From positions 62,001 to 126,000 of the forward strand of contig VYCF01000071.1 in NCBI GenBank assembly GCA_009844085.1: a DNA stretch of 64,000 nt, in the 5' to 3' direction. The translations under genes and the position numbers were made by a program. Shown here in pieces: positions 1 to 64,000 of the stretch; position 1 is the first letter of the stretch; each line of letters starts with the position of its first letter. Source of the stretch: Gammaproteobacteria bacterium. Lineage in GTDB: Bacteria; Pseudomonadota; Gammaproteobacteria; Pseudomonadales; Pseudohongiellaceae. A model generated the notes under the pieces. It did no database searches. It was given only the letters and a program-made list of their open reading frames with translations, and was not told where the DNA came from.

Positions 1-633
1 GGCCGCCTGGCGCCAGCGCGGGTCGAGTTCGACCAGGCCCGGATTGCCGAGATAGTTGAACAGTCTTTCGCCGCCGCCGGGCAAGATGAAACGCAGCACC
101 GTCGTAGTCTGGTCGGACAAGGTGCCGAGTTGCGGATCCACTGAAAAATCGGAATCCTCCGACCCGATGGGGTAGGTCACCAGCACATCGAGCATGCCTT
201 GGCGCCAGAACAGGTTGACGTCGTCGTCGAGCGGCGGCGAGTGGATGTTCTCCAGCGCGGTTTCGAAGTCGGTGAATGCGCGGCTCGACGGCAGTGACAC
301 CCGCGTGGCCTCAAGGTACTTCTCGTCGAGTTCCACGCCGTTTTCGTAGAAGTGCAGGGATTCGGTAATGTACACCCGGGCCGCGTCGCGCAAGGCGAAA
401 TCGGCATCGCTGATCCGCAGATAGCCGGGGCCGCGCAAGGGAAAACTGATCTCGCCGAAGGCTTCCATCGGAATGCGCAGCAGTGCGGTGAGCGTGTTGC
501 CCTCGGGCTTGGCGAAGGCGTAGACGGTGACCCGGCTCGGTATGTCGTGCGCCGAACCCGCCGCCGGAAACATCAGCAGGCCGGTCAGTATTGCGCCCGC
601 GGCCAGCAACCGCGCCAATCCGCTGCTTTTCAT
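1..633 (-). CDS. HupE/UreJ-type membrane protein, N-terminal exported part (partial)
   Basis: The gene runs off the left edge; 211 codons are visible. It starts at 633 with an AGGAGG box seven bases upstream. Residues 1-28 form a signal peptide ending in AGSA-H. The rest is a soluble region with the pattern IPSRVTVYAFAKPEGN, RGPGYL and LDPRWRQAA. From memory this pattern precedes the HupE/UreJ transmembrane domain in long bacterial members of that family; the membrane half would lie outside the window. HupE/UreJ proteins are linked to nickel or metal uptake, but many long members have no proven role. The signal peptide and start are seen directly; the family call is from recollection of the N-terminal pattern. 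It is divergent from the beta-propeller gene at 762. Confidence 0.6.
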   Translation of the reverse strand, partial: MKSSGLARLLAAGAILTGLLMFPAAGSAHDIPSRVTVYAFAKPEGNTLTALLRIPMEAFGEISFPLRGPGYLRISDADFALRDAARVYITESLHFYENGVELDEKYLEATRVSLPSSRAFTDFETALENIHSPPLDDDVNLFWRQGMLDVLVTYPIGSEDSDFSVDPQLGTLSDQTTTVLRFILPGGGERLFNYLGNPGLVELDPRWRQAA

Positions 634-680
634 CGTGCGTCCTCCTGAAATTTTCGCGCCGGGCGATTTTTCGGCGGACT

Positions 681-711
681 AGTATACTGTGCCGAAATGA
701 GGCAGTATACT
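681..711. promoter_or_regulatory. Paired AGTATACT palindromes in a divergent intergenic region
   Basis: The self-complementary octamer AGTATACT occurs at 681-688 and again at 704-711, between two divergent genes. Each copy contains TATACT, a good -10 box readable on both strands, so the pair may be overlapping divergent promoters or an operator with two sites about 23 bp apart (two helical turns). A related TATACTGGCGAAAA string occurs 40 bp upstream of the paralogous gene at 3346. Confidence 0.35.
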
Positions 712-761
712 CGCTCGGACAAGGGCCAAACGGGCCTTCCATTACCAAGAGGAGATCAAGA

Positions 762-1952
762 ATGACCAAGATCAAACTGCTGGCCGGAGTTGTCTTGGCA
801 GCCGCCCTGGTTGCTCTGGGGATCGGTCATAGCTATATGCAGGCTCCCAGCGTTGCCGCCAGCGACGATGTCATGGCGCCGCATTTCCTCGTTGATCCGC
901 TCTGGCCGAAGCCCCTGCCCAACCACTGGGTGCAAGGCAACACCATCGGCGTGGACGTGGATGAACGGGATCACATCTTCATCGTGCACCGCAACACGGA
1001 ATCCCAGTTCATGCGCATCCAGGAGATCGGCCTCTACGCCGGCGTGGCGGAATGCTGCACACCGGCGCCTCCGATTCTCGAGTTCGACCTCGAAGGCAAC
1101 CTGATCAACGCCTGGGGCGGTCCGATGGAAGGCGCGCCTTACCAATGGCCCGAATCCAATCACGGCATTGAAGTCGCTCCCGACGGCAACGTCTGGATCG
1201 GCGGCAACGGCGGCGGCGACTCCCACGCATTGGTGTTCACGCGGGACGGCCAGTACGTCCGCACGGTCGGCATTCCCGGCCAGGACGCGGACAGCAACAG
1301 CGAAACGCATTACGGCCGCATCGCGGAAATCGCCATCGACGAAGCGGCCGGCGAGGTGTATTTCGCCGACGGCTATACGCACAGGCGCGTCGCCGTGGTC
1401 GATCTCGAAGGCAACTTTCTGCGCTACTGGGGCGCCTACGGCAATCGCCCCGACGACGACGCCGACGTGACCTACACTCCGGGCGTCCCGGGTCCCGACC
1501 AATTCCGCGGCCCGGTCCACTGCGCCGAGCCGTCCAACGACGGGCTGGTCTACGTCTGCGACCGCGGCGCCGACCGCATCCAGGTGTTCCGCACCGACGG
1601 CACCTACGTGCAGGAAGTGATCATCTCGCCCGCCACGCTCGCGCAAGGCTCCACCTGGGATATCGCTTTCTCGCCCGATGACGGGCAGGAGTTCATCTAC
1701 CTGGCCGACGGTCAGAACTTCAAGATCTACATCATCGACCGCGAATCCATGGAAGTGCTGTACACCTTCGGTGACGGCGGCAGGCAGCCCGGGCTGTTTT
1801 TCGCCCCGCACAGCATCGCCACCGACTCCGAGGGCAACATCTACACAACCGAGACCTACGAAGGCAAGCGGGTGCAGAAGTTCCTCTATCAGGGCATGAG
1901 GCCGGTTACAGTCACCGACCGCGCCCCGACCTGGCCGCCCGACGAACTGTAA
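762..1952 (+). CDS. Secreted beta-propeller protein of the peptidyl-hydroxyglycine lyase (PAL) type, copy 1
   Basis: A 396-residue NHL-repeat beta-propeller with an N-terminal membrane or signal segment (residues 4-24). The start at 762 is chosen because AAGAGGAGA precedes it; the frame is open further upstream. The blades carry the residues that define PAL, the second half of animal peptide-amidating enzyme: His-Arg at 76-77, Asn-His-Gly with H134, Asp-Gly-Tyr with Y205, Val-His with H253, Cys-Asp-Arg with R268 and Pro-His with H350. These align with the rat PAL zinc histidines 585, 690 and 786, Arg533, Tyr654 and Arg706. The Asp after the third zinc His is Ser here. PAL converts peptidyl-alpha-hydroxyglycine into an amide plus glyoxylate. 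A second copy lies at 3346 and a PHM-like enzyme at 9703. The fold is certain; the activity is inferred. Confidence 0.8.
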   Translation: MTKIKLLAGVVLAAALVALGIGHSYMQAPSVAASDDVMAPHFLVDPLWPKPLPNHWVQGNTIGVDVDERDHIFIVHRNTESQFMRIQEIGLYAGVAECCTPAPPILEFDLEGNLINAWGGPMEGAPYQWPESNHGIEVAPDGNVWIGGNGGGDSHALVFTRDGQYVRTVGIPGQDADSNSETHYGRIAEIAIDEAAGEVYFADGYTHRRVAVVDLEGNFLRYWGAYGNRPDDDADVTYTPGVPGPDQFRGPVHCAEPSNDGLVYVCDRGADRIQVFRTDGTYVQEVIISPATLAQGSTWDIAFSPDDGQEFIYLADGQNFKIYIIDRESMEVLYTFGDGGRQPGLFFAPHSIATDSEGNIYTTETYEGKRVQKFLYQGMRPVTVTDRAPTWPPDEL

Positions 1953-1969
1953 GCGTCTCCGGACCGTAC

Positions 1970-2005
1970 AAAAAAAGCCGCATCTACCCGATGCGGCTTT
2001 TTTTT
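1970..2005. terminator. Bidirectional rho-independent terminator
   Basis: A perfect stem GCCGCAT (1977-1983) / ATGCGGC (1991-1997) is flanked by a run of A on the left and T on the right, so it can end transcription from both convergent genes. The nhaA stop codon lies in the loop (1984-1986). Confidence 0.9.
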
Positions 2006-3174
2006 GCGGGATCAAACTTGATCCCAAGCAAGAGAACCAGACAGCCTGCGATCGCGGCGAGCGTTGAGCCGGCCAGAATGCCAAGTCGGACCACGTCGTA
2101 ATACGCGCCGCCGGCGTGTTCGAAGGCGAGGCCGGCGATGAACAGGCTCATGGTGAAGCCCACGCCGCAGATGAATGAAACCCCCGCCAACTGCAGCCAG
2201 TTCACCCCGGCGGGCAATCTGGCGAATCCCAGCGCCACGCCGATTCCGGTAAACAACAATATACCGACAGGATTGCCGAGCACGAGTCCGGCGACGATAC
2301 CCAGCGCGACCGGACTGGCGAGGTCTTGCAGGCCCATGCCGCTCAAAGCCAGGCCGGCGTTAGCGAACGCGAATAACGGCAGGATGAAGTATGCGACCGG
2401 CGTGTGCAGGTCGCCTTCCACGCTTTTCAGGGGCGAAATTCCGCCCTCTTCCCGCAAGGGAATGCACAAGGCGATCAGCACGCCCGCCAGAGTTGCGTGG
2501 ACTCCCGACTGGAGCACACTGATCCACAAGGCGACCCCGATCAGCAGGTAAACCGATGGCCGCCGCACGCCCAGCAGGTTCGCCGCAATTCCGCAAGCCA
2601 GGATTCCCGCCGCGATGCCCAGCATCGTCAACGAAAGATCACCCGCATAGAACACGGCGATGATAACGATCGCCGCGAGGTCGTCGAAAATTGCCAGGGT
2701 CAGCAGAAATACTTTCAACGCGGGCGGCACGCGCTTGCCGAAAAGGCTCAGGATGCCGAGCGCGAAGGCGATGTCGGTAGCGCTTGCCACGGCCCAGCCG
2801 CTCATGGCAACGGAATTGCCCCAGTTCATTGAACTGTAAATGAAGGCGGGGACCGCTATGCCGCCTATCGCGCCAAGCCCGGGCAGCACTATCTGATCGG
2901 GCGAGGAAAGTTCGCCTTCAAGCACTTCACGCTTGACTTCGAGTCCGATCAGGAAGAAGAAAACCGCCATCAAGCCGTCGTTTATCCACAGGATGAATGG
3001 TTTGCTGATCGTCAAAGCGCCGACCTGAACCGCCACCGTGGTGTCCAACAGGGCGGCGTACCAGCCGGAGAACGCGCTGTTCGCCGCCGCCAAACCCAGC
3101 AGGGCCGTGGCGAACAGCAATATGCCGCCCGCCGCTTCAAGTCGAAGAAAATCCTTGAGCATTCCCATTTTCAC
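1984..3174 (-). CDS. nhaA: Na+/H+ antiporter NhaA
   Basis: A 396-residue inner-membrane antiporter that exchanges sodium for protons, serving pH and salt homeostasis. The length matches NhaA and the hydrophobic segments cover the whole chain. The hallmark SATDIAFALG carries D134, and AIFDDLAAI carries the Asp pair 164-165, equivalent to E. coli D133, D163 and D164 that bind the ion. GGAG lies upstream of the ATG at 3174; an in-frame ATG four codons later is also possible. It is a single gene, convergent with the beta-propeller gene before it and separated by about 170 bp from the divergent copy 2. Identification is secure. Confidence 0.95.
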   Translation of the reverse strand: MKMGMLKDFLRLEAAGGILLFATALLGLAAANSAFSGWYAALLDTTVAVQVGALTISKPFILWINDGLMAVFFFLIGLEVKREVLEGELSSPDQIVLPGLGAIGGIAVPAFIYSSMNWGNSVAMSGWAVASATDIAFALGILSLFGKRVPPALKVFLLTLAIFDDLAAIVIIAVFYAGDLSLTMLGIAAGILACGIAANLLGVRRPSVYLLIGVALWISVLQSGVHATLAGVLIALCIPLREEGGISPLKSVEGDLHTPVAYFILPLFAFANAGLALSGMGLQDLASPVALGIVAGLVLGNPVGILLFTGIGVALGFARLPAGVNWLQLAGVSFICGVGFTMSLFIAGLAFEHAGGAYYDVVRLGILAGSTLAAIAGCLVLLLGIKFDPAKKSRIG

Positions 3175-3277
3175 TCCAGTCCTTTTCCTTGCTTCATGAT
3201 CTGTTGCATCCCGGTTCCACGCCTACGCTCGTGACAATTCCCATACGCTCGGGAACGGGCCCCGGATGCCCCCACTA

Positions 3278-3306
3278 TTCAATTCATTTTCTCATGGGCA
3301 TATACT
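3278..3306 (+). promoter_or_regulatory. Possible promoter of PAL-like copy 2
   Basis: TATACT at 3301-3306 is a good -10 box. TTCAAT at 3278-3283 lies 17 bp upstream as a weak -35. The start codon follows 40 bp downstream. Predicted by eye only. Confidence 0.35.
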
Positions 3307-3345
3307 GGCGAAAATTTTCAACCACATAGCCCACGGGACATCGAT

Positions 3346-4542
3346 ATGAACATTAACAGATCGACGCTGATCATCGCGCTGGTCGCCGTGCTCGCCCTGG
3401 CCGCGCTGTTCGTCGGACAGAACAGAATGGAGCAGGCGCCGCAGGCGGCCAACAGCGATCAACTCGTGCCGCATTTCGAAGTGGACCCCTTCTGGCCCCA
3501 GCCTCTGCCCAACCAGTGGCTGCTCGGCCGCACAATCGGCGTCGCCGTCGACGCCAGGGACCACGTTTTCATCGTGCATCGTGATTCGCCGGACATGTTC
3601 ATGAGCCAGGAACTCGGGCTCGACAGGGGCGTCGCGTCCTGTTGCACCGCGGCGCCGCCGATTCTCGAATTCGATCCGGACGGAAATCTGGTGAATGGCT
3701 GGGGCGGCCCGGTTGAAGGCGGCGAATACGAATGGCCGGCGTCCAATCACGGCATCGAAGTCGCGGCGAACGGCGATGTCTGGATCGGCGGCAACGGCAG
3801 CACCGACTCCCATATCCTGGTATTCACCCGCGACGGGGATTACATCCGCACCATCGGCGAACCGGGCAATCTGCCGGACAGTAACAGCACCACGCATTTT
3901 TCCCGGGTCGCCGAGATCGCCATAGATGCCGCGAACAACGAAGCCTGGATCGCCGACGGCTACGGCAATCGCCGGGTGGTCGTGCTCGACGCCACCACCG
4001 GCGAATTCAAGAATTTCTGGGGCGCCTACGGCAATCAGCCCGATGACGACGCCAACAATACCTATATTCCCGGCGAACCGCTGCCCCAGCAATTCCGGCC
4101 GCCGGTGCATTGCGCCGAACCTTCGGCGGACGAACTGATCTACGTTTGCGACAGGGGCGCCGACCGTATCCAGGTTTTCCAGCGCGACGGCACATTCGTC
4201 AAGGAAGGCTTGGTTGCGCCAGCCACCTTGTCTGGCTCGACCTGGGACATCTCTTTCTCCCACGATCCGGAACAGGAGTTCATCTATCTGGCCGACGGCT
4301 CCAACATGCTGGTGCACGTTCTGGAGCGCGAATCGCTGGAAGTGCTCTACACTTTCGGTGACGGCGGACGCCAGCCGGGGCTGTTCTTCGGCACCCACAG
4401 CATCGTCACCGACTCGGCCGGCGACGTCTACACGACTGAAACCTATGAAGGCAAGCGCGTGCAGAAGTTCGTGCACCGGGGCCTCGTTCCGCTTGGCGAC
4501 ATCCGCCCGGGAGCGCCCTGGCCCGCCTCGGAAATCCATTAG
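3346..4542 (+). CDS. Secreted beta-propeller protein of the peptidyl-hydroxyglycine lyase (PAL) type, copy 2
   Basis: A 398-residue paralogue of the gene at 762, clearly similar along its length. It has a hydrophobic N-terminal segment (residues 7-24) for export or anchoring. The same PAL-type residues are kept: H78-R79, H135 in NHG, Y206 in ADGY, H255 in PPVH, R270 in VCDR and H351 in THS. As in copy 1, the Asp that follows the last zinc histidine in animal PAL is Ser. The start has only a poor ribosome site. A small secreted protein follows 24 bp downstream and is probably co-transcribed. Two copies suggest different substrates or conditions, which the sequence cannot resolve. Confidence 0.8.
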   Translation: MNINRSTLIIALVAVLALAALFVGQNRMEQAPQAANSDQLVPHFEVDPFWPQPLPNQWLLGRTIGVAVDARDHVFIVHRDSPDMFMSQELGLDRGVASCCTAAPPILEFDPDGNLVNGWGGPVEGGEYEWPASNHGIEVAANGDVWIGGNGSTDSHILVFTRDGDYIRTIGEPGNLPDSNSTTHFSRVAEIAIDAANNEAWIADGYGNRRVVVLDATTGEFKNFWGAYGNQPDDDANNTYIPGEPLPQQFRPPVHCAEPSADELIYVCDRGADRIQVFQRDGTFVKEGLVAPATLSGSTWDISFSHDPEQEFIYLADGSNMLVHVLERESLEVLYTFGDGGRQPGLFFGTHSIVTDSAGDVYTTETYEGKRVQKFVHRGLVPLGDIRPGAPWPASEIH

Positions 4543-4566
4543 GACGGTTTCAAGAGATTCATTTCC

Positions 4567-5088
4567 ATGAAGTTACGAAGCCTGTTGTTCGTCCTTGCGA
4601 CTCTGTTTGGCGCGGCCGCCATGGCTGCTGAACAGGTCAATGTGAACTATCAGTATGACGGTAACCACCGCGCCGATTTCAGCCGCGTCCGCGGTAGCCT
4701 GCAATTGGGGGAGTTCAGCGATGAACGCGGTCTTGCGGACGAAAGCACGATCGTCGAGGGCTACCAGGCCGAGACCGGAATGTCCGACCTGCTGCGAAAC
4801 GCCCTCATCCAGGGTTTCGAACACGGCGACGCCACGCTCGTGGAAGGCGAAGGAGATTTCGTCGTCAGCGGCAGCCTGACTTCAATCGAAACCGCGGAAG
4901 CCGACGACGGCATCCAGTTGACGATGCGGGTCAACCTGCAACTCAACCGCGGCGGACGCATCATCTGGCAGACCAACCTCTTCGGCCGCGGCACAGCCGA
5001 AGACATTGCCACCGCCACCCATGCCGCCCTGACCCGCCTGATCCGCGAACTCATGAATGACGACTATTTTCTGATCGAGTTGCAGTAG
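4567..5088 (+). CDS. Small secreted protein, YajG-like fold suspected
   Basis: A 173-residue protein with a clear signal peptide (residues 1-20, ending AMA-A). No Cys follows the signal, so it is periplasmic rather than a lipoprotein. The middle part has a short helix with LLRNALIQGFEHG, then strands with VVSGSLTSIE and alternating hydrophobics. This helix plus sheet pattern is reminiscent of YajG-type lipoproteins and other outer-membrane assembly helpers, but no diagnostic motif is present. It lies 24 bp after the PAL-like copy 2 and is probably in the same transcript. Function unknown. Confidence 0.7.
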   Translation: MKLRSLLFVLATLFGAAAMAAEQVNVNYQYDGNHRADFSRVRGSLQLGEFSDERGLADESTIVEGYQAETGMSDLLRNALIQGFEHGDATLVEGEGDFVVSGSLTSIETAEADDGIQLTMRVNLQLNRGGRIIWQTNLFGRGTAEDIATATHAALTRLIRELMNDDYFLIELQ

Positions 5089-5121
5089 TGGGCGCTTTGC
5101 TTGGCGACGAAGGAAATCGCA

Positions 5122-5637
5122 ATGCCTAACGGAGGTACTGACTGCTGTGGAACTTGCTGGTTCAATCGCGCAAACGAAGGAAAACGCGGCAGCGCCCACC
5201 ATAATCGAGACATTTCAAGCCACTGCGAAATACGGCAGTTGGACATACCCAATCCGTTTTACACATATTGTTCGAATCACCCCTACCACCGACCAGACCG
5301 CGACCCGATTCCAATCGGACCTGTCTTCACCCATGTGGCCACAGGCGCTTTGGGAGAGGGAAATCGGGAAGTATGGCAAGAATCGCCTGATACCGAAGAA
5401 ATCAGAAAACACTTGCTTGAAATTGTTAGTAACCCTGAGGAGCATCGAGACAAAGGCTACCATTTCTACACTTCGCCAGCCTACTTCAAGGCAATCGAGC
5501 AATTAATTGATTGGCGTGACGGGCGAGTCATTTCAGCACTTGAAGAATTGGCGCGGCATCCCGGATTGGACAAAGCAAGGCCGAGTATTGACGGCACAAT
5601 CCAACTCGTTCGGAATCGTCTTGGCTTCGACGATTAG
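5122..5637 (+). CDS. Cys-rich protein of unknown function
   Basis: A 171-residue cytoplasmic protein. The ATG at 5122 is preceded by AAGGAA; a TTG seven codons upstream is less likely. The N-terminal 55 residues hold five or more Cys and several His (TDCCGTCWFNRA, HCEIRQLD, TYCSNHPYH), suggesting a zinc site. The C-terminal part is helical. Base composition is visibly lower in GC than the flanks, and codon use differs, which suggests transfer together with the methyltransferase and GmrSD-like genes that follow on the other strand. The protein is not recognised. It may belong to the defence island or be a passenger. Confidence 0.65.
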   Translation: MPNGGTDCCGTCWFNRANEGKRGSAHHNRDISSHCEIRQLDIPNPFYTYCSNHPYHRPDRDPIPIGPVFTHVATGALGEGNREVWQESPDTEEIRKHLLEIVSNPEEHRDKGYHFYTSPAYFKAIEQLIDWRDGRVISALEELARHPGLDKARPSIDGTIQLVRNRLGFDD

Positions 5638-5668
5638 CGTCCTCTTTATGCAAGGGGCATCATACACT

Positions 5669-7213
5669 TTACTTGACGGCCATATATCCGCGCTTCCTGT
5701 TTTCTCGGCGCAAGCCGGAAAGTGTGAAAGTGTTGCTTTTCAGCCGGTTGCCCGGCCCGCAAAGCAAAATGCGATTCGTAATATGATTCAGTCCGCCATC
5801 GGCCCGTGGCGTATTGTGATCCAGTTCCAGATAGCGCGGGTCGTCGAATGTCCGGTCGCATCCCTGGCAACGCTGACCGTGCTGCTCAAGCAGATGCTCG
5901 TACATCTGCGCTCTGGTCCAGCGCGGACATTCAGGCTCCTTCACTCCCTGCTTTACCCGCAAGAACGGCGCGGACGTTTCACCACCGTCTGTCCGTTCGG
6001 GCGGTTCGGTGACATAGTGGATCTCGTCCAGTAAACCGACCAGATTTTCCAATCGGTCAATAACGACTTCATGCGCCTTGTCCCAGATGTCTATGCCAAT
6101 CCACCGGCGACCCAATTTTTCAGCGGCGACGAGCGTAGTCGCGCAACCGGCAAAAGGGTCGAGCACAATGCCATCGCTATCCGTAGAGGACGCGATGATC
6201 CGACTGTAAAGTCCGACAGGCTTCTGCGTCGCGAATCCGGTGCGTTCTTTTTTGTCGCGCCCGGGAATCCACTTCACATCCCTATCGATTTCGTCGTCCG
6301 TTCCGCGCAAAAGCCCTTTTGAGTAGGGCTGATATGCCCAAACGTCTTGAAGAGGCACACCCGGGGAATCTTCCAAATATTGGCGATACGTTGGTAGGTA
6401 GGCTGACTCCAAATCGATGCATCCTTGCTCATAGAGAGCATCGAGTTTTTCGTGAAGCGGGAGATCAGGGTCAATTCCTAGAGCCAATACGACCTTGGAT
6501 GGAACCGCCCAGTGTCGGCCTTTAGCTGTGGGGTCGAATCCACGCCACGTTTGTCCGCTTGCGCCATTTCGCGTACCGGCTCCGTGGATGGTTTGCTCCC
6601 TGTAAAGTCCTCGATCGTCCGACTTGTTGAAGTACTCATCTACATAACCGTGAAGGTGCGGCGAGAACAAGACGCGATGTTTGTAGTCCGGCTTTGCGTA
6701 GAACAGTATGTTGTCGTGCACCGGTCCGAAGCGGTCTGCCGAATTATGGGAGGCCGATCTTCGCCAGACGATCTCGTTCCGAAAATTCCTGTGACCGAAT
6801 ATCGCATCCATTACGGCTTTCAGATAATGCGATGCGGTGGGGTCGCAATGTAAATAAATCGAGCCGGTCGGCTTCAGTACTCGATGCATGGCCAACAGCC
6901 GCACCGCCATGAAACACATGAACGCGCCCATACCGTCCGAGTGCGCAAATCTGGCGCTCTCGATGGCCTCCATGAGTCGGGGATTGTCGTCTGTAATTAG
7001 GTCCACCCACTCCTGATGAACGTCTCGTTCCCATGACCAGCGGTCCTGGAACTTCGCCCCGGCGGCAAGCGAATCTGGCGTCGCGTGAAAATCCCGGCCC
7101 TTGTTGAACGGCGGGTCAGTGGCGATCAGGTCCACGGACTCACTGTTCATGGCCCGCATGAAGGTGAGGTTGTCGCCGTGGAAGAGTGTGCGATTTTTCC
7201 AGTTCGCGTTCAT
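5669..7213 (-). CDS. DNA methyltransferase fused to a C-terminal HNH domain
   Basis: A 514-residue protein. Motif IV is TDPPFNKG (D33-F36) near the N-terminus, and the SAM-binding motif I, DPFAGCATT (352-360), comes much later. This order is that of beta-class amino-methyltransferases making N6-methyladenine or N4-methylcytosine. Residues 440-510 form an HNH-type module: the pair C449-x2-C452, LELDH with H466, then an Asn-rich stretch and C485. The same chain therefore has a modification and a potential cutting or DNA-binding module. It lies 63 bp downstream of the GmrSD-like gene on the same strand, so the two are probably one operon. The target sequence cannot be read from the gene. Confidence 0.9.
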   Translation of the reverse strand: MNANWKNRTLFHGDNLTFMRAMNSESVDLIATDPPFNKGRDFHATPDSLAAGAKFQDRWSWERDVHQEWVDLITDDNPRLMEAIESARFAHSDGMGAFMCFMAVRLLAMHRVLKPTGSIYLHCDPTASHYLKAVMDAIFGHRNFRNEIVWRRSASHNSADRFGPVHDNILFYAKPDYKHRVLFSPHLHGYVDEYFNKSDDRGLYREQTIHGAGTRNGASGQTWRGFDPTAKGRHWAVPSKVVLALGIDPDLPLHEKLDALYEQGCIDLESAYLPTYRQYLEDSPGVPLQDVWAYQPYSKGLLRGTDDEIDRDVKWIPGRDKKERTGFATQKPVGLYSRIIASSTDSDGIVLDPFAGCATTLVAAEKLGRRWIGIDIWDKAHEVVIDRLENLVGLLDEIHYVTEPPERTDGGETSAPFLRVKQGVKEPECPRWTRAQMYEHLLEQHGQRCQGCDRTFDDPRYLELDHNTPRADGGLNHITNRILLCGPGNRLKSNTFTLSGLRRENRKRGYMAVK

Positions 7214-7276
7214 GGGGCGAAACTGCCAGACGCCGCAGAGCCCGTCAATCAGTCAGCAGTACGTATAATTTTCCCC

Positions 7277-9124
7277 TCAAACTTCCTTCAGCCTATCTAC
7301 GGACCAACATCTGTTGGCCAAAGCAATATAAAGTTCCTGTCGTTCGTCGAGATCCGCTTTTTTGAAGGAACTCTTTGCGGAAAACGGTAGACCCGTCTCG
7401 TCCCTGAATCTTCGAAACCCCGGCTTATTCTCGTAGGCGATTGGGTGTAGCGATTGGGCTAGCAAGTTCTGCTTTGCATAGTGCTTCACCTTCTCCTCGA
7501 AAGTCATGTCGCTGTAGCTGGCATTGTCTGGTCCCGGCAACAAGACAAGTCCTCCAATACGGTTTCGATACTCTGCGAAATCCGCCGAGTGGCCGAACTC
7601 ATCCTCAAATCGCTCGGGGTGATCAGCCCAGATGTGCTCAATCTGATAGCCGCCTTTCTTGGCTGATCGTTTCGCATACTCGGGGTAGCGGGGTTCTTGA
7701 CCCGAGTGAACCTCGGCAAATTCTGTCAAGCGAGCTAGCAGACGATGCACCTGTGGGCCGTTATTGCCATGCAGTCGAAAGGCTTCCTGAGTCTCAAAAT
7801 CGATGTATTCATCGCGACCCGCTCCTTCGGGTGACAAGCGACGGATTAGTTCGGCGGCAAGCGCATCCACATCCAACCTCCGAATCGCCTTCATGACAAG
7901 AAAAGCTCTGTACTGCATCGTGGAGTGGTCAATAGCCTTGAAATTCCATATCCGGCGGGCCAACATGATCTCGATGAAAATCGCGACCAGGCACATTTTG
8001 CGGGTCACTGTGTTTTTGTCATCTTCCTGCCGAAGCGGAGCCAGCATAAGGGGGTATTGCAGGGTGAAACTGTTCTGCGCATTGAAAAAGACCGAGGTGA
8101 GCCCGTCGGTATAGGTCTCGGCGGCACGACGGGCGCGGGAGTAGGCTCGGGCATAAAAACAGAAATCTTCCGTGACGAATGAAGTAAATTTAATACTTGA
8201 GGATAGTTCGACCCGGGACTTATTTTCCCGCACCCAGCGATGGAATTCGGTACCGAGCTTGTCGAAGTCCTCGGGCTTGGCCCCTGCCCTGCGCTCCCTG
8301 ATTTTGTCGGCATACTGGCTGCGGAGCCACGCCTTGACACAGTCGGCATCCTCGTCCTTGCCGAGATCAAGGAGCTTTGCCATCTGGTTCTTCCAAGAAT
8401 CGCTTGCCTGGGCTCGGTTGTCATCATCGGTAATATTGGCGAGAAGGTAGCCCTTGAGCATGTCCGTGGGGGTGAGGGACAAGCCCCGGTCGTTCATGGT
8501 CTCGAAGATCGTGTAAGCGTCATCGTCGGAGAACGCCGTGATCTCCACCAGCATGACTTTCTCGGTCAACCAGTCGAGAAAGTATGGGAGAGCATCACCC
8601 CGAAGATCCTCGGGAAAGATGTCAGTAATTTCATTGTAGCGATTGATAAGGTTTTGCACTGAGGGTGGCTGCTCGGCCGGATCGGGATTTTCACCGCTGA
8701 TCAGCGCCTGAAGGCAAGCGTTACGTTCCTGAACATCCAAGTTGAAAGACTTGCTACCGAACTGAGTCGAGTAGACAAGATTGGTGATTTCGACTCTTTG
8801 CTGGTCGGGACGGTTTTTCTGAAGGCCATCGAGATATATCAGGAGGAGCATGAGCGAGGTCAGTCGCTGCTGTCCATCAACAATAAAGCGGTCGCCATCT
8901 TTGTTCGAGATAATTACCGATCCGAGAAAATACTGTCCATATTGGGAAACTGTCTTGCGCTCGTGAGTGGGCAGGTAGTCAAGCAAAAACCGACTGGTGA
9001 GGTCCTCGATAAGCTCTCTGACTTGCTTGCTTCGCCACTTATATTCCCGCTGGTAGTAGTCAATTCTGAACTTTTGACCGAGAAGAGACTTTACAGACTT
9101 GTCATCGCCCTGGATTCTGCTCAT
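7277..9124 (-). CDS. GmrSD-type DUF262/DUF1524 protein (probable modification-dependent or phage-defence nuclease)
   Basis: A 615-residue protein. The N-terminal DUF262 domain has QREYKW (25-30) and the DGQQR motif (83-87), a ParB-like nucleotide-using core. The C-terminal DUF1524 domain has an HNH-type EHIW motif at H497 followed by an Asn/Gly-rich NRIGGLVLL stretch. This matches the fused GmrS-GmrD architecture of type IV restriction enzymes that cut modified DNA, and related BrxU or SspE-like defence proteins. No good ribosome site precedes the ATG at 9124, but the N-terminus aligns with the usual start of DUF262. It is followed by the methyltransferase-HNH gene. Defence is inferred from the family and pairing. 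Confidence 0.88.
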   Translation of the reverse strand: MSRIQGDDKSVKSLLGQKFRIDYYQREYKWRSKQVRELIEDLTSRFLLDYLPTHERKTVSQYGQYFLGSVIISNKDGDRFIVDGQQRLTSLMLLLIYLDGLQKNRPDQQRVEITNLVYSTQFGSKSFNLDVQERNACLQALISGENPDPAEQPPSVQNLINRYNEITDIFPEDLRGDALPYFLDWLTEKVMLVEITAFSDDDAYTIFETMNDRGLSLTPTDMLKGYLLANITDDDNRAQASDSWKNQMAKLLDLGKDEDADCVKAWLRSQYADKIRERRAGAKPEDFDKLGTEFHRWVRENKSRVELSSSIKFTSFVTEDFCFYARAYSRARRAAETYTDGLTSVFFNAQNSFTLQYPLMLAPLRQEDDKNTVTRKMCLVAIFIEIMLARRIWNFKAIDHSTMQYRAFLVMKAIRRLDVDALAAELIRRLSPEGAGRDEYIDFETQEAFRLHGNNGPQVHRLLARLTEFAEVHSGQEPRYPEYAKRSAKKGGYQIEHIWADHPERFEDEFGHSADFAEYRNRIGGLVLLPGPDNASYSDMTFEEKVKHYAKQNLLAQSLHPIAYENKPGFRRFRDETGLPFSAKSSFKKADLDERQELYIALANRCWSVDRLKEV

Positions 9125-9264
9125 TGGGAATGCTCGTATGACCTTGTTTTACTTGTAAGCGAGCACGCCTCGCCGTCTTTTTCAGGGGGCCCGGCGCACT
9201 TCAGAGACCCCTCAGGCGGCTTGCATGGGGACCACACTTCCGCAGTTCTCCAGCCCAAGTTAGC

Positions 9265-9534
9265 CTAATTCTGGAAGCTGATGAGGGTGCCGAGTATCGC
9301 CACGGCGAGGGCGAGCATGCCGGCTACCGTAATGACCAGCCTGGTTTCTCGCTTGGCCGAGTCTTCTGCCAGACGCCCTATATCAGTCTTGTATTGCCTT
9401 GTCATCTCGGCGTCTCGCTTGGCGGCGTCTTCGGCCAAGCGCGCAATGTCGGTTTTGTATTCAGCTTGTCTGGTTTCCATGCGTTCCTCCAGAACAGCCA
9501 CATCTGTGGTCAATTGTTGCAACTCAGCGGACAT
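9265..9534 (-). CDS. Small coiled-coil protein with C-terminal membrane anchor
   Basis: An 89-residue protein. Residues 1-60 are a long charged helix with a duplicated 16-residue unit (YKTDIARLAEDAAKRD and YKTDIGRLAEDSAKRE). Residues 64-85 form one transmembrane segment close to the C-terminus. No enzyme motif is present. It lies about 140 bp upstream of the GmrSD-like gene on the same strand. Other small coiled-coil membrane genes lie at 51576 and 58163, also beside recombination or ATPase genes. Function unknown; the start has only a weak ribosome site. Confidence 0.65.
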   Translation of the reverse strand: MSAELQQLTTDVAVLEERMETRQAEYKTDIARLAEDAAKRDAEMTRQYKTDIGRLAEDSAKRETRLVITVAGMLALAVAILGTLISFQN

Positions 9535-9702
9535 GATTCAATGATTCCCTGATTCAGGCGCAAAATTCAACTGACCGCCAAGGTCGCGGTTTTCTTTCGG
9601 AATCGGAAAATTCGCGGCGCCCGCTGCGATTGAGTATTGCCAGGCACAAGCATAGAATCCACATTCGTCTTTTTCTTACGGAAATCTGTCGGGAGAGTGG
9701 AT

Positions 9703-11427
9703 ATGCGGAAGATTGCGGGAAAATTTGCGCTGGGCGCGATTGCGGTGTTGCTGGCTGGCGCCGGCCAGGCGGCGGAGCGGGTAAGCGATTTTTCGCTTAT
9801 CGACCATCAGGGCAAGTTTCATCAGCTCAGCCGCTACGCTGACCATGATGCATTAGCGCTGTTCGCCCATGTGCCGGGTGACCGGGATTCGCGGCGGGCG
9901 TTAGAGGCGTACGACGAACTCGTTGGCGAGTACGCTGGACAGAATGTTGCGTTCTTCGTACTCGATTCCAGCGGCGAGACCGACAAATCCGCAGTCGGCC
10001 GGGATGCCGAACGAAATGAAGTGAGCGTTCCCGTGTTGATGGACGACACGGGGCTCGTGGCCAAGGAGCTTGGCCTGCGCAAAGCCGCCGAAGTCGTTAT
10101 TCTCGACCCGGAGAGTCGGGAAAACCTGTTCCGCGGCGTGATTAACGACCGCTTCGCGGCGGAAGACCGCTCCCGCCGCGCCAGCCGCCGTTATGCAGCC
10201 GATGCCCTGGGGCAAATACTCGCCGGCGGTGGGCTCGATGCTCCCATGCTCGCCAGCGGCGCGGAGACCGTTGAATTCAATTCCGTTTCGGCGATCTCCT
10301 ACGCCGAAGACATCGTTCCCATCCTCGAACGCCGCTGTCTGGCATGCCATACCGAAGGCGGCATCGCGCCCTTCGCGATGAGCAATCACCAGATCGTAAA
10401 AGGCTGGTCGCCGATGATTCGCGAAGTGCTCTACACCAAGCGCATGCCTCCAGGCCAGATCGACAACGACTATGTCCACGACTTCAAGGACGTGTCCCAC
10501 ATCACGGTCGACGAAACCCGGACGCTGGTGCAATGGATCGACGACGGCGCGAATTTTGGCGGCGGCGAGGATCCCTTGCCCGATTTGCAGCCGCAACACG
10601 TTAAGTGGAGCTACGGCGAACCCGACCTCGTGCTGCAGATTCCGCCGCAGCAGGTCCCCGCTACCGGCGTTCAGGACTACCGCCATCTCACCGTGCCGCT
10701 GCCGATCGAAGACGACATCTGGGTGCGGGCGGTCGAGTTCGAAGCCGGCGACCCCACCGTGCTGCACCATATCATCGCCTTCGCCTACGGTCCCGACGGC
10801 ATGAACGAGTTCGAAGTACTGAACCAGGGCATCGGCCTCGGCGCCTATGCGCCGGGCAACGAACTCAACACCTATCCGGAAGGCGCCGGTTTCCCGCTCA
10901 AGGCGGGCGGCGGCTTGTATCTGCAAATGCATTACACGACTTCCGGCAAGGAAACCGTCGACGCTTCCGAAGTCGCGCTGTATCTGTGGGACGAAGAACC
11001 CGAACGGGTAGTCTACGGCGGCTCTGCGGCGGAACTCGACATCGACATCGCGCCTTTCTCGCGGCAGGAAATGATTGCCACCAAGACGTTCCGCGAAGAT
11101 GCGTATCTTTCGATGCTTGGCCCCCACATGCATTTCCGCGGCTATGACGCGCGCTTCAGGCTCATCTATCCCGATGGCGAAAGCGCCGAAATCCTCAACG
11201 TACCCAATTACCAGTTCAACTGGCAGAAGACCTACGACTTCAAGGAGCCGCTGTTCGTGCCGGCGGGCAGCCAGCTCGAATTCAGCGGCACTTTCGACAA
11301 CACCGCGATGAACCCCTTCAACCCGGACCCTTCGGACACCCTGAGCTGGGGCGAGCAAAGCTGGCAGGAGATGTTCTTCGGTTTCTTCCGCTATGTTGAA
11401 GCCGGTCCGGGCGAAAGCAGCGACTAG
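9703..11427 (+). CDS. Redoxin - cytochrome c - copper monooxygenase (PHM-like) exported protein
   Basis: A 574-residue exported protein; GGGAGAG precedes the ATG at 9703 and residues 1-23 are a signal peptide. Domain 1 (25-175) is a thioredoxin/AhpC-like fold without the CxxC pair. Domain 2 has a c-type haem site, C212-x2-C215-H216, with M248 as a possible sixth ligand. Domain 3 (300-570) is a copper type II ascorbate-dependent monooxygenase. All ligands match rat PHM: H355-H356 and H410 for one copper, H475-x-H477 and M557 (in WQEMFFGFF) for the other. PHM hydroxylates the alpha carbon of a C-terminal glycine. It heads an operon with amidase-type and glyoxylate-using genes. The fold and ligands are seen; the substrate is inferred. 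Confidence 0.88.
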   Translation: MRKIAGKFALGAIAVLLAGAGQAAERVSDFSLIDHQGKFHQLSRYADHDALALFAHVPGDRDSRRALEAYDELVGEYAGQNVAFFVLDSSGETDKSAVGRDAERNEVSVPVLMDDTGLVAKELGLRKAAEVVILDPESRENLFRGVINDRFAAEDRSRRASRRYAADALGQILAGGGLDAPMLASGAETVEFNSVSAISYAEDIVPILERRCLACHTEGGIAPFAMSNHQIVKGWSPMIREVLYTKRMPPGQIDNDYVHDFKDVSHITVDETRTLVQWIDDGANFGGGEDPLPDLQPQHVKWSYGEPDLVLQIPPQQVPATGVQDYRHLTVPLPIEDDIWVRAVEFEAGDPTVLHHIIAFAYGPDGMNEFEVLNQGIGLGAYAPGNELNTYPEGAGFPLKAGGGLYLQMHYTTSGKETVDASEVALYLWDEEPERVVYGGSAAELDIDIAPFSRQEMIATKTFREDAYLSMLGPHMHFRGYDARFRLIYPDGESAEILNVPNYQFNWQKTYDFKEPLFVPAGSQLEFSGTFDNTAMNPFNPDPSDTLSWGEQSWQEMFFGFFRYVEAGPGESSD

Positions 11428-11440
11428 GCGAAGCCGCGCC

Positions 11441-13111
11441 ATGCCCAGATTTCTGGCCGGAATCGCCCTGCTCTGCGCCGTCTGGCCTGCGCTGGGCGAC
11501 ACCGTGTTGCTGGAGAACGTGAACGGATACACCCTCGACGGCAGCCGCGAACTCGTTCGATTCTCCGCCCTGCAATTCACCGACGGAGAGGTTGACCGCA
11601 TATTCGGCGCGGACGACGATCTGCCGGAGAACGTGGACCGGCGCGTCGACGGCGCCGGCAGGACCGTGATTCCGGGCCTGATCGACGCGCACGGCCATGT
11701 GTTCAGCCACGGCCGGGCGCTGCTTTCGGTAATCCTGACCGGCGCGGCTTCGGAACAGGAAGCCGCGCAAAGAGTGGCGGATTTCGCCGTAGAAAATCCC
11801 GAGGTCGAATGGATCCAGGGCCGGGGCTGGAACCAGGTGCTCTGGGAGAGCAACGAATTTCCGGGCGCCGCCAGTCTCGATGCGGTGGTCAGCGACCGGC
11901 CGGTATGGCTCGGACGCGTCGACGGTCATGCGGCCTGGGCCAATTCGCTCGCGATGGAAATGGCGGGCGTGACGGCTCAAAGCGAAGACCCGGATGGCGG
12001 ACAGATCATTCGGGACGCCGATGGAAATCCCACCGGCGTATTCATCGACACCGCGATGGGCCTCGTTTCCGGAATCATTCCCGAACCCGGCCGCGATGAG
12101 ATCAAGCGCGCGATTTCGGTTTCCATGCAGGATCTCGCCGGCTGGGGCCTGACCAGCGTCCATGACGCCGGTTCGGGCAGTGCGGTGATCGCAGCGTTCA
12201 GGGAGTTGCTCGAAGCGGGCGAAATGCCGATTCGCGTCAACCTGATGCTGGCTGCGAGCGATCAATTCTATGAGGAGCGCCTGGCGGAGGGACACTTTCG
12301 CGATGCAAACGACTTTTATGTGATGCATTCGGTCAAGGTGGTAGGCGACGGCGCCCTCGGCAGCCGCGGCGCCGCCTTGCTGGAAGAATATTCCGACGAT
12401 CCGGGCAATCACGGTCTGCTGCGCTACACCGACGAGCAATTGGAGTACCTGATGCGCGCGGCGATGAACGCCGGCTTTCAGGTCAACACCCACGCGATCG
12501 GCGACGCCGCCAACCAGATTGTGCTCGATACCTACGAGCAACTCATCAACGAAACCGGCAGGGGAGACCTGCGCCATCGGGTGGAACACGCCCAGGTGCT
12601 GACCTTCGACGATATCCTGCGTTTCGCCGAACTCGGCGTAGTCCCTTCGATGCAGGCGGTCCACGCCACCAGCGACAAGAACATGGCCGAGGACCGGCTG
12701 GGACCGGTGCGCATTCAGGGCGCCTACGCCTGGCGCAAATTGCTCGAAACCGGCGTGATCATCGCCAACGGCTCGGATTTCCCGGTCGAGCATCCGAATC
12801 CTTTCCACGGCCTGCACGCATCGGTCACACGCCAGGATCAGGCCGACGAGCCCGACGGCGGCTGGTATCCCGAAGAGAACATGACCCTGGAAGAAGCCTT
12901 CGCCAGTTTCACCATCGACGCTGCCTGGGCCGGGCGCCAGGAAGATGTCCTGGGGACGCTCGAACCGGGCAAGAAAGCCGACTTCCTGTTGCTTGACCGG
13001 GATCTGTTCGAAATTCCCGCAAACGAAATCTGGCAGATCCAGGTGCTGGAAACCTGGGTCAACGGCGAACGTGTTTTTTCCCGCGCGGCGCAAGCCGAAA
13101 CAGTTAACTGA
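11441..13111 (+). CDS. Exported YtcJ-like amidohydrolase
   Basis: A 556-residue metal-dependent hydrolase of the amidohydrolase superfamily. The ATG at 11441 lies 13 bp after the previous stop and gives a signal peptide (MPRFLAGIALLCAVWPALG). Metal and active-site motifs are in order: GLIDAHGHVF, GRVDGHAAWANS, KVVGDGALGSRG, VNTHAIGDAAN, HRVEHAQVL and ANGSDFPVEHPNP. The closest known group is YtcJ/amidohydrolase_3, which cleaves amide bonds in N-acyl or related small compounds. Position between the PHM-like enzyme and the acylase suggests action on an amide product of that pathway. The family is certain, the substrate unknown. Confidence 0.88.
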   Translation: MPRFLAGIALLCAVWPALGDTVLLENVNGYTLDGSRELVRFSALQFTDGEVDRIFGADDDLPENVDRRVDGAGRTVIPGLIDAHGHVFSHGRALLSVILTGAASEQEAAQRVADFAVENPEVEWIQGRGWNQVLWESNEFPGAASLDAVVSDRPVWLGRVDGHAAWANSLAMEMAGVTAQSEDPDGGQIIRDADGNPTGVFIDTAMGLVSGIIPEPGRDEIKRAISVSMQDLAGWGLTSVHDAGSGSAVIAAFRELLEAGEMPIRVNLMLAASDQFYEERLAEGHFRDANDFYVMHSVKVVGDGALGSRGAALLEEYSDDPGNHGLLRYTDEQLEYLMRAAMNAGFQVNTHAIGDAANQIVLDTYEQLINETGRGDLRHRVEHAQVLTFDDILRFAELGVVPSMQAVHATSDKNMAEDRLGPVRIQGAYAWRKLLETGVIIANGSDFPVEHPNPFHGLHASVTRQDQADEPDGGWYPEENMTLEEAFASFTIDAAWAGRQEDVLGTLEPGKKADFLLLDRDLFEIPANEIWQIQVLETWVNGERVFSRAAQAETVN

Positions 13112-13122
13112 GAGGATTGAAA

Positions 13123-15321
13123 ATGAATCTGTCGCGGCCATTTCTGCTGACACTGACATTAACGGCCGTGGCCGCATGCAGCCCGGCGCCGCAAGGAGGC
13201 GATGAAAATATGAATACGGAGGTTTTCAGCGACGAGGAAGTCGCCCGCTGGCAGGAACGCGCGGCCAGGGTCGAGATTCTGCGGGATAGCTGGGGCATAG
13301 CCCATATCTACGGCGAAACCGACGCCGATACGGTCTTCGGAACCTTGTACGCCCAGGCCGAAGACGACTTCAACCGGGTCGAAACCAACTATATCAACGC
13401 CATGGGCAGACTGGCGGAAGCCGAAGGCGCGGGAGAGATCTATCGCGACCTGCGCATGCGCCTGTTCATTCGCCAGGGCGAGATGGAAGAACTGTACGAA
13501 AGCAGTCCCGACTGGCTGAAACAGTTGATGGACGCCTTTGCCGACGGCCTGAATTATTACCTGTACACTCATCCCGAGGTCACGCCCCGGGTATTCCGCC
13601 GCTTCGAACCCTGGATGGCGCTCACGTTCACCGAAGGCTCGATCGGCGGCGATATCGAGCGTGTGAACATTGCCAGGCTGCGCGATTTCTATGGCCCGGG
13701 CGACATGATCGCCATGACCGACGATCTGGTGGTCGACATGGAGCCGCGCGGCTCCAACGGCTTTTCCATTGCGCCTTCCAACTCCGCCACGGGCAACGCG
13801 CTGTTCCTGATCAATCCCCATACCTCGTTCTTTTTCCGCTCCGAGTTGCACATGGTCAGCGAGGAAGGACTCAACGCATACGGGGCCGTGACCTGGGGCC
13901 AGTTCTTCATTTACCAGGGTTTCAACGAGAACACCGGCTGGATGCACACTTCGAGCCGGGCCGACGCAATCGACGAGTACCTGGAAACCATCGTCGAACG
14001 CGACGACGGCTATTACTACGTCTATGGCGATGAAGAGAGGAGGCTGCAGGAAAGCCAGGTCGAAATCGACTACCGCGACGGCGATTCCATGAGCACGCGC
14101 GAGTTTACCGTGTATCACAGCCATCACGGTCCGATCATCCGGGAACAGGATGGCCGGTGGGTCGCAATCAGCCTGATGGAAGAGCCGGTGCGGGCCTTGA
14201 CCCAATCCTATCTCCGCACCAAGTCGCGCAATTACATGGAATTCAACGCCAGCATGGAATTGCTGACGAATTCTTCCAACAACACCGTCTACGCGGACTC
14301 AGACGGCAATATCGCCTATTACCATGGCAACTTCATTCCGCGCCGCGACCCGTCCTTCGACTGGAACGCACCTCTCGACGGCAGCAATCCGGCGACCGAC
14401 TGGCAGGGCCTGCATCCGCTCGACGATTTGATCACCGTGCTCAATCCGCCTAACGGCTGGATTCAGAACACCAATAACACGCCGTTCTCGGCGGCGGGCG
14501 AATACAGCCCCCGGGAAGAAGACTATCCAGCCTACATGGCCAACAATCCCGAAAATCCGCGCGGCGTCCATGCCGTCCGGGTACTCGAAGGCAGGACCGA
14601 CTTCACGCTCGATTCGCTGATCGAGGCCGCCTACGACTCCCTGCTGACCGCCTTCGAACCGCTGATACCTGCCTTGCTCGCCGCCGCTGAAGAGGCGCCC
14701 GCGGACGATCTCGAAGAGCAACTCGCCTTGCTCGCCGATTGGGACTATCGCTTTGGCGTCGATTCGGTCGAAACGACGCTGGCGGTGTATTGGGCCCAGA
14801 CGCTGATGGACAGCGTCAACGCCGAGGCGGGCGCGGCGGGAATCAATATCTACCAATACATGGCCGCAAACGCGAGCGCGGAGCAAAAGCTGGACGCCTT
14901 GCGCGACGCCTCCGCCGAATTGCAATCCGACTGGGGTTCCTGGCAGGCGGCCTGGGGCGAAGTCAATCGCTACCAGCGCATCAATGGCGACATCGTGCAG
15001 CAGTTCAACGACGAGGAAGAAAGCTGGCCCGTCGGATTCGCTTCCGGGCGCTGGGGCGCGCTGGCATCCTTCGGCAGCCGCAAGTATCCCGGTACGCGGC
15101 GCATGTACGGCACCAGCGGCAACAGTTTCGTCGCGGCGGTGGAATTCGGCAGCCCTCTGCGCGCCAGGGCGATTACCGTCGGCGGCCTGCAAAGCGACCC
15201 GCAATCGCCGCATTTCGACGATCAGGCGGAAATGTACGCGAGCGGCGAGTTTCGCGACGTACTGTTTTATCGGGATGACATAGAAACGAATCTCGAGCGC
15301 CAATATCGACCTGGCGAATGA
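13123..15321 (+). CDS. Penicillin acylase-family lipoprotein (Ntn hydrolase)
   Basis: A 732-residue protein starting at 13123, with AGAGGA upstream. A lipobox ends in VAAC, so it is a lipoprotein of the envelope. It shows the penicillin/acyl-homoserine-lactone acylase pattern: an early WGIAHIYGETDAD, then GSNGFSIAPSNSATG, where the Ser after Gly is the expected nucleophile exposed by self-cleavage, NPHTSF, and SSNNTVYADSDGNIAYYHG. Members remove acyl groups from amides. The gene is 11 bp after the amidohydrolase and 16 bp before the aminotransferase, in one operon. The likely job is hydrolysis of an N-acyl compound in the periplasm; quorum quenching is an alternative. Confidence 0.88.
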   Translation: MNLSRPFLLTLTLTAVAACSPAPQGGDENMNTEVFSDEEVARWQERAARVEILRDSWGIAHIYGETDADTVFGTLYAQAEDDFNRVETNYINAMGRLAEAEGAGEIYRDLRMRLFIRQGEMEELYESSPDWLKQLMDAFADGLNYYLYTHPEVTPRVFRRFEPWMALTFTEGSIGGDIERVNIARLRDFYGPGDMIAMTDDLVVDMEPRGSNGFSIAPSNSATGNALFLINPHTSFFFRSELHMVSEEGLNAYGAVTWGQFFIYQGFNENTGWMHTSSRADAIDEYLETIVERDDGYYYVYGDEERRLQESQVEIDYRDGDSMSTREFTVYHSHHGPIIREQDGRWVAISLMEEPVRALTQSYLRTKSRNYMEFNASMELLTNSSNNTVYADSDGNIAYYHGNFIPRRDPSFDWNAPLDGSNPATDWQGLHPLDDLITVLNPPNGWIQNTNNTPFSAAGEYSPREEDYPAYMANNPENPRGVHAVRVLEGRTDFTLDSLIEAAYDSLLTAFEPLIPALLAAAEEAPADDLEEQLALLADWDYRFGVDSVETTLAVYWAQTLMDSVNAEAGAAGINIYQYMAANASAEQKLDALRDASAELQSDWGSWQAAWGEVNRYQRINGDIVQQFNDEEESWPVGFASGRWGALASFGSRKYPGTRRMYGTSGNSFVAAVEFGSPLRARAITVGGLQSDPQSPHFDDQAEMYASGEFRDVLFYRDDIETNLERQYRPGE

Positions 15322-15337
15322 AGTCCGAGCCTGAGAC

Positions 15338-16507
15338 ATGAGTAAAGGTCGCGGCCGACACTTTCTCCAGATTCCCGGGCCGACCAATGTGCCGGAGCGT
15401 GTATCCCTGGCCATGGCGAGGGCGGTGGTCGATCATCGCGGCGCCGACTTTCCCGAACTGACCTTGCGGATATTCGGCAATCTGCGGAAAGTCTTCGCGA
15501 CCGAAAGTCCGGTGTTGATGTTTCCTTCATCCGGAACCGGCGCCTGGGAAGCCGCCCTGGTCAATACGCTTTCCCCCGGCGAGAAGGTGCTGGCCTTCGA
15601 GACCGGACATTTTTCCACGTTGTGGAAAGAAGTCGCGCAAAAACTCGACCTCGAAGTGGTTTGGGTCGAAGGAGACTGGCGCCGGGGAATCGACCCGCAA
15701 CTCGTCGAAGATCGGCTGCGGCGGGACAACGGCATCGCCGCCGTCCTCGCGATGCACAACGAGACCTCGACCGGCGCGACCAGCGACATCGCCGCCGTGC
15801 GCGGCGCCATGGATGCCTGCAATCATGACGCCTTGCTGCTGGTGGACGCGGTCTCCTCGCTGGCCTGCGCCCCCCTGCCGATGGACGATTGGGGCATCGA
15901 TGTCGTCATCAGTGGCTCCCAGAAGGGCCTGATGCTGCCGCCGGGGCTCGGATTCAACGCCGCCGGGCCCAAGGCCCTGGACCGCGCCCGGCGTTCGACT
16001 TCACGCAATGCCTATTGGAACTGGCAGGCCATGCTCGACAACAACGGCCAGGGCTATTTCCCCTACACGCCGGCGACGACCCTGCTCTACGGACTCGACG
16101 AGGCGCTGGCGATGCTGCTCGAGGAAGGCATGGAAAACGTTTTCGCCCGCCATGCAAGGCATGCCGGCGCCACGCGGGCGGCGGTCGCGGCCTGGGGGCT
16201 GGAAAACGTCTGCGTCAACGAACACGAATTCAGCAATTCCACCACCGCGATATTGCTGCCCGAAGACAATGACGCGGACCGGCTGCGAAAGATCATCCAT
16301 GAGCGCTTCAACATGTCGCTGGGAACCGGCCTGGGCAAACTCAAGGGCCGCTGTTTCCGTATCGGGCATCTCGGCAACTTCAACGACCTGATGCTCGCGG
16401 GTACCTTGAGCGGCGTGGAGATGGGACTGGAACTGGCCGGCGCGCCTCATGGCAAAGGCGGAATCAATGCCGCGCTGGAGTTTCTTGCGGGCAGCGAACA
16501 GGACTGA
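15338..16507 (+). CDS. Class V aminotransferase, serine/alanine-glyoxylate type
   Basis: A 389-residue cytoplasmic PLP enzyme. The start IPGPTNVPERV and the PLP lysine K196 in SGSQKGLMLPPG are typical of serine-glyoxylate and alanine-glyoxylate aminotransferases. These enzymes transfer an amino group to glyoxylate, making glycine. It lies in the operon headed by the PHM-like gene, 16 bp after the acylase and 11 bp before the GntP permease. Because PHM/PAL chemistry releases glyoxylate, this enzyme offers a logical sink. The family is secure; choice of serine or alanine as donor is not. Confidence 0.88.
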   Translation: MSKGRGRHFLQIPGPTNVPERVSLAMARAVVDHRGADFPELTLRIFGNLRKVFATESPVLMFPSSGTGAWEAALVNTLSPGEKVLAFETGHFSTLWKEVAQKLDLEVVWVEGDWRRGIDPQLVEDRLRRDNGIAAVLAMHNETSTGATSDIAAVRGAMDACNHDALLLVDAVSSLACAPLPMDDWGIDVVISGSQKGLMLPPGLGFNAAGPKALDRARRSTSRNAYWNWQAMLDNNGQGYFPYTPATTLLYGLDEALAMLLEEGMENVFARHARHAGATRAAVAAWGLENVCVNEHEFSNSTTAILLPEDNDADRLRKIIHERFNMSLGTGLGKLKGRCFRIGHLGNFNDLMLAGTLSGVEMGLELAGAPHGKGGINAALEFLAGSEQD

Positions 16508-16518
16508 GAGGGAAAATC

Positions 16519-17883
16519 ATGGATCCAGCCACCGCGGTCAACACCAGCGCCGCCGTTTCCCTGCTCGGGTTCGGCGTGCTCATCTTTCTGCTGCTGTTCC
16601 TGATCGCGAAGTGGAAATGGCACGTGTTCTTCGCCCTGCTGATTCCGATCATGCTGTTCGGGATATTGCCCGGCATCCAGCAGAACAATTTCATCGATGC
16701 TTTCGAGAGCGGCTTCGGAACCACGCTGGGGTCGATCGGCGTCGTCATCGTGCTCGGCTCGATCATCGCCGAAGCGCTCAAGCATACCGGCGGCATCCAG
16801 GTCATCACCCGTTCGATGGTGAACCTGGTGGGCTCGGCGCGCATGCCGCTGGCGCTGACCCTGACCGGCTTCATTATCGGCATCGCGATCTTCTCGGACG
16901 TTGCCTACGTCATCCTGAATCCATTGGTGCATTCCGCCGCCCGCACCATGAACGTCGGCATCGCCGCCATGTCCACGGGGCTCGTCGGCGCGCTGCAATT
17001 GACCCATGCCATCGTGCCGCCGACGCCCGGCCCGCTCGCGGCCGCCGCGCTGCTCGGCGCCGATATCGGCAAGACCATCATCTATGGCGGAATCGCCTGC
17101 CTGTTCGGCTCGCTGGCATGCTGGGCATGGGGCAAGTTCGTCTGCGGACCGCGCGTGAAAACCCCGGCGAGCGACGAGTTCGGCAGCGTCGAAAGCAGTC
17201 TCGACGGCGGCGAGAATCTGCCTTCGACGCTCAGCTCCTATACTCCGATCGTGATCCCCATCCTGCTGATCGCGGCCCAGAGCGTGGTATCGCTGGTATA
17301 CGAGGACGGCCATATCCTGCGCAGCGTCTTTCGCTATCTGGGCTGGCCGGTGGTCGCGCTGTCGATCGGCGTCTGGCTCGCCTATCGCAATATCCGCAGC
17401 ACCGAACAGCGCGAACAATCGCGCGACGCCTGGGTCGAAGCCGCCCTGAAGACTTCGGCGATGATCCTGGTGGTTACCGGACTCGGCGGTTCGCTGAGCG
17501 CCATCCTGCGCGGCACTCCGGCGGTCGACTACATCGCGGCGCTGTTCACCGATTTCGGCCTGCCGGCGATTCTGCTGCCCTTCACCATCGGCATCATCGG
17601 CAACATGATCACCGGTTCGACCACGGTCGGGGTGATCACGGCGGCTTCGCTGAGCGCGCCCATGCTGGGCAATCTCGGCCTGTCGCCGGAGGCGGCGATG
17701 CTCGCCGGCGCCAGTGGCTCGGTCATCATCAAGTATGTCAACAGCAGTTATTTCTGGGTCTGCACTTCGCTGTCACGGCTCAGCGTACCCGACGCCGTAT
17801 TCAGTTACGGCGGGGCGACGCTGATGGGCGGACTGGTTTCTTTCGCGGCTGTATGGGTATTCTGGGTAACGGGCCTCGTCTAG
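16519..17883 (+). CDS. GntP-family permease
   Basis: A 454-residue inner-membrane transporter with about 12-14 hydrophobic segments. Family marks include HTGGIQVI after the fourth segment, the conserved VPPTPGP motif, and the C-terminal GNMITGSTTVGVITAASL. GntP members carry gluconate, glycerate, D-serine or related small organic acids in symport with protons. GAGAGGG precedes the ATG. It sits between the aminotransferase and the aldehyde dehydrogenase in the same operon, so its cargo is probably a hydroxy or amino acid used or made by them. The substrate cannot be read from sequence. Confidence 0.9.
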   Translation: MDPATAVNTSAAVSLLGFGVLIFLLLFLIAKWKWHVFFALLIPIMLFGILPGIQQNNFIDAFESGFGTTLGSIGVVIVLGSIIAEALKHTGGIQVITRSMVNLVGSARMPLALTLTGFIIGIAIFSDVAYVILNPLVHSAARTMNVGIAAMSTGLVGALQLTHAIVPPTPGPLAAAALLGADIGKTIIYGGIACLFGSLACWAWGKFVCGPRVKTPASDEFGSVESSLDGGENLPSTLSSYTPIVIPILLIAAQSVVSLVYEDGHILRSVFRYLGWPVVALSIGVWLAYRNIRSTEQREQSRDAWVEAALKTSAMILVVTGLGGSLSAILRGTPAVDYIAALFTDFGLPAILLPFTIGIIGNMITGSTTVGVITAASLSAPMLGNLGLSPEAAMLAGASGSVIIKYVNSSYFWVCTSLSRLSVPDAVFSYGGATLMGGLVSFAAVWVFWVTGLV

Positions 17884-17920
17884 CCCGGCGGACATCTGAA
17901 ATTTTCCCGGAGGTGTTGTC

Positions 17921-19372
17921 ATGCAATTGCAAGATGAGGGCCTGTTGCAAACCAGGGCGTATTTCGATGGCGGCTGGCACGAAGCCGACGACGGCTCGAC
18001 TACTCCCGTTCTGAATCCGGCGACGGGCGAAACCCTGGCGCAGGTTTCGCGCTGCGGGCAGGTTGAAACCCGCCGCGCCATCGCCGCCGCGCATCGTGCG
18101 TTTCTGGACTGGCGGCAGCGCACCGCGGAAGAGCGGGCGGCGGCCTTGGGCCGGCTGAACGATCTGATAATGGCCAACCTCGAAGACCTGTCCAGGATTC
18201 TGACCATCGAGCAAGGCAAACCACTGGCCGAGGCGCGCAAGGAGGTTGAAATCGGCGCGGGCTACATCAAGTGGTTTGCGGAGGAAGCGCGCCGGGTTTA
18301 CGGCGATACCATTCCGAGCCCCCGCAAGGACCACCGCCTGCTCGCCATCAAGCAGCCGGTCGGCGTGGCCGCGTGCATCACGCCCTGGAACTTTCCCAAC
18401 GCCATGCTCGCGCGCAAGCTCGGTCCGGCGCTGGCCAGCGGCTGCACCGTGGTCTGCAAGCCCGCTAATGCGACTCCACTGTCGGCTCTCGCCCTGGCCG
18501 AACTTTCCGCGCGCGCCGAAATTCCCGCCGGCGTCGTCAACGTGCTGTGCGGGGACACGCAAGCCATCGGCGCCGAAATGACTTCCAATCCCAGGGTGCG
18601 CAAATTGACGTTTACCGGCTCCACCGAGGTAGGAAAACTGCTGCTGGAGCAATGCGCCGCAACGGTCAAGCGTACTTCGATGGAGCTGGGCGGCAATGCG
18701 CCGTTCATCGTCTTCGACGATGCCGATCTCGACGCCGCCGTACAGGGCGCCCTCGCCTGCAAGTACCGCAATGCCGGCCAGACCTGTGTCTGCGCCAACC
18801 GGATTTTCGTGCAGTCCGGGATATACAGGGATTTCGCCGAACGATTCGCCGCGGCTTCGGCGGCACAGCAAATCGGCAACGGGCTCGACGACGACACGGT
18901 CATCGGTCCATTGATCGACCGTCAGGCGGCCGATTCGGTGCTCGAGATGATCGAAGACGCCATGACGCTTGGCGCCGAAGTCGTAACCGGCGGCAAGCGG
19001 GCCGGGAATGGAGAGTGCTTCGTGGAACCGACCGTGCTGACAGCCGTGAAACCGGAAATGCGGGTTTTCAGGGAAGAAATCTTCGGCCCGGTCGCGCCAT
19101 TGTTCGAATTCGATACCGAGGAAGAAGCCATCGCTCTCGCCAACGATACCGATGCGGGTCTTGCGGCCTATTTCTATGCCCGGGATGTCGGCAGAATCTG
19201 GCGCGTGGCGGAAGCCCTGGATTATGGAATCGTCGGCGTCAACGAAGGCATCGTCACCAATCCCATGTCGCCTTTCGGCGGCATGAAGGAATCAGGCTCC
19301 GGCAGGGAGGGATCGAAGTACGGCATGGACGACTACCTGGAGATCAAGTATCTCTGCATGGGCGGCCTGTAG
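17921..19372 (+). CDS. NAD(P)-dependent aldehyde dehydrogenase, succinate-semialdehyde dehydrogenase-like
   Basis: A 483-residue aldehyde dehydrogenase with GGAGG upstream of the ATG. The catalytic base E255 lies in MELGGNAPF and the nucleophile C289 in GQTCVCANR. The cofactor region has TPWNFPNAMLARKLGPAL and FTGSTEVGK, and the length matches GabD. The double cysteine spacing CVC is common in succinate-semialdehyde and related dehydrogenases. It is the last gene of the 9703-19372 operon and converges on the FAD/Fe-S oxidoreductase, with 18 bp between stops. The true substrate may be another short semialdehyde. Confidence 0.88.
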   Translation: MQLQDEGLLQTRAYFDGGWHEADDGSTTPVLNPATGETLAQVSRCGQVETRRAIAAAHRAFLDWRQRTAEERAAALGRLNDLIMANLEDLSRILTIEQGKPLAEARKEVEIGAGYIKWFAEEARRVYGDTIPSPRKDHRLLAIKQPVGVAACITPWNFPNAMLARKLGPALASGCTVVCKPANATPLSALALAELSARAEIPAGVVNVLCGDTQAIGAEMTSNPRVRKLTFTGSTEVGKLLLEQCAATVKRTSMELGGNAPFIVFDDADLDAAVQGALACKYRNAGQTCVCANRIFVQSGIYRDFAERFAAASAAQQIGNGLDDDTVIGPLIDRQAADSVLEMIEDAMTLGAEVVTGGKRAGNGECFVEPTVLTAVKPEMRVFREEIFGPVAPLFEFDTEEEAIALANDTDAGLAAYFYARDVGRIWRVAEALDYGIVGVNEGIVTNPMSPFGGMKESGSGREGSKYGMDDYLEIKYLCMGGL

Positions 19373-19390
19373 GCCGTTTCAGGCGGGGGA

Positions 19391-22282
19391 TCAGGCCAGC
19401 GCCATTTCGAGTACCCTGGCTACGTGCAGGGCCTCGCGGGAAGCGCCGTGTCCGATCTGGCCGCGGCAACTGACGCCGTTGGCGACGATGAGGTTGTCCT
19501 CGTCCGCGGCGCGCACCGCGGGCAGCAGGCTCAATTCCGCCATGTCCATCGAGTAGCGGTAATGTTCGGCCTCGTAGCCGAAGGAGCCGGCCATGCCGCA
19601 ACAGGACGAATCGATCACCTCGATTTCCAGTTCCGGCACCAGCGCCAGCGTCTTGTTCAGCGCGGGCATGACGGCGAAGGATTTCTGGTGACAATGGCCG
19701 TGCACCAGCGCCCGCTTCTGCGCGAGCGGTTTCAGCTTCAAGGCGAGTCGGCCGGCTTCGTGTTCCGCGGCAAAGAATTCTTCGAACAACACGGCGTTGT
19801 CGGCCAGTTTCTCCGCCTCGGGACCCAGCCCCATGACGAGATATTCGTCGCGCAGACTGAGCAGGCAGGATGGCTCCAGGCCGACGATCGGCACGCCGCG
19901 TTCGACAAACGGCCGCAAGGCTTCGAGCATGCGCCGGGCCTCGGCCTTCGCCTCGTCTACCAGGCCGCTGCTGAGAAAGGTGCGGCCGCAACAAAGCGGC
20001 CGGGAATCGCCGGCCGCAGGCGCCGCCACGCGATAACCCGCCGCCTGCAGCACTTTCTGCGCCGCTCTGGCGTTCTCGCTTTCGAAGCAGCTATTAAATG
20101 TGTCGACGAGCAATACGACTTCCCTGCCCTCGCCCGCGGCGTCGGCGGGCTGAAACCGGTCCCGCCGCCAGCGTGGCAGCGGGCGGTTCGCGCTGAGACC
20201 GAACAGCCATTGGGACAGCAGGGCAAGGCCGGTAAGACGGTCGCGCAGATCCAGCAGCGAGCCGAGCGGCCCGAGACGATGAGCATAACGCGGCAGCCAG
20301 GCAAACAGCCGGTCGCGCAGGCCAATCCGTACGCCTGAACCTTGCAAGCGCCGATGCTGATGCAGGAACTCGATCTTCATCCGCGCCATGTCGACCCCGG
20401 TGGGACATTCGCGCCGGCAGGCCTTGCAACCCACGCACAAGGCCATGGTTTCGTACAACTCCTTCGACTGAAGCGCTTCGGCGCCCGCGGCCCCGCTCAA
20501 GGCCAGCCGCAGACTGTTGGCGCGGCCCCGGGTGAGATGGACTTCCTCGCCCGTAACGCGGAAGGAAGGACACATGACGCCGCCTTGCGCCTTGCGGCAG
20601 GCGCCATTGTTGTTGCACATCTCCAGGGCGCGGTCGTAGCCCTGCCATGCGGACCAGTCGAGCGCGGTTTCGACCGGCTCGCATTGGTAGCCGGAGGGAT
20701 AGCGCATGATCGCGCGGTCGTCGAAGCGATGCGGATTGACGATCTTGCCGGGGTTGAAGACATTGTCCGGGTCGAACCAGCGTTTCACCTGTTCGAAGTT
20801 CTCGACCATGCGGCGGCCGAACATGGGCTCGTGAAACTCCGAGCGCGAGATGCCGTCGCCATGTTCGCCGGAATGGGAGCCCTTGTACTCACGCACCATT
20901 TCCAGCGCTTCTTCGGCGATGGAACGCATCGCCTTCGCTCCTCCCGCCTGTTTCATGTCGAGCACGGGACGTACATGCAGGCACCCGACCGAGGCGTGGG
21001 CGTAGAAGGTTCCCGTCGTGCCATGTCGCGCGAACACTTCGCTCAGGCGCGCGGTGTACTCCGCCAGGTCCTCCAGCGCCACGGCGCAGTCTTCGATGAA
21101 GGAAACCGGTTTGGCGTCGCCTTTCATCGACATCATGATGTTCAGGCCCGAAGCCCTAACTTCCCAGACCGCCTGCTGGAACGAAGGATCGACCGCTTCG
21201 ACCACGGACGACGGTTGTCGCTGATTTTCAGATAGCGATTCCACTAATTCCACGAGTTGCCGCAACGAGGCCAATTGCTCGCCGTGATCGTCGCCGGCGA
21301 ATTCGACCAGTAACAGGGCGTCGGGTTCGCCTTTCACGAATCGGGCGACGGTCGGTGCGAACAGCGGGATTTCCCGGGCCAGTTCGATCATGGTGCGGTC
21401 CATCAATTCGACGGCGGCGGGATTGAGTTTGACGATATGGCGCACACTGTCCATGGCGTCGTAGAAGCGGGCGAAATGGCAGATTCCGAGCACCTTGTGC
21501 GGGGGAATCGGCTGCAGGTCGAGATGTATGCGCCGGAAGAATCCCAGGGTGCCTTCCGAACCTACGAGCAGCCGCGCCAGGTTGGGCCGGTCCAGGGTCA
21601 GTTCGTCAATGTTGTAGCCGCCGACGCGGCGCAGCAATTTGGGAAAGCGGCGCCGGATTTCATCGGCCTCACTGTCGCCGAGGTCAAGCAGGTTTTCCAC
21701 GAGTTCAGACGGCATGTCGCCGTTGCCCGAATCACCAAGGCCGGAAACAGCGCGGAAATGGGCCTTGACGCCGCCCGCGAGCAAAGCTTCGATCGAACGC
21801 ACGTTATGCACCATGTTGCCATAGCGGATTGAACGCGCGCCGCAACTGTTGTTGCCGGTCATGCCGCCGATGGTGGCGCGATTGGCGGTGGACACGTCGA
21901 CCGGATAGAACAATCCATGGGGTTTGAGATAACGATTGAGTTGTTCGAGCACGATGCCGGGCTGCACGCAGACCGTGCGCGCCCCGGCGTCGAAATCGAC
22001 GACATTGTTCAGATGGCGGGTGCAGTCGAGGATCAGCGCTTCGCCGATGGCCTGGCCGTTCTGGGACGTGCCGGCGCCCCGCGGCAACACGGGTACGCCT
22101 TCTTCCTCGGCGATGGCGAGCGCAGCCGCGGCGTCTTCCTCGTCGGCGGGCACGGTTACGCCGACGGGCATGATCTGGTAGATCGAAGCGTCGGTGCTAT
22201 AACGCCCGCGATTGAAGGCGTCGAACCAGACCTGCCCCCTGATTTCCCTTTCCAGCCGGCGTTGCAGGTTTCCCGAAGTCAT
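19391..22282 (-). CDS. FAD/Fe-S 2-hydroxyacid dehydrogenase (YdiJ/GlcD-GlpC type)
   Basis: A 963-residue fusion. The N-terminal FAD-binding domain has PRGAGTSQNGQ, GNNSCGARSI and GSEGTLGFF, followed by the C-terminal FAD-oxidase cap with GEHGDGISRSEF. Next come two 4Fe-4S motifs, CNNNGACRKAQGGVMCPSF and CVGCKACRRECPTGVD. The last third carries two CCG repeats (SCFE...CCGRTF and GHCHQKSF...CCGMAGSFG) as in GlpC/HdrB. Members oxidise D-2-hydroxy acids such as D-lactate, glycolate or D-2-hydroxyglutarate and pass electrons to the respiratory chain. It lies 33 bp downstream of ggt on the same strand. The exact hydroxy acid is open. Confidence 0.92.
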   Translation of the reverse strand: MTSGNLQRRLEREIRGQVWFDAFNRGRYSTDASIYQIMPVGVTVPADEEDAAAALAIAEEEGVPVLPRGAGTSQNGQAIGEALILDCTRHLNNVVDFDAGARTVCVQPGIVLEQLNRYLKPHGLFYPVDVSTANRATIGGMTGNNSCGARSIRYGNMVHNVRSIEALLAGGVKAHFRAVSGLGDSGNGDMPSELVENLLDLGDSEADEIRRRFPKLLRRVGGYNIDELTLDRPNLARLLVGSEGTLGFFRRIHLDLQPIPPHKVLGICHFARFYDAMDSVRHIVKLNPAAVELMDRTMIELAREIPLFAPTVARFVKGEPDALLLVEFAGDDHGEQLASLRQLVELVESLSENQRQPSSVVEAVDPSFQQAVWEVRASGLNIMMSMKGDAKPVSFIEDCAVALEDLAEYTARLSEVFARHGTTGTFYAHASVGCLHVRPVLDMKQAGGAKAMRSIAEEALEMVREYKGSHSGEHGDGISRSEFHEPMFGRRMVENFEQVKRWFDPDNVFNPGKIVNPHRFDDRAIMRYPSGYQCEPVETALDWSAWQGYDRALEMCNNNGACRKAQGGVMCPSFRVTGEEVHLTRGRANSLRLALSGAAGAEALQSKELYETMALCVGCKACRRECPTGVDMARMKIEFLHQHRRLQGSGVRIGLRDRLFAWLPRYAHRLGPLGSLLDLRDRLTGLALLSQWLFGLSANRPLPRWRRDRFQPADAAGEGREVVLLVDTFNSCFESENARAAQKVLQAAGYRVAAPAAGDSRPLCCGRTFLSSGLVDEAKAEARRMLEALRPFVERGVPIVGLEPSCLLSLRDEYLVMGLGPEAEKLADNAVLFEEFFAAEHEAGRLALKLKPLAQKRALVHGHCHQKSFAVMPALNKTLALVPELEIEVIDSSCCGMAGSFGYEAEHYRYSMDMAELSLLPAVRAADEDNLIVANGVSCRGQIGHGASREALHVARVLEMALA

Positions 22283-22315
22283 GAGCGAAACCGCGCCGGC
22301 GCCGAAGAGGCCGGA

Positions 22316-24031
22316 TCAATAACCCACCGCGGCGCCATCCCCCCGGCGCGAATCGGAAGCGCCGAGAAAGAGGCCGGCTTCACGGTCATGATAAACCCCC
22401 ATGGCCGCTCCCTGGCTGCCGCGGGACATGAGGCTGTGGCCCATGGCTTCGTATAGCCGGATCGTGTCCGCCGACAGGGCGTTCGGCTCCATGCTCGTGA
22501 CATCGGGCAGCCACTGGTGATGAATGCGCGGCGCTTCGACCGATTCGGCGATGTTGTAGTCGTGATCCACGATATTCAGGATCAATTGCAGGACGGTATT
22601 GATGATGGTCTTCCCACCCGGACTGCCGACCGCGAAAACCGGCTGGCCGTCCTGGGCGACGATGGTCGGCGTCATGCTCGAAAGCGGCCGCTTCCCGGGA
22701 CGGATCAGGTTCGGCGGAGTGCCGATCAGGCCGTTGGCGTCGGTGACGCCGGGAACGGCGTTGAAATCGCCCATTTCATTATTGAGCAGATAACCGCCGC
22801 CATCGACGACGATGGCCGAGCCGTAACCGAATTCCAGCGTATAGGTCAGGCTGACCATGTTGCCGTCCTTGTCGACCACGGAGAAATGCGTGGTCTCCTC
22901 GCTTTCGTATGCCTGGGCGAACAGATCGGGATCGCTGTTCGAGGCGCGCTCAAGATCAATGGTGCCGCGCAGGTCTTCGGCGTATTCCTTCGAAGTGAGC
23001 CGATCCAGCGGCATGCCTTCGTTGAAATCGGGGTCGCCGAGATGCTCCGCGCGGTCGGCGTAGGCCCGGCGCATGGTTTCGGTCAGGACATGCAGATAGG
23101 CGGCCGAGTTATGGCCCATTGCCGCGAGATCGTATCCTTCCAGGACGTTGAGCATTTCCACGAGCACCACCCCGCCCGAACTCGGCGGCGGCATGCTGAC
23201 GATTTCATAACCGCGATAGCTGCCGCGGATGGGTTCGCGCTCGACGGCTTCGTAAAGAGCCAGGTCCTCTTCGGTGATCACGCCGCCGATATCGGCCATG
23301 AACTGCGCGAGCCGCCTGGCGTTCTCGCCCGCGTAGAAGCCGTCCTTGCCATTGTCGCGGATCAGCTCCAGCGTCGCCGCCAGATCCGGCTGCACCCAAA
23401 TTTCGCCGAGTTCGTAGAGCGAGCCATCCGGCTTGAAGAACACCGCCGCGCTCGAAGGATATTGCCTGAAGCGGCCCTGATTGCCCGCGAAACTGCGTTG
23501 CAGCGTGTACGTGATGGGAATGCCTTCTCTTGCGAGCGCCACGGCGGGCGCGACGAGATCGGCCCAGGGCAGGCTGCCGAGTTCCTGATGCGCTTTCCAG
23601 AGTCCGGCTACGGTGCCGGGCACGCCTACTGCGAGCGGTCCGAAATGATTGGAGTTGTTGACGACCCGGCCATCGACGCCGAGATACATCTGTTCGGTCG
23701 CGGCCAGCGGGGCCTTCTCGCGGAAATCGAAGGCCGTGGCGTTGCCGTCGCCGCCGTGATAGACCAGAAAGCCGCCGCCGCCGATATTGCCCGCGCTCGG
23801 CCAGGTGACCGCCAGGGCGAATGCCGTGGCGATGGCCGCGTCAACGGCGTTGCCGCCGTTCCTGAGCGTCTCCACGCCGACTTCGGAAGCCAGGCGGGAC
23901 GCGCTGCTGACCATGCCGTTCTTTGCATAAGTCGGCGTGCGGCCGCCCTCGGCGAAGGCCTGGCTGACGAGGGCCAGCAAAAGGAAAGAAACAATAATCC
24001 GGAAAATTCGATGCTGCATCACGAAGCTCAT
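22316..24031 (-). CDS. ggt: Gamma-glutamyltransferase
   Basis: A 571-residue Ntn hydrolase precursor with a signal peptide (ending AFA-E), so periplasmic. Motifs include GGNAVDAAIA, GNIGGGGFL, MPPPSSGG and the self-cleavage site ETTHFSVVDKDGN, where the first Thr of THFSVVD becomes the nucleophile of the small subunit. The C-terminal SSMTPTI and GSPGGKTII form the gamma-glutamyl pocket. It breaks gamma-glutamyl bonds, for example of glutathione. The 2-hydroxyacid dehydrogenase gene follows 33 bp downstream. A start four codons later is possible. It is divergent from the sterol-methyltransferase-like gene. Confidence 0.93.
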   Translation of the reverse strand: MSFVMQHRIFRIIVSFLLLALVSQAFAEGGRTPTYAKNGMVSSASRLASEVGVETLRNGGNAVDAAIATAFALAVTWPSAGNIGGGGFLVYHGGDGNATAFDFREKAPLAATEQMYLGVDGRVVNNSNHFGPLAVGVPGTVAGLWKAHQELGSLPWADLVAPAVALAREGIPITYTLQRSFAGNQGRFRQYPSSAAVFFKPDGSLYELGEIWVQPDLAATLELIRDNGKDGFYAGENARRLAQFMADIGGVITEEDLALYEAVEREPIRGSYRGYEIVSMPPPSSGGVVLVEMLNVLEGYDLAAMGHNSAAYLHVLTETMRRAYADRAEHLGDPDFNEGMPLDRLTSKEYAEDLRGTIDLERASNSDPDLFAQAYESEETTHFSVVDKDGNMVSLTYTLEFGYGSAIVVDGGGYLLNNEMGDFNAVPGVTDANGLIGTPPNLIRPGKRPLSSMTPTIVAQDGQPVFAVGSPGGKTIINTVLQLILNIVDHDYNIAESVEAPRIHHQWLPDVTSMEPNALSADTIRLYEAMGHSLMSRGSQGAAMGVYHDREAGLFLGASDSRRGDGAAVGY

Positions 24032-24118
24032 TACGATATTACCCGCGGGACAAAACCCGGATTATACTTGCGATCTGCCTGGAATATAAAAAACCGTGGC
24101 CACAACAAGGAGCGCGAC

Positions 24119-25147
24119 GTGCTGAAAAAAATATCCGAACCCTTGTGGAATGCGTACAGGGGCTGGGACGTCCCCAGCCGCGTGAGGCGCCTCGGCGGCT
24201 GGCTGGAAAGAAGGCGGCAAGACGATTCCGGCGGCGGCTACGACCACTCGGAGACAGTCAACGAGTATTACGACCTCTGCAACGAATTCATGCAGTTTGG
24301 ATGGAACGAATCGCTGCACTTCGCGCCGCTGAGACCCGACGAGTCGTTGGCGCAGTCCATCGTCCGCCACCAGCGATTGATGATCGAAAAATTGCAATTA
24401 CGCGAAGACATGCGCGTGATCGACGTCGGCTGCGGCGTGGGCGGTCCGATGCGGAGCGTCGCCCGGGAGACCGGCTGCAAGGTTCTCTGCCTCAACAACA
24501 ACGAACAGCAACTCGAAACGGCGCGGAAAAGAAACAGCGAGCAGGGGCTCGATCATCTGGCGGAATACATGCGCTGCAACTTCATGGATATGAGCGCCAT
24601 CGAAGCCGATTCATTCGATGCGGCTTACGCAATCGAGTCCACCTGCCATGCCCCGGACAAGCAAGGCGCGTTCGAGCAGATATACCGCGTGCTGAAACCC
24701 GGCGCATTGTTCTGGGGCCAGGAGATGTGCATGACCGACAAGTACGATCCCGCAAACGCCCGGGACCGGGAAGTAAAGGATGAACTCATGCTCGGAATCG
24801 CGCTTGACGGCATCGCCACCTATTCAGAAGTGAATCGCATGCTCGAAGCCGCTGGCTTCGATATCGTAGAGGCGGTTGACAGGGGAATTGCGGATGAGTC
24901 CGGCACGCCCTGGTACCGACCCATGGAAGGCCTTGAAGGAACCTTGCAAAGCAGGTTCCGCGGAACGCCCCTCGGCCGCAAGGCGATGATCGCCGGATTG
25001 CGGGTAGGCGAGGCGTGCCGATTCGTTCCCAAGGGATCCACAGCGGTGGTTCAACTGATGAATCGAACCGCCGACGCTTATGTCGCGGGCGGCAAGTCGG
25101 GGATATTTTCTCCGTTATACTGCTTTCTCGTCCGCAAACCGATGTAA
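24119..25147 (+). CDS. Sterol C24-methyltransferase (Erg6/SMT)-like enzyme
   Basis: A 342-residue SAM-dependent methyltransferase. The GTG at 24119 is taken as start because AAGGAG lies six bases upstream; a long open frame upstream is only antisense to ggt. It has the SMT hallmarks: FMQFGWNESLHF (57-68), like the aromatic region I of Erg6, the SAM motif IDVGCGVGGP (101-110), LCLNNNEQQ, and AYAIESTCHAPD (169-180), which is close to the region specific to sterol methyltransferases. After these come IYRVLKPG and a YDPAN motif. Other relatives methylate tocopherol precursors or similar prenyl lipids. A Rieske oxygenase and a P450 fusion follow downstream, supporting an isoprenoid substrate. No squalene cyclase is in the window. 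Confidence 0.85.
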   Translation: MLKKISEPLWNAYRGWDVPSRVRRLGGWLERRRQDDSGGGYDHSETVNEYYDLCNEFMQFGWNESLHFAPLRPDESLAQSIVRHQRLMIEKLQLREDMRVIDVGCGVGGPMRSVARETGCKVLCLNNNEQQLETARKRNSEQGLDHLAEYMRCNFMDMSAIEADSFDAAYAIESTCHAPDKQGAFEQIYRVLKPGALFWGQEMCMTDKYDPANARDREVKDELMLGIALDGIATYSEVNRMLEAAGFDIVEAVDRGIADESGTPWYRPMEGLEGTLQSRFRGTPLGRKAMIAGLRVGEACRFVPKGSTAVVQLMNRTADAYVAGGKSGIFSPLYCFLVRKPM

Positions 25148-25162
25148 CCTGGAATCGCCGCC

Positions 25163-26341
25163 ATGACTGAACTGCCGAAGAAACTGCCACATCAGACCGG
25201 TTCCTTCCCGCTCGCCGCCCTTCTGCTGGTCACTCTTCTGCTGACGCTGGCCGGCTGCGGCGACAGCGGCGCGCCGGCCGAACCGGTCGCGGCCGCGCCG
25301 GAACCCGTAGCCGAAACCGAACAGCAATTGATCGAACGCGCCAGGGGAATACACGACCGGGTCATCACGCTCGATACCCACGTCGATATCGATACTTCGA
25401 ATTTCACCCAGGACAACAATTACACGAGCGATCTCGACACCCGGGTGACCTTGCCTAAGATCGAGGCCGGCGGGCTCGACGTGGTCTGGTTCATCGTCTA
25501 TACCGGCCAGGGCCCGCTCGATGAGGAAGGCTATGCGGCGGCCTACGCCAACGCCATCGACAAGTTCGACGCAATTCATCGGCTAGCAGAGGAAATCGCC
25601 CCTGATCGAATCGGCATCGCGCTGACTTCGGACGATGTCCGCGAGATCGCCGCGAGCGGACGCAAGGTCGCCATGATCGGCATCGAGAACGCATATCCCC
25701 TCGCACTCGATCTGTCCCGAATCGAGGAGTTCCATGACCGCGGCGGGCGCTACATGTCGCTCGCCCACAACGGGCACAACCAGTTGTCAGACTCCCATAC
25801 CGGCGAAGCCGAGGGCGATTTCCTGCACGGGGGACTGAGCGAACTCGGCCGGCAAGCCATAGCCGAAATGAACCGGCTCGGCATCATGGTCGATCTCTCG
25901 CATCCTTCGGCCGAAGCCATCTCGCAGATGCTCGACATCAGCACCGCGCCGGTCATCGCGTCGCATTCCTCGGCCCGGGGGCTGACCGACAACAGCCGCA
26001 ACCTGAGCGACGAGTTGCTGCTCCGGATCCGCGATAACGGCGGCGTGGCGCACGTCACGGCTTTCGGCGCCTACGTCAGCGATACCGAGCCGGCGACAGT
26101 CGCCGACTTGGTTGACCATGTGGACTACATGGTAGACTTGATCGGCATCGAACATGTTGGCATCAGTTCGGATTTCGACGGGGGCGGCGGCATCGAAGGC
26201 TGGAGCGACGCCTCCGAAACCTTCAATGTCACCCTTGAACTCGTCAGGCGCGGCTATAGCGAGGAAGAAATCGAAATGCTGTGGAGCGGCAACCTGTTGC
26301 GCGTACTCGACGAAGTCCAGCGCATCGCCGCCGCGAACTGA
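25163..26341 (+). CDS. Membrane dipeptidase (M19), lipoprotein
   Basis: A 392-residue lipoprotein with a lipobox ending LAGC. It belongs to the renal dipeptidase family of zinc hydrolases that cleave dipeptides, including some with D residues. Metal ligands visible in order are DTHVDID (His and Asp), GIENAYP (bridging Glu), LSHPSA (His), ASHSSARGL (His) and SSDFDGGG (Asp). It starts 15 bp after the methyltransferase stop, so the two are probably co-transcribed, and the Tat-exported aminotransferase follows after 68 bp. Its place in an isoprenoid-like cluster is unexplained; a peptide-conjugated product is one idea. Confidence 0.92.
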   Translation: MTELPKKLPHQTGSFPLAALLLVTLLLTLAGCGDSGAPAEPVAAAPEPVAETEQQLIERARGIHDRVITLDTHVDIDTSNFTQDNNYTSDLDTRVTLPKIEAGGLDVVWFIVYTGQGPLDEEGYAAAYANAIDKFDAIHRLAEEIAPDRIGIALTSDDVREIAASGRKVAMIGIENAYPLALDLSRIEEFHDRGGRYMSLAHNGHNQLSDSHTGEAEGDFLHGGLSELGRQAIAEMNRLGIMVDLSHPSAEAISQMLDISTAPVIASHSSARGLTDNSRNLSDELLLRIRDNGGVAHVTAFGAYVSDTEPATVADLVDHVDYMVDLIGIEHVGISSDFDGGGGIEGWSDASETFNVTLELVRRGYSEEEIEMLWSGNLLRVLDEVQRIAAAN

Positions 26342-26356
26342 AGCCGTATTGCAGTC

Positions 26357-26378
26357 ATTCCGCGCGCAGTCGCGGAAT
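26357..26378. repeat. REP-like hairpin
   Basis: A perfect 8-bp inverted repeat ATTCCGCG / CGCGGAAT with a 6-bp loop lies between the dipeptidase and aminotransferase genes. A related sequence (GTCGCAGAATCTC versus GTCGCGGAATCTC) occurs after katG at 60983-61020, which suggests a dispersed palindromic element. Confidence 0.5.
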
Positions 26379-26409
26379 CTCGGCGGTTCTGCACAACTCG
26401 GAGAGATTC

Positions 26410-27555
26410 ATGACCAGCAAAGTAAGCAGAAGACAACTGTTGCTCGGCGGCTCGGCGCTGTTCGCCGGAGGCGCCTTGCAGTCGATTGCGGGCGGCAAAT
26501 TCCTGCCCGGCCTCGATTTGATGCCAGGCGCCCATGCGCAGGATGTGATACCCAGGCCGGATTACATCATTCGCATGAGTTCGAACGAGAATCCCTGGGG
26601 GCCGTCGCGGGTCGCCTTGCGCGCGATCTATAACGCGATCGACGAAGCCAATCTGTACTCCTTCTACGGCAACCCCCTGCCGGCGCTGATCAGCAGGCAA
26701 CAGGATATCGGCATCGACCACATCAGCCTCGGCGCGGGTTCGGCGGAACTGCTGAAAGTGGGCGGTCTGCTCGCGGGCATGCGCGGCGGCTCGATCGTCA
26801 TTCCCCATCCCACGTTCGAGGATCTGCCGGACTACGCCGAAGCCAATGGCACCGAGGTGATCCGCGTACCCGTGGACGGCGACATGAAAACCGACCTGGA
26901 AGCCATGGCGAGCGCCATCCGCGCCGACACCAGGCTGGTCTATCTGTGCAATCCCAACAACCCGATTCCCAACGTCATCGAAAAGAACGCGCTGCGGGAT
27001 TTCATCCTCGAAATCGCCCGGGACCGCATGGTCTTCCTCGACGAGGCCTACCACGAATTCGTGGACAATCCCGACTACAGCACGATGATGGACCTGGTCC
27101 GCAACGGCCAGCGTAACCTGATCATCACCCGCACCGCCTCCAAGATTCACGGCCTCGCCGGGCTGCGCGTGGGTTTCGCCTTTTCCCACCCTGAACTCGC
27201 CCGGGAAATCACCAACCGGCAAACGGGTTTGCAAAACATCGTCGGCGTGCGCGCCGCCGAGGCCAGCTACCAGGATGAGGAACATTCGAGTTTCGTGTTG
27301 CGAACCGCGCGCGAGTCGCTCGACATCGTCGAAGGCTATCTGGATTCGGCCGGAATCAATTACATCAAGTCCAACGCCAATTTCAGCTTCATCGAAACCG
27401 GGCATCCGATCGAGGAAGTCCAGGCCCGTTTCCTGGCGGAAAACATCCAGGTCGGAAGACCGTTCCCCCCATTCACCGACTGGATGCGGCTGAGCATGGC
27501 GAAACCGGATGAGATGCGCTATTTCGTACAGACGTACCGGAAGCTGTTCGCCTGA
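26410..27555 (+). CDS. Tat-exported HisC-like PLP aminotransferase
   Basis: A 381-residue fold-type I aminotransferase that resembles histidinol-phosphate aminotransferase. It has MSSNENPWGPS, NPNNPIPNVI, FLDEAYHEFV and the PLP lysine in TASKIHGLAGLRVGF. Unlike cytoplasmic HisC it begins with a twin-arginine signal (SRRQLLLGGSALFAGGAL), so it is folded with PLP and exported. GGAGAG precedes the start. It lies between the dipeptidase and the Rieske oxygenase on the same strand. An exported amino-group transfer or racemase/lyase-type reaction on an amino acid or amine is likely; histidine synthesis is not. Confidence 0.88.
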   Translation: MTSKVSRRQLLLGGSALFAGGALQSIAGGKFLPGLDLMPGAHAQDVIPRPDYIIRMSSNENPWGPSRVALRAIYNAIDEANLYSFYGNPLPALISRQQDIGIDHISLGAGSAELLKVGGLLAGMRGGSIVIPHPTFEDLPDYAEANGTEVIRVPVDGDMKTDLEAMASAIRADTRLVYLCNPNNPIPNVIEKNALRDFILEIARDRMVFLDEAYHEFVDNPDYSTMMDLVRNGQRNLIITRTASKIHGLAGLRVGFAFSHPELAREITNRQTGLQNIVGVRAAEASYQDEEHSSFVLRTARESLDIVEGYLDSAGINYIKSNANFSFIETGHPIEEVQARFLAENIQVGRPFPPFTDWMRLSMAKPDEMRYFVQTYRKLFA

Positions 27556-27598
27556 TCGGAATCGAAAATAACAATATCAGCGAAACGGAATCGCGGTC

Positions 27599-28609
27599 TT
27601 GAAATACGACACAAGACTGCCGCCATTTCCTGAAGGCTGGTATTTCCTGACCGACCGCAAGACCGTAACGGCCAAAAAGCTGATCGAACGCACCTGGATG
27701 GGTGAGGAAATCGTCATCTGGTGCGATGCCGACGGGAATATCTGTGTGGCCGATGCCTTTTGTCCGCATCTCGGTTCGCATCTCGGCCCCAGGGCCGGCG
27801 GCAAGGTGCGCGACGGCTGCCTGGTTTGTCCCTTCCACGGCTTCGAATTCGACGCTTCAGGAAATTGCGTGGCGACGCCGTTCGCCCCGCCACCGCCCAA
27901 TGCGCGGCTGAAGTTGTACGAGATCCGGGAGATCGCCGGCATGATCTTCGCCTGGTGGGGACACGAAGGCAGACCGCCGCAATGGCATATGCCGGACGTA
28001 CCCCAGGGCCCGGAATGGTGCGGTATCGGCTACCGGCGCTTCCGCTTCCGCGGACACCCGCAGGAAACCGCCGAGAACTCGGTCGATATCGCCCATCTGC
28101 GCTATGTCCATGACTACGACAACGTCTATCCGATCGGCGAGGTGGAAGTCGATGGCGCGTATCTGCTCAGCAAATTTCATTTTACGCGGAATCGCCGGAT
28201 CGCAAATATCTGGAAAATGATGAACGACGTCGACGCCGTGACTCATGTCTACGGCGTGGGTTACTCCTTCGTCGAAGTGCATGAAAACACCATTGAAATG
28301 GACCTGCGCCTGTGGGTGCTTGCCACTCCCATCGACGGCAGGGAAATTTATCTTACGCTCGCCTGCCAGGTGCGCGAATTGCGGAGGCCGAAACGATTTT
28401 TCATGGGCGCGCGCTTTCTGCCGCTGCGCTGGCGCGCGCCGGTAATCAACCAGTTCATGCTCACCAACCAGAAGCTCGACGTGGCGCAGGACGAGAAGAT
28501 CTGGAGCCGCAAGCGCTACAGGAAACGGCCGGTCCTGAGCCGGTCCGACGGCGAAATCGGGCTCTACCGCCGCTGGTGCCGGCAGTTTTATCCCGAATCC
28601 ACGGAATGA
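27599..28609 (+). CDS. Rieske non-haem iron oxygenase, cholesterol-7-desaturase/KshA-like
   Basis: A 336-residue oxygenase alpha subunit. The TTG at 27599 is the only reasonable start, since the next ATG falls inside the domain. The Rieske cluster ligands are C55-x-H57 and C77-x2-H80 (CPHLGSH, CPFHGF). The catalytic iron site is D163-x2-H166-x4-H171 (ENSVDIAHLRYVH), preceded by HPQETAEN. That string closely recalls the HPQE-ENGADVAHL pattern of Neverland/DAF-36 cholesterol 7-desaturases and 3-ketosteroid 9-hydroxylase KshA. No reductase gene is adjacent. It lies 43 bp after the aminotransferase and before the P450 fusion. A sterol or terpenoid ring substrate is inferred. Confidence 0.87.
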   Translation: MKYDTRLPPFPEGWYFLTDRKTVTAKKLIERTWMGEEIVIWCDADGNICVADAFCPHLGSHLGPRAGGKVRDGCLVCPFHGFEFDASGNCVATPFAPPPPNARLKLYEIREIAGMIFAWWGHEGRPPQWHMPDVPQGPEWCGIGYRRFRFRGHPQETAENSVDIAHLRYVHDYDNVYPIGEVEVDGAYLLSKFHFTRNRRIANIWKMMNDVDAVTHVYGVGYSFVEVHENTIEMDLRLWVLATPIDGREIYLTLACQVRELRRPKRFFMGARFLPLRWRAPVINQFMLTNQKLDVAQDEKIWSRKRYRKRPVLSRSDGEIGLYRRWCRQFYPESTE

Positions 28610-28769
28610 CGATGAGTACGGCTGCGTCGGCGGGAATGTGCGGATCGGCCCGGAACGGCCGAGAATTTAATGCAAAATACACTATACTTGTTGAGATAAG
28701 TTGTCCATGTCGGAACGCCGGACTCAAGAATATCGCTGTCCGGACAGGCGCCAGCAGCGGAGGGATGCC

Positions 28770-30770
28770 ATGCGGCTGACCGAAGAACTGATTTTACTCA
28801 TGCTCAATGAGGATACGGGCTATCTGGAAATGGAGCCCGGCTGGGCGTTTTCCTGCGTCATCGCCGGCTCGGTAATCGCCGACCTCGCGATGGAGAATCG
28901 CATCGACACGGATCTCGAAAAGGCCATTCTCATCGACCCAACGCCGGTTGGCGACGATTTGCTCGATCCCACCCTGGATGAATTCGCCAAAGCGAAGAAT
29001 ACCCATGACGCGCAATACTGGGTGGAGAAGAACACCAGGCGCGCCGACGAAATACTCACGCAAACGCTGCAGCGGCTGGTGAACAAGAAAGTTCTGAATT
29101 ACGAAACCGGCGGCTTCTGGTCGCTTACCAAGGAAGTCAAGCGGTCGAAGACCTACCCCGCCAATCTGAAATTGCGCGAGGAAGCGAGAACGAGAATCCT
29201 CAACGTGATCATGGATGAGTCCATTCCGGATCCGCGGGACGCGATACTCATCAACCTTCTGCACAACTGCAATGGCTTTTCGACAATCCTGACGCAGGAA
29301 GACTATACGGAGAAACTTGAGCACATCGAACTGGTCTGCAAACTGGATCTGGTCGGCCAGGCCATATCGAAGGCGGTCAAGCAGAGTGTCATCGATCCCA
29401 AAATACATGTGAAACTCAAGGCCAACCGCATTCCGAAACTTTCGTTCATGGACATATTGCGGCAACGGGATTTCTGGACAGGGAATATCTCCAAGGCGAT
29501 TTGCGGGGTCTACGAGAAGCACGGTCCCGTTGTCGAAGTGCCAATAAAGGTCCGAAAGAAGCGGCTTGTCGCGCTAATGGGTCCGAAGGCGAACACCTGG
29601 GTGCACAAGCACGGCAGATTCTATATGCGCTCGAAGGACTATATCGAACACTTCGAACGTTCCATGGGCGCCTCGAAATCCCTGCCGGGCCTCGACGGCC
29701 CCGAACACTACAAAATGCGGAAGAGTCTCAGCACGGGATACTCGAGAGCGACTCTCGCCAATCGGCTGCCCGAGTTGATTCATCGTTGCGACACTTCGAT
29801 CGGACGCTGGAATCAGGGCGACGTCATTCCAGGCACCAGGACCTTTCAGAACCACATCAGTTCCCAGGTTTCGCACTTTACGATCGGGATTGACTGCTCC
29901 GAATACGTTGACGATCTGCTCGCATACATGCACCGCGCGCTGGTTGTGCATGTACAAGGCGGCTTGCCCAAGCTCATGATGTACACGCCGAGAATGATCA
30001 AGGCGCGAAAGTCCATCCACCGGATGATCAATGACATACATGCCTCGCATACTCCGGCGCAACGAAAGGGCAAACCGCCGGACCTGGCGGATTATCTACT
30101 GGATCTGCATCGCAATGATCCCATGTTCCTGCCTGAGACCGACCTCAGTTTTCCCATCGCCGCCGCGATGGTGGCCAGCATCTATCTCGGCAGCGCTCTG
30201 GCATTTTCAATTTATTCCATGGTTCGCGACCCCGCTTTGTACGACAAGGTTTACCAGGAGGCCGAATCCATTTTCGGCAATGGGCGGCAACCCTCGGATG
30301 ACGACTTCACGTTCGACAACGCAAGCGTCGCCAATCGGCTCTGGCTTGAATGCCAGCGCGCGTATCCGGTTATACCCTGGCAACTCAGGACAACGATGAA
30401 TTCCTGCATCGTCGAAGGGTACAAGATTCCGGCCAACACGATGATCCTGTTATGCCAGACGGCTTCCCATTACCTCGATAGTCTCTATAAGGATCCTTCG
30501 AAGTTCGATATCGACCGTTATCTCCCGGACAGGGAAGAGCATATGGCTCCCGGCGCGTACGCTCCTTACGGCCTGGGAACCCATACCTGTCTGGGACATC
30601 GCTGGGTAGACCTGCAGATGACGGTGAACATATTGATGATCGCCCACCGCCTGAAACTGGAAATCGCGCCCGCTGATTACCGTCTGGGCATTAATCCGTT
30701 TCCCACATGCGCCCCGAACCGCAAACTCAAGTTCAAGGTTGTCGAGGTCAGGAATTCGGCCGAAGGGTAA
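28770..30770 (+). CDS. Fusion of a GPP34 (GOLPH3-like) domain with a cytochrome P450
   Basis: A single 666-residue chain. GGAGGG directs the ATG at 28770, although the frame is open upstream to 28701. Residues 1-210 match GPP34: LTEELILLMLNEDTGYLE, IAGSVIADLAMENRI, LIDPTPVGDDLLD, a WVEKNTRRADEIL helix, and DAILINLLHNCNG. GPP34 proteins bind phosphoinositides in eukaryotes (GOLPH3/Vps74). Residues 240-660 are a P450 with ExxR at E527-R530 and the haem loop Y600-x2-G-x-H-x-C607-x-G, where Tyr replaces the usual Phe. The I-helix (470-482, SIYLGSALAF) lacks the normal acid-Thr pair. No frameshift separates the domains. The GPP34 part may anchor the P450 to a membrane or protein partner; this is inference. 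Confidence 0.87.
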   Translation: MRLTEELILLMLNEDTGYLEMEPGWAFSCVIAGSVIADLAMENRIDTDLEKAILIDPTPVGDDLLDPTLDEFAKAKNTHDAQYWVEKNTRRADEILTQTLQRLVNKKVLNYETGGFWSLTKEVKRSKTYPANLKLREEARTRILNVIMDESIPDPRDAILINLLHNCNGFSTILTQEDYTEKLEHIELVCKLDLVGQAISKAVKQSVIDPKIHVKLKANRIPKLSFMDILRQRDFWTGNISKAICGVYEKHGPVVEVPIKVRKKRLVALMGPKANTWVHKHGRFYMRSKDYIEHFERSMGASKSLPGLDGPEHYKMRKSLSTGYSRATLANRLPELIHRCDTSIGRWNQGDVIPGTRTFQNHISSQVSHFTIGIDCSEYVDDLLAYMHRALVVHVQGGLPKLMMYTPRMIKARKSIHRMINDIHASHTPAQRKGKPPDLADYLLDLHRNDPMFLPETDLSFPIAAAMVASIYLGSALAFSIYSMVRDPALYDKVYQEAESIFGNGRQPSDDDFTFDNASVANRLWLECQRAYPVIPWQLRTTMNSCIVEGYKIPANTMILLCQTASHYLDSLYKDPSKFDIDRYLPDREEHMAPGAYAPYGLGTHTCLGHRWVDLQMTVNILMIAHRLKLEIAPADYRLGINPFPTCAPNRKLKFKVVEVRNSAEG

Positions 30771-30785
30771 CGGGCCGCGGCCTGT

Positions 30786-33700
30786 TCAGATCGCAGCGGC
30801 CACCCGCCGCGGCCGGATCAGATTCAGGTGCATGGTCGAAATCGCCGGCACCACCAGCATCAGGACGAAGGTAGTGATCAGGATGCCTATGCCGAGGGAG
30901 GCGGCGAAAGGCATCATGAACTGGGCCTGGATCGAGCGGTCGAGAATCAGCGGCGTGAAGCCCATAAACGTCGTTACCGAAGTCAGCAGAATCGGCCGGA
31001 ATCGCCCCTTGGCGCCTTCGATCACCGCATTGCGCGCAGGCATTCCGTCCCGCAACTTCTGATCGATGAGGTCGACCATTACCAGCGAGTCGTTGACGAT
31101 TACGCCGCTGAGTCCCAGGACCCCCATGATCGTGGTTGCGCTGACCGGCACCTGCAATATGAAATGTCCGATCATCACCCCGATCAGGCCGAAGGGAATG
31201 ATCGACATGATGATGAAAGGCTTGGTGTAGGAGCGCAACGGAATCGCGAGCAAGGCGAAGATCAGCAACATGGCCAGCGCGAAACCGCGAAACAGCGAGC
31301 CGAGCGAATCGGCCTGCACTTGTTGCTCGCCGCCGAGGATATAGCTCAACTCCGGGTCTTCCTCCATGAGATTCGCCAGAATCGTACCGGTGAGTATGCC
31401 GTTGGCTTCTCCCGCCGAGATTACATCGATGTCGATATCACCGGCGACTGTGACGACGCGTTGCTCGTCCCGGCGCGAGATCGCCGGCGGGGAATTGCCC
31501 GAATTCATCGAAGCGACCTGCCGCAGGGGAACCTCGGCGCCCGAAGGCGTGCGGACAATGTATTCCTCGATATCGGTAATCGCATTGCGCTCCGCCTCGG
31601 GCAATCGGGCGTAAACGCGAACCTCTTCTCCGCCGCGTTGTACGCGCAAGGCCTCGGCGCCGAAAAACGCGGCCCGTGCCTGCAAGGCAAGATCCTGAAG
31701 ATTCAGACCGAAGGTGCGAGCTTCAGGCCGCAATTCCAATTGCATTTCGCGCACGCCTGGAGTGTGATCGGAGCGTATGTCGAATACGCCTTCGATATTG
31801 CGCAAGCTGGCGACTACGGATTCCGCATGTTCGACAAGCCGCTCGGGATCCGGATGCGACAATATCGCTTCTATGGGATTGCCGAGATCGATTATGTCGC
31901 CGCTGAAAACGACCCCGCGCACATGAGGAAGAATGCCGACTTCGTCGCGCCAGGCCTGTGCGATTTCCGTGGTGGTGATGCCCCTGTCCTGAGCGCTGAT
32001 CAACTTGAATTCCACGGTCGCGAGATTGGCTTCCGGATTCAGACTGGGTTGAGACGCCAGACCGCCGCCGGGTATCCGCGGCCGCTGGCCGACTACGACG
32101 ATGCCTCCGTCGAGCAAATCCGGAGATCCGTCCGGCTGTTCGGCCGAGAGTCGTTCGATAACTTGCAGACCCGAGGCTTCCAGTTCCCTTGCGACTTCCC
32201 AGGTTCGCGCGGCCGTGGTTCCGTCGGGCATTTCCAGCGAGGCGGTGACGAAATCGCCTTCCACAACATCGGCGAAAAGGACCGCGATCAGGCCCGCGGG
32301 CAGCAGCGAGACGCTGACAATGAGAGCGCCGACGGCGCCGGCGACTACCACCAGCGGCTGGGCGGTGGTGAATTTGAGCCCCCGGTCGAGCGGCCCTTCG
32401 ACGAAGGCTTGCAGTCCCCGGTCCACCATACCCTGGACGTCGGCGAAAAACCGGTCGACCACATTGGTTGGACGCCAGTCCGGACCCGGCAGATGCGACA
32501 GGTGGGCGGGCAATATGAACAGTGATTCCACGAGGGAGATCACCAGCATGCCGATGACGATGATCGGCAGTGCCCGCCAGATATCGCCGATCCCGCCTGG
32601 AATGAAAAGCAGGGGAATGAATGCCGCGATCGAGGTCAGTACGGCGAAGGTCAGGGGAATCTTGATTCTGCGCGTTCCGCGAATCGCCGCGGCTACGCCG
32701 GGCAATCCCTGCTTGCGTTCCTTGTAGATACTGTCCGCCGTCACGATGGCGTCGTCGACGATGATGCCGATCGCCAGCACGAAGACAAACAGGGAAACCG
32801 TGTTGATGCTGACATCGAACAGCAACATGACAGCGAGCGCGCCGACAAAGGCCGTGGCCAGGCCCACGGTCACCCAGATCGCCAGCCTGATCTGCAGGAA
32901 CAGCGCCAGCGCGAAGAATACCAGCAGTAATCCGAGGGAGCCGTTCTTCAGCAACAAGGCTGCACGTTCGGAATAATCCGTCGATTCGTCGTTCCAGATG
33001 TCGATGCCGACGCCTTCGGGCAGGGAGGGTTCGATCGTTCCAGCGAGTTGTTCATACACCGCCGTGGCGACATTCATTATCTGTTCGCTTTCGGAACGGT
33101 AGATCTCTATGAAAACCGCCGGTTGATTCCTGTGCCGGACGATGATGTCCACCTCCTGAAACTCGTCGCGGACCGTGGCGATATCGCCGAGCCGCAACAC
33201 GGTTCCATCGTCCTGGGCCACGACCACGATGTCCTCGAATTCCTGTTGCACATAGCGCTGACCCAGGGTCCGCACGCGCACCTGGGCCTCTGAGGTATCG
33301 ATGCTTCCGGCGGAAAGGTCCAGCGAATTGGCGCGAACGATATTCGCGATATCGTCCAGGGTAAGGCCGAGAGCGCGCAGCCGCTGACCCGGAACTTCGA
33401 TGGAAATTTCGTATTCGCGTACGCCGCTGACTTCCGCCAGGGAGACTTCGGGCAAGGCGGTGAACTCGTCTTCGATCTGATGGGCCAATTCCTTCAGCGA
33501 TCGCTCGGCCATGTCGCCGTAGAGAATCAAGCGGATAATGCTATGACCGCTGGTCATCTCGCGAATTTCCGGCCGCTCGGCGCCGGTCGGAAAAGTCTGG
33601 ATTCTGGCCACCGCCGATTCCACGTCGTTGAGCGCCTGGGCCATATCGACGCCGGAATTCATTTCCACGCGCACGGAAGCGATTCCCGGCGCGGCCACCG

Positions 33701-33977
33701 ACCGTACCGTATTGACGTCTTCCAGACCGCTGACCTGGTCCTCGATCTTGATGACAATGGACTCTTCGATTTCTTCCGGGTTCGCGCCCGGATAGGCCAT
33801 GGAGACTTCGACGGTATAAAAGTTTATGGCCGACCAGGCTTCCCGTTCGAGACCGGTCAGGGAGACGAGCCCGGCGGCGAGGATCGCCAGCATGAGCAGA
33901 TTGGCGGCAACGCCGTTGCTCGCCATATAGGCGATGGGGCCCGGCGGTTCTCCCTGGTAAGGATCGCCGCCGTTCAT
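30786..33977 (-). CDS. RND efflux pump permease (HAE1/AcrB family)
   Basis: A 1063-residue inner-membrane transporter. It has the usual plan of an N-terminal TM helix, a large periplasmic porter domain, TM2-6, a second porter loop and TM7-12. The proton-relay Asp pair of TM4 is present in IGIIVDDAIVTAD. Other family marks are SMAYPGANPEEIE, LPEVSLAEVSG and, near the C-terminus, GVIVNDSLVMVDLID. The start overlaps the adaptor stop by one base (TAATG), showing translational coupling. It is the third gene of a complete tripartite system. The substrate is unknown. Confidence 0.95.
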   Translation of the reverse strand: MNGGDPYQGEPPGPIAYMASNGVAANLLMLAILAAGLVSLTGLEREAWSAINFYTVEVSMAYPGANPEEIEESIVIKIEDQVSGLEDVNTVRSVAAPGIASVRVEMNSGVDMAQALNDVESAVARIQTFPTGAERPEIREMTSGHSIIRLILYGDMAERSLKELAHQIEDEFTALPEVSLAEVSGVREYEISIEVPGQRLRALGLTLDDIANIVRANSLDLSAGSIDTSEAQVRVRTLGQRYVQQEFEDIVVVAQDDGTVLRLGDIATVRDEFQEVDIIVRHRNQPAVFIEIYRSESEQIMNVATAVYEQLAGTIEPSLPEGVGIDIWNDESTDYSERAALLLKNGSLGLLLVFFALALFLQIRLAIWVTVGLATAFVGALAVMLLFDVSINTVSLFVFVLAIGIIVDDAIVTADSIYKERKQGLPGVAAAIRGTRRIKIPLTFAVLTSIAAFIPLLFIPGGIGDIWRALPIIVIGMLVISLVESLFILPAHLSHLPGPDWRPTNVVDRFFADVQGMVDRGLQAFVEGPLDRGLKFTTAQPLVVVAGAVGALIVSVSLLPAGLIAVLFADVVEGDFVTASLEMPDGTTAARTWEVARELEASGLQVIERLSAEQPDGSPDLLDGGIVVVGQRPRIPGGGLASQPSLNPEANLATVEFKLISAQDRGITTTEIAQAWRDEVGILPHVRGVVFSGDIIDLGNPIEAILSHPDPERLVEHAESVVASLRNIEGVFDIRSDHTPGVREMQLELRPEARTFGLNLQDLALQARAAFFGAEALRVQRGGEEVRVYARLPEAERNAITDIEEYIVRTPSGAEVPLRQVASMNSGNSPPAISRRDEQRVVTVAGDIDIDVISAGEANGILTGTILANLMEEDPELSYILGGEQQVQADSLGSLFRGFALAMLLIFALLAIPLRSYTKPFIIMSIIPFGLIGVMIGHFILQVPVSATTIMGVLGLSGVIVNDSLVMVDLIDQKLRDGMPARNAVIEGAKGRFRPILLTSVTTFMGFTPLILDRSIQAQFMMPFAASLGIGILITTFVLMLVVPAISTMHLNLIRPRRVAAAI

Positions 33978-35191
33978 TACAGCGGTTCGGCCTCGGTCAG
34001 CACGCGCATCCCATCGATGGCGAATTGCAGGCCGCCGGTAATCACCGGCTGGCCGGGCTGCAGGGAACCGGTGACGTAAGCTTCATCGTCGGCGCGCTGG
34101 AAAATCCGAACGGGAACAATGCTTATCGTGCCGCCGCCGTTCACCGCCCAGACTTCGTTGCCGGCTTGCAGCGCCGCGCGTGGAATCCGGTAAATGTTTG
34201 CCATGGCGACGCCTTCGATTTCGACATCGACGTATTCGCCGACGAGCAAGGGGGGATTGCCGCCGGCCGCCGGGCCGTTGACCGGAGACCCCGCGGTGAA
34301 GGGCTCCGGTACGCGTATGACGACGTCAACGGTCCTGGTTTGCGAATCGACCGAAGCTTCGGCCCGGTCCACATAGCCGTTCCAGACGAAGCTCTGTTCC
34401 CCGTATTCGGCGATTACGCGTACAGCCACCTGTTGCGAGTCGTCTCCCGCGCGAAGTTCCCAAAGTCCGGGAATCAGGGCGGCGTCGCTGTCGGGCAGGG
34501 CTACCAGGATTTCCGCCGCATCCGCCGCAAACAGGCTTCCGACCACTTGTCCGGGCGCCACGATCTGGCCGGCATCGACAGACTCCGCGCGCACAAAGCC
34601 ATCGAAAGGGGCCGTGATCACGGTCCGCGACAAGGCCAGCCGGGCTTCGGCGAGCCGGGCCTCGGCGCGCCTGAGCGCGGCCTCGGCGGCCTGCAATTGA
34701 GGCTGCCGCAAGGTTAGCAGACCAGGTTCCGCGAGCGCATCGCCGATTTGCCGCCGGGAGAAACTCTCGTATTCGGCCGCCGCGATCTCGGCCCGCTCCT
34801 CCGCTTCGAGCATGGCCACCTGGCTTGCCGCCAGATCGGCCATGGCGAATTCGACCCGATAGCGGTAATCCTCTTCTTCGATTTCGAACAGCGTCTGCCC
34901 CGCTTCCACCCGGCCGCCGCTCACAAACGCGGGGTTTACGCTTTCAACCTTGCCGCCCACTTGCGGCGCGATATTGACTTCCTCGGCTGGCCGCACGGTC
35001 CCCGAGCCGAATACGGGAATGGCGCCAGGCGCTGAAGTCACCGTGCCGGTCAGGACAAAAGGTATCTGAGGCGGAAGTTCGCGGCTTTCCGGTTCCGGCG
35101 CAAGCGAAATCAGTAACATCGCCAAGGCCCCCGATGCGGCGACGATGACTATGGCGGCTAAAAATCCGGTAATTCTGCCCATGGCGTTCAC
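33977..35191 (-). CDS. RND periplasmic adaptor (HlyD/MFP family)
   Basis: A 404-residue adaptor with one N-terminal membrane anchor (about residues 8-30). A lipoyl/barrel-sandwich pattern (GSGTVRPAEEVNIAPQVGG) flanks a long alpha-helical hairpin rich in Ala, Glu and Arg (ALRRAEARLAEARLALS), then TVITAPFDGFVRAE. It links the RND pump to the outer-membrane factor. The GTG at 35191 overlaps the preceding stop as GTGA, so translation is coupled; an ATG three codons later at 35182 is an alternative. The stop overlaps the pump start. Confidence 0.93.
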   Translation of the reverse strand: MNAMGRITGFLAAIVIVAASGALAMLLISLAPEPESRELPPQIPFVLTGTVTSAPGAIPVFGSGTVRPAEEVNIAPQVGGKVESVNPAFVSGGRVEAGQTLFEIEEEDYRYRVEFAMADLAASQVAMLEAEERAEIAAAEYESFSRRQIGDALAEPGLLTLRQPQLQAAEAALRRAEARLAEARLALSRTVITAPFDGFVRAESVDAGQIVAPGQVVGSLFAADAAEILVALPDSDAALIPGLWELRAGDDSQQVAVRVIAEYGEQSFVWNGYVDRAEASVDSQTRTVDVVIRVPEPFTAGSPVNGPAAGGNPPLLVGEYVDVEIEGVAMANIYRIPRAALQAGNEVWAVNGGGTISIVPVRIFQRADDEAYVTGSLQPGQPVITGGLQFAIDGMRVLTEAEPL

Positions 35192-36705
35192 TCGTTCGAC
35201 AAGTATTGGATATCATCGGCGGTCCAGGCGCCGCCGAGAGCGCGATGCAGAGCCAGTCGGGAGAAACCGAGATCGCGCTCCGCGGCGGAAAGCGCGGCTC
35301 TGGCGCCGACGAGAAGTTGCGCAGCGCTCAGCACTTCCTCGTAACTGCCGATTCCGGCGGAGTATCTTTCGCCCTGCAATCCCGATTCGGCCAGGGCTTC
35401 GTCAAGAAAGGAAACCAGCACATCGTGACGGCGACGGCCGGCTTCGAGACCTGCCAGGGCGGCCTCGACTTCGTTGACGGCAGTAACGACGGAACTCCCG
35501 TAAGCGGCCGCGGCTTCGTTCAATTGCGCTTCGGCCAGTTCGACATTATCGCGCAGGCGCGAGCCCTGGATTGCGGGCCCCAGCAGATTGACGCTGAGAT
35601 TGCGGAACCATTGATCCGGATCGAACCAGTCTCCGGCATCGGTAGCCTGCAGGCCGATCGAGCCTGACAGGGAAAGCGCCGGCAACAATTCGGCGCGTCT
35701 GACGCCGAGAGCGAAACGAGCCGCTTCCATACGCTGCCTGGCGCTGGCGACGTCGGGACGCTGAACGAGCAAGTCGGCCGGAATTCCTGCAGGCACCGGC
35801 TCGCCGCTGTCCGCGATGGACAATGCGTCAGGCAGCGAGCCGTCGATGTCGTCCCGAAATCCTCCGAGCAGGATCCACAGCCGCGCTTCGGCTTCGGCCA
35901 GCCCGGCTTCGAGTTGCGGCAGCCCTGCGCGGGCATCGCGCAGAGCCCGGCGCATGGCGTACAAGCCCAGGGCGTCGATCAATCCGCTTTCATAACGAGA
36001 TTGCGCCAATGCCTCGCGCTCGCCGAGAATTTCTATGTTCTCAAACGCCAGTTCGCGTTGTCGCCGCAGGTCCACGAGTTCCAGGTAAGTGCGGACGGTT
36101 TCCGCGAGCACCGAAATCCTCGCTACCACATAATCCGATTCCGACGCGAGTTGCTGCGCGCCGGCAGCCAGCCGGGTGTTGCGATTGCGGCCCCAGAAAT
36201 CCACCTCGTACGCGAATTCCGCGCCGAAGGTGTACGTCGTCAAGCCCAGGCGTTCGGGCAGCGTTATACCGAAGGCTTCGGTCAATTCGGAACCGAGTCC
36301 GAGTTCATCGAGTTGTGCGCCGATTCCCGCATTGGTGGGAGTATCGAAATCCTCAATGCCCGCGACGGGATTGACCAAGGGGTAGACAACGGCATCGGCA
36401 ATGCGCGCCCTCGCCCGGGCCTGATCGACCCGCGCCACCGCCTGGGCGAGGTCGAAATTGGTTTCGAGCACGGCTTCCACGACCTGGTTGAGTACCGGGT
36501 CGGCGAAAGATTCCCACCAGGCCAGAGGCTGAGGAAAACCGTCGACTTCGCTCGCGGCAACCTGATCCTGTAGTTCAACAGCGGGTTCCGGGGTGGGCGG
36601 AAGCTGGGAAAACGGGATTGAACAGCCGGCCAGCAAGGCGCCCGCTGCCAACGCGAACATAATTCTTATTGGAATACTTTCCACCCGGTCAAATCCTTGG
36701 GTCAT
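35188..36705 (-). CDS. Outer-membrane efflux factor (TolC/OprM-type lipoprotein)
   Basis: About 505 residues from the ATG at 36705; the frame is open further upstream and a second ATG at 36660 is possible. A lipobox ends LLAGC. Two repeated outer-membrane-factor regions follow, with WWESFADPVLNQVVEAVL, VDFWGRNRN and LPALSLSGSIGLQ, which is the NodT/OprM pattern. It forms the outer-membrane channel of the tripartite pump. First gene of the operon, divergent from the symporter at 36794 with only 88 bp for both promoters. Confidence 0.93.
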   Translation of the reverse strand: MTQGFDRVESIPIRIMFALAAGALLAGCSIPFSQLPPTPEPAVELQDQVAASEVDGFPQPLAWWESFADPVLNQVVEAVLETNFDLAQAVARVDQARARARIADAVVYPLVNPVAGIEDFDTPTNAGIGAQLDELGLGSELTEAFGITLPERLGLTTYTFGAEFAYEVDFWGRNRNTRLAAGAQQLASESDYVVARISVLAETVRTYLELVDLRRQRELAFENIEILGEREALAQSRYESGLIDALGLYAMRRALRDARAGLPQLEAGLAEAEARLWILLGGFRDDIDGSLPDALSIADSGEPVPAGIPADLLVQRPDVASARQRMEAARFALGVRRAELLPALSLSGSIGLQATDAGDWFDPDQWFRNLSVNLLGPAIQGSRLRDNVELAEAQLNEAAAAYGSSVVTAVNEVEAALAGLEAGRRRHDVLVSFLDEALAESGLQGERYSAGIGSYEEVLSAAQLLVGARAALSAAERDLGFSRLALHRALGGAWTADDIQYLSNE

Positions 36706-36793
36706 GCGTCCCCAACGGCAAAAAATTATAACACCCTGCAACTTGCGGGCAATCGGAAGCCTTTTTGCGCACCGGCGTGTTAAGGTATGGCGC

Positions 36794-38227
36794 GTGGAAA
36801 GAGCCAACATCGTCATCACCGTCCTCGTGATTTATCAGGTCGTGCTCCTGGGCATAGGTTTCTGGGCGTCGCGCCGCACCACGGACGGCAAGGATTTCTT
36901 CCTGGCGGGCCGCCAGCTCGGTCCGGTAGTGGCCGGAGTCAGCTACGCGTCAAGCGCTTCCTCGGCGTGGACCTTGCTCGGGCTGAGCGGAATCGCCTAC
37001 GCAGCGGGAGTCTCGGCAATCTGGGTCGCGGCCGGCTCGATCAGCGGCATGTTCGTGGCCTGGTGGTGGATCGCGCCGCGGCTGATGCAATACAGCCGCA
37101 CCCACGACCATATGACCCTGACGGACTTCCTGGCTCACGGGGCGGAAGGCGGCGCCCGCCGCGCCATCGTCTATCTGTCCTCCCTGGTCATCATATTCTG
37201 TTTCGTGTTTTACATAGCCGCGCAATTCCAGGGCGCCGGCAACATGTTTTCCTCGACTTTCGACATGTCGTTGCCCGCCAGCATTGGCATCGGCGCTGTC
37301 GTCATCATGATCTACACATTTCTCGGCGGCTTCTGGGCGGTAAGCGTCACCGACACCTTGCAGGGAATCCTGATGGCGATTACCGCCCTGTTGCTGCCCG
37401 CGGCGGCGATGATCTCGGTCGGGGGATTGCCCGGCCTGATTGAAGGCCTGCATGCGGTAAGCAGCTCCGAGCAGGTGAGCTTTGTCGCCGGGGGCGGATT
37501 CTGGTTTGCCGCGGGCGTCATTGTCGGCGGCATCAGTATCGGCATCGGCACATACGGTCAGCCGCATCTGCTCGTTCGTTTCATGGCTCTGCGCGACGAG
37601 CGGGCGCTGTTGCAGGCGCGCTGGATCGTGACTTTCTGGTACCTGGCGGTATATCTCGGCATGATTCTGCTGGGGCTGGCGGGACGAATCCTCTTGCCCG
37701 AGCTTGGCGATCCCGAAACCGTATTTTTCAATGTCAACGAAGAATTGCTGCCGCCGATCATCGGCGCGGTGCTGCTGGCGGCCGTACTGTCGGCGATCAT
37801 GTCCACGGCCGACAGCCAGTTGCTCGTGGCCGCCGGCGTCATCGCCCACGATCTGGGCCTGGGCCATCTCGGACGGGCTTCGCTGCTGCGGGTGTCGCGG
37901 GTCGTGATCGTTCTGCTCGTGGCGGCCGCCGTCGCGGTCGCGCTCTATCTGCCCGAGAGCATCTTCAATCGGGTTCTCTTCGCCTGGATTGCCCTGGGCT
38001 CGGCTTTCGGGCCGCTGGTGTTTCTGCGGCTGGCGGGATACGACGCGGCGCCGGCGGCGATCGTGCTATCGATCCTGACCGGATTTTCGCTATCGGTGCT
38101 GTTTTACCTGATGCCCGACACGCCGGGCGAAATTCTCGAGCGGCTGGCGCCTTTCTGTTGCGCATTCGCGGTATTGCTGGCGGTTCGCAAACTGCAAATC
38201 GCCGCGCCGCGCCCCGAAACGGCCTAA
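36794..38227 (+). CDS. Sodium:solute symporter (SSS family, PutP-like)
   Basis: A 477-residue inner-membrane symporter. The GTG at 36794 has AAGG eight bases upstream and starts directly before TM1. Family marks include FFLAGRQLGP after TM1, SYASSASSAWTLLGLSG and the STADSQLLVAAGVIAHD motif. Thirteen hydrophobic segments can be followed. It probably takes up an amino acid or organic acid with sodium. It is single, and its stop overlaps that of the convergent peptidase gene by two bases. The substrate is not readable. Confidence 0.9.
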   Translation: MERANIVITVLVIYQVVLLGIGFWASRRTTDGKDFFLAGRQLGPVVAGVSYASSASSAWTLLGLSGIAYAAGVSAIWVAAGSISGMFVAWWWIAPRLMQYSRTHDHMTLTDFLAHGAEGGARRAIVYLSSLVIIFCFVFYIAAQFQGAGNMFSSTFDMSLPASIGIGAVVIMIYTFLGGFWAVSVTDTLQGILMAITALLLPAAAMISVGGLPGLIEGLHAVSSSEQVSFVAGGGFWFAAGVIVGGISIGIGTYGQPHLLVRFMALRDERALLQARWIVTFWYLAVYLGMILLGLAGRILLPELGDPETVFFNVNEELLPPIIGAVLLAAVLSAIMSTADSQLLVAAGVIAHDLGLGHLGRASLLRVSRVVIVLLVAAAVAVALYLPESIFNRVLFAWIALGSAFGPLVFLRLAGYDAAPAAIVLSILTGFSLSVLFYLMPDTPGEILERLAPFCCAFAVLLAVRKLQIAAPRPETA

Positions 38228-40254
38228 AACCCGCAGTCGTTTTCCAGGAAATCGAACAGCGCGGTGTAGAACTGCATGTTGTGGTCGAAGCCGAGCGTGT
38301 CGACCGTATGCGCGGCGTCGATCAGTTTTTCGTAGCGAAAGGGCTTGCCGCGCCGCTCGAGTTCGAGCGCGAACAGGTCGCTATGCCGGATCGGCACGAT
38401 GAGATCGCGGTCGCCATGGACAAGCAGGATCGGGATGTTGACATCGTCCATGTTCGCGATCGGCGAAAGGCCGCCGCGCGTACGCTGGAACATTTCGCGG
38501 AAACGGTAATTCCATTCCTCCTTCTCGATCAGTTCCATGCTGCTCACGCCGGCGCCGGCGATCGAGCACTTGTAGATGTTCGGCTCGCGCATGGCGCCGA
38601 CCATGGCCGAATAACCGCCGTAACTCCAGCCGAAAATCGCCATCCGTTCGGGATCGGCGATGCCCTGTTCGACAAGAAACTGCATGCCGTCGTCGACGTC
38701 GTCCTGCATCCTGTAGCCCCATTGCCGGTCGCCGGCCGCGAAATAGTCGTAACCGAAACCGGTCGAGCCGCGGAAATTGGGCTGCAATACCGCATAGCCG
38801 CGGGAGGCAAGCAGATGCGGCCATTCGTCCCAATAGGAGGAATTCCAATGCAGCGAATCCCGCGATTGTGGCCCGCCATGAGGATTCGCTATCGTGGGAT
38901 ATGGCGGTTCGCCACTGGGGGGCAAGGTCAGCACCGCGTTCAGCATCATGCCGTCGCGCGCTTCGTACCAGACCACGCGGCTGTCGCCGATCTGTTCCGG
39001 TTCGACTGCCGTGGTGCGGCCGATCAGTTGCAATTGCTGCTTGTCGGTCAGCAGATAGTAACGGCCGGGCTCACTGGGTCCGGTCGACTGGATGACGATG
39101 AACTTGTCATCGGCGGCGCGGTCGTGGATCGAATTGAAATTGCCCGGGGGAAGCGCGGCGTCTATTGAGCGCTGCAACAGTTCGGCTTCCTCGTCGATGT
39201 AATAGATCTGCGGCGCGTCTCCGACGAAATAGAATCCCACCAGGCGCGGATCCTCCTCGCCGTCGATACAGGCCCGGGAGATACACGCGGTAACGACGTT
39301 TCCGGCGTCGTAGCGGTCAATGGCGAACAACAGTTCGGGCTCGACGTCCGGCGCGGTCATGTCGTAGAGGAATATGCCTTCGGTATCCCTGTTCTGGGCC
39401 GTAAGCACATAGACCTGATTCGGTTCGCCCGGCACGAATCCGAGCACCGACAGCGGACGGCGATCGTCCACGTCGAAACTCAGCCATTCGTTCCATTCGG
39501 TTTCGTCCTTGAGCCGGTATTGCATGTATATCCGGTTTTCGTTGCGGGCTACGACCGAACGGATTCGCAGATCGCCGTCGTAGTCGAAACGGTAGTCGAA
39601 ATAGCTCGAAGAGAGCTGCAACAGCGATTCGCTGCGTCCGTCCTCGATATTGACTCTGAATATCTCGGTGCCGACGTCGTTCGAACCGAACCAGCTTATC
39701 AGCACCCAGTCGTCCTCGTCGGGCAGGCGGTGCACGACGTTCGGACTCGCCAGTCGCTGAACGACAGTTTCCGAGACAAAGCGCGCGATATTCGACTTGC
39801 TGGGCAATTCCACCCAGCGGCCGCCGTCAAACCCCACCGACAGCAACTTGTATGCATAGGTCTTGACCCGGCCGGGTTGACCGATGCCCGGAGTGTTGTA
39901 GCCGACGCGCCGGCCGGGGACTTCCACCGGCTGCCTGGTGCGAACGAGCAGGCGTTCGTCGTTGGCCCAGTTGATGCCGATGATATCCATCGTGTCCGAG
40001 CCGAGCGTATAGGGCGCCGCGGACATGTCGGCGGTCTCGAATACCTGGATCACGTAATTCTCGCCTTGTCCGGGCAGACGCACGACGGCCAGGTTTTCGC
40101 CCGAGGGCGACAGATCCACATCGAGAATGATGGGACGCATGGCGAAAGCTTCGAGCGGCGGTTGCTCCTGCGCCTGTATGCTTGCCGGCAACAGCAAGGC
40201 GGCAAGCAAGCCGGCCAGGGCGGAAAAGTCGAAGATTCTGCTTCTGCAACTCAT
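38224..40254 (-). CDS. Exported S9 prolyl oligopeptidase-family peptidase
   Basis: A 676-residue serine peptidase with a signal peptide (ending IQA-Q). The N-terminal half is a beta-propeller with repeated WxxD-type blades. The C-terminal alpha/beta-hydrolase has the nucleophile elbow GWSYGGYSA, the acid in HGDRDLIVPIRHS and the catalytic His in IDAAHTVD. The length fits acylaminoacyl or dipeptidyl peptidases. It follows the TonB-dependent receptor (40282-43311) with 27 bp between them, suggesting joint transcription and use of imported peptides. Confidence 0.93.
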   Translation of the reverse strand: MSCRSRIFDFSALAGLLAALLLPASIQAQEQPPLEAFAMRPIILDVDLSPSGENLAVVRLPGQGENYVIQVFETADMSAAPYTLGSDTMDIIGINWANDERLLVRTRQPVEVPGRRVGYNTPGIGQPGRVKTYAYKLLSVGFDGGRWVELPSKSNIARFVSETVVQRLASPNVVHRLPDEDDWVLISWFGSNDVGTEIFRVNIEDGRSESLLQLSSSYFDYRFDYDGDLRIRSVVARNENRIYMQYRLKDETEWNEWLSFDVDDRRPLSVLGFVPGEPNQVYVLTAQNRDTEGIFLYDMTAPDVEPELLFAIDRYDAGNVVTACISRACIDGEEDPRLVGFYFVGDAPQIYYIDEEAELLQRSIDAALPPGNFNSIHDRAADDKFIVIQSTGPSEPGRYYLLTDKQQLQLIGRTTAVEPEQIGDSRVVWYEARDGMMLNAVLTLPPSGEPPYPTIANPHGGPQSRDSLHWNSSYWDEWPHLLASRGYAVLQPNFRGSTGFGYDYFAAGDRQWGYRMQDDVDDGMQFLVEQGIADPERMAIFGWSYGGYSAMVGAMREPNIYKCSIAGAGVSSMELIEKEEWNYRFREMFQRTRGGLSPIANMDDVNIPILLVHGDRDLIVPIRHSDLFALELERRGKPFRYEKLIDAAHTVDTLGFDHNMQFYTALFDFLENDCGF

Positions 40255-40281
40255 TTCCTGGTACCTCCGGTCACTTCGCGG

Positions 40282-43200
40282 TCACGGGCCCGTGAAACTG
40301 TAGCTCACCGACGCGAAGAGGCGCCGGCCCAGGTAGTCGTAACCGGCGCCGATGGGGATGTTGAAATTTACCGGCGCGGTTGCCGATGGACCCCATGCGG
40401 CCCAGCCCACTCGCGGAGGCTCGTCGTCCAGCAGATTGATGATGCCGGCCACGAGGACAAAGCGTCCGTTGGGATCGACAAAGCGGGCCGACAGGGTATG
40501 GTACAAGGTGCCGTCGGCCTTGTGCAGATTGGTTACGGACCTGTCGCTGAACAACTCGTAAACCGGCTCTTCGTCCGTGGAACCGACATAGTCCATGGAC
40601 CAGGTCAAGGTGTAGTCGCGCCAGTCGAAGCGAAGGTCCGCTTCCCCGCGCCATTTGGGGTAGGCATGGTGGCCGATGTACTGGAATGGATCGCTGTCCC
40701 CGGTCAGTCCGTACTCGTAGCCGAGAACTCGCGTAGCCAGTACGTCGAAGCTCAAGTCGCCGAACCCGAATTCCCGATCGGTGCGCAGGGAAATGTCGAA
40801 ACCGCGGGATCCTTCGACGGCGACGTTTACAAACGAGGAATTTACGAAGCTGAGGTCGCCGCTCTGCGTACGGTCTCCTATCAGCGCGCATTCCGGCGCC
40901 GTGAAGTTTGCCGAACTGTAGCAACGTGACAATACGGTTCCCGCCCCGAGCCGCGATATCGAGTTGTTCAGGTCGATATCGTAGTAGTCGAACGCCAGGC
41001 TCAAATCCACGCCGAGTACGGGTATATAGTCGGCAAGGTCTGGAGTTACTACCAAGCCCACGGTTTTGGATTTGGAAGTTTCGGCCTTGAGGTCGAGATT
41101 ACCCCCGGTGATCACATTGACCGAAGAAGTGGCGGCGTATCCCGGCGGTATGACTCCCTGCTCCTCCAGTCTGGCGCAGTTCTTGAAACGCTCGCTGCCG
41201 GAATCGATATCACTCGCCGGGTCACGGTAGTTGTTGCAGGGATCGATGGATGCGCTGGCGAATCCCGTCTGGTTGGCGAGGAACAATTCGTAGATCGCCG
41301 GCGCCCGGAACGAGGTTCCCAGCGACGCGCGCAATCGAAACGTCGTATTCGGAGCATAGTTGAGCAAGGCGCGCCACGTGGTGTCGTCGCCATAGGAGCT
41401 GTAATCGGTCCAGCGATAGGAAGTATTCAGCGTCAGTTCCTCGACCCAGGGCCGCCCGCCGAGCAGCGGCAACTCCACTTCGCCATAGACTTCGCTGACC
41501 CGGTCATCGCCTTGGGTACGCCCGGCGCCGGTGAATCCCCATTGGTTGTCGTTGACCGAAGCCATGGACGGGCGGTCGTCGAGTTCCCTGCTGCGCCATT
41601 CCAGGCCAAGTACGCCACGCGCCTCGCCGGCCGGCATGTCGAACAGGCGCCCTTCGAGGTTGAAGGTCGCTGTGAGCAGGTCGTAGTCCGTCTCCAGATG
41701 CTGGATTTCGCTGATATAGTCCGCCGCGCTCCGGTCCACTCCTCCCCTGATTGCCCTGGCGTTGAACAGATCGAGGGGAACGCAGGACGGATCGAGGCCC
41801 TCCGACAGAATTCTGCTCAATACGGCGTCTTCAAATCCGGACCCGGACGCGTAATACATCTGCAATGGATCAAAGACGCATTGCAGGCTTCCGTCCGGCG
41901 CGACGCCACTCGAGAGGGAACGCGCGACCTTGTCCTTGAGCCAGCTATCGTAGCTCCAGCCGCCCCGGCTCCAGGAATAACCGACGTTCACGTCCCAGGA
42001 GAAATCGCCCCGGTCGCCGTCGAATCCGAGATTCAGCGCCGTGACGTCGTTTTCCACGTGGGTGTCCGGGTCGAGCATGTCGTAGCTCATGACGATGGGG
42101 CGGGCAACGCCGCCGACGACACCGAACGGATTGGTCGGATTGTTCGGATGTACGAAGGGGAAAAACTGCCGATGGACGCCACCGAACACATCTTCGCGGC
42201 GGCTGAAGTAAAACTCGTAGGTGGCGCTGGCTGCGCCGAGGACATCGCCCAGATCGAGATCGAGCAGGCCGTCGCTGTAGAGTTGCACGAGTTCGCGTTG
42301 CGGCAGCAGGTCTTCGTCAACCCAGTTGCGGTCGTCACGAAATCCGGTTTCGACGATACGGCCGCCATCGGGCCCGTATGTCGCCTGGCGCCAGGGGATG
42401 CCGAGGCCGAACAGATTGCCCGAATTGTCGGGAATCAGGGATATGGGGGTGCGGGCAATGCCATATACATCGGCGTAGCCATTGATCGAACCGAAACATC
42501 GGCCCGCGGTCGGCGCGAACAGCGAAGGATGCAATTCTCCGTTGGTCAATTGCCGCTCGCTGCAGGTGCTGAACTCGCGTTCGAAGCGCTTGACCGGCCC
42601 GAACTTCGAGGTCTCCAGGGCGAAGTCGATATAACCGCGGTCGAAGGTCTGGCCCCACAACATGCTTACCGCGCCATAGTCGGCGTCGTCCTGCCAGTCC
42701 ACTTCGACGATGAAATCGTCGAATCGCCGGCGGGTGATGATGTTGACGACGCCTGCTACCGCGTCGGCGCCATATACCGAAGACGCGCCGTCCTTGAGTA
42801 CTTCGATGCGTTGTACGGCGATGAATGGAATCGAACTGAGATCGACGTTGGAAACCTGTCCGCGAGTGCCCGCGGCGGTGAAGCGGCGGCCGTTCAGCAG
42901 TACCAGGGTGCGGCCGGCGTCGAGATTGCGCAGGCCGAACGTGCTTGCGCCGGGACCGCCGGAAACGACGAAGCCGGTAAAGGTATTGTCGATCTGCACA
43001 CCGGAAGCGAGAGCGCTGCCCTGCAATATCTCGGAGACGTTGTCGAGCCCGCTGAGCAGGGCCTGCTCGTTGGTGATCACCGTCAGCGGCAGCGAATCCG
43101 AATAGGCGTCGCGCCGGATGCGCGAACCGGTGATGACGATTTCGTCGATTACCGGTTCGCCGATGGCGTCCCCGAGGATCGAGGATTGTACCGTGGTTTC

Positions 43201-43311
43201 CTCGACGGCCTGATCGTCGTCGGCATCCGCGGCCGGCGGTTGCGCCAGCGCGGACCCACTCAATAGCATCAAGCCGGCGATTGCCATCGCCAGCCATGTG
43301 ACTGTCTTCAT
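40282..43311 (-). CDS. TonB-dependent outer-membrane receptor
   Basis: A 1009-residue receptor. It has a signal peptide (ending ALA-Q), a TonB box region EIVITGSRIRR, then the plug domain with LRNLDAGRTLVLLNGRR, RIEVLKDGASSVYGADAVAGVVNIITRR, and a 22-strand barrel ending in aromatic F(T)GP. It imports a large ligand across the outer membrane using TonB energy. The S9 peptidase follows on the same strand and an M14 carboxypeptidase precedes it, so peptides are likely cargo. It belongs to the same broad class as the two switch receptors but lacks their 16-bp repeat at the TonB box. Confidence 0.94.
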   Translation of the reverse strand: MKTVTWLAMAIAGLMLLSGSALAQPPAADADDDQAVEETTVQSSILGDAIGEPVIDEIVITGSRIRRDAYSDSLPLTVITNEQALLSGLDNVSEILQGSALASGVQIDNTFTGFVVSGGPGASTFGLRNLDAGRTLVLLNGRRFTAAGTRGQVSNVDLSSIPFIAVQRIEVLKDGASSVYGADAVAGVVNIITRRRFDDFIVEVDWQDDADYGAVSMLWGQTFDRGYIDFALETSKFGPVKRFEREFSTCSERQLTNGELHPSLFAPTAGRCFGSINGYADVYGIARTPISLIPDNSGNLFGLGIPWRQATYGPDGGRIVETGFRDDRNWVDEDLLPQRELVQLYSDGLLDLDLGDVLGAASATYEFYFSRREDVFGGVHRQFFPFVHPNNPTNPFGVVGGVARPIVMSYDMLDPDTHVENDVTALNLGFDGDRGDFSWDVNVGYSWSRGGWSYDSWLKDKVARSLSSGVAPDGSLQCVFDPLQMYYASGSGFEDAVLSRILSEGLDPSCVPLDLFNARAIRGGVDRSAADYISEIQHLETDYDLLTATFNLEGRLFDMPAGEARGVLGLEWRSRELDDRPSMASVNDNQWGFTGAGRTQGDDRVSEVYGEVELPLLGGRPWVEELTLNTSYRWTDYSSYGDDTTWRALLNYAPNTTFRLRASLGTSFRAPAIYELFLANQTGFASASIDPCNNYRDPASDIDSGSERFKNCARLEEQGVIPPGYAATSSVNVITGGNLDLKAETSKSKTVGLVVTPDLADYIPVLGVDLSLAFDYYDIDLNNSISRLGAGTVLSRCYSSANFTAPECALIGDRTQSGDLSFVNSSFVNVAVEGSRGFDISLRTDREFGFGDLSFDVLATRVLGYEYGLTGDSDPFQYIGHHAYPKWRGEADLRFDWRDYTLTWSMDYVGSTDEEPVYELFSDRSVTNLHKADGTLYHTLSARFVDPNGRFVLVAGIINLLDDEPPRVGWAAWGPSATAPVNFNIPIGAGYDYLGRRLFASVSYSFTGP

Positions 43312-43390
43312 CTCCTACCCCTGTCCCCCCGCAAGCTATTGCGGAAAAACTTCAAATGTACCACAGCGAATCGCATGAATCGCCGATTTC

Positions 43391-46087
43391 TCAACGCACC
43401 GGACGCGCGTGGGCGGAGCCTCTGAATATCGCGTTCACGAGTATCACGTTGAGACCGTCAAGGTACGCGCGAACCGTCGGATCCTGGGTGAACGCGATCA
43501 CCTGGCCGGCGCCCCGGGGCTGGGACAGCGCAAACGGCTTGTATGCCAGTTGACGCCGGTTTTCCTCCCAGAGATAGCCGCTCGCGAGCAATTCGTCGGA
43601 CCCCTGGAATCGCGCCACGTTGACGCCGTCGTCGATGCGGATGGGCGTGTAGATTTCCGAACCGCGGATCAGGACATTGAGAACCGGGGCGACGCCCGCG
43701 GCGAGCCAATGTTCCGGATGCACGTCCGCTCTCGCCATCACGCCGGAGACCGGGTATGGACTGTCTTCCAGCGCGATGGTTCTTTGCCTGAACTGTTCCT
43801 CTTCCGTCAGATACGTTCCGGCCACCGTGGCGCCCTCTTCTTCCTCTTCGCCGGGCTCGACTTCCACGACCGCCCTTTCGCGTCTTACCGCGAGCAGATC
43901 GACTTCCGGGTCGGCCAGAAAGCGCGTGGCGTTGCCCATGGCAATCAATACGCCGCCGTCGCTGACCCAGTTCTTCAGGTTTTCCACGCCTGCTTCACCG
44001 AGTGTGCTGTTATAGCTTCCGCCGGCGGTCAACGGCAGAAGCAAAACCTGGTAGCGATCGAGATCTGCCGAACCAAGCCGATCGGTGCGGATCGGAGTGA
44101 CCGGGTAATCGAACTGCCGTTCGATGACGAAGCGCGTATTGCCGGCACTGTACGCCGCGGTCGGCTCATCCCAGGCGATCGCTACCCTGGGAGCGTTGAA
44201 TCGCACTACGTTGCCGCTGCCGAAACTCGGACCGTCGGTCACCCAGCTATCGTTCACGGCGACGACTTCGGCGCCGGTTTCGCGCGCGAGTTCGGACATG
44301 GTTCCGTACAAATCGCCGGGATTGTCGGCAACATCGATGATGAGCGTTCCGGCCGGGTAGTCCCTGCCGAGATTGGTGAAGGCGAGATCGTTGCTCTTGA
44401 TATCGAGTCCGGCAAGCAGGCCCTTCGCCAGCAGCCGCGCTGCCGGGGCCGAACCCCAGGGAACCAGATAGGCGACTTGAGCCTCGCCGCCTTGCACCTC
44501 GGCGGGTATGAACAGTTCCGGTCCGGCGGCTTCGAACTCGCCGGCGGGTACGCGGTCGCAGATATTCATGTCGACATTGAACATGTGCGGCAGCGACCAG
44601 GCGGTCACGTCGTAGATCTGATCCGGCAGATTGTTCGCCCGCCGCTCTTCCTGTTCGGCGAGAAAGTCGTCCTCCATGGATACCTGGGGTTCAAGCAAGG
44701 TGCGCACGAAGCGCTTGGCGGGCTGGTCCGCCCTGATCAGGTAGCTGCCGGCTGCATAGTCGATTCCGCAGGCGTCGAATGCCCCGGTTGCGCGCAATAC
44801 TTCAACTCCCTGACGGGTCAGCAGTCCGGAAATGCGGGTTACGGCGGCCTGGTCGGCCTGCACCGGAAACAGATAGGCGCGGTTTTCCTCCTGCTCGCCT
44901 TCCTCGATGGCGGTGACCTGGTAGTCGTAAAAATCGGTCAGGAATTTCTCGCGGTTGACGGCAACCGTTTCCGCCGTGGAAAGCGAAGTCAGAAATTGAT
45001 TGCGCACGGTATAGGCGTAGGTCAGGTCGTTGCCGTCGTATTGACGGAACACCAGTCCCCGCGACGAAGCCTGCTCGTAGGTCATGGCGATGCCGCCGTA
45101 GTACGACGGCCAGCTCGCGCCATAGCCCGGATAGAAAGCGTCGTAGATCTCGCGGGTAAAGTAATCGAGGCCGAATTCGTCGAACCATCTGGCATGGTTG
45201 CGGCCGAACAATTGCAGGCTTTCGGTCTGGTCCGCAGCGAGGTGCGGATTGTAGGGAACCGCCTCGGGGGCGAAGAAATAGGTGCTGTCCCCACCCATTT
45301 CGTGCGCGTCGACAAAGACCACCGGATACCATTCCTGCAAGGCGGCGATGCGGCCCCGGGTTTCCGGCTGGGTCATGATGAACCAGTCCCGGTTCATGTC
45401 GAACAGATAGTGATTGGTGCGGCCGCCGGGCCAGGGCTCGTCGTGTTCCGCCGAGAGCCGGTCGGAATCGGGCTCGAGTCCGAGAGAACTCGTGAAATGG
45501 TGGATGAAGCGGTCGCGGCCATCGGGGTTCTGCATCGGATCGATTACGACCACGGTGTCGTCCATGATGTCCGCCACGCGTTCGTCTCCGCGCGAGGCGA
45601 GCAGATGATATGCGGTCAACATCGCGGCGTCGGTGGAGGATATTTCATTGCCATGCACGCCATAGGAAAGCCAGGTTACCGGCGGCTGGTTCCCGATGAT
45701 GGCCTCGGCTTCGTCCGGAGGAGTCTGCCGGGGGTCTCTGAGGCTTTGCATGCCGGCTTTTACGTCCTCGATCCGGTCCATGTTGTCTGCCGACGAAAGC
45801 GCCACGTAGATCAGTTCCCGCCCCTGCCAGCTTTGCGCGTATTCGACGATTTGCACGCGATCGGGCGCGGCCTCGGCGAGCGCTTCGAAATAGCGGATCG
45901 CATCGCGATGCCAGGTGATCCGCTCGCCGGGGGCGTAACCGAGTACCTGCTCGATCGAGGGAATCGCCGGATCGTAGTCGTCGTCGGTCCAGAACCGGAA
46001 TTCGTCCTGGGCTGCCGTCATTGACGTCCAGCAGAACAGCACAATTGCGCAGACGAGCACTTTCAGTTCAGACGGTTTTCGTAACAT
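43391..46087 (-). CDS. Exported M14-family zinc carboxypeptidase
   Basis: About 898 residues from the ATG at 46087, chosen because GAAGAG lies nine bases upstream; an ATG three codons earlier is possible. There is a signal peptide ending TAA-Q. Zinc motif HGNE lies in SYGVHGNEISSTDA, the third ligand in VVFVDAHEMG, and the catalytic Glu region in MTYEQASSRG. The long C-terminal part (from about residue 350) has beta-rich and Rossmann-like stretches with no recognised motif. It trims C-terminal residues from peptides in the periplasm. It precedes the TonB receptor on the same strand. Confidence 0.92.
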   Translation of the reverse strand: MLRKPSELKVLVCAIVLFCWTSMTAAQDEFRFWTDDDYDPAIPSIEQVLGYAPGERITWHRDAIRYFEALAEAAPDRVQIVEYAQSWQGRELIYVALSSADNMDRIEDVKAGMQSLRDPRQTPPDEAEAIIGNQPPVTWLSYGVHGNEISSTDAAMLTAYHLLASRGDERVADIMDDTVVVIDPMQNPDGRDRFIHHFTSSLGLEPDSDRLSAEHDEPWPGGRTNHYLFDMNRDWFIMTQPETRGRIAALQEWYPVVFVDAHEMGGDSTYFFAPEAVPYNPHLAADQTESLQLFGRNHARWFDEFGLDYFTREIYDAFYPGYGASWPSYYGGIAMTYEQASSRGLVFRQYDGNDLTYAYTVRNQFLTSLSTAETVAVNREKFLTDFYDYQVTAIEEGEQEENRAYLFPVQADQAAVTRISGLLTRQGVEVLRATGAFDACGIDYAAGSYLIRADQPAKRFVRTLLEPQVSMEDDFLAEQEERRANNLPDQIYDVTAWSLPHMFNVDMNICDRVPAGEFEAAGPELFIPAEVQGGEAQVAYLVPWGSAPAARLLAKGLLAGLDIKSNDLAFTNLGRDYPAGTLIIDVADNPGDLYGTMSELARETGAEVVAVNDSWVTDGPSFGSGNVVRFNAPRVAIAWDEPTAAYSAGNTRFVIERQFDYPVTPIRTDRLGSADLDRYQVLLLPLTAGGSYNSTLGEAGVENLKNWVSDGGVLIAMGNATRFLADPEVDLLAVRRERAVVEVEPGEEEEEGATVAGTYLTEEEQFRQRTIALEDSPYPVSGVMARADVHPEHWLAAGVAPVLNVLIRGSEIYTPIRIDDGVNVARFQGSDELLASGYLWEENRRQLAYKPFALSQPRGAGQVIAFTQDPTVRAYLDGLNVILVNAIFRGSAHARPVR

Positions 46088-46129
46088 CGCATTCATCTCT
46101 TCGGTAAGTGTCGATACTTTCGATTCCAC

Positions 46130-46161
46130 AAAAAAGCCCACTCAAGGCGAGTGGGCTTTTT
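46130..46161 (-). terminator. Rho-independent terminator
   Basis: Perfect stem GCCCACTC (46136-46143) / GAGTGGGC (46149-46156) with a 5-bp loop, flanked by A and T runs on both sides. It separates the secreted PDxxGxW genes from the M14 peptidase gene, and can work on either strand. Confidence 0.9.
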
Positions 46162-46179
46162 CGATCAATCACATGAGCG

Positions 46180-47016
46180 TTATTGCGGGGGATTCCCGAT
46201 CGGGGTTCCCTCCCTGCGCCATTCTCCGTACAGGAACTCCTCGGAGAATTCCGCGCATTTGAACTCGAGCAACTGCATGTTGGGCTCCATGCGCCGGTAT
46301 AGCGGCAGGCTGATCGTCCAGGGTTCGGTGAAGGTCTGGGGATCGGTGATGGTGGCCTCGTAGTCGATATGGTCGGGGCCGCTGAAGGTCCAGCGTTCTT
46401 CGACGACCATTTCCCAGCTATGGTGATTGCCCGCCCGGTCGAACCAGGTGTCGGGCATCTGGCCGGTCACGCGCACGACCAGGGTATCGCCCTCCCAATG
46501 TGCGTTGGAATGGCCCATCCAGGCATCGACCTGGGAAGTGATTTCAGGCTGATCTACATAGAGTATGCGGTTGGCTTCGGCATATTCGTAGGCGATCAGG
46601 ATCACATCCGTCGATTGCACGATCTGGAAGGGGAAAGGCATATAGTTCGCACGCGGCACGCCGGGCATGAAACACTTCGTGAGCGGATCGTTTTCCAGCG
46701 CATTGGCGCGATTGGCGTCGCGCACCCGCAAAGCCTGCTCATTGTAGGGAATGCGTCCTCCCTCGACGATGCCGAGACTGGCCGGAATTGCCGAATGGGC
46801 GCCGAACAGGCCGGGGTGAGGACCCATTCGCGCCGCATGAGGTTCGATATCGTAATGCGCCGAAGTGATCGCCTGCCAGATGCCACTGAAATCGGGCTTG
46901 CCGGACGGCGTACGCGGAATGTCGTCGTTCTGCGCCCAGGCCGGCGTCGCCAGCAGCAACGCACAGCCCAGAATTGCGGCGGCCGCCGCGCGGCGCGTGT
47001 CTAAAGTGCTATTCAT
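46180..47016 (-). CDS. Secreted PDxxGxW-motif protein, copy A
   Basis: A 278-residue exported protein with a signal peptide ending AWA-Q. After it comes PRTPSGKPDFSGIW, the start signature of a large uncharacterised secreted family often found in several copies near TonB receptors. Later signatures are WMGHSNAHWEGDTLVV, ERWTFSGPDHIDYEATITDP and EPWT. The copy at 47048 shares the same plan. Both lie together upstream of a peptidase/receptor cluster. Function unknown; a ligand-binding or carbohydrate-related role has not been shown to my knowledge. Confidence 0.8.
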   Translation of the reverse strand: MNSTLDTRRAAAAAILGCALLLATPAWAQNDDIPRTPSGKPDFSGIWQAITSAHYDIEPHAARMGPHPGLFGAHSAIPASLGIVEGGRIPYNEQALRVRDANRANALENDPLTKCFMPGVPRANYMPFPFQIVQSTDVILIAYEYAEANRILYVDQPEITSQVDAWMGHSNAHWEGDTLVVRVTGQMPDTWFDRAGNHHSWEMVVEERWTFSGPDHIDYEATITDPQTFTEPWTISLPLYRRMEPNMQLLEFKCAEFSEEFLYGEWRREGTPIGNPPQ

Positions 47017-47047
47017 CAGACTAAAGTTTCCTGAGTTGTGAATGGAA

Positions 47048-48091
47048 TCAATCGCGCTCGGGCAAATCGTCGCCCTCGGCCAGACGCTGCTCGTCGACGC
47101 GCGCGCCGCGCAAGGTGTTCATCATGCCGTAGTTGCCTTCGTGGCAGGCATATTCGTAGATCTGCCCCGCCACCTTGATCATCGGAACCACGGCCGTGAT
47201 CCTGTCGGTGAAAGTGGACGGATCGTCGATGGTGAACTCGTATTCGACGGTGTCATACGCGGTGCGCGTGAAGCGTTCGGTCAGCACCATGTCGTAATCC
47301 GTGCCGGTGCTCGCGAAAGTCTGGCGGTAGCCGGTGAAATTTTTCGTTTCCACCACCAGCGTGTCGCCGTCCCACCAGCCGCGGGAGTCGCCGGACCACA
47401 GTCGGACGTCGTCATGCAGGGGCGGCTTCTCCACCAGCGGCACGATACGGGCGTCGTGAATCATTTCGGTCATGATGACCGCGGTGTCGCGGTTCTGGAA
47501 AATCTGCATGTTGTTGTTGTACAGGCTCGGCACGAAGGGCGGGCCCGAATTGAAGCCGACGATGCAGCGCTCGGACAGGCCGCGATCTTCCGGTCCGTCC
47601 TTGCTGATGCCGCCGACCACGTATCGCACCGGGCGTTCGCCGGGGATATCGGGGCCGAGGCCGCCGAATTGCCGCGCCGCGCCTTCAACCGCGGGCGGAA
47701 TCCTGCCGTCTTCGGGGTGAATGATGTGCGAGGTGCGAACTACGTCGCCGAGTCCCGCCACTTCGATCCAGAAATCGTTATAGCCGCCGGGGTTGCTCGT
47801 CGCCTCGGGAGCTTCCGGGTCCAGCACGAGTTGCGCCGCGGCGGCGTCGGCGGCGGCGCGGTTGGCCGCGACCTGGGCCCGGCGTTCTTCAAGTTCTTCC
47901 TCGGTCAGGAATTGCTGCGCGCCATATCTTTGCGGCCGCTGCATGGGCACGTCGGAGGAGAAATTCCATACGCCTTGCAGATCGGGCTGCCCCCATTCCG
48001 TGCGCGGAACCTGGTAATCCCCGTTCTGGGCCAATGCGAACGATCCGGCGAACAGAAATGCGATAAAACCGGTCAAAGTCTTGATTTTCAT
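47048..48091 (-). CDS. Secreted PDxxGxW-motif protein, copy B
   Basis: A 347-residue exported relative of the gene at 46180, starting at 48091 (signal peptide ending ALA-Q). It carries VPRTEWGQPDLQGVW, a helical AQVAANRAAADAAAAQ segment, GDSRGWWDGDTLVVET and LTERFTRTAYDTVEYEFTIDDP. Copy A follows 31 bp downstream, so the pair is one operon ended by the terminator at 46130. No catalytic motif is recognised. Confidence 0.8.
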   Translation of the reverse strand: MKIKTLTGFIAFLFAGSFALAQNGDYQVPRTEWGQPDLQGVWNFSSDVPMQRPQRYGAQQFLTEEELEERRAQVAANRAAADAAAAQLVLDPEAPEATSNPGGYNDFWIEVAGLGDVVRTSHIIHPEDGRIPPAVEGAARQFGGLGPDIPGERPVRYVVGGISKDGPEDRGLSERCIVGFNSGPPFVPSLYNNNMQIFQNRDTAVIMTEMIHDARIVPLVEKPPLHDDVRLWSGDSRGWWDGDTLVVETKNFTGYRQTFASTGTDYDMVLTERFTRTAYDTVEYEFTIDDPSTFTDRITAVVPMIKVAGQIYEYACHEGNYGMMNTLRGARVDEQRLAEGDDLPERD

Positions 48092-48159
48092 CGTTAGTCT
48101 CGTTTCATCGATTGGATGAGTTCGGTGAGGCGCTAAGTTTAAACGCTGGAGCCCCAAAG

Positions 48160-48187
48160 AAAAAGGGCTCCCGAAGGAGCCCTTTTT
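48160..48187 (-). terminator. Rho-independent terminator of receptor 1
   Basis: Stem GGGCTCC (48165-48171) / GGAGCCC (48176-48182), loop CGAA, with A and T runs outside. It lies 22 bp after the receptor 1 stop. The terminator of receptor 2 has the same GGGCTC/GAGCCC stem. Confidence 0.9.
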
Positions 48188-48208
48188 CGGTTGTGGGCGA
48201 TTTCCGGA

Positions 48209-51190
48209 TCAGAAATCGTAAACCAGTCGAGCGTAGAGGATTCGGCCCATTACATCCTGCAAGCCGCCTACCACGCCCATGAACTCCGGAGAGCGCTGGG
48301 GTTCGCGGTCGAACACGTTGCGCGAGCCGATGGTCATGGCCATCTCGCCGTCGAACAACTCAAGGCCGCGATAGGTATACGCCAGGTCCATGTCGGTCCA
48401 GGCATAGATGCCGGTCTCGAAGATTCCGCCAGGTCGATAGAACCCGCTGAAGAAATCCATGTGCGAGTAGGACGGTCCGTCGTAAGGCAGGTCGTCGATG
48501 TAGTGGACCGTGGAAACCACGGAGTGGTTGCCGTTGGTCCAACTCATGCGCATATTGACCTTCCAGGGCGGCAATTCAGGCGCAGCGCCGGTGCCCCAGT
48601 TGTACTTGCCTGCCACGTCGCGCGGCGGGGATTCCGGGTCGCTTTGCACCAGGAATTCCTGCACGTATGTGGCCTGCAGTCCGATGCGGAAATCACCGAT
48701 ATTGTCGAAGCCGAACGTGTAGTTGGCGTCGAAGTCCATGGCGGTGACCTTCACGAATTCCGCGTTGATCGACCCGCGGCAGCAAATCTCCAGAATCGTG
48801 GCGACATCGCCCCGGGAACGGAGGATTTGCTTGTTGGAGCGGGGATCGTTCACCCAGGCCTGCAACTGGTCCAGCGAAGGCTTGCCGCTACCGGAAAATC
48901 CGGTCGCCTGCCTGAACACCTCGAATTCCTCGTTGAGGATGTCCTGGGCGTTCTTGCCGACGATTCGATTCTGGAAGTCGATCTGCACCCATGTCGCGCT
49001 GAAATCGAAATCGTCGAAGGCGATATCGAAACCGAGCTGCTTGGAGTCGGAAGTCTCATTGTCCAGATTCGGATTGCCGCCGCCGCAGGTCGTTGTCCAG
49101 GCTTCGAAAGTGCTGAACGGGTCGCTCACCGTACCGAGTCCGCAAGTGACCGGATTCAGCAATTGCTCCAGCGTCGGCGCGATGAACGCCTCGCCCGCGG
49201 TGGCGCGCAAGGTGAGCCAGTCGAGCGGGGCGAAAGTTATGCCATACTCGGGGACCGTAGCGGTCTGGCCGGTACTGAACTCCTCGTGGCGCACCGCCAG
49301 TTCCACTTCAACGGTGTCGAGCACCGGCAGGGCGAACTCGGCGAAATACGCGTCGATGTTTCGCGATCCGCTGCTGGCCCGCTCCCTGTTCGAGCTGCCA
49401 ATCCAGGTGACGCCGGCCAGTTCCTCTTCCGAAGGAATGTTGAGGTACTTGTCGTCGCGGAACTGGTAGCCGAGGGCTGCGCCGATCGGTCCGCCGGGCA
49501 ACTCGAATCCGCCCAGCGGAACCTCGCCGTTGATGACGATGTCAACCGTGGTCAACTTGTCCTCGATGACTTCAATGCTGCGTCCGGCGACCGCGTTCAT
49601 CACGTGAACCGAATTGTTGTCCTCGGGGTTCACGATCAGGAACGGGCTGTAACAGGCGCTGCGGTCATACACGATATCGCATTGCAGACCCTGTTGCATT
49701 GCGGTGATGTCGTAGTTCTGGTTCGACATGAACTGCAGTTCGCGATAACCGTGGGTATACGCTGCCTCGCCTTGCCAGCCTTCCAGGAACGGGACCGTGA
49801 ATTCCGCCTCGAACGAGTAACGGCTGATGTGGTCGATATTGTCGGACAGGTTGGCTGCGTCAGCCGAGTGGCCGTGGGACCGCGTATGCGTCTTGTTGAT
49901 CGGACGCAAGGTTCGCGCCACGACGTCTTCGTACAGCGGAATCCAGCCGTTCGGATGCACGATCGCGTCCATCAGTCCGTCGTTGTTCAGGTCATCCATG
50001 CCGCGATCCGGAAGACCGTCCCCATTCCAGTCGACGCCGAAAAGGTTATCGGCCGGGTCGGAGCAAACGAAGGGGTTGAAACGATCGAATCTGCCGCCCG
50101 CACAAGCCCGGAAAGGATTGCCCGGGTGTTCGCCGCGAACCGCCGGCAATTCGCCGATGCGCGAGTTGCCCGGATTGGAGGTCGAGGTGTAAGTCCGCTC
50201 GGCTATGCGGGTGTGGTAGCCCTGGAAGGAAAGCGTCAGATCGTCGTTGACGTCGTAGGAGAGATTGGCGAACAACTGCGTTTTTTCGAGCGGCTCGCGC
50301 GCACTGCGCTGGTCGCCGAAATCGAAAAAGCAGCTTGTGCCCAGTCTCATGCCGTAGGCGTTTGCGGCCACGCCGGGGGTATAGTCTGTTCGTTGCGAGC
50401 CCGGAGTACAACTGGGATCGGCCGCTCGACCGCGGCTGCCAGTATACATGCCGTCCTCGTCGCGATTCGGCACGAACCAGTTGCCCGGCGCGTTCGACGA
50501 AATCACCAGGCCCGAGTTGGCCAGCAGGCTCCGCTCGTTCCAGGCCAGCCGGCTGTTCTGGTGAAACTGTCCGGCCAACACCATGTCGACGCCGCCGAGA
50601 TCGCCGCCCCAGAGGAACTGCACCGAATGCTCGTCGTAGTCGCCGCGGGTATCGCCTTCGGCGAATGTCTCGATCCTGAACCCGTCATACGAGGTGTAGG
50701 GCACGAAGTTGACGACTCCCGACACCGCCTCGTTACCGTACAGCGCCGCGTTTCCGTCCGCCACGATATCCATTCGCTGGATCGCGATCGTGGGGATCAT
50801 GGCGAGAACGTTCTCGTTTACGACGCGCTTGCCGTCGAGCAAGGTCAATGTCGAGCGGGCTCCCAGGCCGCGCAGGTCGACAGCGGTGGAACGGGAATCC
50901 TGTCCCTGGATCGTATTGGTGATCTGGGAAGCGTCGCCGTTCACGAACGTAAGTTGCGACACCACCTCACCGAGGTTCAGGGTGCCTTCGGCTTCCAGAT
51001 CTTCTGCAGTAAGAGTAACTACCGAAGATGCCTGATTGAAGCCTTCCGTGCGACGGATATAGGAACCCGTTACGATAACCTCTTCTACCGTGGCCTCGTC
51101 CTGCGCAAGGCTCGTGCCGGCGACCGGCAAGAGCGATAGCGAGACGGCCGCGCAAAGCAGGCTTCGCTTATGTGGAATCTTGAACTGCAT
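48209..51190 (-). CDS. TonB-dependent receptor 1 (currently expressed arm of the switch)
   Basis: A 993-residue receptor. GGAGAG precedes the ATG. Residues 1-29 are the signal peptide (ending SLA-Q), then DEATVEEVIVTGSYIRR with the TonB box, the plug (STLTLLDGKRVVNEN, IQRMDIVADGNAALYGNEAV) and a barrel ending in ARLVYDF. It lies downstream of a near-consensus promoter at 51456-51485. The 16-bp inverted repeat at 51069-51084 covers codons 36-41. Receptor 2 at 53045 is a close paralogue in opposite orientation without start or signal peptide. The ligand is unknown. Confidence 0.95.
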   Translation of the reverse strand: MQFKIPHKRSLLCAAVSLSLLPVAGTSLAQDEATVEEVIVTGSYIRRTEGFNQASSVVTLTAEDLEAEGTLNLGEVVSQLTFVNGDASQITNTIQGQDSRSTAVDLRGLGARSTLTLLDGKRVVNENVLAMIPTIAIQRMDIVADGNAALYGNEAVSGVVNFVPYTSYDGFRIETFAEGDTRGDYDEHSVQFLWGGDLGGVDMVLAGQFHQNSRLAWNERSLLANSGLVISSNAPGNWFVPNRDEDGMYTGSRGRAADPSCTPGSQRTDYTPGVAANAYGMRLGTSCFFDFGDQRSAREPLEKTQLFANLSYDVNDDLTLSFQGYHTRIAERTYTSTSNPGNSRIGELPAVRGEHPGNPFRACAGGRFDRFNPFVCSDPADNLFGVDWNGDGLPDRGMDDLNNDGLMDAIVHPNGWIPLYEDVVARTLRPINKTHTRSHGHSADAANLSDNIDHISRYSFEAEFTVPFLEGWQGEAAYTHGYRELQFMSNQNYDITAMQQGLQCDIVYDRSACYSPFLIVNPEDNNSVHVMNAVAGRSIEVIEDKLTTVDIVINGEVPLGGFELPGGPIGAALGYQFRDDKYLNIPSEEELAGVTWIGSSNRERASSGSRNIDAYFAEFALPVLDTVEVELAVRHEEFSTGQTATVPEYGITFAPLDWLTLRATAGEAFIAPTLEQLLNPVTCGLGTVSDPFSTFEAWTTTCGGGNPNLDNETSDSKQLGFDIAFDDFDFSATWVQIDFQNRIVGKNAQDILNEEFEVFRQATGFSGSGKPSLDQLQAWVNDPRSNKQILRSRGDVATILEICCRGSINAEFVKVTAMDFDANYTFGFDNIGDFRIGLQATYVQEFLVQSDPESPPRDVAGKYNWGTGAAPELPPWKVNMRMSWTNGNHSVVSTVHYIDDLPYDGPSYSHMDFFSGFYRPGGIFETGIYAWTDMDLAYTYRGLELFDGEMAMTIGSRNVFDREPQRSPEFMGVVGGLQDVMGRILYARLVYDF
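51068..51095 (-). repeat. Recombination site, left copy (inside receptor 1)
   Basis: On the minus strand this 28-bp window reads 11-bp arm, AAGAGG core (51079-51084), 11-bp arm. The 16 bases AAGAGGTTATCGTAAC (51069-51084) are identical to 53043-53058 in inverse orientation. The outer arm here (GGCCACGGTAG) matches the other copy at only 7 of 11 positions because it is signal-peptide-proximal coding sequence. Confidence 0.85.
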
Positions 51191-51455
51191 AATATCTCTC
51201 CATCGAAAATTCGACTGTTTTATGAGCGAAAGCGGCGCGGAATGCCGTTCCGATCAGTTTTTGCGGCGATCTCCCGCGGGGCGATTTCTCCGCCGGCGTC
51301 CGGGCCGGGCTGCATGACAAAACCAGTACGTACTTGAAGATCAGGGTTCTGTCCTGCGGCGACGGTCATGTCCCGATCGGCCAATCCCTCGCCGACCCTG
51401 CCGAACCAGACCTTCCGGACGAGAAATCGCCATGCCGGAATCTCCGCATCGCCGC
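51191..51455 (-). promoter_or_regulatory. Long leader of receptor 1
   Basis: About 260 bp lie between the predicted transcription start and the ATG. The region has no convincing gene; open frames here are short and without ribosome sites. GGAGAG at 51196-51201 is the receptor ribosome site. A regulatory role of the long leader is possible but no riboswitch class is recognised. Confidence 0.5.
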
Positions 51456-51485
51456 ATACTAAAAACATTTATTCGGGAGTGTCAA
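51456..51485 (-). promoter_or_regulatory. Promoter of receptor 1 inside the invertible segment
   Basis: On the minus strand a consensus -35 TTGACA (51480-51485) is followed by an 18-bp spacer and TAGTAT (51456-51461) as -10. It starts just downstream of the terminator at 51488-51507 and points to receptor 1. It is the only good promoter seen for either receptor. Confidence 0.75.
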
Positions 51486-51487
51486 AC

Positions 51488-51507
51488 AAAAAAGCCGACT
51501 TCTCGGC
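51488..51507 (-). terminator. Short terminator insulating the receptor promoter
   Basis: On the minus strand stem GCCGA/TCGGC with a 4-bp loop is followed by six T. It ends the recombinase/coiled-coil transcript immediately before the receptor 1 promoter. Confidence 0.65.
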
Positions 51508-51575
51508 ACGCAAGTGTTACATGCCCACACATTTACCCGAATTCGCGCCTCGGCTGCGCGGGAAGAGACGCCGGG

Positions 51576-51977
51576 TCATAGATCGGCCACGGGGTCCGGT
51601 TCCGGCATGGCGCCGTCACCGGGCGGGGATTCCGGAGATGCGGGAGGCGCATTGCCGAAGACGCCGGATTCGACTCTAATCAGGCGGCCGTTCAGGTCGA
51701 AAAGTTGGCCGTCGATTCGTTCCAGGCGGTTTTCGACGCGGTCAAGACGATCGTCCACGCGATCAAGGCGGCCGTCTATTCCGTTGAATCGAATGTCTAC
51801 AGCATCAAACCGGGCGTTTACTTCGCCACGGAAAGAACTCATTTCGTTGCGGAGCGAACCGGTCATCCATGCCATGGAGCCAACAGTAGAGCCAATAATC
51901 GCCAACACGGCCACGAGCAGGTTCAAGTTTTCAGCTACCGGGCGCCGGGCTGTTTTCACAAGATTGGACATATCCAT
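51576..51977 (-). CDS. Small membrane protein with heptad-repeat coiled coil
   Basis: About 133 residues from the ATG at 51977 (a second ATG two codons later is equally good). Residues 14-36 form one transmembrane helix near the N-terminus. Residues 45-105 are a coiled coil of seven-residue units such as GRLDRVD, DRLDRVE and NRLERID. The tail is Pro/Asp/Glu rich. It lies 74 bp downstream of the recombinase, on the same strand and within the predicted invertible segment. Similar heptads recur in the fragment at 57979. Function unknown; an accessory to recombination or a passenger are both possible. Confidence 0.72.
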   Translation of the reverse strand: MDMSNLVKTARRPVAENLNLLVAVLAIIGSTVGSMAWMTGSLRNEMSSFRGEVNARFDAVDIRFNGIDGRLDRVDDRLDRVENRLERIDGQLFDLNGRLIRVESGVFGNAPPASPESPPGDGAMPEPDPVADL

Positions 51978-52051
51978 TTCGGGACAATCGTAGCAAGTCG
52001 CGGTTACATGGCAAGTTTTTGCGAAAAAAACCGCAGGCGGGCGGCTTCCGG

Positions 52052-53011
52052 TCATTTTCCGTAACGCAGTCGGGCGACGGCGGAGCGGCCGGCTATTTCC
52101 GCCCGGGCGTACCTGGCGGGCATCCCAGGCGACTTCCAGCGCCCGACGGTCTGCAACTCCACGAGTCCTGCGCCGGCGCCGGCCAGACTCTGCGCCGCAC
52201 CGACGCGCAAGGAATGCCCTCTGACGGTTCCTTCAATGCCGGCGTCTTTTGCGCATCGTTGAATGATTGCGCGCATGGAATGTGCGCTGAGTCCATTCTT
52301 CAGGACCGCTCCGTCTTCGCGTACCTGGCGGAACAGGGGGCCGTCGTCAATGGCGGCGCACCCAATCCATGCCTGTAAACGGGTCACCGTGGAAGCGCCG
52401 AGATAGAGTACGGCGCCGAGACCTTCCTGATCCGTTTTGGAGAATCGAATGACAAGGCGGCCCGAACCGTCTTTGCGAGCGGCGAAGTCACCTGTCTGCA
52501 ATGCCGAAAGTTCGCCGACTCTAAGCAAGGCGTCGCTCGCGGTGGCGACAATCGCGGCGTCTCGAATACCGGCGAGTTTCTTTCGTCGCCCGGACGCAAT
52601 TTCCGCCATTCGGTCGGCTTCTTCCCAGGTAATGCCTTGCGCCTGACCGCGGCCACGTTCTCGCCCGGCGCGGCGGATCCCCGCGAGAACCCGTTTTGAC
52701 GATGGGCCATAAGGAACATCCCAGTCGGCTACTTTCGCGGCGAATTGAATGGCGGCGACCACCTGGGAGCAAGTAGCCGGCGAGTTCCCGGATTCGTGCA
52801 ACCAGGCAAGGTATTCGGCGAAAGTCTCGTCTGTTAGCTGGTGGTTGCCCAACCATGAATTCAATCTCGCGATCGCACCCTGATACGCGCGCCGCGTCGC
52901 TGGCGCAACCGAATCGGAGGCAAGCTCGCGCGCGGAATTCGAGAAGCTTTTGCAAAACTCGGATTTGATGCACAAGTTCGGAGAGAATCCCGAAGAGGTA
53001 AGTAACGGCAT
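52052..53011 (-). CDS. Tyrosine recombinase (predicted receptor-switch invertase)
   Basis: A 319-residue site-specific recombinase. The ATG at 53011 has GGAG upstream; the frame is open to a TTG at 53029. An N-terminal SAM-like core-binding domain (about 25-110, RRAYQGAIARLNSWL) precedes the catalytic domain. Catalytic residues are R164 (LLRVGEL), K192 (SKTDQ), H266 and R269 in GHSLRVGAA, W292 in VGRWKS, and the nucleophile Y301 in ARYAR. The set is complete. Its start lies just 20 bp inside a 28-bp site with 11-6-11 architecture at 53032-53059, so it probably acts there, and its own promoter may overlap the site. No phage or transposon genes accompany it. Confidence 0.92.
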   Translation of the reverse strand: MPLLTSSGFSPNLCIKSEFCKSFSNSARELASDSVAPATRRAYQGAIARLNSWLGNHQLTDETFAEYLAWLHESGNSPATCSQVVAAIQFAAKVADWDVPYGPSSKRVLAGIRRAGRERGRGQAQGITWEEADRMAEIASGRRKKLAGIRDAAIVATASDALLRVGELSALQTGDFAARKDGSGRLVIRFSKTDQEGLGAVLYLGASTVTRLQAWIGCAAIDDGPLFRQVREDGAVLKNGLSAHSMRAIIQRCAKDAGIEGTVRGHSLRVGAAQSLAGAGAGLVELQTVGRWKSPGMPARYARAEIAGRSAVARLRYGK

Positions 53012-53031
53012 AACCAAAGCTCCATGCAAAA

Positions 53032-53059
53032 GGTTACGTTATAAGAGGTTATCGTAACC
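53032..53059 (+). repeat. Recombination site, right copy, 11-6-11 architecture
   Basis: Arms GGTTACGTTAT (53032-53042) and TTATCGTAACC (53049-53059) are inverted with 9 of 11 matches and flank the 6-bp core AAGAGG (53043-53048). This is the size and form of XerCD/dif-type crossover sites. The core and right arm are shared, inverted, with receptor 1 at 51068-51084. Confidence 0.82.
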
Positions 53060-55969
53060 GGTTCGTACATCCGCCGTTCGGAGGGATTCACCCAGGCGTC
53101 CTCGGTAACCCAACTTACCGCCGAGGATTTGGAAGCCGAAGGCACGATGAATCTGGGCGAAGTGGTGCAGAATCTGTCGTTCGTTAACGGCGGCGCTTCG
53201 GCTATCACGAACACCTTCCAGCGCTCCGGCGCGGATTCACGCGCCACCAATATCGACTTGCGAGGATTAGGACCCCGTTCCACGCTGACCTTGCTGGATG
53301 GCAAACGTCTGGTGAACGAAAACGTAAATGCATTGATCCCGACGATCGCCATCCAGCGAATGGACATCGTTGCCGACGGCTCCGCAGCGCTTTACGGCAA
53401 CGAAGCCGTGGCCGGCGTGGTCAACTTTGTGCCATACCGCAGCTATGAAGGCTTGCGCATAGATACCTTTGTCGAGCAGGATTCCCGCGGCGACTATGAC
53501 GAACATGCGGTTCAGGTGTTATGGGGTGAACAGTTCGGCGACCTGGACCTGGTGCTGGCTGGCGAGTTCCGCCAATCCGGGCGGCTCGGCTATGACGAGC
53601 GGCCCACGCTCGCCAACTCCGGTCTCACCTGGTCGTCCGTCGCACCGGGCAACTACTGGCTGCCGACACGCGACGAGAACGGCGAATATACCGGCGAGAG
53701 GATCAGGGCGAAGGATCCGAATTGCGGCGCGGAAAGAGACTTTATCACGGCGCACCTGGTGGCGAGCCGTTACGGCTTTGCCCACTCCGACGGCGTCAGT
53801 TGCATGCTCGAATACGGGGACAATCACAGCTATCGCAATCCGATCGGCGCCAACAAGTTCTTCGCGAACGCGACTTGGGACGTAAACGACGATCTCACGC
53901 TTTCGCTGCAGGGCTTCGTGACGCGCTACGGCGAATTGGGTTACGGTTCGACTTCCAACCCCGGCAACCAGCGTGTGCGGGAACTGCCCGCAGTTCGCGG
54001 CGAAATGCCGCACAATCCTTTCCGGGCCATGAATGCTCTGGGGCAGCCGCTTTACGCCGTAGACTACAATGCAGACGGCATTCCGGATCGGGATTCCGAC
54101 AAGGACCTCAACAACGACGGCTGGCCCGATCCAATCCTGACCCCGAACGGCGGTCTGGTTCCCTGGCTGCCCTTGTACGAAGACGTGGGGATCCGCGGCA
54201 TTCGCATTCTCAACAAGTCCATGACGCAGATTTCGGCGCATTCAGCAGACAAGGACAACCTGTCAGACAACATGGACCGACTGCACCGCATTACTTTTCA
54301 GGGCGATTTCAATGTGCCCTTTATCGAAGGCTGGCAGGGTATGGTCGCCTATACGTACAACTACCGCGAGATCGATTTTATGTCGAATCAGAATTATGAC
54401 TTCGACGCGATCGTGCAAGGTCTGGAGTGCGATGTGGTAAACGACCGCGAAGGCTGCTATACACCTTTCTATATTACGGATCCTTCCCAAGGCACCCATG
54501 CCCATGTGCTTGACGCTATCGCGGCGCGGGAACGCGAGCAGGTGGAAGATACGCTGGGCTTGTTGGATATCGTGTTCAATGGCGAAATTCCGCTATTCGG
54601 CTTCGAATTGCCGGGTGGGCCAGTGGCGGCCGCAGTCGGCTACCAATACCGTGACGGCGCGTATAAAAACACGCCATCCGCCGTGGAGATCAGGGGCGCC
54701 CCCTTCATCGGGTCTTCTACTCCCGAAGACATTACCCAAGGCAACCGGGAAGTGGATGCCTTTTTCGCTGAGTTGTCGGTTCCGGTGTTGGACGACTTGG
54801 TGCTGGAATTCGCGGTGCGTCGCGAGGAGTTCAGCACCGGTCAGACTTCCACCGACCCGAAATACGGAATTACCTATGCGCCGCTGGAATGGCTGACTCT
54901 GCGGGCGACCCAGAGCGAAGCGTTTATCGCGCCAACGCTGGAACAGCTTTTTGCTCCCGAAGTGTGCGGTCTGAGTTCCGTGACTGATCGATTCGGTCCA
55001 TGGGACGCATTCACCAGCCGCTGTGGGGGCGGAAACCCCAACCTCAAGAACGAGAGTTCCGAATCACAGCAGTTCGGTGTTGACCTCGTTTTCGACGATT
55101 GGGATCTGAGCATCACCTGGAACCAGACGGATTTCGGCAACCGCATCGTGTCCGCACCCGGCCAGTTGATCATGGATGTTGATTTCCTCAATTTCCAGAA
55201 CTGGTCCGGCTTCAGCGGCACCGGCGAAGGCCCAGGCCAGCAGCCCAGCCTGGACCAGCTTCGTTCGTGGCTCGCCAGCGGCCTGTCGGACCCGCGCATC
55301 GTGCGCGACCCGGAAGACATACACCAGATTCTGCTGGTGCAAACCGGCAGCACGAACGCGTCCCAGGTTTCCGTAACCGCCTATGACATTCAGGGTAACT
55401 ACAATTTCTCCCTGAACGACTGGGGTAATTTGCGGCTCAACTTGTTGGCCACCTATATCGACGAATTCACGTACCAGAACAACCCGACGCAGAATGTCCG
55501 TCATGCCGAGGGGCTGTACAACATAGCCACGGACGCGGCGCCGGCGCTGCCCGAGTTGAAGGCGAACCTGAGGGCTGTCTGGTCGATGGGCAATCACTCG
55601 GTGAACGCCACTATCCACTACATCGATTCAGTCGAGTACAAGACCGAAAGCGAGGACGGCGACGGCAATCGAACCTACGTTGGCGGGCCGACCTACGGCA
55701 GTTCGTTCGGCAATCCAGCCGTGGCCAACAGCACCTACAACGTAGGTCCGTGGATTACCCAAGCCGGTATCTTCGCCTGGACTGACATGGATATCGCCTA
55801 CACCTACCGGGGCTTCGAGTTCTGGGACGGCGAGATGGCGTTCACGATCGGCTCGCGCAACGTGTTCGACCGTGAAGCGCAACGTTCCCCGCTGTTCTCC
55901 GGCGTCATCGGCCAGTTGCAGGATCCGCTAGGACGCATGATCTACGGGCGCGTGGTCTACGACTTCTGA
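53045..55969 (+). pseudogene. TonB-dependent receptor 2, start-less silent copy
   Basis: The frame is open for 974 codons from EVIVTGSYIRRSEGF to the terminal VVYDF but begins directly after TAA at 53042-53044. There is no start codon with ribosome site, no promoter and no signal peptide; the first in-frame ATG is 34 codons in. It aligns with receptor 1 from the TonB box to the C-terminus (LTAEDLEAEGT, STLTLLDGKR, IQRMDIVADG, SRNVFDREAQRSP). Absence of any frameshift or internal stop over 2.9 kb argues against decay and for a reserve gene read after inversion. Ligand unknown; the barrel loops differ from receptor 1, so it may bind another ligand. Confidence 0.85.
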
Positions 55970-55992
55970 CCTTCCGGCCCTTCTCAACCGGG

Positions 55993-56018
55993 AAAAGGGC
56001 TCTTTAGGGAGCCCTTTT
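55993..56018 (+). terminator. Rho-independent terminator of receptor 2
   Basis: Stem GGGCTC (55997-56002) / GAGCCC (56009-56014), with four A before and four T after. It lies 24 bp past the receptor 2 stop and mirrors the terminator of receptor 1. An intact terminator on a start-less gene supports that the gene is still used. Confidence 0.85.
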
Positions 56019-56067
56019 CATTTGCTGAGCGAAATTCAGGGTTACCGGCCAGTCAGCGAAACGATCT

Positions 56068-56466
56068 TCAGATCCAGGGCAAGGTCCGCTTCATGAACTC
56101 ATCGAACAGCGGGACGGTGAACGCCGTATCGCCATGGCCGGAACTGAAGATCATGCCCTTGGCAATGAGCGAGTTGCGCACTGGCGCAACGGAGGTGACT
56201 TTTTGATTCAGGACATTTGCGACATCGCCGGAACGGTGGGGTCCGAGCCCAAGTTCCGTCAGCGGTTGCAACTGGCCCCATGGGTCGTTTTCCATGGCCG
56301 CGAGAATCGTGTCGTCGTCGAGCGTGACGAATCGGCCGAGACTCAGGATGTCGCGTAACAGTGTCGTTTTCCCGCCTGACGGGGCCAACGATTTCCGGCG
56401 AAGGCGTACCGGCGCCGGAAGCGTACGGGTTCTGACAAGGATCCATAAATTATCGAGCTTATCCAA
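56068..56466 (-). pseudogene. Chimeric ATPase remnant
   Basis: A 132-residue frame with a degenerate P-loop (APSGGKTTLLRDI) and FVTLDDDTILAAMENDPWGQL, which looks like the start of an AAA_14/DUF4143 ATPase. It jumps straight to GLGPHRSGDVANVLNQKVTS and HGDTAFTVPLFDEFMKR, the end of a different AAA ATPase with a winged-helix tail. The middle of both is missing. I read it as a deletion product of two neighbouring ATPase genes, not a working protein. An intact AAA_14 ATPase lies next to it. Confidence 0.6.
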
Positions 56467-56602
56467 GTTTAGGCTTTGAAGATAATATGCGATAAGTTTT
56501 ATATAAATCGACTTTCATTGGGGCGACATTCAGGCTTGAGCATTGACTAATGACTAAATTTAGCTATTCTTGAATGTCTAATCCTTATCAAGTCGTATTG
56601 CC

Positions 56603-57991
56603 GTGGACGCCCGGTTTCTTGCCCACAACAGCCATCTCATCGATTCGCGGCGATTCGCCGAGACCGATCCGCAACTCAGGCACCTGGCCAGCCGGCCCCT
56701 TCGGCACCGCTCATCCCTGCTCGATCGGTTACCGACGTCGGTTCCGGGAATTTACAGCCTCGGCGGCGGCAGGCAGACAGGCAAATCCACGCTGCTCAAG
56801 CAGTGGATGAACGAACGTCTGCGCGACGGCGTTCGGCCCGAAGCGATCGCGTACTTCTCCGGAGAACTGATCGACGACCACCACAGCCTGTTGCTGCACA
56901 TGGAGGATCAACTCAACGCCGCACCGGATACGGGGATGAATTTTCTGATCGTGGATGAAATCACTTATATCCGCGACTGGGACAAGGCCGTGAAATACGC
57001 CGCCGACGCCGGATGGCTGGCGCGAACCGCGCTCATGATCACGAGTTCGGATCTGGCGTACGTACAGGAAGCAAGGATGCGGTTTCCGGGCCGGCGGGGG
57101 AGCGCCGAGGTCGTCGACTTCCATCTCCATCCGCTCTCGTTCAGGGAATTTCTCGCGCTGGAAGGCGGGGTGAGCGATCTGGAGGGCAGTCTCGATGAGC
57201 CCGCGCGAATCCCGGCTCAAACTGTAGAAGCCGTATTCGACGCGTTTTCCCGCTATTTGCTGCATGGCGGCTACCTCACGGCCATAAACGATCTGACCGA
57301 ATACGGAACGGTGCGCCGCGGCGCCCTGGCCACGCACTCCGATTGGATTCGTGGCGATGTGCTGAAACGCGGTCGGCGCGAGACGTACCTGCGGGAGATT
57401 CTGTCGGCGATCGTCACCCGATACGGATCCCAGGTGACATGGAACGCGCTGGCCCGCGACCTGTCTATCGATCATCCTGGAACCGTGGCCGAATACGTGG
57501 CGCTGCTTGAGCGCATGGACGCCGTGTGCGTATTGTCCGCCTTGCGGGAGGACAAACTGACCGGGGCGCCGAAGAAGGCCAAAAAACTGATGTTCAACGA
57601 CCCGTTCATCCTGCACGCGGTGCGGGGCTGGCTGACGCCGGGAGACGATCCTTTCGCGAGTCAGATTCGCCCTGCGAGCGAAGACCCGCATTGGGCTTCG
57701 AGAATAGTCGAGGCGTGTGTCGCCAGTCATCTGCGCCGCTTTTACCCGACCTTTTATATAAAGGCGCAAGCGGAAGTGGACGTTGCCTATGTGCGCGGCG
57801 AGCGTTTCTGGCCGGTGGAAGTCAAGTGGAGCAATCAGCTTCGGCCGAAAGCACTGAAACAGATCGCCCGCTATGCCAACGGCGAAATCTGGAGCAAGGA
57901 CCGGCGCCCCGGCGAAATTGGCGGTGTCAAAGTCATGCCCCTGCCGATTCAACTATTGCGCCTGGGTCCGGATTCCGGTCATCTCTCGTAA
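56603..57991 (+). CDS. AAA_14/DUF4143-family ATPase
   Basis: A 462-residue protein. P-loop GGGRQTGKSTLLKQW lies near residue 55, Walker B NFLIVDEITYIRD near 115, and a sensor-like LMITSSDLAYV follows. The C-terminal DUF4143 part ends with the PD-(D/E)xK-like EVDVAYVRGERFWPVEVKWSNQ, a possible nuclease-like fold common in this family. The GTG at 56603 has no ribosome site and the upstream 130 bp is AT-rich. These ATPases are widespread in bacteria and archaea and often horizontally transferred; a clear role is lacking. Confidence 0.85.
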   Translation: MDARFLAHNSHLIDSRRFAETDPQLRHLASRPLRHRSSLLDRLPTSVPGIYSLGGGRQTGKSTLLKQWMNERLRDGVRPEAIAYFSGELIDDHHSLLLHMEDQLNAAPDTGMNFLIVDEITYIRDWDKAVKYAADAGWLARTALMITSSDLAYVQEARMRFPGRRGSAEVVDFHLHPLSFREFLALEGGVSDLEGSLDEPARIPAQTVEAVFDAFSRYLLHGGYLTAINDLTEYGTVRRGALATHSDWIRGDVLKRGRRETYLREILSAIVTRYGSQVTWNALARDLSIDHPGTVAEYVALLERMDAVCVLSALREDKLTGAPKKAKKLMFNDPFILHAVRGWLTPGDDPFASQIRPASEDPHWASRIVEACVASHLRRFYPTFYIKAQAEVDVAYVRGERFWPVEVKWSNQLRPKALKQIARYANGEIWSKDRRPGEIGGVKVMPLPIQLLRLGPDSGHLS

Positions 57992-58149
57992 CGCAGCCCG
58001 GATTCGATCCTCTCGAAACGCCGCTCCAAATGCCCGATGCGCTGATTCACGGCATCGAAACGGTAATCCATCCGCTGATTTGCGGCATCCAAACGATGAT
58101 CAATCGTATCGGATCGGATGTCCATTTCGTTTCGAATAGAGTTCGTCAC
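57979..58149 (-). pseudogene. Truncated coiled-coil gene
   Basis: From the GTG at 58149 this frame gives 56 residues with SIRNEMD and heptads HRLDAAN, YRFDAVN and RRFERIE. It resembles the middle of the 51576 protein (SLRNEMS, ARFDAVD, NRLERID) but lacks the transmembrane N-terminus. It follows the gene at 58163 by 13 bp and overlaps the ATPase 3' end by 13 bp. Probably a remnant of a duplicated gene; a short expressed peptide is possible. Confidence 0.45.
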
Positions 58150-58162
58150 CCGCGAGGCTGAC

Positions 58163-58498
58163 TCATTCGGGCTCGCTCTCTCCACCGGGCGGCTGCTCGG
58201 CGACCGCTTCGTAGGCCGCGTCCCCGTTGAGCACACCCTCAACCCGCCCCAGCCGTTTGCTCAATTTCCCCATTTCTTTGCGCAGGTCATTCATTTCCTT
58301 GCGCAGTTCGTTCATTTCCTTGCGCAAGTTGTCCTTCATTTCGGACATCTCCTTGCGCAGGTCGTCCTTCAGTTCGGACATTTCCTTGCGCAAGTCGGTG
58401 CTTAACGTGTGAATTTTCGCCTGCAAGTAAATTGCCAGCAATAATATCGCCCCAAGGATGAGGCCCTGCTCGGCAAATGCGTTGACGATGGCGTTCAT
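58163..58498 (-). CDS. Small membrane protein with tandem DLRKEM coiled-coil repeats
   Basis: A 111-residue protein; AAGGAG lies six bases before the ATG at 58498. Residues 8-27 are a transmembrane helix. Residues 33-80 are tandem units of 11 then 7 residues (DLRKEMSELKD, DLRKEMSEMKD, NLRKEMNE, LRKEMND, LRKEMGK) forming a coiled coil, and the tail is acidic. It shares its plan, not its sequence, with the gene at 51576. Function unknown. Confidence 0.75.
   Translation of the reverse strand: MNAIVNAFAEQGLILGAILLLAIYLQAKIHTLSTDLRKEMSELKDDLRKEMSEMKDNLRKEMNELRKEMNDLRKEMGKLSKRLGRVEGVLNGDAAYEAVAEQPPGGESEPE
58272..58398. repeat. Tandem in-gene repeats encoding LRKEM units
   Basis: Imperfect direct repeats of 33 bp (two) and about 21 bp (three), each containing TTTCCTTGCGCA, code for the coiled coil of the 58163 gene. 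Such repeats can change copy number without breaking the frame. Confidence 0.7.
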
Positions 58499-60976
<2,478 letters not shown>

Positions 60977-60982
60977 GAGTGG

Positions 60983-61020
60983 ATTCTGCGTCTGCGCGGA
61001 GCGAAGCACAGTCGCAGAAT
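60983..61020. repeat. REP-like hairpin after katG
   Basis: Inverted repeat ATTCTGCG (60983-60990) / CGCAGAAT (61013-61020), related to the hairpin at 26357-26378. It follows the katG stop by six bases and could also act on transcript ends. Confidence 0.45.
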
Positions 61021-61041
61021 CTCACTGCTTGCGAACCCGAC

Positions 61042-61068
61042 AAAAAAGGGGGCGGCGCATGCGCCCCC
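61042..61068. terminator. Possible terminator after katG
   Basis: Stem GGGGGCG (61048-61054) / CGCCCCC (61062-61068) with a run of A before it. The T run needed on the katG strand is poor, so efficiency is uncertain. Confidence 0.45.
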
Positions 61069-61172
61069 GCTTTGCTTCGAGCGCTCATTGATGGTATTTT
61101 ACCCACTTCGAGTATAAAAAACCGGGTGTTGGCGTAGCCTCCAACCACGTGACGCCGCAAAAAGGGAAAACG

Positions 61173-62429
61173 ATGGATCTCGACGCGGCCCGCGCGATCC
61201 TCCGACAAAACGACCTTGGCGGCTACACAGTGCCCACCCGGGGGTTGTATCCGTTCCAGTGGAACTGGGACTCCGCCATCACGGCGCTGGGCTGGCACTG
61301 CTTTGACGAAGCGCGCGCCTGGCGCGAGGCGCGCAAGATGTTCAGCGGCCAGTGGGATAACGGCCTGCTGCCGCATATTCTTTTCCACGACGAGTCGGAC
61401 TCGTACTTCCCCGGCTCGGATATCTGGGGCGCCGAATCCCGCATCCCGTCGAGCACGATCTCGCAACCGCCGGTCTGGGCGCTGGCGGTCGCGCTGATGC
61501 TTGAGCGCTCCGGCACTGGCGCCTCGGCACGGGCCGAGGCGCGAGAACTGCTGCCCAAACTCGTGGACCATCACCGCTGGTGGTTCCGGGACCGCGACCT
61601 CGGCAACAGCGGCCTCGTGGAGACGTATCATCCCTGGGAGTCGGGCATGGACAACAGCCCGGCCTGGGACGGCCCGCTGGCGAACGTACCGCAGGTCGAG
61701 TGGGAATACCAGCGCCGCGACCTCAGCCATGTCGACCCCGCCCAGCGTCCGAGCCGGCGGGAATACGACCGCTATCTGTATCTGATCGAATTCCTGAAGA
61801 ACAACGAGTTCGACCCGCACCGCCTGAGCGCCGCCTCGCCCTACCGGGTTGTCGATATCGCCACGGTTTCCATCCTGCACCGGGCCACCCGTGAACTCGT
61901 CGGGCTGTGCCAGCAATTCGATTTCGAGTCTGCCATTCCTGAGCTTGAAGCCGCGCTCGCCCGCACGCAAGAGGCGGTCGGCGATTGCTGGTCCGAAGAA
62001 CACCGCTGCTTTCTCAATCGGGACAAGCTTGCCGGAGCGCTGCTGCGCGAGCGCACCACCGCCACCCTGCTCCCGCTATTCGGTTTGCTCGCCGACGAGA
62101 GACAGGCCGGCCAGATGGCTGCGCTGGTGGAGGAATGGCTTGCCGCGAGCCGCTTTTCGCTGGCGTCGACCCATCCCGAAAGCCCGCGCTACGAACCCGA
62201 GCGCTACTGGCGCGGCCCGGTCTGGCTGCACATCAACTGGATGATCGCCGAAGGCCTGCGCGCCTATGGCTACGACGGACTCGCCGGGCAAGTGCGGGCG
62301 GAAACCCGTGAATGCGTCGAGGAGGCGGGCGGTTACTTCGAGTACTACTGTTCGAAAACCGGCAAGGGTTGCGGCGGCGGCGATTTCTCCTGGACCGCCG
62401 CAGTGGCGCTGTTCTGGCTCGCCGGGTAG
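61173..62429 (+). CDS. GH63/MGH1-like glycoside hydrolase
   Basis: A 418-residue cytoplasmic alpha/alpha-barrel glycosidase. The ATG at 61173 with AAAGGG upstream is preferred over the GTG at 61149. Motifs are YPFQWNWDSAITALGW, GLLPHILFHD, PPVWALAV, LVETYHPWESGMDNSPAWD (catalytic-type Asp region), YWRGPVWLHINWM and GCGGGDFSWTAAVAL. These fit the mannosylglycerate/glucosylglycerate hydrolase group. Such osmolytes occur in marine bacteria. A sodium symporter gene ends nine bases downstream on the other strand and might import the substrate or product. The substrate is inferred. Confidence 0.85.
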   Translation: MDLDAARAILRQNDLGGYTVPTRGLYPFQWNWDSAITALGWHCFDEARAWREARKMFSGQWDNGLLPHILFHDESDSYFPGSDIWGAESRIPSSTISQPPVWALAVALMLERSGTGASARAEARELLPKLVDHHRWWFRDRDLGNSGLVETYHPWESGMDNSPAWDGPLANVPQVEWEYQRRDLSHVDPAQRPSRREYDRYLYLIEFLKNNEFDPHRLSAASPYRVVDIATVSILHRATRELVGLCQQFDFESAIPELEAALARTQEAVGDCWSEEHRCFLNRDKLAGALLRERTTATLLPLFGLLADERQAGQMAALVEEWLAASRFSLASTHPESPRYEPERYWRGPVWLHINWMIAEGLRAYGYDGLAGQVRAETRECVEEAGGYFEYYCSKTGKGCGGGDFSWTAAVALFWLAG

Positions 62430-62438
62430 CGGGCGCCT

Positions 62439-64000
62439 TCAGCCGTCGAGCACAATCGGCGCAAGCCAGCCGATCAGCAACATGGCCGCAAAGGCCAGCA
62501 GCAGAATGACCGTTTCATCGCGACGCCAGACGCCGACAGCCCCGTCGGCGTCGGCTTGCCGCCCCGGCGCTCCGTCACCGGCTCCGACGAAAGCGGCGAC
62601 GAGCAAGGCGACACCGATGGCGGCGAGACAGCCGGTGACGTTCCACCACAGCCAGAACACCTGGAGCTGCGCCGCCCAAAGGTAGACATTCAGGCCCACT
62701 CCCGTGAGCAGGCCGGCGTTGGCGCCCTTTGAGCCAACTCCGGGGCGCAGGATCGCCAGCAGGAATGTCGCGAGTATCGGCCCGTAGAACACCGAGCCGA
62801 TCATGTTGATCGCCTCGATCACCGTCGGCGCGATGCCGCCGCCGAAAATCGACAGCGCCACAATCGCCGCGCCCCAGAACAGCACGGTCACCCGGGACCA
62901 GAACACATAGGCGTCCCGTTCGAGCTTCCTGCCGCTCAGGCGCGTGTAGTCCTCGATGCTGACCGCCGAAAGAGAATTGACCACCGAACTCAGCGACGAC
63001 ATCGAAGCCGCAAGCAGGGCCACGATCAGCAGCCCGATCAGTCCGTTGGGCATGTATTCGACGATGAACAGCGGCACCAGGGTGTCAGGGGAATTCGGGT
63101 CCACCCGGGAGAGGAATTCCGGGTTCAGCACCGTGAAGACGCCGAGCACGAGGCCGGTAAAGCAATACAGCAGCACCACCGGAAACCTCGCCAGCCCGTT
63201 GAGCATCAGGATGCGCCTGACCGAGCCCTCGTCTTTCGCCGAAAGGGTGCGCTGAGCCTGGGTCTGATCGCAGCCGTAATACGAGGCGTATAGCACGATG
63301 CCGCCGAAAATCATCGGCCAGAGCCCCCATTCGTCACCCGCGAAACCCCAGGAGTCGGTGCGCAGCACGGTCAGGCGGCTGCTGTCGATGTTCGCCAGAA
63401 AAACCTCGAAGCCGCCCATGTTGCGCAGCGAGAACAGCAGGATCATGGCGACGCCGGAGAAAATCAGGATCATCTGCGCCGCGTCGGAATACACCACGGC
63501 TTTCATCCCGCCCTGGAACGAGTAAATCAGCGTAATCACACCGATCACGGCGATGGCGAGATAAAAGTCGATGCCCATGGCGGTGTTGAGGATGAGCGCG
63601 GTGGCGTAGATGGCGATGCTGGTGCCGAAAGCGCGGCTGATCATGAAAACCAGCGAGATCAGCAGGCGGTTGGAAAGCCCGAAGCGGCTTTCGAGGAAAT
63701 CGTAAATGCTCACCACGCCCGAGCGGTACAGCGCCGGCAGCACATAGACCATCAGCAACAGCATCGCCAGCGGCACGGCGAACTCGTAGGACAGCCACAC
63801 CATGCCGCCGCCCTCGCGCAGCCCGACGAACGCCGGGGCGGAAATGAAACTGATGGCCGAAAGCTGGGTGGCCATGGTCGACAACGTGAGCGGAAACACG
63901 CCGAGCTGGCGGCCGCCGAGGAAGTAGTCTTTCTTGGAATGCTGCTCCTTGAAGAAGTAGCCGAGACCGAGCAGCATCGCCAGATAGATCACGATGATGC
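62439..64000 (-). CDS. Sodium:solute symporter (SSS family), 5' end beyond the window
   Basis: At least 520 codons are open and continue to the edge; a GTG at 63992 is in frame, but two Ile codons precede it, as expected for the first helix, so the true start probably lies outside. Marks are DYFLGGRQLGVFPL, STMATQLSAISFISAPAF, a QGGMKAVVYSDA motif and MSSLSSVVNSLSAVSIEDY (sodium site). About 13-14 transmembrane helices are present. SGLT-type relatives carry sugars or small polar solutes, which would suit the adjacent glycoside hydrolase. Confidence 0.92.
   Translation of the reverse strand, partial: IIVIYLAMLLGLGYFFKEQHSKKDYFLGGRQLGVFPLTLSTMATQLSAISFISAPAFVGLREGGGMVWLSYEFAVPLAMLLLMVYVLPALYRSGVVSIYDFLESRFGLSNRLLISLVFMISRAFGTSIAIYATALILNTAMGIDFYLAIAVIGVITLIYSFQGGMKAVVYSDAAQMILIFSGVAMILLFSLRNMGGFEVFLANIDSSRLTVLRTDSWGFAGDEWGLWPMIFGGIVLYASYYGCDQTQAQRTLSAKDEGSVRRILMLNGLARFPVVLLYCFTGLVLGVFTVLNPEFLSRVDPNSPDTLVPLFIVEYMPNGLIGLLIVALLAASMSSLSSVVNSLSAVSIEDYTRLSGRKLERDAYVFWSRVTVLFWGAAIVALSIFGGGIAPTVIEAINMIGSVFYGPILATFLLAILRPGVGSKGANAGLLTGVGLNVYLWAAQLQVFWLWWNVTGCLAAIGVALLVAAFVGAGDGAPGRQADADGAVGVWRRDETVILLLAFAAMLLIGWLAPIVLDG

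Follow-up and report, generated by a model that had tools for sequence, protein, structure and literature searches.

A DNA segment between two divergent genes for TonB-dependent receptors very probably acts as a two-state inversion switch, in which a single promoter and signal peptide would serve either of two receptor bodies. The inversion itself we infer from the anatomy of the locus, its conservation and the selection acting on its genes. The locus lies in a gammaproteobacterium of the Pseudohongiellaceae (assembly GCA_009844085.1), within 64,000 nucleotides of contig VYCF01000071.1 that were analysed as a whole, hereafter the window. Its features, numbered from the first base of the window, are:

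48209..51190, minus strand, receptor 1, a complete TonB-dependent receptor of 993 aa (Pfam Plug and TonB_dep_Rec_b-barrel)
51068..51095, minus strand, left site, in receptor 1 codons (23/28 positions like the right site, spacer 6/6)
51069..53058, predicted invertible segment of 1990 bp, with the receptor 1 leader, promoter, 159-aa gene and recombinase
51456..51485, minus strand, promoter-like site of receptor 1, TTGACA-18-TAGTAT, inside the segment
51576..52055, minus strand, putative membrane and coiled-coil protein (by eye) of 159 aa, with no Pfam family
52052..53011, minus strand, Cre-like tyrosine recombinase of 319 aa from an ATG start (52052..53029 with TTG; Pfam Phage_integrase, E 2.4e-12)
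53032..53059, plus strand, right site GGTTACGTTAT-AAGAGG-TTATCGTAACC, at the receptor 2 junction (arms 9/11, 6-bp spacer)
53045..55969, plus strand, receptor 2 body of 974 codons, without start or signal peptide

Anatomy of the predicted switch

Receptors 1 and 2 are paralogs with 60% identity. Receptor 1 starts with an ATG at 51190 and has a signal-peptide-like N-terminus; its orthologs in seven genus genomes display 88-97% identity. The receptor 2 frame contains no stop from 53045 until its own at 55969, and TAA is the codon immediately 5' of its first TonB-box codon. An initial sequence-only reading had described a perfect 16-bp inverted repeat at TonB-box codons common to the two receptors, and this was borne out: 51069-51084 (minus) and 53043-53058 (plus) match at 16/16 positions, cover (E)EVIVT in both proteins and are the only two matches in the window when up to three mismatches are allowed. 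Its further observations were reproduced, namely that promoter, start and signal peptide belong to receptor 1 only, that the recombinase is complete inside the segment, and that inversion generates an in-frame fusion to receptor 2. When the segment is inverted in silico, leader and receptor 2 form one frame of 1010 codons that resembles leader-bearing orthologs, and receptor 1 is then preceded by TAA. As in invertons, inverted sites surround a segment containing a promoter and a coding start, and a linked recombinase has its predicted catalytic residues intact. A silent body without a start that is fused exactly in frame on in silico inversion is the arrangement of coding-end-swapping inversions of the Ureaplasma mba and vsa type.

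In the mechanism proposed here, the recombinase encoded by the segment would cut and rejoin two inverted 28-bp sites, which hold the TonB-box codons of the two receptors. In the orientation observed, promoter and signal peptide are joined to receptor 1, and receptor 2 would be silent, cut off by the stop codon before it; inversion would place promoter and leader in frame with receptor 2 and make receptor 1 the silent body. Both the action of the recombinase on these sites in the cell and the rate of switching are presumed.

The nearest solved sequence to the recombinase is Cre (E 9.5e-14), which it resembles, although the predicted window spacer is 6 bp compared with 8 bp in loxP. Residues R164, K192, H266, R269, W292 and Y301, which we take to be the catalytic residues of a tyrosine recombinase, are invariant in five aligned sequences. 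The start of the 159-aa gene overlaps the recombinase stop and the two genes, probably co-transcribed, both read toward receptor 1 in the state seen.

Taken by itself, a promoter scan of 50900-53200 does not exceed chance, with two sites versus 0.9 expected in shuffles. Conservation gives the receptor 1 promoter firmer support, as its hexamers and spacing recur ∼385-405 bp 5' of the receptor 1 TonB box in all eight genomes with receptor 1 (window included). DNA alignment upstream of receptor 1 reaches 51487-51490 in four of seven relatives and ends at 51468, 51352 and 51266 in G096, G134 and G135, respectively. The same scan revealed no promoter-like site facing receptor 2 and none recognised for the recombinase; a search for an RNA leader of receptor 1 gave no Rfam match up to E 0.5.

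Receptor 2 in relatives

The exact match between the two receptors at the TonB box spans 16 bp in the window and 16 bp in G096, where a recombinase is present, and 23, 11, 35 and 5 bp in G135, G097, G098 and G095, which lack it. As paralogy gives 5-35 bp in these four relatives, the 16-bp repeat alone is no evidence for a switch, and the weight initially placed on it was overstated. Homology upstream of the receptors stops at the site in the window and G096 (15/60 and 22/60 bases alike), compared with 47-53/60 in the four relatives. In the latter, receptor 2, at 91-94% identity, begins with a start codon and signal peptide of its own; it is divergent from receptor 1 in G135, G097 and G098, and the two genes are on separate contigs in G095. 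Among the findings that the sequence-only reading had counted against a switch were a complete receptor 2 in relatives and direct repeats at the ends of a simple integrative element. The first was encountered, in three of the four relatives at the same place and without the recombinase, but the window contains no direct repeat of the site with up to three mismatches.

A leader survey covered 84 genus genomes, with at most 10 candidates scored per genome, and comprised 89 stop-free matches starting at the TonB box (20 others were left out). Two of the 89, receptor 2 of the window and of G096, are leaderless, the open frame stopping where the match does; in the remaining 87 it continues for at least 39 codons, part of which may be downstream in two early-ending matches.

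The layout of the window recurs in G096, where receptor 2 is a different one. Between the two genomes, identity is 97% for receptor 1 but only 66% for the recombinase and 67% for receptor 2, which indicates that the part comprising recombinase and receptor 2 was exchanged or acquired separately; no clear mosaic of the two receptor 2 sequences was evident in 150-base steps. The sequence TACGTTATARGAGGTTATCGTAACC precedes both truncated receptors, and the leaderless junction is common to the two genomes despite their differing recombinases and receptor 2 bodies. The search of relatives for the opposite orientation, suggested at the outset, recovered the layout in G096, but in an orientation identical to that of the window. 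No inverse junction is present in the genome's own assembly, and viral contigs, a weak test, gave 0 matches.

On the branch of the window receptor 2, dN is 0.026-0.027 and dS 0.49-0.50, a ratio of 0.05-0.06 (NG86 three-way subtraction), and neighbouring branches have dN/dS values of 0.03-0.085. In simulations of neutral frames, 42.5% of 200 replicates were stop-free at 0.01 substitutions per site and 0.5% of 200 at 0.05. These data favour a receptor 2 that is still used or that lost its leader very recently, with G096 arguing for continued use; leader loss in the window lineage could be recent. It is conceivable that receptor 2 is simply a recent casualty, its leader taken by an insertion or deletion of a recombinase element, with no switching. 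The leader-bearing orthologs, the failure to find the inverse orientation and the survival of stop-free frames over short neutral periods are all consistent with such a history. We consider it unlikely, however, as the G096 junction is identical despite a different receptor body and recombinase, the palindromic site has an inverted partner, the receptor 2 branch has a dN/dS of ∼0.05, and at 0.05 substitutions per site a neutral frame hardly ever stays free of stops. The inversion switch, as originally read, is supported by the relatives in which both receptors have leaders, the layout of G096, the inverted partner site, selection on receptor 2 and a second locus in the same genome (see below).

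Predicted recombination sites and the recombinase family

The palindromic arms of the right site were equalled in 3/100 shuffles, while the outer arm of the left site is native receptor sequence. A second site was sought at 16 recombinase loci, using cores picked by eye and a threshold of ≥19/28 positions with ≥5/6 spacer bases. A separate second site was present in eight loci (the window, contig 31 of the same genome, G096, G103, G094, L095, L111 and L119) and in all eight it is inverted, with a 6/6 identical spacer and none direct, noting that the threshold favours like spacers and that these loci are partly related; the remaining eight loci had no separate second site. Shuffled cores gave 0.06 second-site matches per scan in the window and 0.01-0.07 per locus across six loci. 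Paired spacers are alike in any one genome but vary from genome to genome, being AAGAGG in the window and AGGAGG in G096, and TTCCAG in contig 31 and G094 as opposed to TTGCAG in G103. Receptor 1 orthologs without a recombinase have AAGAGG, AGGAGG or AGGAAG at this position. The exact window-type site pattern occurs in two of the 84 genus genomes, those of the window and G096. With up to three mismatches it occurs in 13/84, mostly at ordinary TonB boxes, and a reversed control also matches many genomes, so the pattern is specific only if exact.

These sites bear on whether the locus is an ordinary integrative element for which the TonB-box codons serve as the integrase attachment site. A tyrosine integrase domain is present and the junction adjoins the start of the recombinase, in line with such an element, but direct attachment repeats are not found at both ends, the sole partner site in the window is inverted, the far side lacks a receptor 2 leader, and the site pairs of recombinase relatives are inverted with none direct (16 loci), making this explanation very improbable. 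Less credible still is that the repeat reflects paralogy only, with occasional inversion by homologous recombination between the receptors and no dedicated recombinase, since the paralogous matches that exist without a recombinase leave the recombinase, the palindromic outer arm and the missing leader in two genomes unexplained.

Beyond the genus, some recombinase relatives of other phyla have 11-6-11 palindromes nearby, with a 6-bp spacer and inner arms resembling GATAA...TTATC. Those upstream in L095, L098 and L110 were matched in quality by 0/100 shuffles each, while in the scan of 32 loci as a whole many were not above chance; judged by arms alone, the best palindromes of G096 and G103 were equalled in 40/100 and 51/100 shuffles, respectively. 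An automatic pair scan of 82 loci with spacer 6 found the best second site inverted in 18 and direct in two, the corresponding values being 6/2, 7/3 and 12/2 for spacers of 5, 7 and 8. The scan is noisy, many matches being G-rich repeats or paralogous receptor DNA, and it missed G096; the matches relied on, site-like by eye, are those of the window, L095, L111, L118, L119, L137, L145 and L157. Long exact inverted repeats are absent near recombinase relatives in most loci scanned and present in L097, L118, L120 and L124; that of L118 overlaps its site pair, and the L120 repeats are near contig ends.

Contig 31 contains a recombinase 36% identical to that of the window, located between two divergent receptors. 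The start regions of these receptors share a 155-bp exact inverted repeat, and two inverted palindromic sites (contig 31 positions 25622-25647 and 26991-27016) lie on either side of the recombinase. One promoter-like site, TTGACT-17-TATCCT, points toward one receptor only (1 versus 0.7 by chance), and G103 displays the same type of arrangement with TTGACT-17-TATTCT (1 versus 0.3 expected). At contig 31, inversion would appear to reorient a promoter and not to fuse coding sequences. No natural flip was seen there, as the orientation in this genome (G000) and G103 appears alike, a comparison that is moderately supported given the likeness of the two receptors in each pair. In a 47-row tree the window and contig 31 recombinases occupy separate, well-supported clades, and invertases were therefore probably recruited twice to receptor pairs of this lineage.

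Of 507 recombinase relatives, the matches listed in the scan of genome contigs cover 80. In L095, a Latescibacteria chromosome, the recombinase relative is separated by a small inverted site pair from a receptor carrying CarboxypepD_reg and Plug domains. This receptor was missed by the receptor profile built from the genus and then found by Pfam, so absence by that profile carries little weight. Neighbours of other relatives contain collagen, Ig-like, RTX and LRR domains and a weak TbpB-like match; ten neighbours were chosen by eye for the Pfam test and six had matches, the TbpB-like one falling just below the cut-off. These hand-picked neighbours are suggestive of an association between the recombinase family and surface genes. 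Judging by the isolate codes, the MAGs may be sponge-associated.

Relation to known systems and significance

The switch proposed belongs to a known kind, the swapping of coding ends by inversion that Ureaplasma mba exemplifies, but the literature searched contained no case in this host group and form. According to the excerpts of PMC3047005, two open frames facing opposite ways at Ureaplasma mba/UU172 can each be joined by inversion to a single 5' end that encodes the signal peptide and anchor, and, as in the window, coding ends are swapped through a repeat inside coding sequence. The products are surface antigens rather than TonB-dependent receptors, and those excerpts assign no recombinase to mba, whereas one is inside the window segment. 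In Mycoplasma pulmonis vsa, silent 3' ends acquire the promoter, the ribosome site and the 5' portion of the coding sequence, with a tyrosine-recombinase-like gene (hvsR) in the vicinity, again like the window; vsa is, however, a multigene family with a 714-nt common coding part, compared with two bodies and 36 codons here (PMC2268961, in excerpt).

The sequence-only reading was also correct that switches of SusC-like receptors are known in Bacteroidetes. Excerpts of PMC4747536 cite the SusC/SusD shufflons of Bacteroides fragilis, in which the master recombinase Tsr0667 mediates multiple inversions, and inversion of TonB-dependent receptors in Bacteroides also features in those of PMC11892184 and PMC8042965. 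The fragilis system resembles the window in that inversion controls TonB-dependent receptors, but comprises shufflon-type SusC/SusD clusters in Bacteroidota rather than one receptor pair in a gammaproteobacterium (PMC4747536, in excerpt); no SusD-like Pfam match occurs in seven open frames neighbouring the window pair. Uropathogenic E. coli ipuS/UpaE likewise exemplifies inversion of surface-protein control by a proteobacterial tyrosine recombinase, although the excerpts of PMC6083910 describe promoter inversion of an autotransporter and no coding fusion, in contrast to the window. No proteobacterial TonB-dependent receptor pair of this kind was found in the titles and abstract starts searched, mostly open-access. 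A Pseudomonas paper considered as precedent, PMC3056050, uses inversion-related words in other contexts in the part seen.

The benefit of switching would likely be to hedge bets in outer-membrane uptake, or to evade phages and other receptor-binding agents. More speculatively, and with less than even probability, TonB-box codons may be a standard joining point, the recombinase and leaderless body forming a cassette that can be exchanged next to a constant receptor 1 with the sole leader; inversion would let new bodies be captured and expressed, and the lineage would have recruited distant invertases to receptor pairs at least twice.

In MAGs of several phyla, genes for secreted or surface proteins neighbour some of the recombinase relatives. 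If the switch operates as predicted, the exact junctions would be countable in existing metagenome reads, and a gammaproteobacterium known from assembled genomes only would switch its nutrient receptors, using one promoter and signal peptide for two bodies, with the TonB box as the crossover point. This would take phase variation of TonB-dependent receptors beyond the Bacteroidota cases in the literature searched.

The contig 31 locus and solo copies of its site

The window's genome holds a second locus with a recombinase and a receptor pair, on contig 31, which from its sequence is predicted to be of the promoter-inversion type.

L025 (G000:C31:18000-34000) 4866-11821: recombinase and receptor-pair locus
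L025 7623-7648 and 8992-9017: sites of this locus, spacer TTCCAG

The 26-bp palindrome of this type was found, with up to three mismatches allowed, in 7 of the 84 genus genomes. Solo copies occur on G095:C6, G097:C13, G097:C28, G098:C92, G108:C158 and G108:C420, and in the stretches examined no intact recombinase was found beside them; the reversed control pattern was absent from all four of these genomes. Several solo copies stand directly upstream of genes that, judged by eye, resemble those for secreted proteins.

Surroundings of the window receptors

Small proteins lie close to the receptors, and a remnant of a receptor 2 ortholog is present in G094.

Window 51576-52055 and 58163-58498: small putative membrane-plus-coiled-coil proteins
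L071 (G094:C78) 8682-9164: C-terminal remnant of the ortholog, 94% over 160 aa

Copies similar to window 58313-58397 adjoin receptor loci in seven of nine relative stretches compared, tandem-like in several. No further part of the ortholog aligned within the 11.3 kb of G094:C78 examined.

Sites beside recombinase relatives in other phyla

In Latescibacteria, an inverted site pair (L095 9512-9808) adjoins a relative of the window's recombinase, upstream of a TonB-dependent receptor. Palindromic sites in inverted orientation (best copy GCTCGCGATAACTACAGTTATCGCGAGC) flank a recombinase relative in a Chloroflexi MAG (L157 940-2298).
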